The position numbers were made by a program, and so were the translations under genes. Source: Propionibacteriaceae bacterium (lineage in GTDB: Bacteria; Actinomycetota; Actinomycetes; Propionibacteriales; Propionibacteriaceae). Taken from it: a stretch of 55,786 bases of DNA. The DNA is taken from assembly GCA_009779115.1 (NCBI GenBank), contig WREX01000003.1, positions 1 through 55,786 of the forward strand, written 5' to 3'. The notes below the pieces were generated by a model, which searched no databases, was not told where the DNA came from, and saw only the letters and a list, made by a program, of their open reading frames with translations. Of the stretch, positions 1-55,786 are shown one piece after another. The stretch's first letter is position 1; each line of letters begins with the position of its first letter.

Positions 1-579
1 CAGGATGTCGCCGCGCGGCTCGTTGGGCTTGGGCTCCAGGCCGATGCGGATGTCGTACCCCTGGGATTTGATGTAACCGGCGACCGTGTCGATGCCTTCG
101 GCGTAGCGGTCGAGCGCGGCCTTGTAGTCCTTGGAAGTGTCGTACTCGGCGCCCTCACGACCACCCCACATGACGAAGGTGGTGGCACCCAACTCAGCCG
201 CCAGGTCGACGTTGCGCAGGACCTTCCTCAGGCCATAACGGCGTACGGCCCTGTCGTTGGAGGTGAAGGCGCCGTCTTTGAAGACCGGATGGGAGAAGGT
301 GTTGGTCGTGACCATCTCGCAGACGATGCCGGTGGAGTCCAAGGCCCGCTTGAAGGACGCGATGATTGTTTCGCGCTCGGCATCGGGGGTGCCAAACGGA
401 ACGAGGTCATCGTCATGGAAGGTGATCCCCCACGCGCCGATCTCAGCTAGTTTGTGCACGATGTAAACCGGGTCCATCATCTGACGCGTGGCAGAACCGA
501 ACTGGTCACCGGCCGGCCAGTTGACGGTCCACATGCCGAAAGAAAAGTGATCGTCGCGAGTGGGTGTTGGGATGGACAT
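1..579 (-). CDS. xylA: xylose isomerase, N-terminal part (truncated by window edge)
   Basis: Minus-strand translation from ATG at 579: [63 protein letters not shown]...; typical actinobacterial XylA N-terminus. Missing from the ORF track because it is open at the edge. Confidence 0.92.
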
Positions 580-626
580 GGGCTGCCTCCTTGGGGCGTG
601 TGTCAGGAGACGTCCTGGTCTCCTAT

Positions 627-646
627 TAGTTCTATGGATAAACATA
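627..646. promoter_or_regulatory. candidate imperfect palindromic operator between xylA and the ROK regulator
   Basis: tagttctatggataaacata; arms match at 6 of 10 positions, AT-rich, about 50 bp upstream of the xylA start. Weak; position-based inference only. Confidence 0.2.
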
Positions 647-1049
647 TTACTCTTGGGGTGAAACTGCAACCTGTATTCACAGCGTGGTCGTGTCGCGAGC
701 GTGAGGTTAGTCATGCAGTCACCACGACCGCGGTCCGATCATAAGTGGGGATCAGGGATTCCCACGCGGAATCACCAATACTAAGATACGTTGTCAGATG
801 TGAAGACCTGTGACACGACCTGCGGAGGTGATGTGATGTCGGTGCCCAATGTCGTACTGCCTACATCGACAAGGGCATGGATGTCCGACCCAGGACACTT
901 CCCCACCAGGGCCGTACAAGCAAGAAGATGTGAGCGAAGAGTGTTCACACCACAGTCGTTCCACCAACAACCTGAGAAAACGTGACAGTATTGATGTCAT
1001 CAATGCACTCAGCGCACACCCCCCCTTGCCACTACCGAAAGACCACGCC

Positions 1050-2348
1050 GTGACAAGACCTCCACGCCACCCACGCCTGGCGTCAACGCAAACAATGGTA
1101 CGAGCCGGGCAGCGATCCTTGCGCGATCACAATCTTTGCCTGGTTTTCTCCCTGATCGCCTCGGCGCCAGCCGAGAGCCCACGCTCACGAGCCGACCTGG
1201 CAGAGATGACAGGCCTGACGAAAGCCACCGTGTCCTCCCTGGTCACTGACTTGCGTACAGCGGGCCTGCTGTCCGAACTCGATCCGGTCACTCCACACCG
1301 AGTGGGCCGCCCGGCGGTGCCGCTGGTGGTCGCCGAGGGCACCGTCGCTTCTCTCGGGATGGAGATCAACGTTGATTTCTTGGGAATCCGGGCCCTGGAC
1401 CTGACAGGCGCCGTGTTGGCGGAATCCTTCGAGACCAGGAATCTGCCCCACACGGAACCTGATGTCGCGTTCTTAGTCCTTGTCAGACAGGTGTACGACG
1501 TGGTGCTACGTCTGATGAACGATTCAGTCCGCCTGATCGGAGCGTGTCTGGCCCTGCCCGGAATCGCCGATCACCCGTACGGTCCCCTGCGCCTCGCGCC
1601 CAACCTGGGCTGGCGGGATGTCGACGTACCCCAGGGAATGGAAACAGCTCTTGATGCCCTGAGCCAGGAGTTGGGCGACGAAGCCAATCCCGGGGTCCTC
1701 AGTGCTGTGCGTTCCCTGCTCACCGACGATCTGCGAGTCGAGAACGAGGCCAATCTCGCCGCCCGTACGGAGATCAACAAGCACCGGGACACATCCTTCA
1801 TCTATGTGTCGGGCGAGATCGGAATTGGCGCGGCCATCGTGGTCGACGGGCACGTCTTCTCCGGACTGCACGGCTGGGCCGGGGAGATCGGGCATCTTGT
1901 CGTCGATCCGCACGGGCCGGTGTGCGCGTGCGGCGCCACGGGTTGCCTGGAGACGTACGCAGGCAAGCGGGCTTTCATGGCTGCTGCGGGGCTGGAGCCC
2001 GATGGCTGCGTTCACCTTCTGGTGGAAGCCTGCCAGCGCGAGGACCCCACCGCCATCGCCGCCATCGAGCAGGTCTCGGAATCTCTTGGTATCGCCCTGG
2101 CCAATTGCATCAACATCGTCGACGTCAACAGGATTGTCCTAGGTGGGAATTTCGCACCCCTGGCGGACCTCCTGCGCCCGGGTCTGATGGTCCAGATCCG
2201 GTCCAGAGTCCTGGCATCTCGCCTGGTCAGTGAAGAGTTTCAGATCTCTGCCTCAACGACCGGGCCACACGCTGGAGCTACCGGTTCCGCGCTGGCCGTG
2301 CTGGACCAGGCTGTGGCGGATCCCACGTCACGGCTGTGGAAGGTGTGA
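1050..2348 (+). CDS. ROK-family transcriptional regulator (XylR-type, N-terminal wHTH + ROK domain)
   Basis: wHTH 'SRADLAEMTGLTKATVSSLVTDL'; ROK motifs 'GEIGIGAAIVVDGHVFSGLHGWAGEIGHL' and 'CACGATGCLETYAGKRA'. GTG 1050 or ATG 1095 is more plausible than the ORF-track start at 849. Confidence 0.9.
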   Translation: MTRPPRHPRLASTQTMVRAGQRSLRDHNLCLVFSLIASAPAESPRSRADLAEMTGLTKATVSSLVTDLRTAGLLSELDPVTPHRVGRPAVPLVVAEGTVASLGMEINVDFLGIRALDLTGAVLAESFETRNLPHTEPDVAFLVLVRQVYDVVLRLMNDSVRLIGACLALPGIADHPYGPLRLAPNLGWRDVDVPQGMETALDALSQELGDEANPGVLSAVRSLLTDDLRVENEANLAARTEINKHRDTSFIYVSGEIGIGAAIVVDGHVFSGLHGWAGEIGHLVVDPHGPVCACGATGCLETYAGKRAFMAAAGLEPDGCVHLLVEACQREDPTAIAAIEQVSESLGIALANCINIVDVNRIVLGGNFAPLADLLRPGLMVQIRSRVLASRLVSEEFQISASTTGPHAGATGSALAVLDQAVADPTSRLWKV

Positions 2349-2420
2349 AGACACCACTCTTTTCACAGCACGCTCACCGACCGGTCATCGAGGATGGGAC
2401 CCTGCACCCATGAGCTTCTC

Positions 2421-3410
2421 TCAGCAAGACACGAATCTCTCAGAATTGGCTGACTCCAGCGCCGCCTCGACGACGCGCAGAGTACGCACTCCCTCGGCCA
2501 TGGTCACAACGGTGGTGGACCGGCCCAGGACTGCGTCCCGGAAGGCTTCGAGTTCGACCCGGAGCGGCTCGCGCTTGGGGAACGCGTACCGGATGACGTC
2601 ACCCTCGGACACACCGCGAAAAGCCGACACAGTGTCCCACTGAGTGGGAACAGTTCCATTGGAATAGTAAAGCAGGTCTGCGGTCAGAGTATCCGCAACA
2701 AACATGCCCCGGTCGCCAGCAACGATCGTGACCCTCTCTTTCATCGGGGACAGCCAGTTGACGACATGGTTGACGATCACGCCGTTGCCGAGTGTTCCGG
2801 TGATCAGCAGCATGTCCTCGTGGGTGTTCCCAGTACGGTAGGCAACCCTCGCGCCGACGGACACGTACGGAGAATGAGCCACCCATGACGTTGAATCGAT
2901 GTCGTGACTGGCCAAGTCCCTTCCCACTCCGACATCGACGATCCGGCCCGGGAAAGGCCCTTGCCGACGGGTGGTGATTTGGAAGATCTCGCCCAGTTGC
3001 CCCTCTGCGATACGTCGGCGCATCTCTTGGAGGGACGCGTTGTACCGCTCAATGTGGCCCACCGCGCCCACGATCCCGGCCGCGTCGAAAGCCTTGGCCA
3101 TGCCTACCCCGGCCTCAACCGAATGGGAGATGGGTTTTTCCACCATGGTGTGGACCCCTGCCGCAGCCAACTTCAGGGCCGCATCCTCGTGATATCGGGT
3201 CGGCACCGCGACGATCGCCAGGTCGATACCATGACGGATCAGATCATCGACATCCGGCAGAATCGGGCAGTCTCCCGCGACGCCGTGCCGGTCCCCCGCG
3301 GGATCCACCACGGCGACCAAATCTACTCCCTCGAGATCTCTGAGGATGCGGGCGTGATGACGCCCCATCATTCCGACTCCGACCAAACCGGCCCTCAGTT
3401 GCGTCATCAT
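2421..3410 (-). CDS. Gfo/Idh/MocA-family oxidoreductase (WbpB/WlbA-like UDP-amino-uronate 3-dehydrogenase candidate)
   Basis: N-terminal Rossmann 'LRAGLVGVGMMGRHHARIL', 'VEKPIS' motif; ATGA overlap with the upstream aminotransferase; operon context. Confidence 0.8.
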   Translation of the reverse strand: MMTQLRAGLVGVGMMGRHHARILRDLEGVDLVAVVDPAGDRHGVAGDCPILPDVDDLIRHGIDLAIVAVPTRYHEDAALKLAAAGVHTMVEKPISHSVEAGVGMAKAFDAAGIVGAVGHIERYNASLQEMRRRIAEGQLGEIFQITTRRQGPFPGRIVDVGVGRDLASHDIDSTSWVAHSPYVSVGARVAYRTGNTHEDMLLITGTLGNGVIVNHVVNWLSPMKERVTIVAGDRGMFVADTLTADLLYYSNGTVPTQWDTVSAFRGVSEGDVIRYAFPKREPLRVELEAFRDAVLGRSTTVVTMAEGVRTLRVVEAALESANSERFVSC

Positions 3411-4504
3411 GCACCAGCCTTCGCCACAGTGTTCACTGCATTCACGATTCTGGCCAGATCGGACTGGCTCAGGGACGGGTGAACGGGCAAAGACATCACT
3501 TCACGCGCGGCCTTGTCTGTTTCGGCCAAGTCACTGTCAGGCGCGTACTGGACCAATGAAGCCAATCGATGGCACGGGATGGGATAGTAGACGCCGCTGC
3601 CCACACCGTATTCTTCCCGCAACGCCTTGACGAAACCATCCCGGTCGTCCAAGACCCGGATGGTGTACTGGTGATACACATGGACCGCTCCAGCGGCGAC
3701 AGTGGGGATGACCACTGATTCCAGGTTTGCGTCGAAGAAAGCCGCATTGGCCTGGCGAGTAGCGGTCCAGGCGTCGACCTTGGTGAGTTGGACTCGCCCG
3801 ATCGCCGCATGGACATCGGTCATCCGGGCATTGAAGCCCACGATTTCGTTGGCGTACTGCTTCTCCATCCCCTGGTTGCGCAAGAGCCGCAGTGTACGAG
3901 CCATATCAGGGCTGTCAACGGAAACCATGCCCCCCTCCCCCGATGTCATGTTCTTGGTCGGGTAGAGGCTAAACATGGCGAAGGTGCCGAAGGTCCCCAC
4001 CTCACGGCCATGCAAAGACGCGCCGTGGGCTTGGGCCGCATCCTCGAACAGTGGAATGGCGTGGCGGTCGGAGATGGCCTGCAACTCATCCATCCGGGCC
4101 GGATGGCCATAAAGGTGAACGGGCATGATCCCACGCGTGGATGAGGTGATCGCCGCTTCGACCTCAACTGGATCCAGGCAGTACGTCTCCGGCTCAATGT
4201 CGACGAACACTGGCTTCGCTCCAGTCAGAGCCACGGCATTTGCAGTGGCGGCGAAGGTGAACGACGGCACGATGACCTCGTCGCCCGGCCCGATACCAGC
4301 AGCGAGAAGACCCAGGTGAAGACCCGATGTGCCCGAATTGACGGCCACAACAGGACGTCCCGAAACGAAGTGGTCGGAGAACTCTTGCTCGAAGGCGGCC
4401 ACCTCAGACCCCTGGGCCAACATCCCACTGGCGAGGACATGGTCCACAGCAGCCCTCTCTTCAGCGCTGATGATCGGTTTTGCGGGGGGAATAAAGTCGT
4501 TCAC
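3407..4504 (-). CDS. DegT/DnrJ/EryC1/StrS aminotransferase (WbpE/WlbC-like)
   Basis: 'PAKPIISAEERAAVDHVLASGMLAQGSEVAAFEQEF', 'FEDAAQAHGA', 'SLYPTKNMTSGEGG' (PLP Lys). GTG start at 4504 overlaps the preceding stop (GTGA). Confidence 0.88.
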   Translation of the reverse strand: MNDFIPPAKPIISAEERAAVDHVLASGMLAQGSEVAAFEQEFSDHFVSGRPVVAVNSGTSGLHLGLLAAGIGPGDEVIVPSFTFAATANAVALTGAKPVFVDIEPETYCLDPVEVEAAITSSTRGIMPVHLYGHPARMDELQAISDRHAIPLFEDAAQAHGASLHGREVGTFGTFAMFSLYPTKNMTSGEGGMVSVDSPDMARTLRLLRNQGMEKQYANEIVGFNARMTDVHAAIGRVQLTKVDAWTATRQANAAFFDANLESVVIPTVAAGAVHVYHQYTIRVLDDRDGFVKALREEYGVGSGVYYPIPCHRLASLVQYAPDSDLAETDKAAREVMSLPVHPSLSQSDLARIVNAVNTVAKAGA

Positions 4505-5109
4505 TGCGTCACCTCTCTGAGGACTCCGTCGGTCTCCACGTACGTTTGCGCCGTCACCGGGCATACCCACTGACTTCCCACAATACCCGGAATCAGGCGC
4601 ACACCAGCTCTGCCGACCCAGCCGATCCGCCGGGCGGGCACACCAGCGACCAACCCATAATCGGGTACATCCTTGACAACAACGGATCCTGCCGCGACGG
4701 TAGCCCAGGCTCCGATGGTCACCGGAGCCACACAGACGGCGCGGGCCCCCACAGAGGCTCCTTCACCGATGGTCACCCCCACCGGTTCCCAGTCGTGGGC
4801 GCTCTTCTGGGTGCCGTCGGGATTGATCGCCCTGGGATAAGTGTCGTTCGTCAAGACGACTGCCGGGCCGATGAACACCCCGTTCGCCAACCGGGCGGGT
4901 TCATAGACCAAGGCATAGTTCTGGACCTTACAGTTGTCACCCAGGATGACGCCCGTGCCGATGTAGGCGCCTCGGCCGATGATGCAGTCCTTCCCCAGTT
5001 GGGCGTCTTCGCGCACCTGGGCGAGGTGCCAGATGGAACAGCCGTGACCGATGACCGCCGATTCGGCGACATCAGCGGAAGCCATGATCCTCACAGTGGG
5101 CTCAGTCAT
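4501..5109 (-). CDS. left-handed beta-helix N-acetyltransferase (WbpD/WlbB-like)
   Basis: Hexapeptide-repeat pattern 'SAVIGHGCSIWHLAQVREDAQLGKDCIIGRGAYIGTGVILGDNCKVQNYALVYEPA'; ATG at 5109 overlaps the preceding stop (ATGA). Confidence 0.88.
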   Translation of the reverse strand: MTEPTVRIMASADVAESAVIGHGCSIWHLAQVREDAQLGKDCIIGRGAYIGTGVILGDNCKVQNYALVYEPARLANGVFIGPAVVLTNDTYPRAINPDGTQKSAHDWEPVGVTIGEGASVGARAVCVAPVTIGAWATVAAGSVVVKDVPDYGLVAGVPARRIGWVGRAGVRLIPGIVGSQWVCPVTAQTYVETDGVLREVTQ

Positions 5110-6419
5110 CGTATTACCCCTCCCGATCCCAGGACGAGACGGGGGGTACCCACCCACGCCTGGGGATCTGTCACGTTGCGCCCGTCAAACAACAGGCGTA
5201 TTCCTGGCAGATCTACCGGAGTGATGCTGCGATAGTCCTGGTGATCGGTCTGGACGATCGCCGCGTCGACGGTCTCGCCGAAGTGGTAGGCCGTCAATCC
5301 CAAGGCACTCAATTCCTCGTCAGAGTACATCGGGTCGTTGACCAGAGCAATCGCGCCGGAATCCCGCAATGCCTCCACCGTGGGAAATACCCCCGAGAAG
5401 GCGGTTTCTTTGACGCCCCCGCGATAAGCGGCTCCGAGGACGGCGACGCGCAAGCCGGTCAGGTCGCCCAGGACCTCGGCCACTCGACCAACGACGCGTG
5501 CGGGCATGGACGCGTTCAACAGTCGTGCCGTACGGACGATCTCGGCGTCGCGGTCGGTGGACAGGTACAGCCTCGGATAGACGGGAATGCAATGCCCGCC
5601 CACGGCAATCCCCGGACGATGAATGTGACTGTACGGCTGAGAGTTGCAAGCATCAATGACCGTATAAGCGTCCACCCCAATCGTGTCGGCGTACAACGCG
5701 AATTCATTCGCCAGCCCGATGTTCACGTCACGGAAAGTGGTCTCCGCCAGCTTCGCCAACTCCGCAGCTTCGGGTGATCCGAGATCCCAGACCCCATTGT
5801 CCCGGGCCAGGTCCGCACGCGGTTCGAACTGGAGAACAGCTTCATAGAAGGCCCTCGCCCGTACTGCCCCTTCCTCGCTCAGAGCCCCGATAAGTTTGGG
5901 ATATCGGCGCAAGTCGGAAAAGACACGCCCGGTCAAAACCCGTTCGGGCGAGAAGACTAGATGGAAGTCGCTGCCCTCATGCAAACCGGATTCCTGCTCA
6001 AGCATCGGCTTCCACCGATTGCGCAAGGTTCCCACAGGAAGAGTCGTTTCGTACGATATCAGCGTCCCCGCGGTGAGGTGTTGTCCCACAGACCTCGTCG
6101 CGGAGTCCATCCAGCCGAAATCAGGCTCCCACGTGGACTCGTCAACGAACAATGGCACAACAACGACCACTGCGTCAGCACCAGGGATCGCTTCAGCATA
6201 ATCAGTGGTAGCCCGCAGTTTTCCAGCCGGTACGAGTACACTCAGCTTGTCTTGGAGATGGGCTTCCCCCGGGAACGGTTCTTTTGCCGCGTTGACAGCC
6301 TCGACCGTGGTGGGGTTGACATCGACTCCGATCACCTCATGACCGCGGTCCGCAAATTGAACAGCTAGTGGGAGACCAATTTTCCCTAATGCCACGACCA
6401 CAATACGCACGTCCAGCAC
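5106..6419 (-). CDS. UDP-N-acetyl-hexosamine 6-dehydrogenase (WbpA/WecC-like)
   Basis: 'VVALGKIGLPLAVQFADRGHEVIGVDVN', 'LVFSPERVLTGRV', catalytic 'GIAVGGHCIPVYP'. GTG 6419 is the likely start; the ORF track extends to 6461. Confidence 0.87.
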   Translation of the reverse strand: MLDVRIVVVALGKIGLPLAVQFADRGHEVIGVDVNPTTVEAVNAAKEPFPGEAHLQDKLSVLVPAGKLRATTDYAEAIPGADAVVVVVPLFVDESTWEPDFGWMDSATRSVGQHLTAGTLISYETTLPVGTLRNRWKPMLEQESGLHEGSDFHLVFSPERVLTGRVFSDLRRYPKLIGALSEEGAVRARAFYEAVLQFEPRADLARDNGVWDLGSPEAAELAKLAETTFRDVNIGLANEFALYADTIGVDAYTVIDACNSQPYSHIHRPGIAVGGHCIPVYPRLYLSTDRDAEIVRTARLLNASMPARVVGRVAEVLGDLTGLRVAVLGAAYRGGVKETAFSGVFPTVEALRDSGAIALVNDPMYSDEELSALGLTAYHFGETVDAAIVQTDHQDYRSITPVDLPGIRLLFDGRNVTDPQAWVGTPRLVLGSGGVIR

Positions 6420-6729
6420 TGTACCATTCAGCACGAATGCGACAAACCCAGATACGTACAATGAGGCCTATACGATGAACGACGCTGTCATGTCAGCTAG
6501 TCAGCACTTCTCCCACTGATTCATTTGAACCATGGGGCGGGATTAGACCATGGCAAGGACTCCTGATTCGTTATTGTCAGACCGCTGCTCCTGATAAAAG
6601 ATAAATAATCAGTCCACTCGGTGCCCCTCCAGCGGATCGTGGTCATTCGCCTAAGGAACCCCTGTCACAATTGAAGACATCATCAGATCGCAACCCGTGT
6701 CGACACAATTACTGCTTTGGATGAAACCT

Positions 6730-6771
6730 CGTTGGGTCGGTTCCCATGGGCAAATGGGAACCGACCCAACG
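6730..6771. terminator. 18-bp perfect inverted repeat with 6-nt loop (candidate terminator)
   Basis: CGTTGGGTCGGTTCCCAT-gggcaa-ATGGGAACCGACCCAACG, just 3' of the protease gene on the minus strand; no strong T-run on either side. Confidence 0.7.
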
Positions 6772-6794
6772 AATTATTCTACGGGATATTCCCC

Positions 6795-8300
6795 CTAGCC
6801 AATAAACTTGAAACCACTCCATCCCTTGAACCCGATCTGTGCTCTGACGCTGTAGGACGTCCCCGTCCCATTGTTCTTCCACCACCACAACGTTCCGTCA
6901 TTCAGGACAGCAATGATGTCAGCGACCCTGTCGCCGTTGAGGTCGGACAACCAAATACTGGTGTACGGTTTCCAACCCACGCCAATCTGCTTCCACGAAC
7001 TGTAGGGAGAAGTAGCGGACTTCGTATTCGTGTACAAACGCAAAGTTCCATCAGGCAGTGCTCCGACGATGTCCGCGTAACCATCGCCCGTGACATCACC
7101 AACGGCAAGATGGGTGAAACTCTGCCACCCCACACCAATCTTTATCTTCGAGCTATACGGGTGAGAGGCGACTCTGGTATTGGGGTACAGAAACAGTTGA
7201 CCATCAGACTGGGCCACGACGATGTCTGCGTATCCATCACCCGTGACATCACCAACCTCAAACTGAGTGAAATGTTGCCACCCAACACCGACCTTGATAC
7301 CAGCACCACTCGCATTCGGATACAACATCAAATCCCCGTTGGATTTGACAGCGAGAATGTCCGCCTTACCGTCACCAGTGACATCACCGACCCCGAACTT
7401 GACGGTGGCCCCCCATCCTGGACTTACCTTAGTGCCAAGATTGAAGGGAGTGAGATTGCCATTGTTCGTGTAGGAATAGAGATAGTCATTCGAATAAATT
7501 CCAACAATATCGGCCAACTGATCACCATTGAGATCACTATTGGAACCAGCCTTGGGCGCCGGAGTGACTTTGTAACCCGTCGCCTGGTACGCCTCATACA
7601 CGTCCTGGTCAACCACAGACCACGAGAGGTATCCATAACCACTCTGGCCCCAGGCTGTGCCCCAAGAGTTTTGGATGCGGAGCCCAGTGCTGTTGTAACC
7701 CACTGCAAGCACCGCATGTGCTCCAAGGACAGAACCCTTGGTGTCCGTGTCAATATATGAACTAGACTTCAGATTCTCAAATCCAGGTCTCACATAGAAA
7801 CTGATGGCAACTGGGCTTCCATTGGCAAGTGCTTGTTTCAGGACACTCTCAGCGATTGATTTAACGCCGCTTTTCCCCTTGAAAAGGGTCTTGTAGCCAG
7901 TCAACTTGAATTGAGCAGCCGCAGTCCGATCACCGGTAGTCGGCTGCGCCTGCCAATTCGTTGATCCATGAGAATAATGGATCACAGTATCATTGCCTTG
8001 CAGTATCGCTTGTTTAACCGCAGCTTCGAGATAGGCACCACCATCACGCGTCGGTTTCCCTTGATTGGTTTGCGAATATGAGTACATTGGTTCGAACCAC
8101 TGCACTGCTTGGTTGGCCTTTTTCGCGTACCATCCCATCATGTCGTGAGCAACCGCCCAACCCGTGCAGGAGCTGATTTGACCCTGATTTCCGACGGGTA
8201 CCGCCCATGACGACAAGTCAACCGATGCAGGTGACCCCGCAACCTTTGAACTTGATACTACCTTTGGTGCTACAGTTGTTGTTGGTACCAGCGCCCCCAT
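6795..8300 (-). CDS. secreted papain-like (C1-family) cysteine peptidase with C-terminal FG-GAP/VCBS repeats; the natural start is probably at 8417 but is separated by an in-frame TGA
   Basis: Catalytic-type motifs 'GNQGQISSCTGWAVAHDM', 'GAHAVLAVGYN', 'IQNSWGTAWGQSGYGYLSW'; repeats 'VGDVTGDGYADIVVAQSDGQLFLYPNT'. Upstream in-frame translation encodes a signal peptide (see findings). Confidence 0.85.
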   Translation of the reverse strand: MGALVPTTTVAPKVVSSSKVAGSPASVDLSSWAVPVGNQGQISSCTGWAVAHDMMGWYAKKANQAVQWFEPMYSYSQTNQGKPTRDGGAYLEAAVKQAILQGNDTVIHYSHGSTNWQAQPTTGDRTAAAQFKLTGYKTLFKGKSGVKSIAESVLKQALANGSPVAISFYVRPGFENLKSSSYIDTDTKGSVLGAHAVLAVGYNSTGLRIQNSWGTAWGQSGYGYLSWSVVDQDVYEAYQATGYKVTPAPKAGSNSDLNGDQLADIVGIYSNDYLYSYTNNGNLTPFNLGTKVSPGWGATVKFGVGDVTGDGKADILAVKSNGDLMLYPNASGAGIKVGVGWQHFTQFEVGDVTGDGYADIVVAQSDGQLFLYPNTRVASHPYSSKIKIGVGWQSFTHLAVGDVTGDGYADIVGALPDGTLRLYTNTKSATSPYSSWKQIGVGWKPYTSIWLSDLNGDRVADIIAVLNDGTLWWWKNNGTGTSYSVRAQIGFKGWSGFKFIG

Positions 8301-8965
8301 ACCGTGTGTCGTAGCACCCTGAGCTGAGGTCGGGCTCAGGACTGCTCCAGCAATGACTAGCCCGAAAACTGCCGCCGCTGCGATGAAGCGCGTGCGAGAC
8401 CTGGATCAAAATGTCATGACATTCACGAATGGTTGGGACGACGCCTCACTGGGAGGTGCTTCGCCCCTCCTCCTTCCAAAAAGGACGTGGCCCGAAGGGA
8501 CCCTTACAGCTTGCGCATACTTGCGTAAGCCACATACAAAAATAAGCTACTCATTTTTTAACTCGCATCACGACTGTCTTGAATGTCGGCTGGTTCACGA
8601 ACTCGATGACTTATGGCAAGTACGGGGACAAGGGTCATAGGGTAAAAACGCTCCACCAGAAAAATACCAGCATGTCAATAAACGGAGCGACTCACTTCCA
8701 CTCCAGGGCAACACCATTCCTCCTACAGGCCAAACTAAGATGAACTTAAGGACACCGACACAAGCATGGAAATCTCGGTCTTGGCGACTCGGACCATGTC
8801 GGGTGTGTTTTTCGCTTGGGATTGGGTTGACAAGGTGGCTTAATATTGCTGTTGTGTGCTTGGTGAGATCCAAATAACCACAACCGATAAAAGTGACCCA
8901 TCTCAAGACGTAGTCCCCCAATGGATAAGTAGATCATTCTGCTGATGCTACGTTGGAGAGATGTG

Positions 8966-10081
8966 TCAGGAGTAGAAGGACTCGACGTTGACGCCCTCAA
9001 TCATCGTTCTCGGGACCCGATATGCAGGAAAGTACTTTGTGGCAAGGAGGTCAGTCACTTCACATCCAAGACTGTGGGCGCGCTCGGCGGTGAGTGCATG
9101 ATACCTGTCCGAGTCAACTATCACCGTACCAACAAGATAGTGGCAGCGTTGTCCACCGAATGAAGCTTTAAAGGAGAACAGACTATCGTTCGGACGAGTG
9201 CCTCCACCAAGGTGGAACCACTTCAACCCTTTCTGATTTCCCCACTCAGCGGCAGTCCAGAGCAGAAGATTGTTGGCACCCCTATGTGCTGCTCCAAGAT
9301 TAGACGCAGACAAATGATAGTGCAACCTTTCGCCATCGACGAAGAGCAAGGCTGCTGCGACAATAGTGGCTTCCGCATCCTTGACAACAGCCAGTCGTGT
9401 GCAGTCCCCGAGTACCTCGAAGCATCGATGGAAGTAGTCATCGGAAAAGAAATACTCCTGACCAGCATGCAGTCGGCGCATAGACAAGTCATACAGATAC
9501 CGAAAAGCGTGATCCGGCCGACTGATGGACGCGTCAAGGGCGACAACCTGGGCAGTGAGCCCATGTTTCCGAGCTTGCCGAATCGCTGTTCGGCTACGCC
9601 CTGTCATCTGAGTCCACGTCTGATCTAAGTCCTGGATGGGTACGAGAATCGTGTCAGACAAGTGTCTGACTGTGGCGAAAGGCAAATTAGCCACTCGGTC
9701 GCTGGACACAGCATCCCAGGGGGTGAACCGCAGGAAGAGCGAAATTATTCCGGCAGATCGAAGCATATCGATGAACGCCGACCAATGTCTCCTGAGGAGT
9801 GAATCTGAGAGGCCAGGGGATACGAACACTCCTGAATACCCGTAAGGCGATACACCATCTTGCCATTGTCCAATTTTCCTAGTGATCAAGGGCACTTGGA
9901 AACCACCGGTCGGATCTGTCACGGTGAACCAGGTACCGCCTGCCTCGACAGCGGTGAGATGACCATAAGACTCGCCAAAGTAAAGGCTTGGTACATATCC
10001 GGGCTCAGTTGAACGAATAGCTATTGTCACTCCTGAGACTCCTTTTACGAGTGTCCACCAAGAAGGATGGGAGAATTGCAC
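8966..10081 (-). CDS. FemAB/GNAT-fold (acetyltransferase-6-like) transferase
   Basis: 'WTQMTGRSRTAIRQARKHGLTAQV', 'LHYHLSASNLGAAHRGANNLLLWTAAEWGNQKGLKWFHLGGGTRPNDSLFSFKASFGG' typical of FemAB-like proteins. Confidence 0.8.
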   Translation of the reverse strand: MQFSHPSWWTLVKGVSGVTIAIRSTEPGYVPSLYFGESYGHLTAVEAGGTWFTVTDPTGGFQVPLITRKIGQWQDGVSPYGYSGVFVSPGLSDSLLRRHWSAFIDMLRSAGIISLFLRFTPWDAVSSDRVANLPFATVRHLSDTILVPIQDLDQTWTQMTGRSRTAIRQARKHGLTAQVVALDASISRPDHAFRYLYDLSMRRLHAGQEYFFSDDYFHRCFEVLGDCTRLAVVKDAEATIVAAALLFVDGERLHYHLSASNLGAAHRGANNLLLWTAAEWGNQKGLKWFHLGGGTRPNDSLFSFKASFGGQRCHYLVGTVIVDSDRYHALTAERAHSLGCEVTDLLATKYFPAYRVPRTMIEGVNVESFYS

Positions 10082-10341
10082 TGCGAAAACATCTTACTTC
10101 AGAAGAGCACACATTAGCTGGCTACGAGTGATGGCGAGCACGTTGCTCGTCAGTATTCCTTCACCACGACAGAAAGCGTTCTATTGGGCAGGGTGGCACC
10201 CGGTGGTCATGCTGTAAGATGACTGTTTGGTGAAGTGTTGTTTTTCTTGGCAGGAACATGTACGAAGTCTCAATGTGATGTGCGAATGCGGTCGAGGGAT
10301 GTCCCTACCTGAGCGTGAAGATGGCGATCCGAGGGGCCAGT

Positions 10342-11586
10342 ATGAGTGAAGACCATCACGTCTGGATAATCAACCACTATTCGACGATCCCATCAAAGGA
10401 TCATAGTCATGGTCGTCATTTGGGTCTCGCCCAGTATCTATCCGAGTACGGCTGGTACCCAGTTCTCTTCGTAGCAAGCACCACGCATCCTTTGGGAGAA
10501 CAGCGCATGGGAACACTCGCGTGCACAAAAAGGACAATGGAGCTTGGTGTACCATGTGTCTGGATCAGAACACCGGCTTATTGGGGGAAGCAGATGCTTC
10601 GCCTTTTTAACATGATTGCTTTTACTGTTGGCCTGCTCAGACCAGGAGCCACACGAGGCGTGCCCAGGCCAAGTGTTGTGCTTGGGAGCACTGTCCACCC
10701 ATTAGCCGCGTGGGCCGCCAGCAGACTGGCCAAACGATATCGGATTCCTTTCGTATACGAAATCCGTGACATCTGGCCCGAGAGTCTGGTCGACCTCGGA
10801 GCCCTTAGTGCGCGAGGGTTACCCGCCAAACTTCTAGCGCGGCTGTCTGACACCTTGATCAAGAAGGCAGACAGGGTCGTATCGCCGCTGCCGAACATAG
10901 GGCTTTATCTCTCGGATAGGCATTTCCCAGACAAGTTGAGTTCTTACATACCTAATGGTATTGATGCACCATCCAATTGGGAAAGGGAGGACCACACAAC
11001 CCCGAAACGGGGTTCGTTCACATTCATGTATCTGGGCTCCCACGGTTACGGAAACGGGCTTGAGACCTTGCTGAGTGCATTCGACAAGGCATCCCAGCAG
11101 ACATCGACCGTCAAAGCAAGCTTGCGACTAATCGGCGATGGTCCGCGCAAGAAGAAGCTCATGGATTTTGCCAAGACCTTGAGTTCTTCTGAGTCCATCA
11201 CATTCGAAGATAGGATTCCACGGTCTCAGGTCATGGGTAGAGCTCAAGAGGCGGACTGCTTGGTCGCGAGTCTTGCCAACATGCCCGTCCTGCGATATGG
11301 AATCAGCCCTAACAAGTTCTTCGACTATATGCTCGCTGCGAGACCAATCATCTGCGCTGCACCCTCCGGATTGAGTCCAATCGAAGAGGCTGGGGCCGGT
11401 CTGACTGTTGAGCCAGGGGATGAGTCCGGACTATGCCAGGCAATGACTGAAATGCTGGCCGCCGGTGATGAGAAGCGCATACAGATGGGCCTACAGGGCA
11501 GAGACTATGTACTGAAACATTTCACATACCATGATTTGGCTGCGAGACTCGCTGGCATTCTCAAGTCTTTGGTTGTCGAACAGTGA
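10342..11586 (+). CDS. GT4-family glycosyltransferase (WbuB-like)
   Basis: 'VWIINHYSTIPSKDHSHGRHLGLAQYLSEYGWYPVLF', 'FVYEIRDIWPESLVDLG', 'FTFMYLGSHGYGNGLETLL'. ATG 10342 follows a GAGGGG RBS-like sequence. Confidence 0.88.
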   Translation: MSEDHHVWIINHYSTIPSKDHSHGRHLGLAQYLSEYGWYPVLFVASTTHPLGEQRMGTLACTKRTMELGVPCVWIRTPAYWGKQMLRLFNMIAFTVGLLRPGATRGVPRPSVVLGSTVHPLAAWAASRLAKRYRIPFVYEIRDIWPESLVDLGALSARGLPAKLLARLSDTLIKKADRVVSPLPNIGLYLSDRHFPDKLSSYIPNGIDAPSNWEREDHTTPKRGSFTFMYLGSHGYGNGLETLLSAFDKASQQTSTVKASLRLIGDGPRKKKLMDFAKTLSSSESITFEDRIPRSQVMGRAQEADCLVASLANMPVLRYGISPNKFFDYMLAARPIICAAPSGLSPIEEAGAGLTVEPGDESGLCQAMTEMLAAGDEKRIQMGLQGRDYVLKHFTYHDLAARLAGILKSLVVEQ

Positions 11587-11770
11587 GGAAGTCATCAATA
11601 ATCTGGCGAATCCGAGATGTCCTCAGTTGACAGGTAGAATCGATTCCTACTAGGCGGTACGGTATGGTAATTGGCGTGAAGGCCAATCTTCTCAGAGTCA
11701 AAGTATCCGAGATCGCACAGACGAAGGCTGTGTGCCAGTCATGTGCATACTGGACTTCTGGTGGTGATAG

Positions 11771-13279
11771 ATGCGGTCAACACTAACTCAAAGCATACGT
11801 GGTCATCAGACAAGGGACTTAGATGACCTCAACACCACACAAAGCCCTTCACCCACACTATTCAGGAGTAGGACGGTCATTGCGGTCGTTATGCTCATGT
11901 GCTTAATCGTCCTCTACGAGAGTTATGTCTATATAATTCAACCAGGATTTCCTGATATGGGCATGCGACTTCGGGTTATACCTGCTGCTGCGCAACTAAT
12001 AATGTTTGGTCTTGCTCTGATTCCAATTCGCTTCCTTCCGATTCATTGGAATCGAATGTCTTCGGTCACCCTGTGGTTCTTGTATGTGATCCTGATTGGC
12101 CCAGCGATTTGTCTCATTCCAACCACCGTGTACGCTCCGATTCCACTTGCCATGGCATACTCCCTATTGCTCTTGCTGGGCTTCCTAATTGCTATCCTCT
12201 TTGCAGGCAAGTCTGATCCGAAGCCCTTGTTCTGGAAAAAATCAACGCTGTCAGTGCCAGTAGCCATTTTCTGTCTGGTTACTGTGTTTGTGCATGTCGT
12301 CCTCAACCGAGTGTCACCGATCAGTTTCAACTTACCCCAACTGTCAGACATTTACGACGTTCGCGGAGATTACCAGGATGCTGTGATCCAGTCCCCCCTC
12401 GTGATGCCGTTGGTGGGTTTGCAATCAAACTGCATCAATCCGATCATGATGGTTATCGGCGGACACAACATGAGGCGGATTTGGTTGCTAGTCGTGGCCG
12501 TTGTCAGCCAACTCATACTGTTTTCTGCTACCGGAATGAAGACGGCCTTGTTCTCTGCACCAATCATCATTGTGTTGCTCATCTGGGGGAGATGGGCGAA
12601 AGCCCGGCCGATCCATGTTGTCGTCGCTGCACTGGCCGTCCCTGTTATAGCCCTGATCATTGACGGTATCACTCATGGGCACGCATGGACATCGTACTTT
12701 GTGCGACGCTTGGTTCTGGCGCCATCAACACTGTCAGGCGCATATTTTGAGTATTTCTCTACTCATGAACTGAACTACTTGGGTGGGATTATTCGTCGCG
12801 TCTTCGGCCTCCAACCGTCGCTTCCGCCCGCTTATCAGGTCTCTGATTATTTAATCGGACAAACTGTGTCTATGAACGCAAATTCTTTCGCTGCCGGATT
12901 CGCGGACTTTGGCGTCTTGGGCGTCTTTATCGTGGGAGCGGTCATAGGTCTGTTCCTTCGGTTCTTGGATCGGGCGTCAGTCGGCCTACCGATGTCCTAT
13001 TTACTCCCTCTATGCCTCTATCCAACTATTACCCTCAGCAATGCCGCCATACAAACATCTCTCATTACCAATGGACTTATTGCGATTCCGTTTGCCCTGG
13101 CGATGATGCCACTCGGAGTGCGTTCAGCACTGAATCCTTCGCCGGGAATATCATCCCCAAATACTGAGAATCATTCTTCCTACAACTGGCTCAGTGGAAT
13201 CGCATCTCACCCCAACCATTCGGTTGTCCACGAGAGGGTTAGCTTGCATCCTGATGCTGTCCATTCGAGGAAGAAATGA
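11771..13279 (+). CDS. polytopic membrane protein, candidate polysaccharide polymerase (Wzy-like)
   Basis: Many hydrophobic segments, a long extracytoplasmic segment and position inside the locus; low sequence conservation is expected for Wzy. Confidence 0.65.
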   Translation: MRSTLTQSIRGHQTRDLDDLNTTQSPSPTLFRSRTVIAVVMLMCLIVLYESYVYIIQPGFPDMGMRLRVIPAAAQLIMFGLALIPIRFLPIHWNRMSSVTLWFLYVILIGPAICLIPTTVYAPIPLAMAYSLLLLLGFLIAILFAGKSDPKPLFWKKSTLSVPVAIFCLVTVFVHVVLNRVSPISFNLPQLSDIYDVRGDYQDAVIQSPLVMPLVGLQSNCINPIMMVIGGHNMRRIWLLVVAVVSQLILFSATGMKTALFSAPIIIVLLIWGRWAKARPIHVVVAALAVPVIALIIDGITHGHAWTSYFVRRLVLAPSTLSGAYFEYFSTHELNYLGGIIRRVFGLQPSLPPAYQVSDYLIGQTVSMNANSFAAGFADFGVLGVFIVGAVIGLFLRFLDRASVGLPMSYLLPLCLYPTITLSNAAIQTSLITNGLIAIPFALAMMPLGVRSALNPSPGISSPNTENHSSYNWLSGIASHPNHSVVHERVSLHPDAVHSRKK

Positions 13280-13312
13280 TCGGTCTTCACGTCGATTGGA
13301 GGGAGAACCACT

Positions 13313-14512
13313 ATGGGTGACTCCAAGACGACTTCATTGTCAAGAAACAACACAACCAAAGTCGCTCTGGTACCCCAACAGGTGACCAGGCGTCATGTTC
13401 GTATCGCCCACGTCAGTTCTGTTCATCCATGGTCTGATAATAGAATCCACTTTCGTGAATGCCAGTCATTAGCCCAAGCCGGATATGAGGTGACGCTCGT
13501 GGCTGTCGAAACAGACATGGTTGGTATCCGTCCTGCTGTGTCAGTCCGGGCGTACAAGGGTAGGAACTCACGGTTGACGCGAATGGTTTTTGGCTCGTGG
13601 GCTGCGATTGGCATGGCGCTGCGATCTCACCCCCACATTGTTCACTTACATGATCCAGAGTTGTCATGGGCAATACCGCTCCTTCGCATAGCTGGGAAAC
13701 ACGTCATCTATGATGCCCACGAGGATCTTCCCTCCCAACTCTTGGACAAGTCATATATAAACCCCAGGCTACGCCGGATCACCTCGTATGTCGGTCGCCT
13801 CATTGTTGGGTTGACTCGATCGGCATCCCACGTCATCACGGCAACGGAGAAGATCGCGGAGCGATATCCGCAAGGCAAAGTCACTGTTGTTCACAACTAT
13901 CCTCCGGCTCTGCCACGGGTAAAATCTGTCACTCCCCTAGTAGAACGGGAAAACAGAGTGGTGTATCTCGGAGGAATAACCGAGGGGCGAGGCTTCAGCC
14001 AGATGATCGATGCCACAAAGGAGGAATCATGGCCGTTCGAATGGAAACTTATCTTGGCAGGCCCGATATCCGATCAACTCAGGACTCGCTTGGAAGACAC
14101 ACAAACAAACCCCCGTGTCGAATACCTCGGCCGATTGCCACCTGATGACGCGCGGGCACTACTCGACACTGCCAAGGTGGGATTGTGCCTCTTTCAGGAC
14201 ACCTCTGCGCACCGGGATGCCCTGCCCACCAAGGTCTTCGAGTACCTGGAGGCAGGCTTGCCAGTCATAGCGTCTGATTTTCCGCTGTGGAAGCAGCTGT
14301 TTGAGACTTGTGGGATATTGGTTGACCAGTCATCTCCATCTGAAGTGGCACGAGCAGTGGCAGCCTACGACGCCCACCCGGATCTCCTTGTGCATCATTC
14401 TGCTCAGGCCTTGGCCGTGTCGGCTGAAAGCACCTGGGACAGCGAAGCTGCGAAACTCCTGGGGGTATACGCTGACCTCACGAGGCGGTCGACATCGGAT
14501 TCGTCCGCATGA
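13313..14512 (+). CDS. GT4-family glycosyltransferase (tandem paralogue 1)
   Basis: 'IVHLHDPELSWAIPLLRIAGKHVIYDAHED', 'AHRDALPTKVFEYLEAGLPVIASDFPLWKQLF'. Confidence 0.87.
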   Translation: MGDSKTTSLSRNNTTKVALVPQQVTRRHVRIAHVSSVHPWSDNRIHFRECQSLAQAGYEVTLVAVETDMVGIRPAVSVRAYKGRNSRLTRMVFGSWAAIGMALRSHPHIVHLHDPELSWAIPLLRIAGKHVIYDAHEDLPSQLLDKSYINPRLRRITSYVGRLIVGLTRSASHVITATEKIAERYPQGKVTVVHNYPPALPRVKSVTPLVERENRVVYLGGITEGRGFSQMIDATKEESWPFEWKLILAGPISDQLRTRLEDTQTNPRVEYLGRLPPDDARALLDTAKVGLCLFQDTSAHRDALPTKVFEYLEAGLPVIASDFPLWKQLFETCGILVDQSSPSEVARAVAAYDAHPDLLVHHSAQALAVSAESTWDSEAAKLLGVYADLTRRSTSDSSA

Positions 14513-14607
14513 CCTGGGAATTCGATCAAAGAGTTCGTGTCGAATCGTCGAGGGTCACCGAAGGATTCCACGAATCCGAGTTCTGAAAGCAGGAATGGAA
14601 CAATGCT

Positions 14608-15780
14608 ATGAGAGTGTTGCACGTTGCTACGAATCATCCTTGGACTGACAACCGTGTTCACTATAGGGAATGCACTTCACTGGCATGTGCTGGATACGAT
14701 GTGACGCTGATCGCGGCCACCGCTGATCACGCTGTCCCTGGTCCTAGTCCAGTTAAACTCGTCATTGTCCCCCGTCATCGACTGCGGTGGAGAATGCTGA
14801 TTGCCCCTGGGCGAGCCGTGCTTGAAAGTGTTAAGCGTCATGCTCACATCGTTCACCTACACGATCCCGAGCTTGTATTCGCCATCCCGGTTCTGCGAAT
14901 CCTTGGGATGAAGGTCATCTTTGACGCACATGAGGATTACCGTGTGAGCTTCCTTTCCTGGCTTCATCAGCCTTGGCACAGACGTGCAATATTGAGTGTT
15001 TTAGGCCGAGTCATCGTCTTCCTTGGTGGTCTGGCTACGCATGTGATAGCCGCCACAGAGACAATCGCAGTGCGCTACCCCACAAGGAGAGTATCTATCC
15101 TGCATAACTACCCTCCCCTGTCAAGACTTGCCGAATCCAGTACGCCCATTCACCAGCGCTCGAAGACTGTCATCTACATTGGTGGGTTCTCAGATGCCAG
15201 AGGCATCCACCAAATGATCGATGCGACACACCATGCCCTGTGGCCTAGTGACTGGACATTGGTGGTTGCAGGCCCAGGCTCAGGAAACTTGAGGACAGAG
15301 CTTTCCAACACCATCTCTCACCCACGAGTCAGGTACTTGGGACTCCTACCCCCGCAAGAGGCTCGCGCTTTGCTGGATGACGCTCGGGTAGGACTGTGTG
15401 TCTTTCAAGACACCGCCGCGCATCGGGACGCCTTGCCCACCAAGGTTTTCGAATACTTAGAAGCTGGACTGCCAGTCATCGTGTCCAATTTTCCACTCTG
15501 GCGCACCCTGTTCAACCAATGCGGAACCTTCGTCAATCAAGAGTCATCAATGGAGATAGCACGCGCAGTAGCAGCGTACGACCAGGATGCCCGACTTCTA
15601 GAGACACACGCCACAAAGGCCCACCATCTCGCTATCACCCAGTTCAATTGGGAGCACGAGGTGACATGTCTCCTTGACGTGTATCAAATGATCGCGAGGA
15701 AACATCAACCGCATCAACACCCCCACCATCCCCTTGGAAAAGCCAACCTCGCATCTGAATCTTCAAGCCCGGGGAATTGA
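14608..15780 (+). CDS. GT4-family glycosyltransferase (tandem paralogue 2)
   Basis: 'IVHLHDPELVFAIPVLRILGMKVIFDAHED', 'AHRDALPTKVFEYLEAGLPVIVSNFPLWRTLF'; co-linear with the preceding ORF. Confidence 0.87.
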   Translation: MRVLHVATNHPWTDNRVHYRECTSLACAGYDVTLIAATADHAVPGPSPVKLVIVPRHRLRWRMLIAPGRAVLESVKRHAHIVHLHDPELVFAIPVLRILGMKVIFDAHEDYRVSFLSWLHQPWHRRAILSVLGRVIVFLGGLATHVIAATETIAVRYPTRRVSILHNYPPLSRLAESSTPIHQRSKTVIYIGGFSDARGIHQMIDATHHALWPSDWTLVVAGPGSGNLRTELSNTISHPRVRYLGLLPPQEARALLDDARVGLCVFQDTAAHRDALPTKVFEYLEAGLPVIVSNFPLWRTLFNQCGTFVNQESSMEIARAVAAYDQDARLLETHATKAHHLAITQFNWEHEVTCLLDVYQMIARKHQPHQHPHHPLGKANLASESSSPGN

Positions 15781-15905
15781 TCGTGACCATCCAAAAAATC
15801 GAGCAGATCCGTCGAGCACCTTGTCGTTCGCGATGCTACAATCACGGCACGAAGTAGGTGACTGGTCATAAGCCAAGAAACGAATCCGACGAAAACGAGG
15901 AACAG

Positions 15906-17042
15906 ATGAGGATTGTCAGTGTAGTTGGAGCGAGACCCCAGTTTGTGAAACTCGCTCCTATCGCCAAGGCGGCTCGTGACGCCGGGGTTGAACATGTCAT
16001 CGTCCACACAGGTCAGCACTATGACCCAATGTTATCCGATACGTTTTTTTGTGATCTCGGTATCCCTACACCCGATGTCAACCTCAATGTTGGCAGTGGT
16101 AGTCACGGGGTGCAAACCGGTCAGATGCTCGCTGCACTTGATCCAGTCTTGGAGGACTATTCTCCTAATTGGGTCCTGGTTTATGGTGACACGAATTCGA
16201 CGCTGGCCGCAGCGCTCAGCGCAGTGAAGATGCATCTCCCAGTGGCGCATTTGGAGGCCGGCCTCAGGAGCTTCAATCGTCGCATGCCAGAAGAGCACAA
16301 TAGGGTGGTTGTCGATCACGTCGCAGACCTTTTGCTGGCTCCAACCAGCCTCGCAGCCCAGAACCTCAAGGCCGAGGGACTGGAGTCGAGTACGGTAATC
16401 GTTGGTGATGTGATGGTCGACGTACTTTTAGACGTCCGTGACAAGGTCATCGGGCACGTCAGCCGGGCAAAGCAATCTCTCGGTTTGTCAAAAGACAACT
16501 ACTACGTTGCTACAATTCATCGGGCAGATAACACCGACGATCCGGCAAGGTTATCGGCCATTTTGGATGCACTGGGTTCATTGGATAAGCCGTCGGTTCT
16601 CTTGGTCCACCCGCGACTCGCCGTAAAAGCGACAGCTTGGGGCATGAAGATCGGTCGCGGGAATCTCCATGAGCACCCTGCGCTGGCATACCCCGATCTC
16701 GTGGCTGCTGTCCTATCCAGCGCAGGAGTGGTGACCGACTCAGGCGGATTACAGAAGGAAGCATTCTTGTTGCGTGTGCCCTGCACCACTGTTCGGACCG
16801 AGACTGAGTGGTCCGAGACTGTGGATTGCGGCTGGAACGTGCTCGCGCACGACCCCGGAACCATTCCGAAAGCAGTGATGAGACCAATTCCACCTCCCAC
16901 TGACGCCACTCCCTACGGAGACGGTCATGCAGCCCAAGATGTCATCAAAGCATTGGCTCAGCATTCCGATGTCTCATCAGGGGGCGTTTACGGGACTGGG
17001 CGACTCGTCAGTCTCCAACCGACAACCCACACAATAGAGTAA
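15906..17042 (+). CDS. wecB: UDP-GlcNAc 2-epimerase family (WecB/WbpI-like)
   Basis: 'MRIVSVVGARPQFVKLAPIAKAARDAGVEHVIVHTGQHYDPMLSDTFF', 'VYGDTNSTLAAALSA', 'VAHLEAGLRSFNRRMPEEHNRVVVDHVADLLLAPT', 'TDSGGLQKEAF'. Confidence 0.92.
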   Translation: MRIVSVVGARPQFVKLAPIAKAARDAGVEHVIVHTGQHYDPMLSDTFFCDLGIPTPDVNLNVGSGSHGVQTGQMLAALDPVLEDYSPNWVLVYGDTNSTLAAALSAVKMHLPVAHLEAGLRSFNRRMPEEHNRVVVDHVADLLLAPTSLAAQNLKAEGLESSTVIVGDVMVDVLLDVRDKVIGHVSRAKQSLGLSKDNYYVATIHRADNTDDPARLSAILDALGSLDKPSVLLVHPRLAVKATAWGMKIGRGNLHEHPALAYPDLVAAVLSSAGVVTDSGGLQKEAFLLRVPCTTVRTETEWSETVDCGWNVLAHDPGTIPKAVMRPIPPPTDATPYGDGHAAQDVIKALAQHSDVSSGGVYGTGRLVSLQPTTHTIE

Positions 17043-18238
17043 TGAACGGCTTGAGCCACGACGAACGCCCCACAGGTAGCCACTAAACTCAGACCGATAC
17101 CGTGGGCAATGAATGCTGATCCCAAAGTGAGAACCATCCGAATGACAGAGACCACTATCCACGATCTGGATTGCAGGATCGTGAAAACCGGGCTAACGGT
17201 GGAACCGATGATCGCAGCTGCCGAACCAACGCAGAGAACTTGGGCTAGCTGTCCGGCGACGATCCAGTTGGGCCCCAGGATCAACGGGAAGAGTTGACGG
17301 GAGAGCGAAATAAAGACGATGAGAATGAGGCCAGCCACTCCAGCGAGTATGGCGGATGCTCTCAGGTAGTACCTATTCAGACCAGCGGAACCCTGCCGAA
17401 ACCTGCTCGCGAACTCCGCGGCAAAGACCTGACCGATGGCGCCACCAATAGTTATAATCGGAATAGAGACAATGCGTTGTGCCATTCCCATTTGACCGAC
17501 CGCCACCGAGCCAAACCATGTGCCTACAATCAGTGTTGGCAATTGATTACTCAGGTCACCGATAATCCCCGACGGGGCCATGATCGCAGGCAGACGCCGG
17601 AACTCCCTCGCCACGGCTCGGTATGTACTCGTTTGAGGACGTACTCGAAGGTCCTTGGTAGCCTTGACGAGCGGGACAAAACCCATCGAACTTCCGATGA
17701 CATTTCCAAGCAGGAGCCCGACACCTGATCGAGTAACCACCGATAGTATTAACTGGGATAATGTTGTGCCTAAAGACTGAATCGGCGTTCGTCGTGCGAC
17801 CACTCCATAACTACTCTCCCTCAAAGCTCCCTGTGTCAGGGTGAGAAAGGCTGCCGATAACAGAATCATAAGGCCCACCCACAGGGGAGCCAAGGGTATT
17901 GATGTAAGAGTCGGAACGGTGCGAGTCCACCACAGAAAGGCCACGACCGCACTCGCCAAGAGCGCTCCGATTAGTGCGCTGGTGAGGGACAGACGGAATA
18001 ATCGACGGGCAGTGTCCTGCTCTCGCGGGATGATGATTCCAGCGTCAAATTTGAGTGTGACTGAAGGCGCAACCGCAGCAACCAAGGACACAATGACAGT
18101 GTAGTTTCCGTAGGCACTTGGCGGATACAAGCGAGCCAGGAAAATAGTGGAGATCGCAATAATCACCTGGCTAAGAACTGCTCCACTCGCGATCGCCGCC
18201 ACACCTTTCACGACTCGACCTGCACCGAAATGCGCCAA
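16988..18238 (-). CDS. oligosaccharide flippase (Wzx-like, polysaccharide biosynthesis family)
   Basis: 'VKGVAAIASGAVLSQVIIAISTIFLARLYPPSAYGNYTVIVSLVAAVAPSVTLKFDAGIIIPR'; about 12 TM pattern; overlaps the 3' end of the epimerase tail-to-tail. Confidence 0.83.
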   Translation of the reverse strand: MAHFGAGRVVKGVAAIASGAVLSQVIIAISTIFLARLYPPSAYGNYTVIVSLVAAVAPSVTLKFDAGIIIPREQDTARRLFRLSLTSALIGALLASAVVAFLWWTRTVPTLTSIPLAPLWVGLMILLSAAFLTLTQGALRESSYGVVARRTPIQSLGTTLSQLILSVVTRSGVGLLLGNVIGSSMGFVPLVKATKDLRVRPQTSTYRAVAREFRRLPAIMAPSGIIGDLSNQLPTLIVGTWFGSVAVGQMGMAQRIVSIPIITIGGAIGQVFAAEFASRFRQGSAGLNRYYLRASAILAGVAGLILIVFISLSRQLFPLILGPNWIVAGQLAQVLCVGSAAAIIGSTVSPVFTILQSRSWIVVSVIRMVLTLGSAFIAHGIGLSLVATCGAFVVAQAVHYSIVWVVGWRLTSRPVP

Positions 18239-18522
18239 TTCACCACCATCCTTGCAGGACGACTATCTGATGTGTCGCGTTTACCACGGATCGTCGCGAC
18301 ACTTGACGAGATTGCATCCCCGAATACTGCCACTGACGACGATGCATGGTCGTCATCATAACGGTTGATGACTACCGTGTGCCACTGACGACAGTCTCCG
18401 AGCCCACGCCCTGTCGTGATAGAGTGCTCGATTGTCGATGAATCTGTGGGGTGCACACTGCACGATATCGTGTCCCCTGAGAGCATCGATCAGAATTAGC
18501 AGACGTGCACAGGAGGCCAGCG

Positions 18523-20016
18523 ATGGAACCCCATTGTTCCCTTGATGATGCGGTCTTCACGTATTTCGTGGCGACAGATCCCTATCCTGGCCTGAGACTC
18601 AAGTGTGAACTGGTGCATTCTGGCTTGATAGTCAGCCACACTGAGGGCACTGTCGTACTTTCCGCTTCCACAGATCACGAATCGGTGTGTGTCATCGGCT
18701 TGTGCGTAGATTCTCATGCAGAGATTTCGCGCGAGGAGATTCCTCAGTACCTTGTGAGCAAAAATGCGGGTGGAGTTCACGGAATCGTTCGGGCTACCAA
18801 GCGGTTGGCTGGGAGGTTCGCCATCATCTATTGTGACGGCGAGACGACTCATGTCCTCGGCGACGCGACAGGGTCTCTTTCGGTGTTCTATGATGTGAAA
18901 TCCCCAGTCTGTCTATCATCCAGCGACGAACTGATCCGCAAACACCGGGGCTACGACGTGTCGAACGATGTGGTGGCCCTGCGCGAACGCATCGGCTACG
19001 CACGGCCTCTTCCCAATGATGTCACTGTCTGCGACAACATTCGAGCACTCTTGCCCAATCACTATCTCAATGCCACAGCCTGCGCTGTCACCCGCTTCTT
19101 TCCTACCCGCGACACATCCTTGAGGCATGGCAGGAGACAACCACTTGAGATTGGCAACCTTATTGATCGGTGTATTGAGCGGGTGGAGAGGATCACGAGA
19201 GAGTATGCAAAACACGCTGACATTGTGTGTCCCCTATCTAGCGGCACCGATAGTCGGGCAAACCTCGCCATTCTGAAACTCTATGTTCCCAATCTGGCCT
19301 GCTACACCTTTCGCCACCCAGGCTTCACGGATCAGACGGGCGACTACTATATCCCCCCAAAACTCTGCGAATTGACTGGATTGAGCCACATCTCGATTGA
19401 CGACCTCACCGCACCGACCCAGTACGTCAACAGCGTGAGGGAGATCGTCGGTCAGTATCACAGTCAGTCCACGATTAATCTCGCCTACACTCTCAACTCT
19501 ACTCTGCGAGGCAAGACGCTGATCGATGGAAACATCCTGCAGTACGTCGCCAAAGCGGTCATCGGCTACACCTTGCCCCCTCAGTTAGCCACGACCCGGC
19601 TCTTCGTCGAGCGGTACAACGGAGGCTCCCGGATTCTAACGGACATTGTCTCTGCATGGGTGCAGGATATTCGGGACAATGGTTGTCACAACGAAATCTT
19701 TGATCTGTTTGGTGTAGAAAGTTCATGTGGTCGATGGGGAGCCCAGACGAGCGCAATCTATGCCGCAACGGGAGTCGCCACTTTGAGTATCTTCAATTGC
19801 ATTGACGTGATAGAAGATTTGATGCAGATCCCAGCCCGATTGAGACGGGACAACATCGTGCATCGGCGAATCCTGACGAAGTTGGCCCCTGAACTGGCAT
19901 CATTGCCATTCAACCCAGGACAGAAAACCCTCACTCTCAGACTTCGGATGAGCGCCCCATACACCCTGTTTGCTCCCTATGCCAAGCAGTTCAGGCGCAA
20001 GTTGACGCCTCGGTGA
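18523..20016 (+). CDS. asparagine-synthetase-like protein with degenerate N-terminal amidotransferase domain
   Basis: ATP-PPase-like P-loop 'CPLSSGTDSRANL'; AsnB-like two-domain layout 'LAGRFAIIYCDGETTHVLGDATGSLSVFYD'; no Cys2. ATG 18523 after AGGAGG. Confidence 0.7.
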   Translation: MEPHCSLDDAVFTYFVATDPYPGLRLKCELVHSGLIVSHTEGTVVLSASTDHESVCVIGLCVDSHAEISREEIPQYLVSKNAGGVHGIVRATKRLAGRFAIIYCDGETTHVLGDATGSLSVFYDVKSPVCLSSSDELIRKHRGYDVSNDVVALRERIGYARPLPNDVTVCDNIRALLPNHYLNATACAVTRFFPTRDTSLRHGRRQPLEIGNLIDRCIERVERITREYAKHADIVCPLSSGTDSRANLAILKLYVPNLACYTFRHPGFTDQTGDYYIPPKLCELTGLSHISIDDLTAPTQYVNSVREIVGQYHSQSTINLAYTLNSTLRGKTLIDGNILQYVAKAVIGYTLPPQLATTRLFVERYNGGSRILTDIVSAWVQDIRDNGCHNEIFDLFGVESSCGRWGAQTSAIYAATGVATLSIFNCIDVIEDLMQIPARLRRDNIVHRRILTKLAPELASLPFNPGQKTLTLRLRMSAPYTLFAPYAKQFRRKLTPR

Positions 20017-20085
20017 CACGATAATCTCGGTCCATCGTCCGAGAAAAACGCGCCTAATTATTCGATGAGTGGCTAAGATCCATTC

Positions 20086-21978
20086 ATGACGGTTCCCCCT
20101 CCTCGTGTCCTCATCCCGATCAAGCGAGAATGGAACCCACTGGTGACAGCCAACCCACAGATCAATCCGATGAAGCGATTTACTCGACGAACTGTGGCTC
20201 CAGGGCACATTGGACTTGCAGTGTTGACAATGTTAGTTGTTATAGTACTCATGAGTTGCACAAGTGCACCTATTGTTAGCCCATCCACCGGACAATCCAG
20301 TGGAGCATATTTTTTCGGGTATCCCTACGATGCGAACAAAGACGCCCTCCTCGTTTTCGGCACATGTCCCGTTGCCAATGTCCTCACACTATCGACATCT
20401 TCCGACTCCAGATGGGTCGCATACTCGACCGTATCTGCGATCACTGGGAGAGTCGATCTTTTTCGAATGGCTGCCTCCGGTAACTGTGCTCCTGAGCAGT
20501 TGACAAAGACGGACACTGTCGAATTCGATCCAGTTATCGATGACACGGGATCAGTTGCGTGGGCTCAAATGAACAGTGACTCTTCATCAACTGTGGTCAT
20601 CGACGGTGAGGCACTCGACCTACCTCAGGGCCTTTACAAAGGTCTTGCCTACGACCAAGACACACTGTACGTGGGACAACAATTAGCCAGCGCAGACAAG
20701 TGGCAACTGATGGTCATTAATCGATCAAGCCGACAGTACGACACTGTTTCGTGCCCACTGCTGATTGATCGGATCACAGTGCGATCCGATAATCGTGTTG
20801 TGCTCGAAGGTCTGGATAGCGCCACCAATCACATGGCAATATATGATTACCACACCGATTCCAAGGCCTTAGTGAGGCTGCAGGACAATGCGGTTTACGG
20901 GATTGACGAACAATTGATCACACTAAAAGGTTTGTCGAGTGACGACTCCCTCAAACAGCTGATTCAACGCGATATTGACTCTGACGACCCACTGTTGAGC
21001 TATTCGTCTGCTAACAACGCCGCAGGTCGGCTGTCGTATTATGCTTCGTATCGACTATTGGGAATGCTCGATGCCTGGCAACATGGGGGAATCCCAGGAC
21101 TGTCTCAGGCCACTCTTAAAGCCTTGATCACACATGCTGCAGCGAAGATGATTTCAAATGCTAAGGACTACGGGTGGCCCACCACGAAATACTCCCTGGA
21201 CCAACATACCGAATTGTCGTTGTTGGTCAATGATGCATGTGTATTGTATCCCCTCCTCAAAGCTTATAATGCCGGTCTTCTTGACGATCAGTCAGGGCGC
21301 CGACTATTGGAGATTGCCAAGACGATTTGGGACCGTAACGAGAGTGATTGGATTCAGGGGCAGGGTTACCGCTTCACCCCGGGAATCGCCTACATCTGGG
21401 ACGGCGTGACACTGCCTTTCAACCAACAGAACGCATTCGGACTGGCTCTCTTGGAGTTACACACAGCCACTGGAGACCAGAAATATCTGGACCGGGCACT
21501 GGACTTAGCCAAACTGTTCAAGTCCGAAATGGTTCAATCGGATGACGGTCGACTCCTCTGGCACTATTGGCCCCAGCGCTTCTACGACGGTTGGACCATC
21601 AGTTCTGGAGTGTCCGTGAACACACCAGAGCGAAAACCAACCCAGGACACCTTGTTCGAGGATGTCTCGCATTCTGCGTGGAACGTAATGTTCATGGTTG
21701 AGTTACAGAAAAATCAGACCATTGTCTTCACAGGCCAAGACTATTCTGCCCTCGACAAGACACTAACGGGAATCAAGGATGGTGTGTCCTTCAACCGGTT
21801 CCTTGGTGGCAGCCTCCCAAACCAAACGCCTTCCCTTCAATATCGACCATCTTACGGATGGCTGTTCCTGGGCAACGACGACCTACGCTCTGATTACGCC
21901 ACCCGTGTGATCACCACCACCATCCCCTACGATGGTGATCGCTTGGCCAACCTGATCTACGCCCTTAATCACGATTGA
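20086..21978 (+). CDS. lipoprotein: N-terminal beta-propeller-like region + C-terminal (alpha/alpha)-toroid-like region
   Basis: Signal and lipobox 'MKRFTRRTVAPGHIGLAVLTMLVVIVLMSC' if started at ATG 20170; helical repeats 'GDQKYLDRALDLAKLFKSEM', 'YYASYRLLGMLDAWQ', 'FEDVSHSAWNVMFMVEL'. Fold call is inference. Confidence 0.6.
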   Translation: MTVPPPRVLIPIKREWNPLVTANPQINPMKRFTRRTVAPGHIGLAVLTMLVVIVLMSCTSAPIVSPSTGQSSGAYFFGYPYDANKDALLVFGTCPVANVLTLSTSSDSRWVAYSTVSAITGRVDLFRMAASGNCAPEQLTKTDTVEFDPVIDDTGSVAWAQMNSDSSSTVVIDGEALDLPQGLYKGLAYDQDTLYVGQQLASADKWQLMVINRSSRQYDTVSCPLLIDRITVRSDNRVVLEGLDSATNHMAIYDYHTDSKALVRLQDNAVYGIDEQLITLKGLSSDDSLKQLIQRDIDSDDPLLSYSSANNAAGRLSYYASYRLLGMLDAWQHGGIPGLSQATLKALITHAAAKMISNAKDYGWPTTKYSLDQHTELSLLVNDACVLYPLLKAYNAGLLDDQSGRRLLEIAKTIWDRNESDWIQGQGYRFTPGIAYIWDGVTLPFNQQNAFGLALLELHTATGDQKYLDRALDLAKLFKSEMVQSDDGRLLWHYWPQRFYDGWTISSGVSVNTPERKPTQDTLFEDVSHSAWNVMFMVELQKNQTIVFTGQDYSALDKTLTGIKDGVSFNRFLGGSLPNQTPSLQYRPSYGWLFLGNDDLRSDYATRVITTTIPYDGDRLANLIYALNHD

Positions 21979-21980
21979 GT

Positions 21981-23036
21981 TCAGAGTTCCAAGAATTCCT
22001 CGATCACCCCGCATTGCCGTTCCATGTCTTCCTCGTTATAACGCTGATCGCAGATTAATGAGATCTCCTGTTCGTAGAAAGACTCTGCATATCGCTCTTG
22101 AGGAGAGAGATACTCGGACCGAGGCCAGTGAATCGGAGTGTAGACATCTTCAGAAATCAGTCTACTGTGTAGCTCTCTTCGCCTGAGTGGAATCAGTAGT
22201 GGAACAAATAGTGGTGTGAAGTTGTGGTCTTGATATTTGGCAAACAAAAATGGAGCATGGGGCAGGCGGGCATAGAGATATGCCGCGTTTCGACGACGGT
22301 GAGCAGCCACTGACGTATAGTCCGCGTTCAATGTCTGGCTGATAGACTCTGGGTCAGCCGAATACCCGACATAATCTCTTGCTAATAGTGCTTCAGCCTG
22401 TGTCAATAATTCAAGAAATTCCCTCTTGTCTCCCCTTCCCTCCTCAACGAATGCCTCTTTGCGTTTCATGGCCTCTCTGCGTAACGCCACGTAATCCTCG
22501 TTCGTCTTCGAAGGGGGGTTGAGCCTGTACGGCCCAGCCGCTTTGAACAGGACAGCGCAACCAGCCACCCCGATCCACTTTCTAATGCTAGAAAAAGCGT
22601 AATCATACGGTACAGAAGGTGACGATAGTAGCGAATGTGTCTTGTCATAGATGATGACGCTCCCTCTGTCCCGGTACTGGCTGACAGCACCATCCAATCC
22701 TTGAGTCGCAAACCCAAAGTAATCAGTGACGTAAAGAATGTCGCACATCTGGAGACTGTCTAACCTGCCAAGAATCTTCCCGTCATCAGCCACGATGTCG
22801 TAGAAAACCACCTTGATTCCACAACGAACAAAAGGCTCGATCATTGAATCACAACAGTACGCTGGCAGGCAGGCAGTTTCACATTTTCGTTCAGTGAGGA
22901 CATCGAGCAGAATTGCGTGCAGTGCTGTGCGCCCCGACAAGTAGTAGCGAGGTTCTCCCGCCCAGTTTTGAAACACAGGTGCAGGAGTTCGGACGAGTGG
23001 AACCGAGGAAAACTCGCCTCCCACCTCTCGGCACAT
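21981..23036 (-). CDS. atypical DegT/DnrJ/EryC1-like PLP-dependent protein
   Basis: 'YLSGRTALHAILLDVL', 'VIIYDKTHSLLSS', 'YAFSSIRKWIGVAGCAVLFKA' (possible PLP Lys in SSIRKW); starts at the stop of the GNAT gene (1-nt overlap). Confidence 0.65.
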   Translation of the reverse strand: MCREVGGEFSSVPLVRTPAPVFQNWAGEPRYYLSGRTALHAILLDVLTERKCETACLPAYCCDSMIEPFVRCGIKVVFYDIVADDGKILGRLDSLQMCDILYVTDYFGFATQGLDGAVSQYRDRGSVIIYDKTHSLLSSPSVPYDYAFSSIRKWIGVAGCAVLFKAAGPYRLNPPSKTNEDYVALRREAMKRKEAFVEEGRGDKREFLELLTQAEALLARDYVGYSADPESISQTLNADYTSVAAHRRRNAAYLYARLPHAPFLFAKYQDHNFTPLFVPLLIPLRRRELHSRLISEDVYTPIHWPRSEYLSPQERYAESFYEQEISLICDQRYNEEDMERQCGVIEEFLEL

Positions 23037-23554
23037 CAGTCAATCGCCGATCGCTGTTTGGATAGTGAATACACGCTGATGAGTCGGCCACGTTTGTACA
23101 AACGATTGATCAACAGCCCCTCTTCTTTGAAGCCGCAGGATAGGAACAATCGCTTCGACGCTATGTTGTGCTCGCTGACATGGGAATAGACACACTGAAG
23201 CCGTAATTCGTCAAAGGCGTAACACACAATCGCGTCAACGGCATCGGCCCCATACCCCTTGCCCCGGGCGTCTGACGCAAGTCGAATGTGGACCTCTGCG
23301 GTCCCGTTTTTAAGGTCGATAGGATTGAGCATCACCACGCCCACAGCTTTGCAGTGGTCGTCAATGGCACAACGAAGAATGGTGCTAGCGTTTTCTAACT
23401 CCTGAGTCCAGTGGTCTTGTTGTGTCGTCGACACCGGAAACGACCATCCACCCAGCATGTACTCAGTATCGGGATCATTCACCATTTCCAATAACATCGC
23501 ATTGTCGTCAGGCTCGATAGCCCGTAGAAAGATACGTTGACCGGCAATGTTCAT
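23036..23554 (-). CDS. GNAT-family N-acetyltransferase (RimJ/RimL type)
   Basis: 'IFLRAIEPDDNAMLLEMVNDPDTEYMLGG', 'EVHIRLASDARGKGYGADAVDAIVCYAFDELRLQCVYSHVSEHNIASKRLFLSCGFKEEG'. Confidence 0.88.
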   Translation of the reverse strand: MNIAGQRIFLRAIEPDDNAMLLEMVNDPDTEYMLGGWSFPVSTTQQDHWTQELENASTILRCAIDDHCKAVGVVMLNPIDLKNGTAEVHIRLASDARGKGYGADAVDAIVCYAFDELRLQCVYSHVSEHNIASKRLFLSCGFKEEGLLINRLYKRGRLISVYSLSKQRSAID

Positions 23555-23561
23555 ATTTCAC

Positions 23562-24203
23562 CTACTTGTCCGATGTTCCATCCATGGTTCTGTATACATC
23601 GAAATCGATCACAGAACCCGTGCCTCTTTCCCCGATATCAGTACGGTGGAGGGTCTTCACCACAGTCTTAGCCAGAATAGCCATGTCCTGAACAAAGGTG
23701 ATTCTTTCCACATACTGCACGTCCAATGCGAACCGGGTTTCCCAATGCGCCACATTTCGACCATTGACCTGAGCCAAACCGGTCAATCCGGGTTGCACTA
23801 AGTGCCTCCGTCGTTCCTGTTGAGAATAGAACGGAAGATACTTGACTGCTAGGGGACGGGGCCCGACCAAACTCATCTCCCCTCGAAGTATATTCAGGAA
23901 TTCCGGCAATTCATCCAAGCTAGACGAGCGTAGAAATCGACCGAACGAAGTGAGCCGTTCCGAGTCGGGAAGGAGTTCTCCGCTTTCAGCTCGAGCATCC
24001 GTCATTGTTCGAAACTTGTAGAGAGTGAAGATTGCTGCGTCTTTGCCGGGACGAGGTTGTTTGAACACCACAGGTTTGCCAAGATTCAACCTGACCAATA
24101 ACGCCACGACGACGAAGACCCACCAAAAAACCAGACCCCCCACCACGACGAGTACAACATCAAGTGGACGCTTGAGAAACCGAAGGTACAACCCCCTGTG
24201 CAT
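23562..24203 (-). CDS. monotopic phosphoglycosyl transferase (bacterial sugar transferase, PglC-like)
   Basis: 'FLKRPLDVVLVVVGG', 'KPVVFKQPRPGKDAAIFTLYKFRTM', 'SLDELPEFLNILRGEMSLVGPRPLAVKYLPFYS', 'RRHLVQPGLTGLAQVNGRN'. ATG 24203 likely (MHRGLYLRFLKR). Confidence 0.92.
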   Translation of the reverse strand: MHRGLYLRFLKRPLDVVLVVVGGLVFWWVFVVVALLVRLNLGKPVVFKQPRPGKDAAIFTLYKFRTMTDARAESGELLPDSERLTSFGRFLRSSSLDELPEFLNILRGEMSLVGPRPLAVKYLPFYSQQERRRHLVQPGLTGLAQVNGRNVAHWETRFALDVQYVERITFVQDMAILAKTVVKTLHRTDIGERGTGSVIDFDVYRTMDGTSDK

Positions 24204-24235
24204 GGGTCCATAATACAAGGCACCCTTCGACACGT

Positions 24236-25381
24236 TCAGCCACGTGCCACGTGGCTTAGGCGGAACCTTTCCAACGCAGTGAATACTCGATCCCTTTCCG
24301 CATCGGTGATCACCGAGCCACTGGGCAGGGTCAATCCGGTCTCGAAAAGGTGTTGGGCAACTCCAGTGATCTCCCCCTGAGCAGTAACAAAGACTGGTTG
24401 CAAGTGCATGGGTTTCCACAAAGGTCTTGCTTCTATTCCACTGTCCACCAGCCAGAGGCGAAGATCTTCGCTCGTCCAACCTGCAACTGATGAGTCAACC
24501 AGAATAGAGGTCAACCATGAATTGTCAGCCTCGTCGTCCTTTGCGCCGAACACCCGCACCCCAGGAACATCGGCAAAGTGTGCTTTATATCTATCTCTGA
24601 ACTGACGGCGACGCTCGATCATCGAGTCGAGGCGTGCCAACTGGGCTCGGCCCAATGCGGCCAAGAGGTTTGACATCCGGTAGTTGTAACCGACATCAGT
24701 GTGTTCGTACCACGGAACAGGTTGACGGGCCTGAGTGGCAAGGTATCTCACCTTTGAGGCGAAATGCTCATCATCTGTGAGGAGCATGCCGCCACCAGAT
24801 GTTGTCATGATCTTGTTGCCATTGAAAGACAGCACAGACGCTTGTCCGAAACTGCCTGCCGGTCGGCTCGCATGATAAGCACCTACGGCTTCTGCTGTGT
24901 CACACAGCATTGGAATTCCATAAGCGGAGATGATTGGCTCTAGAGCCGTGTAGTCTGCTGCTTTTCCCAACAAATCGACCGGAATGACAGCTGCCACCTT
25001 CTTATCCTGAGATGCAAGACTGCTTAACGCACGCTCAAGGGCTTGGGGATCCATGTTCCCAGTCTCGGGTAAGACATCAACAAAGAACGGTTCCGCTCCG
25101 GTATATGCGATGGCGTTCGCAGTGGCAGCAAATGTCATTGTACTCGTGACAACGACGTCAGATCGCCCGACGCCTAAGTGGACAAGGGCAAGATGCAAGG
25201 CTGCCGTGCCAGACGATAATGCAACGCCATGAGCGACACCAATACGACATGCCATTTCCTTCTCGAACGCGTCGACATCAGGTCCAAGCGGGGCAATCCA
25301 CCCTGAATGTAGTGCTTCAATGATTCTTTGCTCTTCTAGAGGCCCCACATCGGGCGCCGACAGGTAGATGGGCTCAGACAC
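24236..25381 (-). CDS. DegT/DnrJ/EryC1/StrS aminotransferase (PglE-like)
   Basis: 'MSEPIYLSAPDVGPLEEQRIIEALHSGWIAPLGPDVDAFEKEMA', 'LSFNGNKIMTTSGGGML'. Confidence 0.88.
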   Translation of the reverse strand: MSEPIYLSAPDVGPLEEQRIIEALHSGWIAPLGPDVDAFEKEMACRIGVAHGVALSSGTAALHLALVHLGVGRSDVVVTSTMTFAATANAIAYTGAEPFFVDVLPETGNMDPQALERALSSLASQDKKVAAVIPVDLLGKAADYTALEPIISAYGIPMLCDTAEAVGAYHASRPAGSFGQASVLSFNGNKIMTTSGGGMLLTDDEHFASKVRYLATQARQPVPWYEHTDVGYNYRMSNLLAALGRAQLARLDSMIERRRQFRDRYKAHFADVPGVRVFGAKDDEADNSWLTSILVDSSVAGWTSEDLRLWLVDSGIEARPLWKPMHLQPVFVTAQGEITGVAQHLFETGLTLPSGSVITDAERDRVFTALERFRLSHVARG

Positions 25382-27344
25382 GAGTGGAGGCTTTCATCTG
25401 TGCTGGTGGGATACTCATAGACCGGATCTCTTCGTCGATAGAGTCCACATGATCGGTAGGCACAATATCTCCGCCACGTGCCAACAACAGCCACTCTTCG
25501 TAGTCAAGATCATGTGGGGGCAAGGGAGGAACCACGGCTCGTACGATTCGATTCTCAGGATGAGAGACACCATCCTCTTCCTCGGTCGACACCAGCACTT
25601 CGTGGATTTTCTCGCCTTCTCTCAAGCCGGTGATCTGGACCTTGCAGTCTTTACCGGAGATTTCGATGAGGCGGTTGACAATGTCCATCACGCGTACGGA
25701 GTCTCCCATGTCCAAAATCATAACGTCACCGGCGGATCCAATCGCACCGGCTTGGACGACCAATTGACAGGCTTCGGGGATCGTCATGAAATAGCGGGTG
25801 GCCTCTTCGTGGGTGACGGTGAGGGGTATATCGGATTCGATCATTCGCTGGAAGAGTGGAACCATCGATCCGCGGGAGCCCAAGACGTTGCCAAAGCGTA
25901 CTGAACAATAGTCATAACCCGTCTGCTCACCCATCCAAGAGGTGAGGCGTTCAGCCATGCGCTTGGAGTGGCCGAGGATGGTGGAGGGGTTGGCGGCCTT
26001 GTCGGTCGAAATGTTGACGAAGACCTGCGTGCCCACCGAGCGGGCGCACTGGAGGACGTTCAGCGTGCCGAGCACATTCGTGTTCCAAGCCGCTTGGGGA
26101 TAGCGCTGGAGCATGGGCACATGCTTGAGGGCGGCGGCATGGAACACGACCTCGGGAGACCACTCATTAAAGACCCTTTGCAAACCATCGTAGTCGCGGA
26201 TATCGGCCAAGACGATCTCTGGTCTGGTCAACAGTCCCGTGCCCCACAAGGCGAATTCCGTGTCCTGGAGATGGGTCTCATCGTGGTCGAGCAGGACGAG
26301 CGACGCCGGGCCGTACTTCTTGATCTGGACGCAGAGTTCCTTGCCGATAGAGCCGCCGGCACCGGTGACCAGGACGCGTTTGCCCGATAGATAACTGGCG
26401 ATCCTGGGGATATCCAGGTTGACGGGAGGGCGCTCGATCAGGTCTTCGATGGCGACGTCGCGGATCGCCCCGACCCGTACACGATCCCCGAAACTCTTGT
26501 CCAAGGTGGGGACAACCTTGACGTCGATGTCGAGTGGTGAAGCAAGCGACATCACCCGTGCCATCTGCGTGGGATTGGCGTCGGCGATGGCGACCACCAG
26601 GACCGAAGCCTGGATCTGCTCGGCGACGGCGGGCAGGTCTTCCAACCTGCCGAGGACCCTCACGCCACGGATCGACAGGTTCCCCTTCTCGGTGTCGTCA
26701 TCGAGAAAACCCACGGCCTGGTAGGGCGCCCGGGAGTCCAGTTGCATTCTGTGGAGCGTGATCTGGCCCAAGCTTCCCGCCCCGAAGATGAGCGTACGAC
26801 GCCCGCGGGGATGCACAGAGGTCTGGGGACGTTCATTGACCAACCGGCGCAAGAGCCGGGTGCACAGCATCAGGCACAAGGTGAACGGAGCCGCGGAGAA
26901 GACCAGGCTGCGGGGAAGTCCCACGTTGATGCCGACGAAAACATCGAGTAATCCGATGATGACCGTCTCGACGACGAGCATCCAACCCAGGGCGCGAATC
27001 TCTTCCAAGGACCCCACGGCGTAGCGCCCCTGGTACAGCCATGCTGCCATGCCGGCGATGAATTGGACGACTCCCAGACCCAGAACCAGGATGACCAGCG
27101 GTGGGACATCGATCCTGACTAGTTTGAAGTCGTACCGCAACACAGCAGCAATGAACAGACACACGGCCCACGAGCAGGCGTCCATGAACCATTGTGCCCA
27201 CCCCGAGCGTGCTATCCGCCAAAAAGAACCGGTATTGTGTCGTCCGATTGCTGACTTTTCCCTGTCCAAAGTACAACTCCAAAACGCCTCAGCCCCTGCC
27301 TCCGGAGAGCTTGATGCTATGGACGCCCATGTTACCACCAACAC
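25374..27344 (-). CDS. membrane nucleotide-sugar 4,6-dehydratase (PglF/WbpM/CapD-like)
   Basis: N-terminal TM segments, 'TLIFGAGSLGQITLHRM', 'KRVLVTGAGGSIGKELCVQI', 'HAAALKHVPMLQRYPQAAWNTNVLGTLNV', 'NISTDKAANPSTILGHSKRMAERL'. Confidence 0.92.
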   Translation of the reverse strand: MLVVTWASIASSSPEAGAEAFWSCTLDREKSAIGRHNTGSFWRIARSGWAQWFMDACSWAVCLFIAAVLRYDFKLVRIDVPPLVILVLGLGVVQFIAGMAAWLYQGRYAVGSLEEIRALGWMLVVETVIIGLLDVFVGINVGLPRSLVFSAAPFTLCLMLCTRLLRRLVNERPQTSVHPRGRRTLIFGAGSLGQITLHRMQLDSRAPYQAVGFLDDDTEKGNLSIRGVRVLGRLEDLPAVAEQIQASVLVVAIADANPTQMARVMSLASPLDIDVKVVPTLDKSFGDRVRVGAIRDVAIEDLIERPPVNLDIPRIASYLSGKRVLVTGAGGSIGKELCVQIKKYGPASLVLLDHDETHLQDTEFALWGTGLLTRPEIVLADIRDYDGLQRVFNEWSPEVVFHAAALKHVPMLQRYPQAAWNTNVLGTLNVLQCARSVGTQVFVNISTDKAANPSTILGHSKRMAERLTSWMGEQTGYDYCSVRFGNVLGSRGSMVPLFQRMIESDIPLTVTHEEATRYFMTIPEACQLVVQAGAIGSAGDVMILDMGDSVRVMDIVNRLIEISGKDCKVQITGLREGEKIHEVLVSTEEEDGVSHPENRIVRAVVPPLPPHDLDYEEWLLLARGGDIVPTDHVDSIDEEIRSMSIPPAQMKASTRV

Positions 27345-27416
27345 ATGGAGCCTAACTTGGTGCTCAACCGGTCCTTGAGGCCCTTCCCCACAACGAATTT
27401 AACCAAAAAATCGGGG

Positions 27417-28964
27417 TCACTGTCCAGTCAGGGTCGCCTGGATCTGTTGTTTGGCCGCATCCACTGTCGACTGGTCGGGAATCATGACGTAGAGCTTCTG
27501 CGTGGGATAGCTGTACGTGTATTCCGACCCGTCACCACCGGTGACCGAGATCGAGGTCGTGCTCCAGCTCTGACCGGTCGACAGTTGCTGGCGTACCTGC
27601 TCGGAGATCACATCTTGGGGCATTGAGGTCTGGATGGAATTCTGGATCGACGACAGGATGCGGGTGTACCCCACCAGGACGCTCGGGTTGGAGAGTTTGT
27701 TGATGACCCCCTCGATCACTCGCTCCTGGTTCTCACCGCGAATCCGGTCGCCCAGGGCGAAGTCGTGGCGATCGCGCGAGAAGGCCAGCGCCGCCGCGCC
27801 GTTGAGATGGTTCATCCCCTGGGTGAAGGTGTACCCGCCATAGGAGAAGTTGTACGCGGAGTTCACGTCGACACCGCCGAGGGCGTCGATGATGGTGACC
27901 AGCGACGAGAAGTTGATGCGCAGATAGTAGTCGATGTTGATACCGTAGAGGTCCTCCATGGTCCCCACCGACACATTGATCCCATAAACGCCGGAGTGGG
28001 TCAGCTTGTCCTTCAACCCGGTGGTGCCGCGCAACTGGACGTAGAAGTCACGCGGAGTGTTGACGAGGAGAACCTTGCCAGTCTTCGGATTGACGACCAC
28101 CAAGATATTGACATCGCTACGCGACCTCGTACTGATGCTGCCGTAGGTGTCGATCCCGCTGACATAGATGATGTACGCGCCGTCGGGATTGGTCATCGTC
28201 GTCGTCGGGCTGGGTGACGGCGAAGGCGGGGTGTTGGCCAACGAACTGTCGATCTCGAAACTGGTCAGAATCCTCAGCGTCCCGTAGGTGTCAGGGTCAG
28301 CATCGGAGAGAATCTGCATGAACGGATCTTCGATGACGATGCTTGTCACATCGGATCCCGTCAGAGCCGCGACCAGGGCCGTCCAGGTGGCACTGGACTG
28401 GAAACTGACATTGACCAAGGACGTCAGATGGGAGTGCACAGCGTCGGAGAGCGGATCGTTCGCGACTTCACCCATGGTCGTACCCGCTAATTGCGACACG
28501 TCAGTCGGCCCACTGGTCAGGACGACCACGTCATACAACACAGTGTCCGACGCCGGAGGCTGGATTTCCGAGGTGACCTTGAGGTAGTCAGACCCGACTT
28601 TGGCCACACCCACATTGGCGATCGCCAAGACGAGCGCCAGAATGGTCGACAACCAGAAACGGACCGGATGGCGTCGAGGGCGCGAGATGAGCAACAGGAC
28701 GACCGCGACAGCCACCAGGACGAAGTCGGTGATCACAGCCGGGATCATCATCCGTGCCGGAACGACGTGGGTCGTGCCCAGAATGACCACACCGGTCACC
28801 GCACAGGCGACCAGCACGAGGGAGATGATGATAGATGCGATCGACGGCCGCCTGGTCCGCTTCACCGGCTGCAGCCGATTCTCCGCGGGATCATCCACCA
28901 CTGCGTCTGGTGTCTGGTCGCCGAAGGCTCCCGAGTTGTTGTCATCCATGGGCACTGTCCTCAC
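27417..28964 (-). CDS. LytR-CpsA-Psr (LCP) family cell-wall glycopolymer ligase
   Basis: 'GSISTRSRSDVNILVVVNPKTGKVLLVNTPRDFYVQLRG', 'KLTHSGVYG', 'INFSSLVTIIDALGGVDV', 'AALAFSRDRHDFALGDRIRGENQERVI'. Confidence 0.92.
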   Translation of the reverse strand: MRTVPMDDNNSGAFGDQTPDAVVDDPAENRLQPVKRTRRPSIASIIISLVLVACAVTGVVILGTTHVVPARMMIPAVITDFVLVAVAVVLLLISRPRRHPVRFWLSTILALVLAIANVGVAKVGSDYLKVTSEIQPPASDTVLYDVVVLTSGPTDVSQLAGTTMGEVANDPLSDAVHSHLTSLVNVSFQSSATWTALVAALTGSDVTSIVIEDPFMQILSDADPDTYGTLRILTSFEIDSSLANTPPSPSPSPTTTMTNPDGAYIIYVSGIDTYGSISTRSRSDVNILVVVNPKTGKVLLVNTPRDFYVQLRGTTGLKDKLTHSGVYGINVSVGTMEDLYGINIDYYLRINFSSLVTIIDALGGVDVNSAYNFSYGGYTFTQGMNHLNGAAALAFSRDRHDFALGDRIRGENQERVIEGVINKLSNPSVLVGYTRILSSIQNSIQTSMPQDVISEQVRQQLSTGQSWSTTSISVTGGDGSEYTYSYPTQKLYVMIPDQSTVDAAKQQIQATLTGQ

Positions 28965-28998
28965 CTGTCCTGGTCAGGCGCCCGATGACGTCCCGGCC

Positions 28999-31128
28999 TC
29001 ACATCCGCTCAAGCCTACCATTCATGATTTGTGTCACATCCGCGACACTAGTCAAGGCGTATATCTGCTCCAGGGTCAGCTTGCGACCGGTCTCGTCCCG
29101 CAGGGGTACGCGCCAATTGGGGTACTCGTCGACAGTGCCGGGCTGGTTCTGGATGCGCCTGTCCCCCACCACGTCGGTCAGGGCCACGCCTTTCAGTTTG
29201 GCCGGGGTCCGCTGCAGGAAGCGATACAGCGCCAGCAAGATTTGATGGTGATCGGTCTCGCCAGGGGGCATGAGCGACAGCCGGGACAGTGTGTCCAGCA
29301 TCGCCTCCTGCTCACTGGCATCGCGTGCCACCTCGTCTTCGAGGGGTTCGGTCAGCAGCCCCAGTCGGTACCTCAAACTGACATGGTCGTGGGCGAGGTA
29401 GCCAAGAGTCGGGGGCAGATCGTGGGTCGTCACAGACGCCAAGCACAATTGCCTCCACTGCCGCGGTTCGAGTGGGTGGCCGTCCTCGTCGTTCTCGAAC
29501 CACACGACAGAAGTGCCCGCGATGCCGCGCCGGGCCAGGTAGTCGCGCGCCCAGGGCTCGGCCGTCCCCAAATCCTCCCCGATCACAGGTTTTCTGGCCC
29601 GGTACGCCTCCAGGGCCAAGATCCCGACTGTCGCCTCGTGGTCGTACCGAACATATGCCCCCTGGTCGGGCGTCATCCCGTCGGGAATCCACCACACGCG
29701 GAACAACCCCAATATGTGGTCGATGCGCAGAGCGCCGGAGTTGGACAGCATCGAGGAAAACATGGCCCGCAGAGGTGCGTACCCGGATTGCCTCAGACGA
29801 TCAGGACGCCAAGGTGGTTGCCTCCAGTCCTGGCCTGCCTGATTGTATTCATCTGGCGGGGCTCCCACACAGACACCAGAGGCGAACAGCCCTGGCATGG
29901 CCCACGTCTCCTCCCCGTCGGGGTCGACTCCCACCGCGAGGTCAGACATGACACCGATGCTCATCCCGACATTGGTGGCTGTGGCCTGGGCTTGCCGGGC
30001 TTGCAGCGAGGCGATCCACTGCAACCACATGTAGAAGGTGATAGCCGTGCTGTGACGTGTGGCGAATTCTTCGACTGCGGGCGAGTCCGGCGTCTGATAG
30101 GGCTTGGGCCAGTCCCGCCAGCGCTGCCCGTAGGTCTCCGTCAGCGCACACCACACGGCGTAGCGCGACAGGGACACCCCCTGGCGGTCGATGAAGGCCT
30201 GGAACTCCATCTGGCGGCTGGGACGAAGGCCCACCTGGAAGATCGCATTCAAGCAGTCTTTCTTCGCCCGCCAGACCGCGTCGCGCGGGATGTCGGTACT
30301 CGCTTGAGCCATCGTGTACGCCTGATGCCGCGACTGCTCCACCCGGGAACGCACCTCGTCGGAGGCGGCGGCGTACTCCTCGATCACCTCGGGGCGGATG
30401 TAGATCGGGTTGGTGAAACGCCTTGTCGCCGGGAAGTACGGGGAAGGCTCCATCGGGGCGATGACCTGGCTGGCATGGGTGGGATTGATCAAGACGAAGT
30501 CAGCGCCGTGACCGGTCTTCGCCCACACGGCCAGGTCCGCCAGGTCGGAGAAATCGCCCAGCCCCCAAGAGTTCTCGCCGTACACCGAATACAACTGGGC
30601 CATCAATCCCCACACTGATCCGGCACCGGTTCCGGGGATGTCCACGTGCGATGGTGTCACGATGAAGGATGTCTGACAGGACTGGTCGTCGCTCTCCAGG
30701 AAGAGCTGGTGATATCCCGGCTTGGCCCACACCGGCAGTTGGAAGGTGGCCCGGCCCACCCAGTGGTCACCGATCAGCCGATCGGGTTCCTGGTTGTCGA
30801 TCTGATCGAGGCTGAGGGTGGCCCCATCTTCCATCCGGACCCAGACATGGGCGGGGCGCCCGGCCCTCACGTGGACATGCACGGTGCCGACGTGGTTCTC
30901 CTCCACGACTACGCAGTCAGGCAATTGTTGTTTCCAGATACGCTCATCGGCTTCGACGAAGGCATTGTCAACCCAACCCTCGGTGCTGACATCCACTCCC
31001 AGTGCCTTCAGACAGGCGATCAGCGTCTCTTCTGAGGGTTCGCGGAAATGCCCCTTCCAGTCCCAGAATTCGGTCGCGATCCCGTACGAATGAGCGAGAC
31101 GAGCGATGCGCCGATCGGACGTTGGCAT
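28999..31128 (-). CDS. malQ: 4-alpha-glucanotransferase (amylomaltase)
   Basis: 'ENSWGLGDFSDLADLAVWAKTGHGADFVLINPTHA', 'GALRIDHILGLFRVWWIPDG', 'VIGEDLGTAEPWARDYLARRGIAGTSVVWFE', 'CLASVTTHDLPPTLGYL'. Confidence 0.93.
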   Translation of the reverse strand: MPTSDRRIARLAHSYGIATEFWDWKGHFREPSEETLIACLKALGVDVSTEGWVDNAFVEADERIWKQQLPDCVVVEENHVGTVHVHVRAGRPAHVWVRMEDGATLSLDQIDNQEPDRLIGDHWVGRATFQLPVWAKPGYHQLFLESDDQSCQTSFIVTPSHVDIPGTGAGSVWGLMAQLYSVYGENSWGLGDFSDLADLAVWAKTGHGADFVLINPTHASQVIAPMEPSPYFPATRRFTNPIYIRPEVIEEYAAASDEVRSRVEQSRHQAYTMAQASTDIPRDAVWRAKKDCLNAIFQVGLRPSRQMEFQAFIDRQGVSLSRYAVWCALTETYGQRWRDWPKPYQTPDSPAVEEFATRHSTAITFYMWLQWIASLQARQAQATATNVGMSIGVMSDLAVGVDPDGEETWAMPGLFASGVCVGAPPDEYNQAGQDWRQPPWRPDRLRQSGYAPLRAMFSSMLSNSGALRIDHILGLFRVWWIPDGMTPDQGAYVRYDHEATVGILALEAYRARKPVIGEDLGTAEPWARDYLARRGIAGTSVVWFENDEDGHPLEPRQWRQLCLASVTTHDLPPTLGYLAHDHVSLRYRLGLLTEPLEDEVARDASEQEAMLDTLSRLSLMPPGETDHHQILLALYRFLQRTPAKLKGVALTDVVGDRRIQNQPGTVDEYPNWRVPLRDETGRKLTLEQIYALTSVADVTQIMNGRLERM

Positions 31129-31195
31129 GAAAGACCCCAATTCAGTCAATAAATATTGGTTAAGCGTGTGTTCATGGTGGTGGGTCCGGGTGTGA

Positions 31196-31957
31196 CTACC
31201 CGTTCTGTGGGGGTACACCCCGGCTGCGCACCATCACAGTGTTGGCGAACACATCGGTCACGGATTGTTTGCGGCGGTGCCACAAGGGCATGACCGCGTT
31301 GAGCACGGCGATGATGACGAACAACCCACCGCCGGCGCTCAACAATGCCCAGCAGAACCCCTTCGACATCGATCTCAACCACCCGGGTTTCTCCACCTTG
31401 AACTCGGCAGGCGCCCCGGCGGCGATCAGCGACAATGGCAGTGGCGCCTTGATGGCTTTGATCCCACAGATCCGCTGGCCGAGAGTGGCTCCCCACGTAC
31501 CCAAGAAAATCACGCAGTACACCGCTGTCACACCCCCGGCGACAAGCGTCAATGACGAGGTGGCGTTCTGGAGAGCCGTTCCCGGCATCGCCCATGCGCC
31601 GCCTGCCACCATGCTCGCCTGAAAATCCGCGCTGTACGCCATGTACAAATCCCACCACCGACGCAGGAATCCGGGATACCCGATCACCAACACCAGTACG
31701 GTGACGACCCACGCGATGACGGTGTCGGCGATCCCCGAGCCGACTTTGCGCCACCATCCAGCCAGGGGCAGGTCCAGGGCAGGGTCGCGGACCTGGGATT
31801 TGGGCTGTGGCAGGCCAGGGCGTCTCAGGTCGATCGACCCGACGTTGCGGACCACCTGGGTCCACTTGATGCCATCCCAATAGCGCTCCCGCTCGGGGCG
31901 GGCAGGATCGGGGTACCACCCCTGGGGAGGGGAGGAAAGATCCGGCGGTGTGCTCAC
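31196..31957 (-). CDS. RDD-family membrane protein with N-terminal DUF2510-like 'WYPDP' motif
   Basis: 'PPQGWYPDPARPERERYWDGIKWTQ' then RDD-like TM domain 'LAGWWRKVGSGIADTVIAW'. Confidence 0.82.
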   Translation of the reverse strand: MSTPPDLSSPPQGWYPDPARPERERYWDGIKWTQVVRNVGSIDLRRPGLPQPKSQVRDPALDLPLAGWWRKVGSGIADTVIAWVVTVLVLVIGYPGFLRRWWDLYMAYSADFQASMVAGGAWAMPGTALQNATSSLTLVAGGVTAVYCVIFLGTWGATLGQRICGIKAIKAPLPLSLIAAGAPAEFKVEKPGWLRSMSKGFCWALLSAGGGLFVIIAVLNAVMPLWHRRKQSVTDVFANTVMVRSRGVPPQNG

Positions 31958-32307
31958 CCCACTATTCTGCCAGAATCCACAACCTGATCACTGCTTGACA
32001 CCACACCGAATCCATGCGATCTCAACCGAGGCTCTCCGTGAGCAAACGTTCATGGATCAGCCCGAATCCACCGATCCATTGCTGCTGCGCGGCCCTGTGG
32101 AGGCACGCTGGCTCGTCGGGCGTCGCTCAACAGACGTCCAGTCTGCCCTCACGCCACCCGCCGACCCATCGCACCCCCACAGTGTCGCTCGCAACGCAAG
32201 CGATCGGTGGATTCGGGCTCACCCTTGTGAGACCGGGTGCACTGGAGTGTCATCTGACGTACACTGTTGAAGCGTTGACCACGGGGAACCTGGTCAGCCC
32301 TTGTGCT

Positions 32308-32354
32308 CGCTACGCTGTCCGGCACTATCCACCATCATGCTGGGCAGCGTAGCG
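32308..32354. repeat. 10-bp perfect inverted repeat (27-nt spacer) upstream of proB
   Basis: CGCTACGCTG (32308-32317) / CAGCGTAGCG (32345-32354), ending 32 nt before the proB ATG. Confidence 0.6.
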
Positions 32355-32386
32355 CTTCTAGAAGATGAATCACCAGAGCGGCAGGT

Positions 32387-33547
32387 ATGACGACTGACGA
32401 AGCTTCGATCCGGAGCCACATCGCCACGGCGCGCAGGGTTGTGGTCAAGATCGGCTCATCCTCTCTGGCCTCGGCCAAGAGTGGGCTGGCCACCGAGCGC
32501 CTGGACGCCCTGGTGGATGTCCTGGCTCAGCGGCAGATCAGTGGATCCGAAATCGTGGTGGTCACGTCGGGGGCCATCGCAGCCGGGCTGAAGCCGCTCG
32601 GGCTCAACCACCGCCCCGTCGACGTCGTCCAGCAGCAGGCAGCCGCCGCGGTCGGCCAGGGGCTGTTGATGGCGGCTTATACCCACGCCTTCGCGACGTA
32701 CGGGATCCGTACTGCCCAGGTTCTCCTGACGATCGAGGACCTGGCTGAGAAGAACAGCTACACCAACGCCCTCCACACGTTCGGCGCGCTCACCCGGCTT
32801 GGCGTGGTCACTGTGGTCAACGAGAACGATACGGTCGCGACCAGAGAGATCCGCTTGGGCGACAATGACCATTTGGCAGCACTCGTGGCTGAATTAGTAC
32901 GAGCGGACGCCCTCGTCCTGCTCACCGACGTCGACGGGCTGTACACCGTCCATCCCCACCATCCTGAAGCGCAGCGGGTCGACTTCGTCGACGACGTCGC
33001 CAGCCTGCGCGCCGACGTGCTGCGGCCTGGTACGTCCGGTGTCGGCAGTGGCGGGATGGCCACGAAGGTCGAGGCTGCCCGGCTGGCGTGCACGGCCGGT
33101 ATTCCCGTGGGCCTGGCGAGATGGGACCAGGCCGGGCCCATGCTGGCCGGCGACCGGGTGGGGACCGTCTTCGCCGCGTCAACAAAGAGATATTCCCGGC
33201 GTCACGGATGGGCCGCCCACGCCAGTGCCGCACAGGGGCAACTGCACGTGGATGCCGGGGCCGCCAAAGCCCTGACGACGACTGCGGCCTCACTCCTGGC
33301 TGCTGGCATCAGCCAAGTCGAGGGGTCCTTCCACAGCGGGGATTCGGTCGAAGTGGTAGCCCCTGACGGGCAGGTCATCGCCCGCGGAGTGGTTGGATTC
33401 GACGCGGCCGATCTGCCCGAAATGCTGGGCCGTACCACCTCCGAATTGGCCGCAACCCTGGGGCCACAACATGCCAAACCTGTTATCCATCGGGACGATC
33501 TCGTCATGGCAGCTGACGTGTCCCCCCTACTGGGAAGAGTAATCTAA
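32387..33547 (+). CDS. proB: glutamate 5-kinase (AAK + PUA domain)
   Basis: 'VVKIGSSSLASAKSGL', 'VVVTSGAIAAGLKPLG', 'VNENDTVATREIRLGDNDHLAALVAELVRADALVLLTDVDGLYT', 'GVGSGGMATKVEAARLA'. Confidence 0.96.
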   Translation: MTTDEASIRSHIATARRVVVKIGSSSLASAKSGLATERLDALVDVLAQRQISGSEIVVVTSGAIAAGLKPLGLNHRPVDVVQQQAAAAVGQGLLMAAYTHAFATYGIRTAQVLLTIEDLAEKNSYTNALHTFGALTRLGVVTVVNENDTVATREIRLGDNDHLAALVAELVRADALVLLTDVDGLYTVHPHHPEAQRVDFVDDVASLRADVLRPGTSGVGSGGMATKVEAARLACTAGIPVGLARWDQAGPMLAGDRVGTVFAASTKRYSRRHGWAAHASAAQGQLHVDAGAAKALTTTAASLLAAGISQVEGSFHSGDSVEVVAPDGQVIARGVVGFDAADLPEMLGRTTSELAATLGPQHAKPVIHRDDLVMAADVSPLLGRVI

Positions 33548-33551
33548 ATCC

Positions 33552-34799
33552 ATGAGTTCTCCAGATTTCGCCCACCAGGCCCTGGCCGCACGCCAGGCTT
33601 CCATCGGCCTAGCCATCGCGACCCGAGCCTCCAAAGACAACGCACTGAACGCAATGGCCGATTCTTTGCTCGGCGCCGGATCCGCGATCCTGCCGGCCAA
33701 TGAGAAGGATGTCGAACGGGCCAAGAGCGCCGGTGTCACACCCGCTCTGATCGACCGGCTGACACTCAATCCGGCACGCTTGACCGCCATGTCCCAGGGG
33801 CTTCGGGATCTGGCCCGGTTGGCCGATCCGGTCGGAGAAGTGGTCCGCGGATGGCAGCTTGCGAACGGTGTCCACATCGACCAAGTACGTGTGCCCCTCG
33901 GTGTCATCGGGATCATCTACGAGGCTCGCCCCAACGTCACCGCCGACGCTGCTGGAATCTGCTTGAAATCGGGCAATGCCACCTTGTTGCGTGGGTCGTC
34001 GAGCGCACTTGAGTCCAACAGGGCCATCATCTCCGCCCTGAGGTTCGGTCTGGAGTCGTCAGGGATGAACCCGAATCTGGTCAACCTGGTCGAAGGCGGC
34101 CACGAGGTCACCACCGACATGATGAACGCGCGCGGTCTGGTCGACGTGCTCATCCCTCGTGGCAGTGCCTCCCTGATCAACGCGGTGGTCACCGGATCGC
34201 AGGTGCCTGTCATCGAGACGGGTAGTGGCAATTGTCACCTGTTCGTGGACATCAGCGCCGACCAGGACATGGCCGTATCGGTCATGCTGAACGCCAAGAC
34301 ACAACGGCCATCGGTGTGCAACGCCTTGGAGACGCTGCTGATCCATCAGAGCATCGCCGATTCCTTCCTTCCCAAGGCAGTCGACGCCCTGGTCGAAGCC
34401 GGGGTCCGCGTCCACGGAGATGCGGCCGCCTGTGCCCTCGACTCCCGGATCGACCTGGTTGCCGAAGATGGCTGGGACGACGAGTTCCTGAGCCTGGACA
34501 TCCGCATCGGTGTCGTCCCTGCCATCGACGAGGCGATCACCTTCATCCGCCGCCACACCTCCGGCCATTCGGAAACGATCATCACCAACGACGCCATCCA
34601 CCAGAAGCGCTTCACCACCGAAGTCGACGCCGCCTGCGTCCTGGTCAACGCCTCCAGCCGTTTCGTCGACGGCGGCGAATTTGGCTTCGGCGCCGAGGTG
34701 GGAATCTCCACCCAGAAACTCCACGCCCGCGGCCCGATGGCCCTACCCGAAATGACCTCCACCAAGTACATCGTCACCGGCAACGGGCAAGTACGATAA
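33552..34799 (+). CDS. proA: gamma-glutamyl phosphate reductase
   Basis: 'RVPLGVIGIIYEARPNVTADAAGICLKSGNATLLRGSSSAL', 'ETGSGNCHLFVD', 'FGFGAEVGISTQKLHARGPMALPEMTSTKYIVTGNGQVR'. Confidence 0.96.
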   Translation: MSSPDFAHQALAARQASIGLAIATRASKDNALNAMADSLLGAGSAILPANEKDVERAKSAGVTPALIDRLTLNPARLTAMSQGLRDLARLADPVGEVVRGWQLANGVHIDQVRVPLGVIGIIYEARPNVTADAAGICLKSGNATLLRGSSSALESNRAIISALRFGLESSGMNPNLVNLVEGGHEVTTDMMNARGLVDVLIPRGSASLINAVVTGSQVPVIETGSGNCHLFVDISADQDMAVSVMLNAKTQRPSVCNALETLLIHQSIADSFLPKAVDALVEAGVRVHGDAAACALDSRIDLVAEDGWDDEFLSLDIRIGVVPAIDEAITFIRRHTSGHSETIITNDAIHQKRFTTEVDAACVLVNASSRFVDGGEFGFGAEVGISTQKLHARGPMALPEMTSTKYIVTGNGQVR

Positions 34800-34808
34800 A
34801 TGTGTGAC

Positions 34809-35080
34809 ATGCGCGGGATAATCGCCCGTTGACGCTTTCGCCAAGACTTGAAGCGGGTGCGCAAACGCAGTCGCGACCTGAACCTATTCACACGTTGATC
34901 GACCAGTTGCAACGGGAACAGCCCCTACCAGCCGCCTACCGAGACCATGCACTCGTCGCTGACTATCAAGGTTTCCGTGAATGTCACGTCCAGCCTGGTT
35001 GGCGGCTGATCTACCGGGTGAACCACGGGGAACTCATCTTGGTTTTGCAGCGGACGGGTTGGCACGCAGACCTTTTGTGA
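34809..35080 (+). pseudogene. decayed YafQ/RelE-family toxin (one nonsense codon + one frameshift)
   Basis: Frame at 34809: MRGIIAR*RFRQDLKRVRKRSRDLNLFTR*; frame at 34829 continues IHTLIDQLQREQPLPAAYRDHALVADYQGFRECHVQPGWRLIYRVNHGELILVLQRTGWHADLL. The two halves join to a canonical YafQ. Confidence 0.8.
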
Positions 35081-35438
35081 CAAGTGTGAACTGTGACGTC
35101 AACAACATTAAGCTAAACTTGATACACCGATCTGTTGCTACTACCCGTCCCCATATAGGTGCCCTGGCCCCATCGCATCGCGGTATCAGGCCGAGAGTCC
35201 CAGTAGGCAGGTGAATAGCAGTGCCATCATGAGGCCAAACGGGAAGTATCGGTTCTGAACAATGAACTTGAGCTGGGGGAATGATCATCACGCTTCAGAA
35301 GTCCCTAGGCTCATCCAGTCTGGACGCTGCGACCGTACTTCGACGAACTCACGACCGTGGCCGATAGACATCGGCACGGTGATCCACAGTGAGCACATGG
35401 ACGGTGTGAGTTGTATAGGACATGGTAGTGGAGTTTTT

Positions 35439-35864
35439 CTAATCGCCGCGAAGGTAAATGTCGACGCGATCACTGGTCCAAGTTGGTACCCCCGAACCAA
35501 AGAAGTCGTTGTCCTCGGTCCATATTGGACAGTCCAAGGCGAGCGCAGCGGCAACGAATGGCCAATCCATGGGATCGCGGCCACCAATACGCTCCAGCGC
35601 GATGCTCTTCCAGACGCCGGTCACATCATCAGGTACCACTTCGACTACTGACCGAAGTCGGTCAAGAGAGGAGATCAACGGTACGGGATCGGCGCCGCGT
35701 TTCATGGCAATTACGGGCAAGTAGCGGGCGGCATCGAGAAAGGCAACCTCAGGAGTGAAGAAGGACACGTCTGCCCCGTGTCGGACGATGAGTTCACGGG
35801 CACGGACACCGAGTACTGCACGAATAAGAATGTTAGCATCGACAATGATCCTTCGGTGCATCAC
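35439..35864 (-). CDS. PIN-domain protein (VapC-like toxin)
   Basis: 'RRIIVDANILIRAVLGVRARELI', acidic residues in 'GGRDPMDWPFVAAALALDCPIWTEDNDFFGSGVPTWTSD'; start overlaps the upstream antitoxin stop. Confidence 0.83.
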   Translation of the reverse strand: MMHRRIIVDANILIRAVLGVRARELIVRHGADVSFFTPEVAFLDAARYLPVIAMKRGADPVPLISSLDRLRSVVEVVPDDVTGVWKSIALERIGGRDPMDWPFVAAALALDCPIWTEDNDFFGSGVPTWTSDRVDIYLRGD

Positions 35865-36121
35865 GATTCCCGTGCCTGGGTCCTACGGGCGTTCGCGAAT
35901 TCGGCGACAGCGTCATCTTCGGTGATACCCAGTTCCACAAGGAGAGCGTTAGCTTTGCGAGCAGCTTCAGCGTATGCGTCGAGGTCGGCCTGCCGATCCC
36001 TGTTGACGGGAATGAACAGACCAACCGTTTGACCGTGACGGGTGATCGCCACAGGTTCAGTTTGATCGATGTATGCTGCCAGGTCTTCGCGGAACTCTCT
36101 CACGCCTGCCATCACGGTCAT
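35861..36121 (-). CDS. Phd/YefM-type antitoxin
   Basis: 'MAGVREFREDLAAYIDQTEPVAITRHGQTVGLFIPVN'; overlaps the PIN gene; ATG 36121 preceded by AGGAG. Confidence 0.85.
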   Translation of the reverse strand: MTVMAGVREFREDLAAYIDQTEPVAITRHGQTVGLFIPVNRDRQADLDAYAEAARKANALLVELGITEDDAVAEFANARRTQARES

Positions 36122-36146
36122 GGCCACTCCTATCTAATGCGTACTC

Positions 36147-36158
36147 TTGTGTACACAA
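36147..36158. promoter_or_regulatory. candidate antitoxin autoregulatory operator, perfect 12-bp palindrome TTGTGTACACAA
   Basis: Perfect palindrome containing TGTACA, about 26 bp upstream of the antitoxin ATG. Confidence 0.55.
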
Positions 36159-36416
36159 TACCACGCATGGGAATCCGCTTGCCCTTTACTGGTGGCCCAC
36201 GACCAGGTGGATGCATTCCTGATTCAAGCAACAGACGATTCCCGTGACAACCGGGGATGGTCGTCAGGGAGACATCACCAGTCGTCACGGGGGTATTCCT
36301 TGTTAGAAGCCCTGCGGCGCCGTATACGTCGATTACTTGTACCGGCCCTCTACCGAATTTTCTCGGCAAGGCCGGTCTTCGTTTTGAAAGGTTTCGGCGA
36401 AGGTAGAATAGGTTCC

Positions 36417-36599
36417 ATGGAACAATCGGTTGCAGGACGCGAACGCAGGGTGATCCAAGCCGTCGCCAACGAGCGGTTGGAAGGGTTGGTCGTGTCCGAT
36501 GAGTCGCGTAGGATCGCCGACCGATACATCGTGGGTGAAGTTTCCGCTGCTAAAGCTGCGGACATGATCAGAAAACGCTACGGAATACACGTTTCATGA
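36417..36599 (+). CDS. VbhA-like antitoxin (Fic-partner type)
   Basis: 60-aa 'MEQSVAGRERRVIQAVANERLEGLVVSDESRRIADRYIVGEVSAAKAADMIRKRYGIHVS'; 'A.ERLEGL..S.E....A.RYI.GE.S...A...IR.RYG' pattern of VbhA-domain antitoxins. Confidence 0.7.
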   Translation: MEQSVAGRERRVIQAVANERLEGLVVSDESRRIADRYIVGEVSAAKAADMIRKRYGIHVS

Positions 36600-36637
36600 C
36601 GCTCGTCGATCCGTACTTCGACGCTGACATCGGTTAA
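36596..36637 (+). pseudogene. N-terminal remnant of a Fic-type toxin (13 codons)
   Basis: ATGA overlap with the antitoxin; translates MTLVDPYFDADIG*, resembling the 'DPY..(P/D)(G/A)...' start of VbhT-class Fic proteins. Short, so tentative. Confidence 0.45.
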
Positions 36638-36717
36638 CAATGGATCACAGTGACCTCTCATTGCTTATAGCCATGTTCAACCGAATCGTGGCACCGCTCC
36701 AAGCTTGCGAGTAGGGC

Positions 36718-36757
36718 GGCGGGCGGACCGGGGGCAGGGATAGTTGGTCCGCCCGCC
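36718..36757. terminator. 12-bp inverted repeat 3' of the giant gene
   Basis: GGCGGGCGGACC (36718-36729) / GGTCCGCCCGCC (36746-36757), 16-nt loop, 16 bp after the giant ORF on the minus strand. Confidence 0.6.
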
Positions 36758-36772
36758 TTGGGAGGAGGACGA

Positions 36773-39700
36773 CTAGGGGCGCCTTGAATGACGGGTGGTA
36801 CGGTGGCGGCGCAGGATGCCGAGGCCGCCAACGACCACCATCATGGACAGGGCCAAACGGAGAATCCAGGCGACAGAGGTGTCGCTGGACACTTGGCCAC
36901 CTGTGGGGACGTAACCGGCTGAGGCAGTCTGGCCGGACTGGCCGGAACCGGGGGTGATGCCGGGCTGGGATGTCGGGCTCTGGCCGGGGTTGCCGGATGC
37001 ACCCGGGCTACCCGAGGAACCAGGGCCACCCGACGCGCCGGGAGTGCCGGTGCCAGAACGGGTGGGGTTGACAGTGCTCGTGCTGGTGCCGCCAGGAGAT
37101 CCGGTTTGGGTCATGCCGGTGGTGGGGCCACCCGGAGTGCCCGTGCCAGTACGGGTGGGAGTGCTCGTGCCACCCGGAGTACCAGTGCCGGTACGGGTGG
37201 GGTTGAGAGTACTCGTACCCGTGCCACCCGGAGTGCCGGTTTGGGTCATGCCGGTGGTGGGGCCGCCCGGAGTGCCGGTTTGGGTCATGCCGGTGGTGGG
37301 GCCACCAGGAGTGCCCGTGCCGGTACGGACGGGAGTGCCGCTACCACCCGGGGTACCAGTGCCGGTACGGGTGGGGTTCAGGGTACTCGTTCCAGTGCCA
37401 CCCGGAGTGCCGGTTGCCGTGATGCCGCTGGTGGGGGCAGTCGGGCTGGTCGTGGGGCCACCGGGGGTACCCGTTGTGGTGGGACCACCGGGAGTACCAG
37501 TCCCAGTACGGGTGGGAGTACTGCTCTCACCCGGGGTACCAGTGCCGGTACGAGTGGGGTTGAGAGTGACCGTTCCCGAGGGGGTGCCGGTTCGCGCAGA
37601 GGTGGTGGTTTCCGTCGGACCCGTCGGGGTTTCGGTGGGACCGGTCGGGGTTTCGGTGGGACCGGTCGGGGTGGCGTTCGGGTTGACCTCAACCTGGTAG
37701 GTGCTGGGGCGGGAGGACACTTGGAAGACGCCCACCTTGCCGATAGCAGTCACTGTATTAGTGATCTGACTAGCGGATATATCACCTGCGACAACAGTGT
37801 ACGTTGCTGTGCACATCATGAACGCGCCAGCATCCAAACTGGTGGACGGACATGAAGCAGAGGACAATGTCCCTGCCCCACTGAAGGAGTTGTCAACGAT
37901 GGAGATGTCGTCGATGGGGACGGTGCCCATGTTGATCACGGCGTACTGGAAGGTGATCGTGTCGCCGACCCTGGAGACGAGAGTCGGGGTGGCCGACTGG
38001 CCGAGGCCCAGGCCGACGACGCCGGTCGTCGTGCACGCGGGGCATTCATCGGGCGGAGTCAGCGGATCGGGGCGATCCTCCACCGGAGTGTTGGCCGCGA
38101 CCACATCGTTGAACAGCAGGGAGTCACCGCGCTGGCCGTCCGGCTTGATCGTCACGGTGTACGTCACGGTCTCGGTCTGGCCCGGGGCCACGCTTCCGGT
38201 GATGATCATGTCCTGGTTGATGTACACATGGGCGGTCAGACCACCAGTGGTGTGAACAGTGCCAATGGTGGCGTCGTCGAGCACCGCGGACAGATCGTCG
38301 ACATGGTCGACCACCGCCGGGCCCGTGCCAGTGTTCGTGAAGGTGATCGTGTACGCCAAGGTGGCGCCGGCCACGAGGAGATTGCCAGTCGGGTTGACCG
38401 TCTTGGTCACACTCAGGTCCGGCACGGGCATGGCCACCACATCGATGACCGACTGAGCGTGGTTGTTCGCCATGTTGGTGTCGTCCTCGTGTTGGGTGAC
38501 AGTCCCGGTCACGGTGTACGACAACCCTTCGATCTGGGCGGCTGTCCCCAGGATGTCGAAACTGACCGTCTGACCCGGTTCGAGGTCGCCGATGGGACAC
38601 ACCCACTGACCAGCATCGGCCACGCACGGGCCCGGACTCGCCCCGGCGGGAACCGTGGCCGCAGCCACCGACACGCCGACAAGGCCACTGGGAACATCGA
38701 GCGTCAGGACGACCTGAGTCGCCGGAGCCGGCCCGTGGTTGGTCACAGACGCGACGATCCCGACCTCGGCACCCGGATAAACCTCAGTTGTAGCAGGCGA
38801 CATTGTCACTCCCACATCCGTGGGCAGGTTGTTGATGATGTCACCGGTGGTGCAGGCCGCACAATCCGCCGGCGGAGTGTCCGGAGTCGGGCGATCCTCC
38901 TTCGGGGTGTCGGCGGTCACCACATCGTTGAACAGCACCGAATCCCCGCGCTGGCCGTCTGGCTTGATGGTGGCCTGATAGCTCACCGTCCCGGACTGAC
39001 CAGGAGCAAGGGTGCCGGTGATGATCATGTCGTCATTGGCGTACTGGGTGGCGATCAGGCCACCGGTTGTCGTGATCGGACCCACGTCGGCGTCGTCGAC
39101 CACGTTCGACAGATCGTCGATGTGGTTGACCACAGCGGGCGCCGTCCCCGTGTTGGCGAGCGTCACGGTGTACGTCAGGACCGTACCGGCCTTCAACACC
39201 GCATTGGCCGGGCTGACGGTCTTGGTCACCGTGAGGTCAGCCGTGTCTTTGGCCACCACGTCGATGGTCGCCGACGCGTCATTGTCCGACGTGGCGGTGT
39301 CGAATTCGTGCATGGTCGCCGCGGCATTCACCGTGAGGCTCGTGCCCGCGGGCTCGTTCACCCGGCCGAGGATGTCGTAGCGCACCGACTGCCCGGGAGC
39401 GAGGTCGCCCACAGAACACACCAGTTGTGCGCCCTGGCTCACACACGAAGAAGCGGGTGACAAGCCGTCAGAGGCGGACGACAACAGCCCGGTCGCATTC
39501 TCCATCCCAGCGGGTACGTCGATGGTCACCGTCACCTGAGTGGCAGGAGTAGAACCATTGTTAGTGACAACCGCCGACAAGCCGGCCTCGGAATCCGGAT
39601 AGATCTGGACTGTGCTCGGAGACAGCACCACCCCGATATCTGCCACAGGCGCCATCTGGACCAAGGCCGTCTGGGTCGAGGACGCGACGACCTGCCCGCC

Positions 39701-42700
39701 TTGCACAGTGCCAGACACCCGCGCGGAATTGGAGATCGTGTTGGCCGTCAGGTCACCAGCCGTGACAGCATACGTTGCTGTGCACGCCATGGACTGACCA
39801 GGATCGAGGCTGGTCGCCGGGCATGTCACCTCAGGCGCGGTCCCAGTTCCGCTGAACGGACCTTGCTCGACCGAGATATCATCGACCGGCACAGTCCCCA
39901 GGTTCGTCACTGTGTACTGGTAGGTCACCTCGTCGCCAGGCGAGGTCGCCGTGGTCGGGTCAGACGTGATCGCCAGGCCCAGCCCGGCCACACCCGTGGT
40001 CGTGCAGGTCGGGCAATCCGCCGGTGGATTGTCGGGATCGGGCTGGTCACCAGGACCGGTGTCGGCGCTGAAGACCGCGTTGAACACCGCCCCGCTGCCA
40101 CGCTCGCCGTCCGGCTTGATCGTGACCGAGTACGTCACTGTCGCGGTTTGCCCGCGCGCCAGCGTCCCGGTCATGATCAGGTGGTTGTTGGCGTACAGGT
40201 GCGCGTCCACCGGACCGTTGACGGTGATCGCCCCGATCGTCGCATCCTCCGCGACCCGTGACAGGTCGTCGATGTGGTCAACGGTTGTCGCGTACAAACT
40301 GACATTGGTGAGTGTGAGTGTGTATGTCAAGACAGACCCGGCCTGGACGATGGCCCCGGCAGGACTGACGCTCTTCGTCACAGCGATCGCAGGATTGGGC
40401 GCCTCGATCACGTCGATCTCCGCCTGGGCCTGGTCGGTCCCGGTGCTGGTGTCCGGTTCGTTGTAGGTCACGACCGGAGTGAGCATGTAGGTGTCTCCGG
40501 CTGTTCCCAGCGCCACGCCGATGATGTCATAGACCACCGACTCCCCGACGTTCATGGTGCCGATGTGGCAGACCAAATCCTGGGCCACGATCGTACAACT
40601 GGCGTCCGGGGCCGTGTCGTCAGGTGGATCCGACAGCAGACCAACCACGTTGATCAGCCCGTCGGGGATAGCGGTTGTCAGAGTCACTCCGGTGGCAATG
40701 GTGGGACCATTGTTCGTGACCGTGGCCGAAATCCCGAACTCCGCGCCGGAATAGACCTGTGTCTTGGGCTCCCCCACCGTGACGGACACGTTGGTGGCCG
40801 GGTTGGCGTAGAGGACAGCCGTGGACGGATCCGAGCGTACGGCCACTGCCCCACCTGCTCCTGCATTCCCGGTGACTGTGGCGGTGAGACTGATATCCGG
40901 GTTGAGCAGGTCTGTCGCCGTGACGTCATAAGTCGCCACACAGGTCATCTCCTGACCCGGGTCGAGACTGGTGTTAGGACAGGTGATCGCCGACAGGGAA
41001 CCGCCGCCGGTGAAGGAACTCACGTCGACAGCCACGTCATTGACGGGCACGGTCCCGAGGTTGCTCACCAGGAACCGATAGGCCGCCTGGCCAGGTTGGG
41101 TCATCGCTCCCGGGTCGACGCTGGCTGACACACCGAGCCCCGCGACCTGGGTGTTCGTGCACGTCGGGCAGTCCTGCGGCGGGTTGAACGGATCGGGACG
41201 ATCCTCAGCCGGGGTGTCCGCGGGCACGACATCGTTGAAGATGACCGAATCTCCGCGCTGCCCGTCGTCCTTGACGGTCACGGTGTAGGTCACGGTGGCC
41301 GTCTCCTCGGACTGAAGAGAACCAGTGATGAACAATTGCTGGTCGATCAGGTGGGTCTCGATGCCGGGGCTGGCCTCGATCCCATCCAAGGTGGCGTCGT
41401 CGAGGACTCCGGCCAAGATGTCGACGTGATCGACATCGGCGGCGAACAAACCGACGTTGGTCATCGTGATCGTGTACGTCAGTTGTGTCCCGCCAACGAG
41501 GATCGCGTCAGCCGGGCTGACAGTCTTGGTGACGACCACAGCCGGATCGGGCACGGGAACCACCTGGATCTGGAAGGCGGCCTGGTCATTGGACGGATCC
41601 GCGTCCAGCTCGCGGTGGGTCACGGAAGTGTTCAGGGTGTACGACTTACCCGCCGGCCCCGCGGCGGTCGCCGTGATGTCATAGGACACCGACTCCCCCG
41701 CGGCCAGAGCGCCGACCGAACAGATCAACTGTGCGCCGACTTGCACGCACGACGCGTCCCGGGCCACGCCATCCGACGAACTCGCCAGGACCCCGGTGAC
41801 CGCGCTCAGACCAGCCGGAAGGCTCACGGTGGCCGACACTGCGGTCGCGTCACCAGGACCGTTGTTGGTCACGGTGGCGGTGAACCCAGCCTGGCCGTCG
41901 GGATAAACCCGCATCTGACCAGGTGTGACACTCACTTCGACATCTGTCGGAGCCCGCACGGCAACCGTCGCGGAGGACGGTTCGGAGGTCACAGTCGCCG
42001 TGCCGACCTTCCCGGACACAGTGGCAGTATTCTCAATCGACTGGGCGCCGATGTCCTGCGCGGAGACGGTGTAGGTCGCCGTACACACCGTACTGGCCCC
42101 TGGATCGAGGCTTGTCACCGGGCAGGACGCGGCAGCCAGGGCAGCCGATCCGGAGAAGGAGTCTTCCCCGATGCTCAGTCCGGTGACCGGTACGGCGCCG
42201 ACATTGGTGACCTGATAACGATAGTTGATCGTTTCACCAGGCATGCCGACCGAAGCCGGAGTGGCCGTGGTGACGATGCCGAGCCCTGCCACCTGCGTCA
42301 GGGTGCAAGTCGGGCATTGGTCAGGCGGCGTGGTGGGTGTGGGCCGGAACTCCGGCGGGGTGTCCGCCGAGACCAGAGCGTTGAAGAGGATCGAGTCCCC
42401 ACGCGTCCCGTCGGGTTTGACGGTCGCGGTGTAGGTGACCGTCTGGGTCTCCCCCGGCTCCAGCGAACCGGTCACGATCATGTCGTTGTTGGAATACAAG
42501 TACGCGCTCAAGTCCCCGGTGGCCTGGAACGGGCCGACAGTCGCGTCGTCGAGCAGGCCGGACATCATGTCCACATAGTCGACTGTCCCGGCGGCGGTAC
42601 CCTCATTGCTGAAGGTCAGCGTGTACGTCAGCACGTCCCCGGCCGCCCCGAGAGAGTCTTCGGGACTGACCGTCTTGCTGGTCTTGAGGTCGGCGGCCGG

Positions 42701-45700
42701 AACCGGGACCACGACCAGCCCAGCCGCAGCCTGGTCGTTCGATGGAACCGGGTCGATCTCATGATGAGTGACGGCGGCATCAACCGTGTAGGTCTGCCCT
42801 TCAGGGCCCGACGCCCAGCCGATCAGGTCATAGGTCACAGTCTGGCCGACATCCAGGTCGCCGATCTGGCAGACCATCTGCTCACCGGTTACCTGGCAGG
42901 TCTTGGCCGGAGCAATTCCCTGGGGAGCCGACGCGAGGATGCCCGCCATGCCGACCAATCCGCTCGGCAGGTCGAAGGTGGCCTGCACCCCGGTGGCGTC
43001 AGTCGGCCCGTTGTTGGTCACCGATGCCGTCATGCCGAACTCGGCGTCTGGGTAGACTTCCGTGCTGGCCGGACCAAGCGTGATAGCAATGTCACTTTCT
43101 GGTGCAGTCGTGACTGAGGCCGTGCTGGGGGCCGACCGGATCATCTGCGTACCGACCATGGCGGTGGCTGTGGCCGTGTTCTGGATCTCAGCAGTCTTCA
43201 GGTCGGGAGCGGTCACCGAGTACGTGGCCGTACACGTCGTACTGGCGCCTGGATCCAAACTGGTCTGTGCGCACGATGCCGCCGGCAAAGTCCCGGTCCC
43301 GGAGAATGACGACTCCGCGATGGCGACGTCGCTGACTGCGATCGAACCGGCGTTGGTGACCGCGAAACTGTACTCGATCTGGTCGCCGGGCAGCTTCACT
43401 TCGGACACGTTCGCGGTCTTGACAAGGTCCAACCCTGCCACAGGATTAGTCGTACAGGTCGGGCAATCCTCCGGCGGCGTGCCCGGAGTGGGACGCTCGG
43501 ACGGCGGAATGTCCGCCCGCGAGAGAGCGTTGAAGACAACCGAGTCTCCCCGCTCGCCATCGGGCTTCAGCGTCGCATCATAGGTGACAGTCTTGGTCTG
43601 GCCGGGCAGGACCTCGGTCGAGATAATCAGGTTCTGGCCCGCGAAGATGCTGGCCTCCACGGAGTCGTCGGTGACGATGTTGCCGACCGTCGCGTCGTCG
43701 ACCACGCCGGACAGGTCGTCGACATAGTCCACGTAGGCGATCGCGGTTCCGGCGTTGTGCAGAGTGATCGTGTACGTCAGGACTGTGCCAGCGATGAGAA
43801 TGGCTCCCTGGGGACTGACCGTCTTCGTCACCTGGAGGTCGGCTGTGGGTACCGGCACCACGGTGACGCTGGCCGAGTCCGAATCATTGCTGGTATTGGT
43901 GTCCGTCTCGTCCATGCTCACCGTGGCGGTCAGGGTGTGCACCGATCCTTCCGGGCCCGCCGCGGTTCCGAGGATGTCATAGGACACCGACTGGCCGACG
44001 CCCAATTCTCCTACCGAACACACCAGCTGGCCACTGGTCAGCGTGCAGTCCGCGTCACGGGTCAAGCCGTCCGAGGAGGTGGACAACACGCCCGAGGGAT
44101 CCTGGATGCCGACGGGGATGTCCACCGTCACGCTGACACCAGTGGCATCAGCCGGACCATTGTTGGTCACCGTCGCGGTGAAACCGACTTCGCTGTCCGG
44201 ATAGACCTGGGTCTGCCCGGATCTCATCGTCACCGAGACATCGGTCTCGGGCGCGGTGGCCACCGAGGACGAATCGGTCTGAGAGGTCACGTCGACCGAC
44301 CCCGCCGAGCCTGTGGCCTGGACCGTATTGACAATCCAGGGCGTTCGCAGGTCGGCAACCGTGACGGGATAGCTCGCCGTACACGTGGTCGATGCGCCAG
44401 GATCGAGGGTTGTCTCGGGACAACTGATGGGGGGCTCGGTTCCCGTCCCGCTGAACTGGGTCGACGCGACGGCGATATCGGTGAGCTGGACCGAACCAGC
44501 GTTGGTCACAACAAACTGATAATGAATGGTGTCACCCGGAGTTGAGACCTCAGTCGGATCGGCTGAGGACACAACCGTCAGCCCGGCTGTCCCGGTCATC
44601 GTGCAGGCCGGGCAGTCCTCAGGCGGGTTGGCGGGATCGGGCCGCTCATCAGCTGGAGTGTCCGCCGCGAAAACGTCGTTGAACAGCTTGGAATCCCCGC
44701 GCTGCCCGTCGGGCTTGATGGTCACCGTGTAGGTCACCGTCTCCGTCTGGTCGGGCTCCAAGGATCCCTGGATGATCATGTCATTGTTGGGATACAGGTG
44801 GACGGTCAGGCCCGCGCTCGGCTGGATCTCGCCCATGGCGGCGTCGTCGAGGACCCCGCTGAGATCATCGATGTAATCCAGCACGCCGGTCGCGGTCCCG
44901 GCGTTGGTCGCCGTGATCGTGTACGTCAACTGGGTCCCGGCCATCAGCAAGGCACCCGCCGGACTGACGGTCTTCGTGACCTGCAAGTCCGGCACCGGCA
45001 CCGGAACGACATCGATCACAGTTGACGCAGTGTTGTTGCTCGGATCGGTGTCGACCTCGGCATGCAACACCGACGCGGTGATCGTGTAGGTCGTCCCGGC
45101 CGGTCCCGAGGCCGTGCCCAGGAAGTCGTACGACACCGACTGCCCCGGACCCAGATCGCCGATCTGGCAGATCATGGTCCCCAAGGTCTGAGTGCAGGTG
45201 GTCGCCGGGCTGGTCCCGCCAGAGGCCGTCACCACCGTGCCGGTCAGGTCGATGACCCCAGCCGGGATCGGGAAGGACAGAGTTGTCCCACTCGCCGTCG
45301 CGGACCCCTCATTGGTGACCACAGCCGAGAATCCGGCCTCAGCATCGGGATAAACCTCCTGATCATCCGGTGTCACGCTGACACTCAGATCGGTCGGCGG
45401 ACGGACGGTCACCTGAGCGCTGTCCGGCAGCGAGGTCACGGCCAGCGACCCCGCCACACCGGAGACGGTCACATTGTTCGTGACCAGACCGGCGGTCAGG
45501 TCAGCGTTGGTGACTTCGTACGTCGCCGTACATGTCGTCGATGCCCCGGGATCCAGGGATGTCACCGGGCAACTGGGTGTCGACAAGGTTCCTGTCCCGG
45601 AGAAGCCGGAGTCGTTGACCACAATCGACCCGACGGGCAGAGCACCGAGGTTCGTCACCTCGAAGCTGTAGGTCACCGGGTCCTGGGGCAGGCCGACCGA

Positions 45701-48700
45701 GGTCGGAGAAGCAGACTTGACGACCCCCAGACCGGCCACGTTGGTCAGCGTGCAGTCCGGGCAACTGGCCGCGGGCGTGCTGGGGTTCGGGCGGTCGCCA
45801 ACAGCGGTGTCGGCCGGGAAGAGGGCGTTGAAGACCTGGGAATCCCCGCGCTCCCCATCCGGTTTCACCGTCGCCGTGTAGGTCACGGTGGCCGTGGTGT
45901 GACGACCCAGGGTACCAGTGACCAGCAGGTCGCCATTGGCCAGCAGTTGGGCGTCGAGCGGCCCGGTGACCACGATGTTCGAGACATCGGCATCGTCCAA
46001 CACTCCAGACAGGTCATCAATATGGTCGATGACTTCGTCATACAAAGCCACATTGGTGAAGGTCAGTGTGTAGTTCAAGACGGTTCCGGCCGGCACCACG
46101 GAACTGGTCGGGCTGACGGCCTTCGACACTTCGACCGCTGGGTCGGGAACGTCCACCACGTCGACCGAGGCGTTGGCCTGGTCATTGGTGAAGTCGGGGT
46201 CGGCCTCGCGATGGGAGGCCAGGCCTTTCATGGTGTACGTCGTCCCCGCCGGACCGGGAGCGATCCCGATCAGGTCATAGCTGACCGATTGGCCGACATC
46301 GAGATCGCCGACCAGGCAGGTGATCTGCCCCGACGCCACCGTACAGGTCTGGTCAGGAGTCAGTCCCGGCGAGGCCGATGCCAGCAGCCCGGTCACACTG
46401 GTCAGACCCGGCGGAATTTGGACAGTCAGTTTCGTCTCGGTCGACATGGCAGGCCCGTTGTTGGTGAGGGTGGCGGTGAAGCCAACCTCCCCATTGGGAT
46501 AGCTCAGCGTGTCCTGGGGGGTCATTGTCAGTCCCACATCGGTCGCCGCCGGCACCTGGACGTCCTTGCAGGCCGTGGAGGTGTTGTTGGCGCTGACCGG
46601 ATCGCGCGAAGAAGAGCCGGTGGTAGCAGTGTTACATATTCGGGTCATGTTGGTGTGGGGGTCGACCTTCGTGTTGAGCGTAGCCGTCGCCGTCTGTCCG
46701 ACTGCCAGGTCTCCCATCCCGCACTGGACGACACTGCCCGCATCGGGATCGTTCACCTGCGTGCAGATCCCACCGGAACTCGTCGTCCCGGAGACGAAGA
46801 TCAACCCGGGGGCCAAAGGATCGTTGATCGTGGTCGAGCGGGCCACCGACGGCCCGGCGTTTGTCACCGACAGCTGATAGACGGCCGGATACCCGGTGAC
46901 CAGGGGATCCGTTCCTGTTCCCACACTGGTCTTGGTCAAACTCAAGTCAGAGATCTGCTGAGCCGTCACGTCGACAGAAGCCGTGTTGTCGGCTGGGTTG
47001 GCCTCGGGAGTCTGGCTGCTGATCGTGCCCGTGGCCGTGACCGCAGCCAGCGGCTCGTCAGCCGGGATCTGCATCACCACGGTGGCGGCCAGCGTCGTCC
47101 CGGGAAGGAAGGTCTGATACCACGGAGAATCGGGGGTCTGGACGCAGTCGAGGCTGGACACAGCGGGAGTCCCGGCCGAGGTCCACGAGCAGTCCAGACC
47201 TGGAGCCGTGACCGACACCGGGCTGAATCCCGCGGGGAATGTTGCCTGGATGTGGGTCTCATCGGCGGCCGAAGGGCCGTTATTGCCCGCGATGAGGGTA
47301 TAGGTCGCGGTCGACCCGGCTGAGGGGAACTGGTTGTCCACGCTCATCGCGAGGGTCAGATCCGCCTTGGATTCCAGGACCACGGTCACCGACTCGGTGT
47401 TGTTGGTCGGGTCGGCTTCGATCAGAGTCGAGGAGTTGGCGGTCAACGTTGCCGTGTTGACCAGGGTACGCGGATAGCCGGGGTACGTGTCGCACCCCGG
47501 CGTCGTGGTGCATCCCGGACCAGTACCCGACTCACGGATATCCAGCGGCGAGGTCGTAGCAACCACACGCAGGTTTTGCGACTGCCCATAGGCCAAGGCC
47601 CCCACCCCACAGGTGATGACTTCGCCCGCAGTGGCCGTGCCAGGTGTGGTGACCGTGCATCCGCTGTCGCTGTTGCCGGGATCGAGGTGAAGCCCGATCG
47701 GCAAGGTGTCGACAATAGTCGATGTTCCGGCATCGGACGGACCGGTGTTGACTGCCGTGAGGGTGTAGCCCACCTGGCTGCCAGCGTAGAAGATCGGCGA
47801 TCCATCTGGGGCAAGAGTGTCGGAAGGGTCCGCGTAGACGAACAGCCTGAGATCGGCCGAGGACTCGATAGGTGTCGTCACGCTGGCCTGGGCCGTCCCC
47901 GTCGAGGGCGAACTAGTCGTCCCGGTGGCGGTGTTGGTGATCGTCGGCCCGGTGGTCCCGGTGTCGATGGTGCCTGTGATGGTGATCGTCACCGGCGGCG
48001 GCTGGTCGGGGTTGAGGGTGCCGGGAATCGAGCCCACAGCACAGGAGACATAGGTGTCGTCACTGGGTGCGATGGTGCATGTCCCCTGGGTTGAGGAGGC
48101 GCCGGTGGCGTGCAAGCCGGAGGGCAGCCGGTCGGTCACGGTGACATCGTTCGCCTGGGTCCAGAACAATCCTTGAGCCGCGCGGGTCGCGTCGGGCTGT
48201 TGGCTGACCTGGACGGTGTAGGAGAAGCCGGTCCCGGCGATCAGAGCGCCATCGGGTCCGGGCCCGGCAGCGGCCGTCTTGGCCATGGTCAGGCTGGACT
48301 GCCCGCCGATGACAGTCAGTGGAACAGTCTTGCTGTTGTCCGTCAGCGACGATTCGGGGGTCGAGGTGTCCACGCTCGCCGTGGCGGACCCGTTCCCGGG
48401 AACGGCATCGTCGAGGATCCCCACCAGGACGCTCAGCCGGACTGAATTGCCAGGCTTCAACGCGGTCCCGTTCGTCCCATTGTTCAGCGAGCATTGCAGC
48501 TCGTTTTGAGTGGCTGAGCACCGGGCCGTGTCCGAGGTCCACGTGCCATCACTGTTCCAGATCAGCACAGGCACGTCGTCCCCCATGGGGGCCAGGGTCA
48601 CCGGAAGGGCGAAGGTCACATCCACCGCGGAATCCCTGGCAGTGGACACACCTGTGTTGGCAATATCCATGGTCAGCCACGCCAGAGAGCCAACCGGAGT

Positions 48701-51700
48701 AACAGCCAGACCGCTGGCCACCGGTGTGGTCGGCTGGCTGCCCTGTCCGTTATAGGCCTGCCACCACAGATTCGTCACCGTCAGATTGGCACTGGCCAGA
48801 ACCGGGGTTGTCAGGGTCGTGGAATTGTCGGCCAACGAGGCTTCCGGAGTGGTCCCCTGGACCTGGGCCGAGTTGGTGAGGTTGGTCCCGTCCAACACGT
48901 CCGGGGAGACCGTGACGGTCAGCCGATACACCCGTGTTGCCCCGGGAGCCAGAGGTACGGGCGCGGGATCGGAGCAGGTGACGATCTGGGGGTTGCTCGT
49001 CCCAGCCGTACAAGTCGACGATGTCTGAGACCCGGACTGCCCGGCGGCGACCAGAGTCAGCCCGGAGGGAAGAATGTCGGTCACCGTCGGAGCCGACGAG
49101 TTCGTCCCGGAGTTGGTGACGGTCAGTTCATAGGTGGCAGTCGTGCCCGCCGTGAACGGCTCCGGGTCAGCGGTCTGTGTGATCCCGAGGTCGGCTTCTG
49201 GTGTCCCGCTGAGGGCCCAGGATGCGGTGTTGTCCACCAGATTGGGGTCAGAGGTGGTCGAACTGGCGGTGACGGTCTCGATCATCGGGTCCGCGCCATC
49301 TTTCGTGGCTTTCAGCGGAAGAGTGATGACAATGTCATTTTCCGATCCAGGTGCTATGTCTCCAAGAGAACAGTTCCAGGCAGAATGCGTGGCATCCCCC
49401 ACCGACAAGGCCGAATCACAGGTCACACCGGTAGGTTTGGTCACAGGATGGGCGGGGTCTAGTGCAAGACCAGTGGGAATGAGGTCCTTCAAGGTGACAG
49501 ATCGCGCAACCGATGGACCCTCGTTGTGGACGGTGAGGGTGTAGACGACCGGATCGCCATTGGCGGGGAAGGTTGTCACAGACGCAGTCTTGGTGACAGA
49601 AACTCCGGCCACTGTGGTCAACGGGGTGTTCAGTGATGGCCTGTTGTTGGAGGAATCAGGATCCGCGGTCGAGGAGGACACGAGGGCCTGGGTGGCGATG
49701 GTACTCCCCTGGGCACTGGGCGCAACTGTCCCAGTGATCCTGATCACGGCGGTCGCCCCAGCAGCGCCCAAGGTTGTCGAGGCAGGCATGGTCCCCAGTT
49801 CACAACCGACATTTTGGCCGACAACCGTACACTCACCGCGATCGGTGGTCGCCGAGATATTCGTCAAGGTGACGGGCATGCTGTCAGCGATGTTGACACC
49901 ACTGGCATCAGACGGACCCCAGTTAGTGGCGGTCAGAGTATAAGTGATGGTGTTGCCCGCCGTCGCCGTAGAGGGACTGGCCGTCATGGTCATTCGCATA
50001 TCGGCACTGGGCACACCGATGGCGCCCACGGTGGACACAGTGTTATTGGTGGTGTCCGGGTCGACGGTGCTAGACGAGACGGTTGCGTTGTGCGTGATCG
50101 TGCTTCCGACAGCCGCCGAGGGAGAGGTCTGGGCGACGACTGTCGCCGTCACTGTCTGACCCGCAGCAAGACGGGTCATCGTGCATGTCGTCCCGGTGGC
50201 GCTGGCAGGTGCACAGACCAGATTCGGGTCATTCGGAGTCACGGAGACAACCGACAGGATCCCGGATGATTCTGGAGGCACCAGATCAGTGAGGGAAACG
50301 CTGGTCGCGTCCGAAGGACCGTTGTTCTTCATCTGGACGGTGTAGGTTACCCGCTGGCCGGGAGTCACCATCGTCACCGACGGAGTCTGGGTGACCACCA
50401 GATCAGCCCGCTGGTTGACCGGTACAGTGTCTGAGGAGACGTTATTCGAATAGTCCGGATCGAAGGTGGTGTGGGTCACCTGAGCATTATCGGTTAGAGT
50501 CGTCTGTGACACCGGGGTGTTGGCGGGCAACGACCCGTTGACTACGATGGCCGCCTGCTGCGATTTCGCCAGATTCGGCACATTACAGACGAGAGTTTTC
50601 ACCCCTGACAAGGTCGGCGTCGTACAGGTGGTGCCTGGAGCCCCGGACACATCCCAAGACGAGGTGGCGAAGCTGTCAATCATCGGATCGGTCACCTGGA
50701 TCCCTGTAGCCGTGTTGGGACCAGAGTTGCTAACTATTATCGTTGCTGACATGGGAGCACCCGTGGTAACCGTGCGGGGTGAGATGACCTTGGAGACCGA
50801 TAGATCTGCCACCTGGACCACAGGGGTTGAGGTAGTCGGTGTGTCATAGGTTGCGGCAGTGCTGGTTGTGGCAGTTCGATAAGTCAGTGTGGCAGTATTC
50901 TTAATCGTTGTCCCTCCAGCGGTAACGCCCACTTTCACCTGGAAGGCGAAGGAAGCCGACCCGTTGCTGATGCCCAGAGTTCCTCCTTCCAGTCCGTCAG
51001 CGCCCGTTCCTAGACGTACTTTTACCAATCCATTTGTGACCTCACCAACATCATTGTCTGGAGCATCTGTCAGCTGTTTGATTGTATTCCCACTCGCGTC
51101 GACCAACCTCAGGGACCCGGGAAGATACTCAGTTCCAGCAGGTATGGGATCAGACCCGGAGCAGTTCAATGCCGGGTCCTGCCCTGAATTGACGAGGCGC
51201 ACCGTGTATTGCAGAGTGTCACCAGGCTGAGCTGGCGAGTGCCCGCTGAGATTGGTGACCGTTTTTGTAGAAGACATTAGGGCTGGCGCATACAAGTCGA
51301 TAGCTATACCCATTATTCCTGGATAATAGACATCTGAATTAGTAAAGAAAGTGAACTCGGCACTTGTGGCTCCATTCGGGATGATGTTGGAAGCATCAAT
51401 GTTCTTAACGTCAAAGCCCAACATATTGAGATCTGCGGGATATCGATTCATGACATGCTGACCAAAGTAGTCATTGCCCGAATTAAAAAAGTCGTTGGCT
51501 GGTGAAACAGCCGAAGAAAGGGCAATGCCATTCAGTCTGCAGCCATCAGAACCGTTCGGCGTATAGTCACCCTCATAGGCAACCATTGATATCTGAGTCG
51601 TTACCGACCCTGCAAGGGGTGCTTGAAAACCTGACACTGGAATAACGACTGGACTACCGGCACTCACGAATGTCCATCCGTCGTAGATCGTTAGGTTCCG

Positions 51701-52342
51701 AAAAGGAAGACTCGGCGCGGAGTATGCAATGACAAGTGACCAGCCGGCATACATGTCGGCACCCAACCGCGCTACAACATTGGCCCCCCAATAGTCCCCA
51801 TTGCCAGCCTGCCGAACCAAGGCTGTGACATCTGCCATACGCTGATACGAATTCATATTCCCTGTATATGGGCCGAAGAGGGCGTCTGGTGAAGTCTTGG
51901 CTTGAATAGTCCGATAGGAGGAGTCCCCAGGAGTCTTGAACTTAATTGTGTCATAAGGTTCATCCAGTTGAGCAGTAGTCAGTCGAGCCCCCCAATACAG
52001 GCCAGCCCACAACACACTTGCCCCTTGTGGTAAGGACAGAGTCGACATGGAAGAGTTGAACGTAGACGGGTCGTTGTCATTATCATAGTTGACCATGCCC
52101 CAGAGCTCATTGCTTGAGACTATCCCTCTGCTCCTGGCTTGAGCGCAATTAGCGACATCAATGTCACACGACAACAGATTATTGCCAATAGTGAGAATTG
52201 CACCATTCGCATTGGTCTGGAAGCGAATAAGATACGGAAGTGTTTCCGCGGCGTTCGCCGCAGTTGGCATCACTGTGACAACAGCGAACAACAGCACTAC
52301 GCTGGTCGCTCCTGCTATAAATTTTCTTCCGAGTCCCCTCAT
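36773..52342 (-). CDS. giant (about 5190 aa) secreted DUF11-repeat surface protein with Thr/Pro/Gly stalk and C-terminal TM anchor
   Basis: Signal peptide 'MRGLGRKFIAGATSVVLLFAVVTVMPTAANA' from ATG 52342; many DUF11 signatures ('ADLTVTKTVSPANAVLKAGTVLTYTVTLANTG'); C-term '(T)GTPGGP' repeats, 'GYVPTGGQ', TM, 'RRHRTTRHSRRP'. Single uninterrupted ORF. Confidence 0.93.
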   Translation of the reverse strand: MRGLGRKFIAGATSVVLLFAVVTVMPTAANAAETLPYLIRFQTNANGAILTIGNNLLSCDIDVANCAQARSRGIVSSNELWGMVNYDNDNDPSTFNSSMSTLSLPQGASVLWAGLYWGARLTTAQLDEPYDTIKFKTPGDSSYRTIQAKTSPDALFGPYTGNMNSYQRMADVTALVRQAGNGDYWGANVVARLGADMYAGWSLVIAYSAPSLPFRNLTIYDGWTFVSAGSPVVIPVSGFQAPLAGSVTTQISMVAYEGDYTPNGSDGCRLNGIALSSAVSPANDFFNSGNDYFGQHVMNRYPADLNMLGFDVKNIDASNIIPNGATSAEFTFFTNSDVYYPGIMGIAIDLYAPALMSSTKTVTNLSGHSPAQPGDTLQYTVRLVNSGQDPALNCSGSDPIPAGTEYLPGSLRLVDASGNTIKQLTDAPDNDVGEVTNGLVKVRLGTGADGLEGGTLGISNGSASFAFQVKVGVTAGGTTIKNTATLTYRTATTSTAATYDTPTTSTPVVQVADLSVSKVISPRTVTTGAPMSATIIVSNSGPNTATGIQVTDPMIDSFATSSWDVSGAPGTTCTTPTLSGVKTLVCNVPNLAKSQQAAIVVNGSLPANTPVSQTTLTDNAQVTHTTFDPDYSNNVSSDTVPVNQRADLVVTQTPSVTMVTPGQRVTYTVQMKNNGPSDATSVSLTDLVPPESSGILSVVSVTPNDPNLVCAPASATGTTCTMTRLAAGQTVTATVVAQTSPSAAVGSTITHNATVSSSTVDPDTTNNTVSTVGAIGVPSADMRMTMTASPSTATAGNTITYTLTATNWGPSDASGVNIADSMPVTLTNISATTDRGECTVVGQNVGCELGTMPASTTLGAAGATAVIRITGTVAPSAQGSTIATQALVSSSTADPDSSNNRPSLNTPLTTVAGVSVTKTASVTTFPANGDPVVYTLTVHNEGPSVARSVTLKDLIPTGLALDPAHPVTKPTGVTCDSALSVGDATHSAWNCSLGDIAPGSENDIVITLPLKATKDGADPMIETVTASSTTSDPNLVDNTASWALSGTPEADLGITQTADPEPFTAGTTATYELTVTNSGTNSSAPTVTDILPSGLTLVAAGQSGSQTSSTCTAGTSNPQIVTCSDPAPVPLAPGATRVYRLTVTVSPDVLDGTNLTNSAQVQGTTPEASLADNSTTLTTPVLASANLTVTNLWWQAYNGQGSQPTTPVASGLAVTPVGSLAWLTMDIANTGVSTARDSAVDVTFALPVTLAPMGDDVPVLIWNSDGTWTSDTARCSATQNELQCSLNNGTNGTALKPGNSVRLSVLVGILDDAVPGNGSATASVDTSTPESSLTDNSKTVPLTVIGGQSSLTMAKTAAAGPGPDGALIAGTGFSYTVQVSQQPDATRAAQGLFWTQANDVTVTDRLPSGLHATGASSTQGTCTIAPSDDTYVSCAVGSIPGTLNPDQPPPVTITITGTIDTGTTGPTITNTATGTTSSPSTGTAQASVTTPIESSADLRLFVYADPSDTLAPDGSPIFYAGSQVGYTLTAVNTGPSDAGTSTIVDTLPIGLHLDPGNSDSGCTVTTPGTATAGEVITCGVGALAYGQSQNLRVVATTSPLDIRESGTGPGCTTTPGCDTYPGYPRTLVNTATLTANSSTLIEADPTNNTESVTVVLESKADLTLAMSVDNQFPSAGSTATYTLIAGNNGPSAADETHIQATFPAGFSPVSVTAPGLDCSWTSAGTPAVSSLDCVQTPDSPWYQTFLPGTTLAATVVMQIPADEPLAAVTATGTISSQTPEANPADNTASVDVTAQQISDLSLTKTSVGTGTDPLVTGYPAVYQLSVTNAGPSVARSTTINDPLAPGLIFVSGTTSSGGICTQVNDPDAGSVVQCGMGDLAVGQTATATLNTKVDPHTNMTRICNTATTGSSSRDPVSANNTSTACKDVQVPAATDVGLTMTPQDTLSYPNGEVGFTATLTNNGPAMSTETKLTVQIPPGLTSVTGLLASASPGLTPDQTCTVASGQITCLVGDLDVGQSVSYDLIGIAPGPAGTTYTMKGLASHREADPDFTNDQANASVDVVDVPDPAVEVSKAVSPTSSVVPAGTVLNYTLTFTNVALYDEVIDHIDDLSGVLDDADVSNIVVTGPLDAQLLANGDLLVTGTLGRHTTATVTYTATVKPDGERGDSQVFNALFPADTAVGDRPNPSTPAASCPDCTLTNVAGLGVVKSASPTSVGLPQDPVTYSFEVTNLGALPVGSIVVNDSGFSGTGTLSTPSCPVTSLDPGASTTCTATYEVTNADLTAGLVTNNVTVSGVAGSLAVTSLPDSAQVTVRPPTDLSVSVTPDDQEVYPDAEAGFSAVVTNEGSATASGTTLSFPIPAGVIDLTGTVVTASGGTSPATTCTQTLGTMICQIGDLGPGQSVSYDFLGTASGPAGTTYTITASVLHAEVDTDPSNNTASTVIDVVPVPVPDLQVTKTVSPAGALLMAGTQLTYTITATNAGTATGVLDYIDDLSGVLDDAAMGEIQPSAGLTVHLYPNNDMIIQGSLEPDQTETVTYTVTIKPDGQRGDSKLFNDVFAADTPADERPDPANPPEDCPACTMTGTAGLTVVSSADPTEVSTPGDTIHYQFVVTNAGSVQLTDIAVASTQFSGTGTEPPISCPETTLDPGASTTCTASYPVTVADLRTPWIVNTVQATGSAGSVDVTSQTDSSSVATAPETDVSVTMRSGQTQVYPDSEVGFTATVTNNGPADATGVSVTVDIPVGIQDPSGVLSTSSDGLTRDADCTLTSGQLVCSVGELGVGQSVSYDILGTAAGPEGSVHTLTATVSMDETDTNTSNDSDSASVTVVPVPTADLQVTKTVSPQGAILIAGTVLTYTITLHNAGTAIAYVDYVDDLSGVVDDATVGNIVTDDSVEASIFAGQNLIISTEVLPGQTKTVTYDATLKPDGERGDSVVFNALSRADIPPSERPTPGTPPEDCPTCTTNPVAGLDLVKTANVSEVKLPGDQIEYSFAVTNAGSIAVSDVAIAESSFSGTGTLPAASCAQTSLDPGASTTCTATYSVTAPDLKTAEIQNTATATAMVGTQMIRSAPSTASVTTAPESDIAITLGPASTEVYPDAEFGMTASVTNNGPTDATGVQATFDLPSGLVGMAGILASAPQGIAPAKTCQVTGEQMVCQIGDLDVGQTVTYDLIGWASGPEGQTYTVDAAVTHHEIDPVPSNDQAAAGLVVVPVPAADLKTSKTVSPEDSLGAAGDVLTYTLTFSNEGTAAGTVDYVDMMSGLLDDATVGPFQATGDLSAYLYSNNDMIVTGSLEPGETQTVTYTATVKPDGTRGDSILFNALVSADTPPEFRPTPTTPPDQCPTCTLTQVAGLGIVTTATPASVGMPGETINYRYQVTNVGAVPVTGLSIGEDSFSGSAALAAASCPVTSLDPGASTVCTATYTVSAQDIGAQSIENTATVSGKVGTATVTSEPSSATVAVRAPTDVEVSVTPGQMRVYPDGQAGFTATVTNNGPGDATAVSATVSLPAGLSAVTGVLASSSDGVARDASCVQVGAQLICSVGALAAGESVSYDITATAAGPAGKSYTLNTSVTHRELDADPSNDQAAFQIQVVPVPDPAVVVTKTVSPADAILVGGTQLTYTITMTNVGLFAADVDHVDILAGVLDDATLDGIEASPGIETHLIDQQLFITGSLQSEETATVTYTVTVKDDGQRGDSVIFNDVVPADTPAEDRPDPFNPPQDCPTCTNTQVAGLGVSASVDPGAMTQPGQAAYRFLVSNLGTVPVNDVAVDVSSFTGGGSLSAITCPNTSLDPGQEMTCVATYDVTATDLLNPDISLTATVTGNAGAGGAVAVRSDPSTAVLYANPATNVSVTVGEPKTQVYSGAEFGISATVTNNGPTIATGVTLTTAIPDGLINVVGLLSDPPDDTAPDASCTIVAQDLVCHIGTMNVGESVVYDIIGVALGTAGDTYMLTPVVTYNEPDTSTGTDQAQAEIDVIEAPNPAIAVTKSVSPAGAIVQAGSVLTYTLTLTNVSLYATTVDHIDDLSRVAEDATIGAITVNGPVDAHLYANNHLIMTGTLARGQTATVTYSVTIKPDGERGSGAVFNAVFSADTGPGDQPDPDNPPADCPTCTTTGVAGLGLAITSDPTTATSPGDEVTYQYTVTNLGTVPVDDISVEQGPFSGTGTAPEVTCPATSLDPGQSMACTATYAVTAGDLTANTISNSARVSGTVQGGQVVASSTQTALVQMAPVADIGVVLSPSTVQIYPDSEAGLSAVVTNNGSTPATQVTVTIDVPAGMENATGLLSSASDGLSPASSCVSQGAQLVCSVGDLAPGQSVRYDILGRVNEPAGTSLTVNAAATMHEFDTATSDNDASATIDVVAKDTADLTVTKTVSPANAVLKAGTVLTYTVTLANTGTAPAVVNHIDDLSNVVDDADVGPITTTGGLIATQYANDDMIITGTLAPGQSGTVSYQATIKPDGQRGDSVLFNDVVTADTPKEDRPTPDTPPADCAACTTGDIINNLPTDVGVTMSPATTEVYPGAEVGIVASVTNHGPAPATQVVLTLDVPSGLVGVSVAAATVPAGASPGPCVADAGQWVCPIGDLEPGQTVSFDILGTAAQIEGLSYTVTGTVTQHEDDTNMANNHAQSVIDVVAMPVPDLSVTKTVNPTGNLLVAGATLAYTITFTNTGTGPAVVDHVDDLSAVLDDATIGTVHTTGGLTAHVYINQDMIITGSVAPGQTETVTYTVTIKPDGQRGDSLLFNDVVAANTPVEDRPDPLTPPDECPACTTTGVVGLGLGQSATPTLVSRVGDTITFQYAVINMGTVPIDDISIVDNSFSGAGTLSSASCPSTSLDAGAFMMCTATYTVVAGDISASQITNTVTAIGKVGVFQVSSRPSTYQVEVNPNATPTGPTETPTGPTETPTGPTETTTSARTGTPSGTVTLNPTRTGTGTPGESSTPTRTGTGTPGGPTTTGTPGGPTTSPTAPTSGITATGTPGGTGTSTLNPTRTGTGTPGGSGTPVRTGTGTPGGPTTGMTQTGTPGGPTTGMTQTGTPGGTGTSTLNPTRTGTGTPGGTSTPTRTGTGTPGGPTTGMTQTGSPGGTSTSTVNPTRSGTGTPGASGGPGSSGSPGASGNPGQSPTSQPGITPGSGQSGQTASAGYVPTGGQVSSDTSVAWILRLALSMMVVVGGLGILRRHRTTRHSRRP
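36990..37690 (-). repeat. tandem Thr/Gly/Pro stalk repeats (TGTPGG / PTRTGTGTPGG / PTTGMTQTGTPGG)
   Basis: Near-identical DNA units such as 'ggagtgccggtttgggtcatgccggtggtggggcc(g/a)cc' in tandem at about 37229-37310. Confidence 0.9.
37690..46560 (-). repeat. array of 8 tripartite DUF11 supermodules, period about 1149 bp
   Basis: Second Cys codon of CPxCT (CAACT in copy 7) at 45752, 44603, 43454, 42305, 41159, 40004, 38852, 38033: spacings 1149, 1149, 1149, 1146, 1155, 1152, 819 bp. Confidence 0.9.
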
Positions 52343-52515
52343 ATTGGTCCCCTTGATAAAAGTGGGGGTATTCCCCAAGTTCCCTGCATGCCTGAATCTG
52401 TCAGATAGGTTGTCTACCTTGTGGCGCGGTCTTCCTCGGCCGCGCTGTGCTCCATCGTGATCGTCCTAGGGGTGGGATCTGTGTCTACGCAGTAGCCCAC
52501 GAATGACGCCGCCGG

Positions 52516-55500
52516 TCACGGTCCCTGCTTTCGGCGGCGATAGATGACCATCAGGCCCAGCCCTGCCATGAGCATGATCAGTGCCAGGCCTGCCGCCCAG
52601 CTTTGGTTCGGGGCGGCCTGCCCGCCTGTGGGAGCCATGGACGTCCCCGATCCCCCTTGACCTGGGTCCAAGGATCCGGTCGGAGGGACTTGGTCCACGG
52701 ACACAGGTGGTGTCTGTGAGACAGGAGTGGTGGTCGGCGGGCCCGTTGCGGGTTCTGGTGTCGTGCCCGGTGTTTGGTCCGATCCGGGTTCCTGGCCCGG
52801 TGTCCCAGGAGGTGTTTGCCCTTCGGTTCCCCCCGATGACGGCGTCGTGCCCGGGGTCTCAGTCGGCGCAGGTCCGGTGGTCGTGCCTGATGTCGGCGTC
52901 TGACCCGGCGTCGACGTTGGTTCCGGGCTGGTGCCTGAAGTCGGCGTCTCAACCGGCGTACTCGTCGATGTCGGGGATTCTCCCGGCGTCTGTGTCGCGC
53001 CCGGTGTCTGAGTGGCTCCCGGGCTCGTGCCTGAAGTCGGCGTTTCACCCGGTGTGCTCGTCGATGTCGGCGACTCACCCGGGGTTTCGGTGGGTTCCGG
53101 ACCCGGCGTCGGTTCCGGGGTGGGTTCCGGAACTGGCGTCGGTTCCGGCGCAGTGATTTCTAGATTCGCTGTGCTCGGGTCAGAGGCAACGCGCTGGTCA
53201 TCCACCATGCCCGTCGCAATAGCCGTATTGACAATCGGGTCTCCTGTCATGTCATCGAGCGTGACCGTGTACTGTGCCGCACATGTCACGGATTCGCCTG
53301 GGTCGATGGTCGTAGCCTGGCAGACCGGGGTGGGCGTGGGGCCGGTTCCGGTGAAGTCCGTTTCGCTGATCGCGATCGAACTGACCGGCACTGATCCCAG
53401 ATTCGTCACCTCGTACTGATAGGTCACTTCTTGGCCAGGCAGACTCGCCTTGAGAGGATCCACTCTCTTGGCCAGTCCCAGACCTGCCACATATGTTGTC
53501 GTGCAGGCTGGGCACTGATCGGAAGGTGTGTTGATACCGGGGCGCTCGGCGGGGGGGGCATTAGCCGAGAATGCGGCGTTGAAAACCACATTATCGCCCC
53601 GGTTGCCGTCAGACTTAATAGTCACCGTGTAGGTCACTAGCTCGGTTTCCCGGGGACCCACTGATCCGGTGAGAATCAGCTCCTGATCGGCATAGAGGTG
53701 AGCTTGTAGTCCCGGGCTGCTTTCGACAGTACCCAGGACAGCATCATCCAACACACCTGATAGATCATCGATGTGATCCACGACCGCCGGCGCGGTCCCT
53801 TCATTCGCGAAGGACACGGTATAGGTCAACACCGCTCCTGCTCCTACCACGTCAGCCGCCGGACTGACGCTCTTCGACACCGCCAATGCCGGTTCCGGCA
53901 CGGCGACGACGTCTATTGTTGCTTCGGCCTGATCGTTGGCCGGGTTCGTGTCAGCCACACTGTGACTGACGGCAGCGTTCACGGTGGTGGTCGAACCCAC
54001 CTGACCGGATGCTGTGGCGAGGATGTCATAGGTCACGGATTGCCCGGACCACAGGCTGCCGATGGCGCAGGTCAACTGGCCTGACGCGAGGTCACACTGC
54101 GTGGCGGCCTTCGACCCATCGGGGGAGGCCGCGAGAACTGCGGAAACATTATTCAGACCCTGTGGCACAGGGATGGTCACCGTCACGCCGCTGGCGTCGG
54201 CAGGACCATTGTTGGTCACCAGTGCCGACAGGCCCACTTGAGCGCCTGGGTAGACTTCACTATGGTCCGGGGTTAATACCACACCGACGTCAGTCGGAGG
54301 CTGAAGAACAACTGTCATTGTACACACCAGGCACTGGGCAGGCGGGGTGTCAATGGTGGGTCGCTCGCCTGGGGGGGTATCGGCCAAGGACACAGCATTG
54401 AACAGCTCCGAATCGCCCCGTTCTCGATCGGGCTTCACCGTCACCGTGTAGGACACGGTGGCCGCCTGCCCAGCATCTAGCGCACCTGTTATTAACAGAT
54501 GTTCATCCACCAGTTGGGCGTCGAGGCCCGTACTGGTGAGAACAGATCCCCAGGTCGCATCATCTAGAACCTGGGAAAGATCATCCACGTAATCCGCCTG
54601 GCCCGTCGCTGTGCCCGCATTGGTCACGGTGATGGTGTAGGTCAGGGTGTCGCCGGCCAACGCGGTCCCGGTGTCGGGGCTGACGGTCTTGGTGACGGTC
54701 AGCGCCGGTGTCGGCACGGCAACCACGGTGATCGTGGCCTGCGCCTGGTCGTTGGCCGGATTGGTGTCGGTCCCGTCGTGGGTGACGACCGCTTGGATCG
54801 CGTACGAGGAACCGACTGGGCCCGGTGCCGTGCCGGTGATGCCGAAGCTGGCCGACTGCCCCGAGGCCAAGGCGGGGAGAACACAGCTGAGTTGCGTGCC
54901 TGTGTGGGTGCACTGCACAGTGGGTGACAGATCGGTGGACGCCGCCGCCACGTCTGTCAGCCATGAGGGTACGGCCAGGGTGAGGGTGGCCGATGCCAGA
55001 TCAGAAGGACCGTTGTTAGTGACCTGAGCCACCATCCCAAACTCAGCATCCGGATAAACCGAGGACTGGGCTGGGGTCAGCGTGACGCCCAGGTCCGCCA
55101 CCGGGGGCACGACCGGCGCACAACTGGTGGACTGGTTGTTGTCGACCGTGGGATCCAGCGACGACGAACCGACCGTCGCCGTGTTGCACAGCGAGGTTGT
55201 CGTGACGCTGGTGTCCACGCCCAGGGTGAGGTTCGCCGACGCGGACTCCCCCACACCCAGACTGCCCATCGCGCACTCGACGGTCGTGTGACCCTCGGGG
55301 TCTGTCGCCACCGTGCAAGGGTTGGAGTCGTTGTCGGTGGCCGACTGGACGGTCATCCCATCGGGAACGGTGTCGGAGATGACGACTCCATCCGCCGCCG
55401 ACGGGCCATTGTTCGTGGCCACCAGTGTGTAGGTCGCGGGCTGGCCCATGATCAGGGGATTCGGACCGGCCAGTGTCTTGGCGATCTGGACATCCGACAC

Positions 55501-55786
55501 CTGCTGGACCATGACGGCGACGGATGCCTGGTTGTTCGTCAGATCGGGATCGGGAGTCCCCAGGCTCCCCACGGTGACCGACACCGATAGTGTGGACGGC
55601 GGTTCTTCGGCTGGGATCTGCATGACAACAGTCGTGGTGACGCTCTGGCCGGGGAGGAAGACTTTGAAGTAGGGTGCGGCGGCAATCGCCTCACAGTGGA
55701 GGGTGTAGACCACCGGATCACCGGAGGTGTTCCAGTGGCACTGAGCGCCTGGTGCATCGAAGGACACCGGGGTGAAACCGGCGGGG
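52516..55786 (-). CDS. second DUF11-repeat surface protein (C-terminal part; 5' end outside window)
   Basis: DUF11 modules co-linear with the giant protein; stalk 'EPTPVPEPTPEPTPGPEPTETPGESPTSTSTPGETPTSGTSP'; 'MAPTGGQ', TM, 'YRRRKQGP'. Confidence 0.92.
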   Translation of the reverse strand, partial: PAGFTPVSFDAPGAQCHWNTSGDPVVYTLHCEAIAAAPYFKVFLPGQSVTTTVVMQIPAEEPPSTLSVSVTVGSLGTPDPDLTNNQASVAVMVQQVSDVQIAKTLAGPNPLIMGQPATYTLVATNNGPSAADGVVISDTVPDGMTVQSATDNDSNPCTVATDPEGHTTVECAMGSLGVGESASANLTLGVDTSVTTTSLCNTATVGSSSLDPTVDNNQSTSCAPVVPPVADLGVTLTPAQSSVYPDAEFGMVAQVTNNGPSDLASATLTLAVPSWLTDVAAASTDLSPTVQCTHTGTQLSCVLPALASGQSASFGITGTAPGPVGSSYAIQAVVTHDGTDTNPANDQAQATITVVAVPTPALTVTKTVSPDTGTALAGDTLTYTITVTNAGTATGQADYVDDLSQVLDDATWGSVLTSTGLDAQLVDEHLLITGALDAGQAATVSYTVTVKPDRERGDSELFNAVSLADTPPGERPTIDTPPAQCLVCTMTVVLQPPTDVGVVLTPDHSEVYPGAQVGLSALVTNNGPADASGVTVTIPVPQGLNNVSAVLAASPDGSKAATQCDLASGQLTCAIGSLWSGQSVTYDILATASGQVGSTTTVNAAVSHSVADTNPANDQAEATIDVVAVPEPALAVSKSVSPAADVVGAGAVLTYTVSFANEGTAPAVVDHIDDLSGVLDDAVLGTVESSPGLQAHLYADQELILTGSVGPRETELVTYTVTIKSDGNRGDNVVFNAAFSANAPPAERPGINTPSDQCPACTTTYVAGLGLAKRVDPLKASLPGQEVTYQYEVTNLGSVPVSSIAISETDFTGTGPTPTPVCQATTIDPGESVTCAAQYTVTLDDMTGDPIVNTAIATGMVDDQRVASDPSTANLEITAPEPTPVPEPTPEPTPGPEPTETPGESPTSTSTPGETPTSGTSPGATQTPGATQTPGESPTSTSTPVETPTSGTSPEPTSTPGQTPTSGTTTGPAPTETPGTTPSSGGTEGQTPPGTPGQEPGSDQTPGTTPEPATGPPTTTPVSQTPPVSVDQVPPTGSLDPGQGGSGTSMAPTGGQAAPNQSWAAGLALIMLMAGLGLMVIYRRRKQGP
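52690..53160 (-). repeat. Thr/Ser/Pro-rich stalk repeats (TPGETPTSGTSPG / TPGESPTSTSTPG)
   Basis: Repeated units visible in the translation and DNA ('gtgcctgaagtcggcgt(c/t)tca' recurring). Confidence 0.88.

Follow-up and report, generated by a model that had tools for sequence, protein, structure and literature searches.

In a gene for a putative secreted protease, papain-like and fused to FG-GAP repeats, a TGA stop codon takes the place of the start codon that its relatives use. We consider it probable that the gene has undergone a real and recent loss of its translation start. The gene lies on the minus strand of a window of 55,786 nucleotides (the whole stretch of DNA that was analysed, contig WREX01000003.1 of a Propionibacteriaceae bacterium). 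Its 5′ end reads GTG AAT GTC ATG(8417) ACA TTT TGA(8408-8406) TCC AGG TCT CGC ACG CGC TTC ATC GCA, and directly behind the TGA an open frame of 536 codons runs to a stop codon at 6797-6795. GTG 8426 and ATG 8417 are the only usual start codons in frame 5′ of the TGA. The first ATG, GTG or TTG behind the TGA is ATG 8300, and a start there loses the signal peptide SRSRTRFIAAAAVFGLVIAGAVLSPTSAQGA. The features of the locus to which the argument refers are as follows.

8415-8417, minus strand: ATG put forward as the start in the initial annotation, without a Shine-Dalgarno site (-0.7 kcal/mol)
8410-8423, no strand assigned: perfect 14-bp palindrome AATGTCATGACATT over ATG 8417, from the sequence
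8406-8408, minus strand: in-frame TGA at the start-codon position of the paralogues, from the sequence, motif distances and the M-SR signal peptide of a sister species
6795-8405, minus strand: 536-codon frame with signal peptide, papain-like (C1) domain and FG-GAP repeats, from translation, the ORF list and Pfam
8310-8405, minus strand: predicted signal peptide SRSRTRFIAAAAVFGLVIAGAVLSPTSAQGAT, end approximate, from composition and similarity to signal peptides of the genus
8298-8300, minus strand: first usual start codon behind the TGA, within the conserved MG motif of the mature region
7578-8300, minus strand: papain-like domain region with the active-site Gln, Cys, His and Asn
6798-7577, minus strand: FG-GAP repeat region, from Pfam and direct repeats D1
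6729-6772, no strand assigned: perfect 19-bp inverted repeat with a 6-base loop, from the sequence
6452-24314, no strand assigned: variable polysaccharide cassette, with 52.5% G+C against 61% in the flanks, which align to a sister species as the inside does not

An intact protease frame behind the stop codon

The frame behind the TGA matches Peptidase_C1 (PF00112; E 1.5e-10, 42 bits against a cut-off of 20.7) and FG-GAP_3 (PF13517; E 9e-25, 87.5 bits in four stretches, above the curated cut-off) in Pfam. The papain catalytic residues are all present (Gln 8186-8184, Cys 8168-8166, His 7718-7716 and Asn 7670-7668) and align with those of eight paralogues, and we found no extra stops, frameshifts or lost active-site residues in the 536 codons. 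The signal peptide was judged by eye, from its composition and its likeness to others of the genus. The initial annotation had described the TGA, the frame and the missing starts exactly, as re-reading and translating the sequence confirmed, and it was also right that a signal peptide lies in frame with no usual start to keep it and that the catalytic motifs downstream are intact. Third-position G+C fails to separate the frames within the gene. The inverted repeat begins 22 bases beyond the stop codon of the protease gene, with a run of T residues on the plus strand; it appears terminator-like and separates the gene from one for a UDP-sugar dehydrogenase.

The predicted protein shares its Gln-Cys-His-Asn active site and domain layout with the papain family of cysteine peptidases (PF00112) and matches the PDB sequences of cathepsin K and others. 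It differs from that family in being a bacterial, predicted peptidase that is fused to FG-GAP repeats and whose gene has no usable start. Closer relatives are the papain surface proteins of the genus (L055, L057, L058, L060 and L061), which likewise consist of a signal peptide, a short linker with the MG motif and a papain domain (41-48% identity). Most of these proteins, however, run on into 700-2500 residues where the window protein has FG-GAP repeats, and their genes possess the start codon and ribosome-binding site that the window gene lacks.

Three further papain-domain genes are present in the same genome, a draft of 231 contigs that is 64.6% complete, and eight further ones are present in two sister species (40-48% identity). 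Orthologues of the protease gene were found in none of 19 genomes of the genus, searches of genomes, viral contigs and plasmids returned no close orthologue, and we found no literature on papain plus FG-GAP proteins in actinobacteria. Among nine aligned papain domains, that of the window protein is the most divergent. It keeps 48 of the 60 columns that are invariant in the eight others, which is too close to the next-lowest value (48 of 56) to suggest relaxed constraint.

The TGA occupies the expected start position

Three observations, taken together, indicate that the expected start position coincides with the TGA itself, rather than lying three codons 5′ of it. First, the distance from the start codon to the VPVG motif of the papain domain is 65-67 codons in five short-linker paralogues (from genomes G000, G017 and G001), and the window TGA lies 69 codons from this motif. 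Second, 36 codons separate the start from the linker MG motif in the second paralogue of L055, exactly as many as separate the TGA from the MG motif here. Third, the signal peptide of L063, a large protein of another sister species, MSRPRERARRVIAGVAAFGLLSSGLVLSP, aligns with [TGA]SRSRTRFIAAAAVFGLVIAGAVLSP, such that M-SR in L063 corresponds to [TGA]-SR in the window, in a match that on its own is weak and at chance level (E 0.039). The initial annotation had taken ATG 8417 as the start and the TGA as its fourth codon. This assignment did not survive, as the ATG is not preceded by a Shine-Dalgarno site and the paralogues and L063 put the initiating methionine at the TGA; ATG 8417 thus has little support as the original start. 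ATG 8300 is also unlikely to have been the original start, because it lies inside the conserved MG motif of the mature region.

A 5′ end without a ribosome-binding site

Paralogues with readable 5′ ends begin with ATG (GTG or TTG in one case) directly behind a ribosome-binding site. As a simple test for Shine-Dalgarno sites, we calculated the duplex energy with the anti-Shine-Dalgarno sequence, which ranges from -6.3 to -9.5 kcal/mol at the paralogue starts. By this measure, every candidate start of the protease gene lacks such a site: the energies are -0.7 kcal/mol before both ATG 8417 and TGA 8408, -1.9 before GTG 8426, -2.1 before both ACG 8393 and ATC 8384, and -2.7 before ATG 8300, the last being equal to the median of random 20-mers in the window (-2.7). 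A purine-rich stretch, GGAAGGAGGAGGGG, is located about 60 bases 5′ of the TGA, and no start codon is suitably spaced from it.

These values bear on the main rival reading, which we consider less likely: the TGA would stem from a sequence or assembly error, or from a mixture of strains. In that case the start would be ordinary in the true genome, and the draft would show an incorrect base or number of bases near 8406-8417. The draft is fragmented, one single-base event would be enough to yield an open frame with a start, and the remainder of the gene is perfect. One argument against a real lesion is that a single lesion in a draft genome is indistinguishable from a consensus error. However, no break was seen in those other long genes of the window that were checked, and so the draft is not visibly error-prone. 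Furthermore, the missing ribosome-binding site is not supplied by one base. This 5′ end therefore differs from a normal one by more than a single base, and the case for a plain single-base error is weaker for it. Genes of actinobacteria can start without a Shine-Dalgarno site, and thus the lack of one does not exclude such an error. The same point counts against a real loss of the start, as does the simplicity of the duplex-energy test.

Another proposal, which we consider improbable, is that the gene works through non-standard initiation, either at one of two near-cognate codons (ACG 8393 and ATC 8384) or with no Shine-Dalgarno site, in a structured leader. The body of the gene and its catalytic residues are intact, short frames overlap in the leader, and its fold is somewhat more stable than that of shuffled sequences (z -1.7; 11 of 200 shuffles fold as well). 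Yet neither near-cognate codon follows a Shine-Dalgarno site, a start at ATC would strip the signal peptide of its positive residues, and every paralogue starts at ATG or GTG/TTG behind a ribosome-binding site. Rfam gave no meaningful match in the leader, and thus no riboswitch or other known RNA was found there. The leader showed no DNA similarity to the leaders of the paralogues, and no second copy of it was found elsewhere in the same genome.

We also considered whether the palindrome at 8410-8423 is a repeated operator. This candidate was rejected, as the palindrome is unique in the genome save for one site with one mismatch, and the window contains seven perfect palindromes of at least 14 bp. 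A separate observation concerns genes for papain surface proteins from two species of the genus, two at L055 and two at L057. All four have in common a conserved leader, about 100 bases long, 5′ of the ribosome-binding site (CCTGGAGTCTCTCCAGTGTTCAATAACCAG...GCGCTACGAGTACGCC); it is possibly a shared regulatory RNA or promoter.

Recoding as an improbable reading of the TGA

In-frame stop codons under purifying selection have been reported in bacteria (PMC7918605), and the frame of the protease gene is open before as well as behind the TGA. The codon might accordingly be read through by a suppressor tRNA, by near-cognate tRNA-Trp or as selenocysteine. We regard this explanation as highly improbable, and the readthrough suggested by the initial annotation found no backing. 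No stop codon is commoner in the window than TGA, which terminates 17 of the 25 genes checked; this rules out general reassignment of UGA. Selenocysteine was discarded as a candidate because none of 19 genomes of the genus gave a SelB match above the cut-off (the genome under study itself being 65% complete). No UGA-reading anticodon is present among the tRNAs found, in an incomplete draft where tRNA-Trp itself was not found. No relative has a TGA at the matching site, where the paralogues carry start codons, and the ATG at 8417 that readthrough would depend on has no ribosome-binding site. Two more apparent in-frame TGAs, in a dehydrogenase relative, proved to sit 5′ of the start of that gene.

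The genes with conserved in-frame stops described previously (PMC7918605) resemble the window gene in having an intact frame beyond the stop. In those cases, however, the stop was judged through orthologues under purifying selection, whereas the window gene has no orthologue and its stop falls at the start codon; the same study cautions that a stop close to the 5′ end may stem from a wrongly annotated start (PMC7918605). It would be a long shot that the protein is nonetheless made and secreted, from a near-cognate start just behind the TGA or by low-level UGA readthrough, and that the TGA keeps the dose of the protease very low.

A gene at the border of an exchanged cassette

In the sister genome G017, a single contig aligns with both flanks of the polysaccharide cassette (2724-6451 and 24315-30663; 83% and 79% identity, respectively), and between these same flanks G017 carries a different set of genes (L108). 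Going inwards from the left border of the cassette, the protease gene comes first. Its upstream neighbour encodes an acetyltransferase/FemAB-like protein, and none of the 19 genomes of the genus has an orthologue of it. Damage to the 5′ end is likely in a gene that moves together with an exchanged cassette.

Under the reading we prefer, a real and recent loss of the translation start of an accessory secreted protease gene, the codon at which the relatives start is now TGA, with no ribosome-binding site before any candidate start. We infer that expression is lost, such that the protein would not be made, or would be made in small amounts from ATG 8300 and remain unexported. Because the gene lies at the edge of a polysaccharide cassette that species swap with one another, the likeliest history is that recombination at this border damaged or replaced the 5′ end, and that afterwards there would have been no selection to keep the gene.

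Several other features of the window were noted. A gene for a YafQ-type toxin (Pfam) is located at 34829-35080, and a gene with a PIN_2 domain (a toxin in Pfam) at 35439-36127 follows a small putative antitoxin gene without a Pfam match. Positions 36773-52378 encode a surface protein of 5201 residues with a signal peptide and DUF11/DUF7507/DUF7927 repeats, and a second surface protein of this type adjoins it at 52516-55767. Long opposite-strand frames at 36773-52378 are probably by-products of composition.

Age and meaning of the probable lesion

The lesion takes away the normal translation start, as a TGA stands in its place and no usual start keeps the signal peptide. The same arrangement, a stop at the start position with no other start that retains the signal peptide, occurs in bacterial pseudogenes that have lost their start or acquired an early nonsense codon, and the window gene is distinct from these in that its lesion is single and may be an assembly error.

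If real, the lesion is young, because nothing else is broken in 536 codons. Specifically, 4.0-4.2% of random substitutions in the frame create a stop. As a result of such changes, half of neutral copies of the frame are broken at about 1% substitutions per site and 95% at about 4.5%; when one indel per 20 substitutions is added, 95% are broken at about 2%. If the gene is unconstrained, the lesion would therefore be younger than about 4.5% substitutions per site, or about 2% with indels. The initial annotation had proposed either a very recent event or an error in the sequence, and these remain the two leading readings of a gene with an intact body.

Neither a real lesion nor an error would surprise a specialist, and the finding is an ordinary one. 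If the TGA is an error, there is ground for correcting the draft. Automatic annotation would begin the gene at 8300 and thus label an exported protease as cytoplasmic. If the lesion is real, it would document that a secreted protease was lost very recently, at the edge of a cassette exchanged among species.
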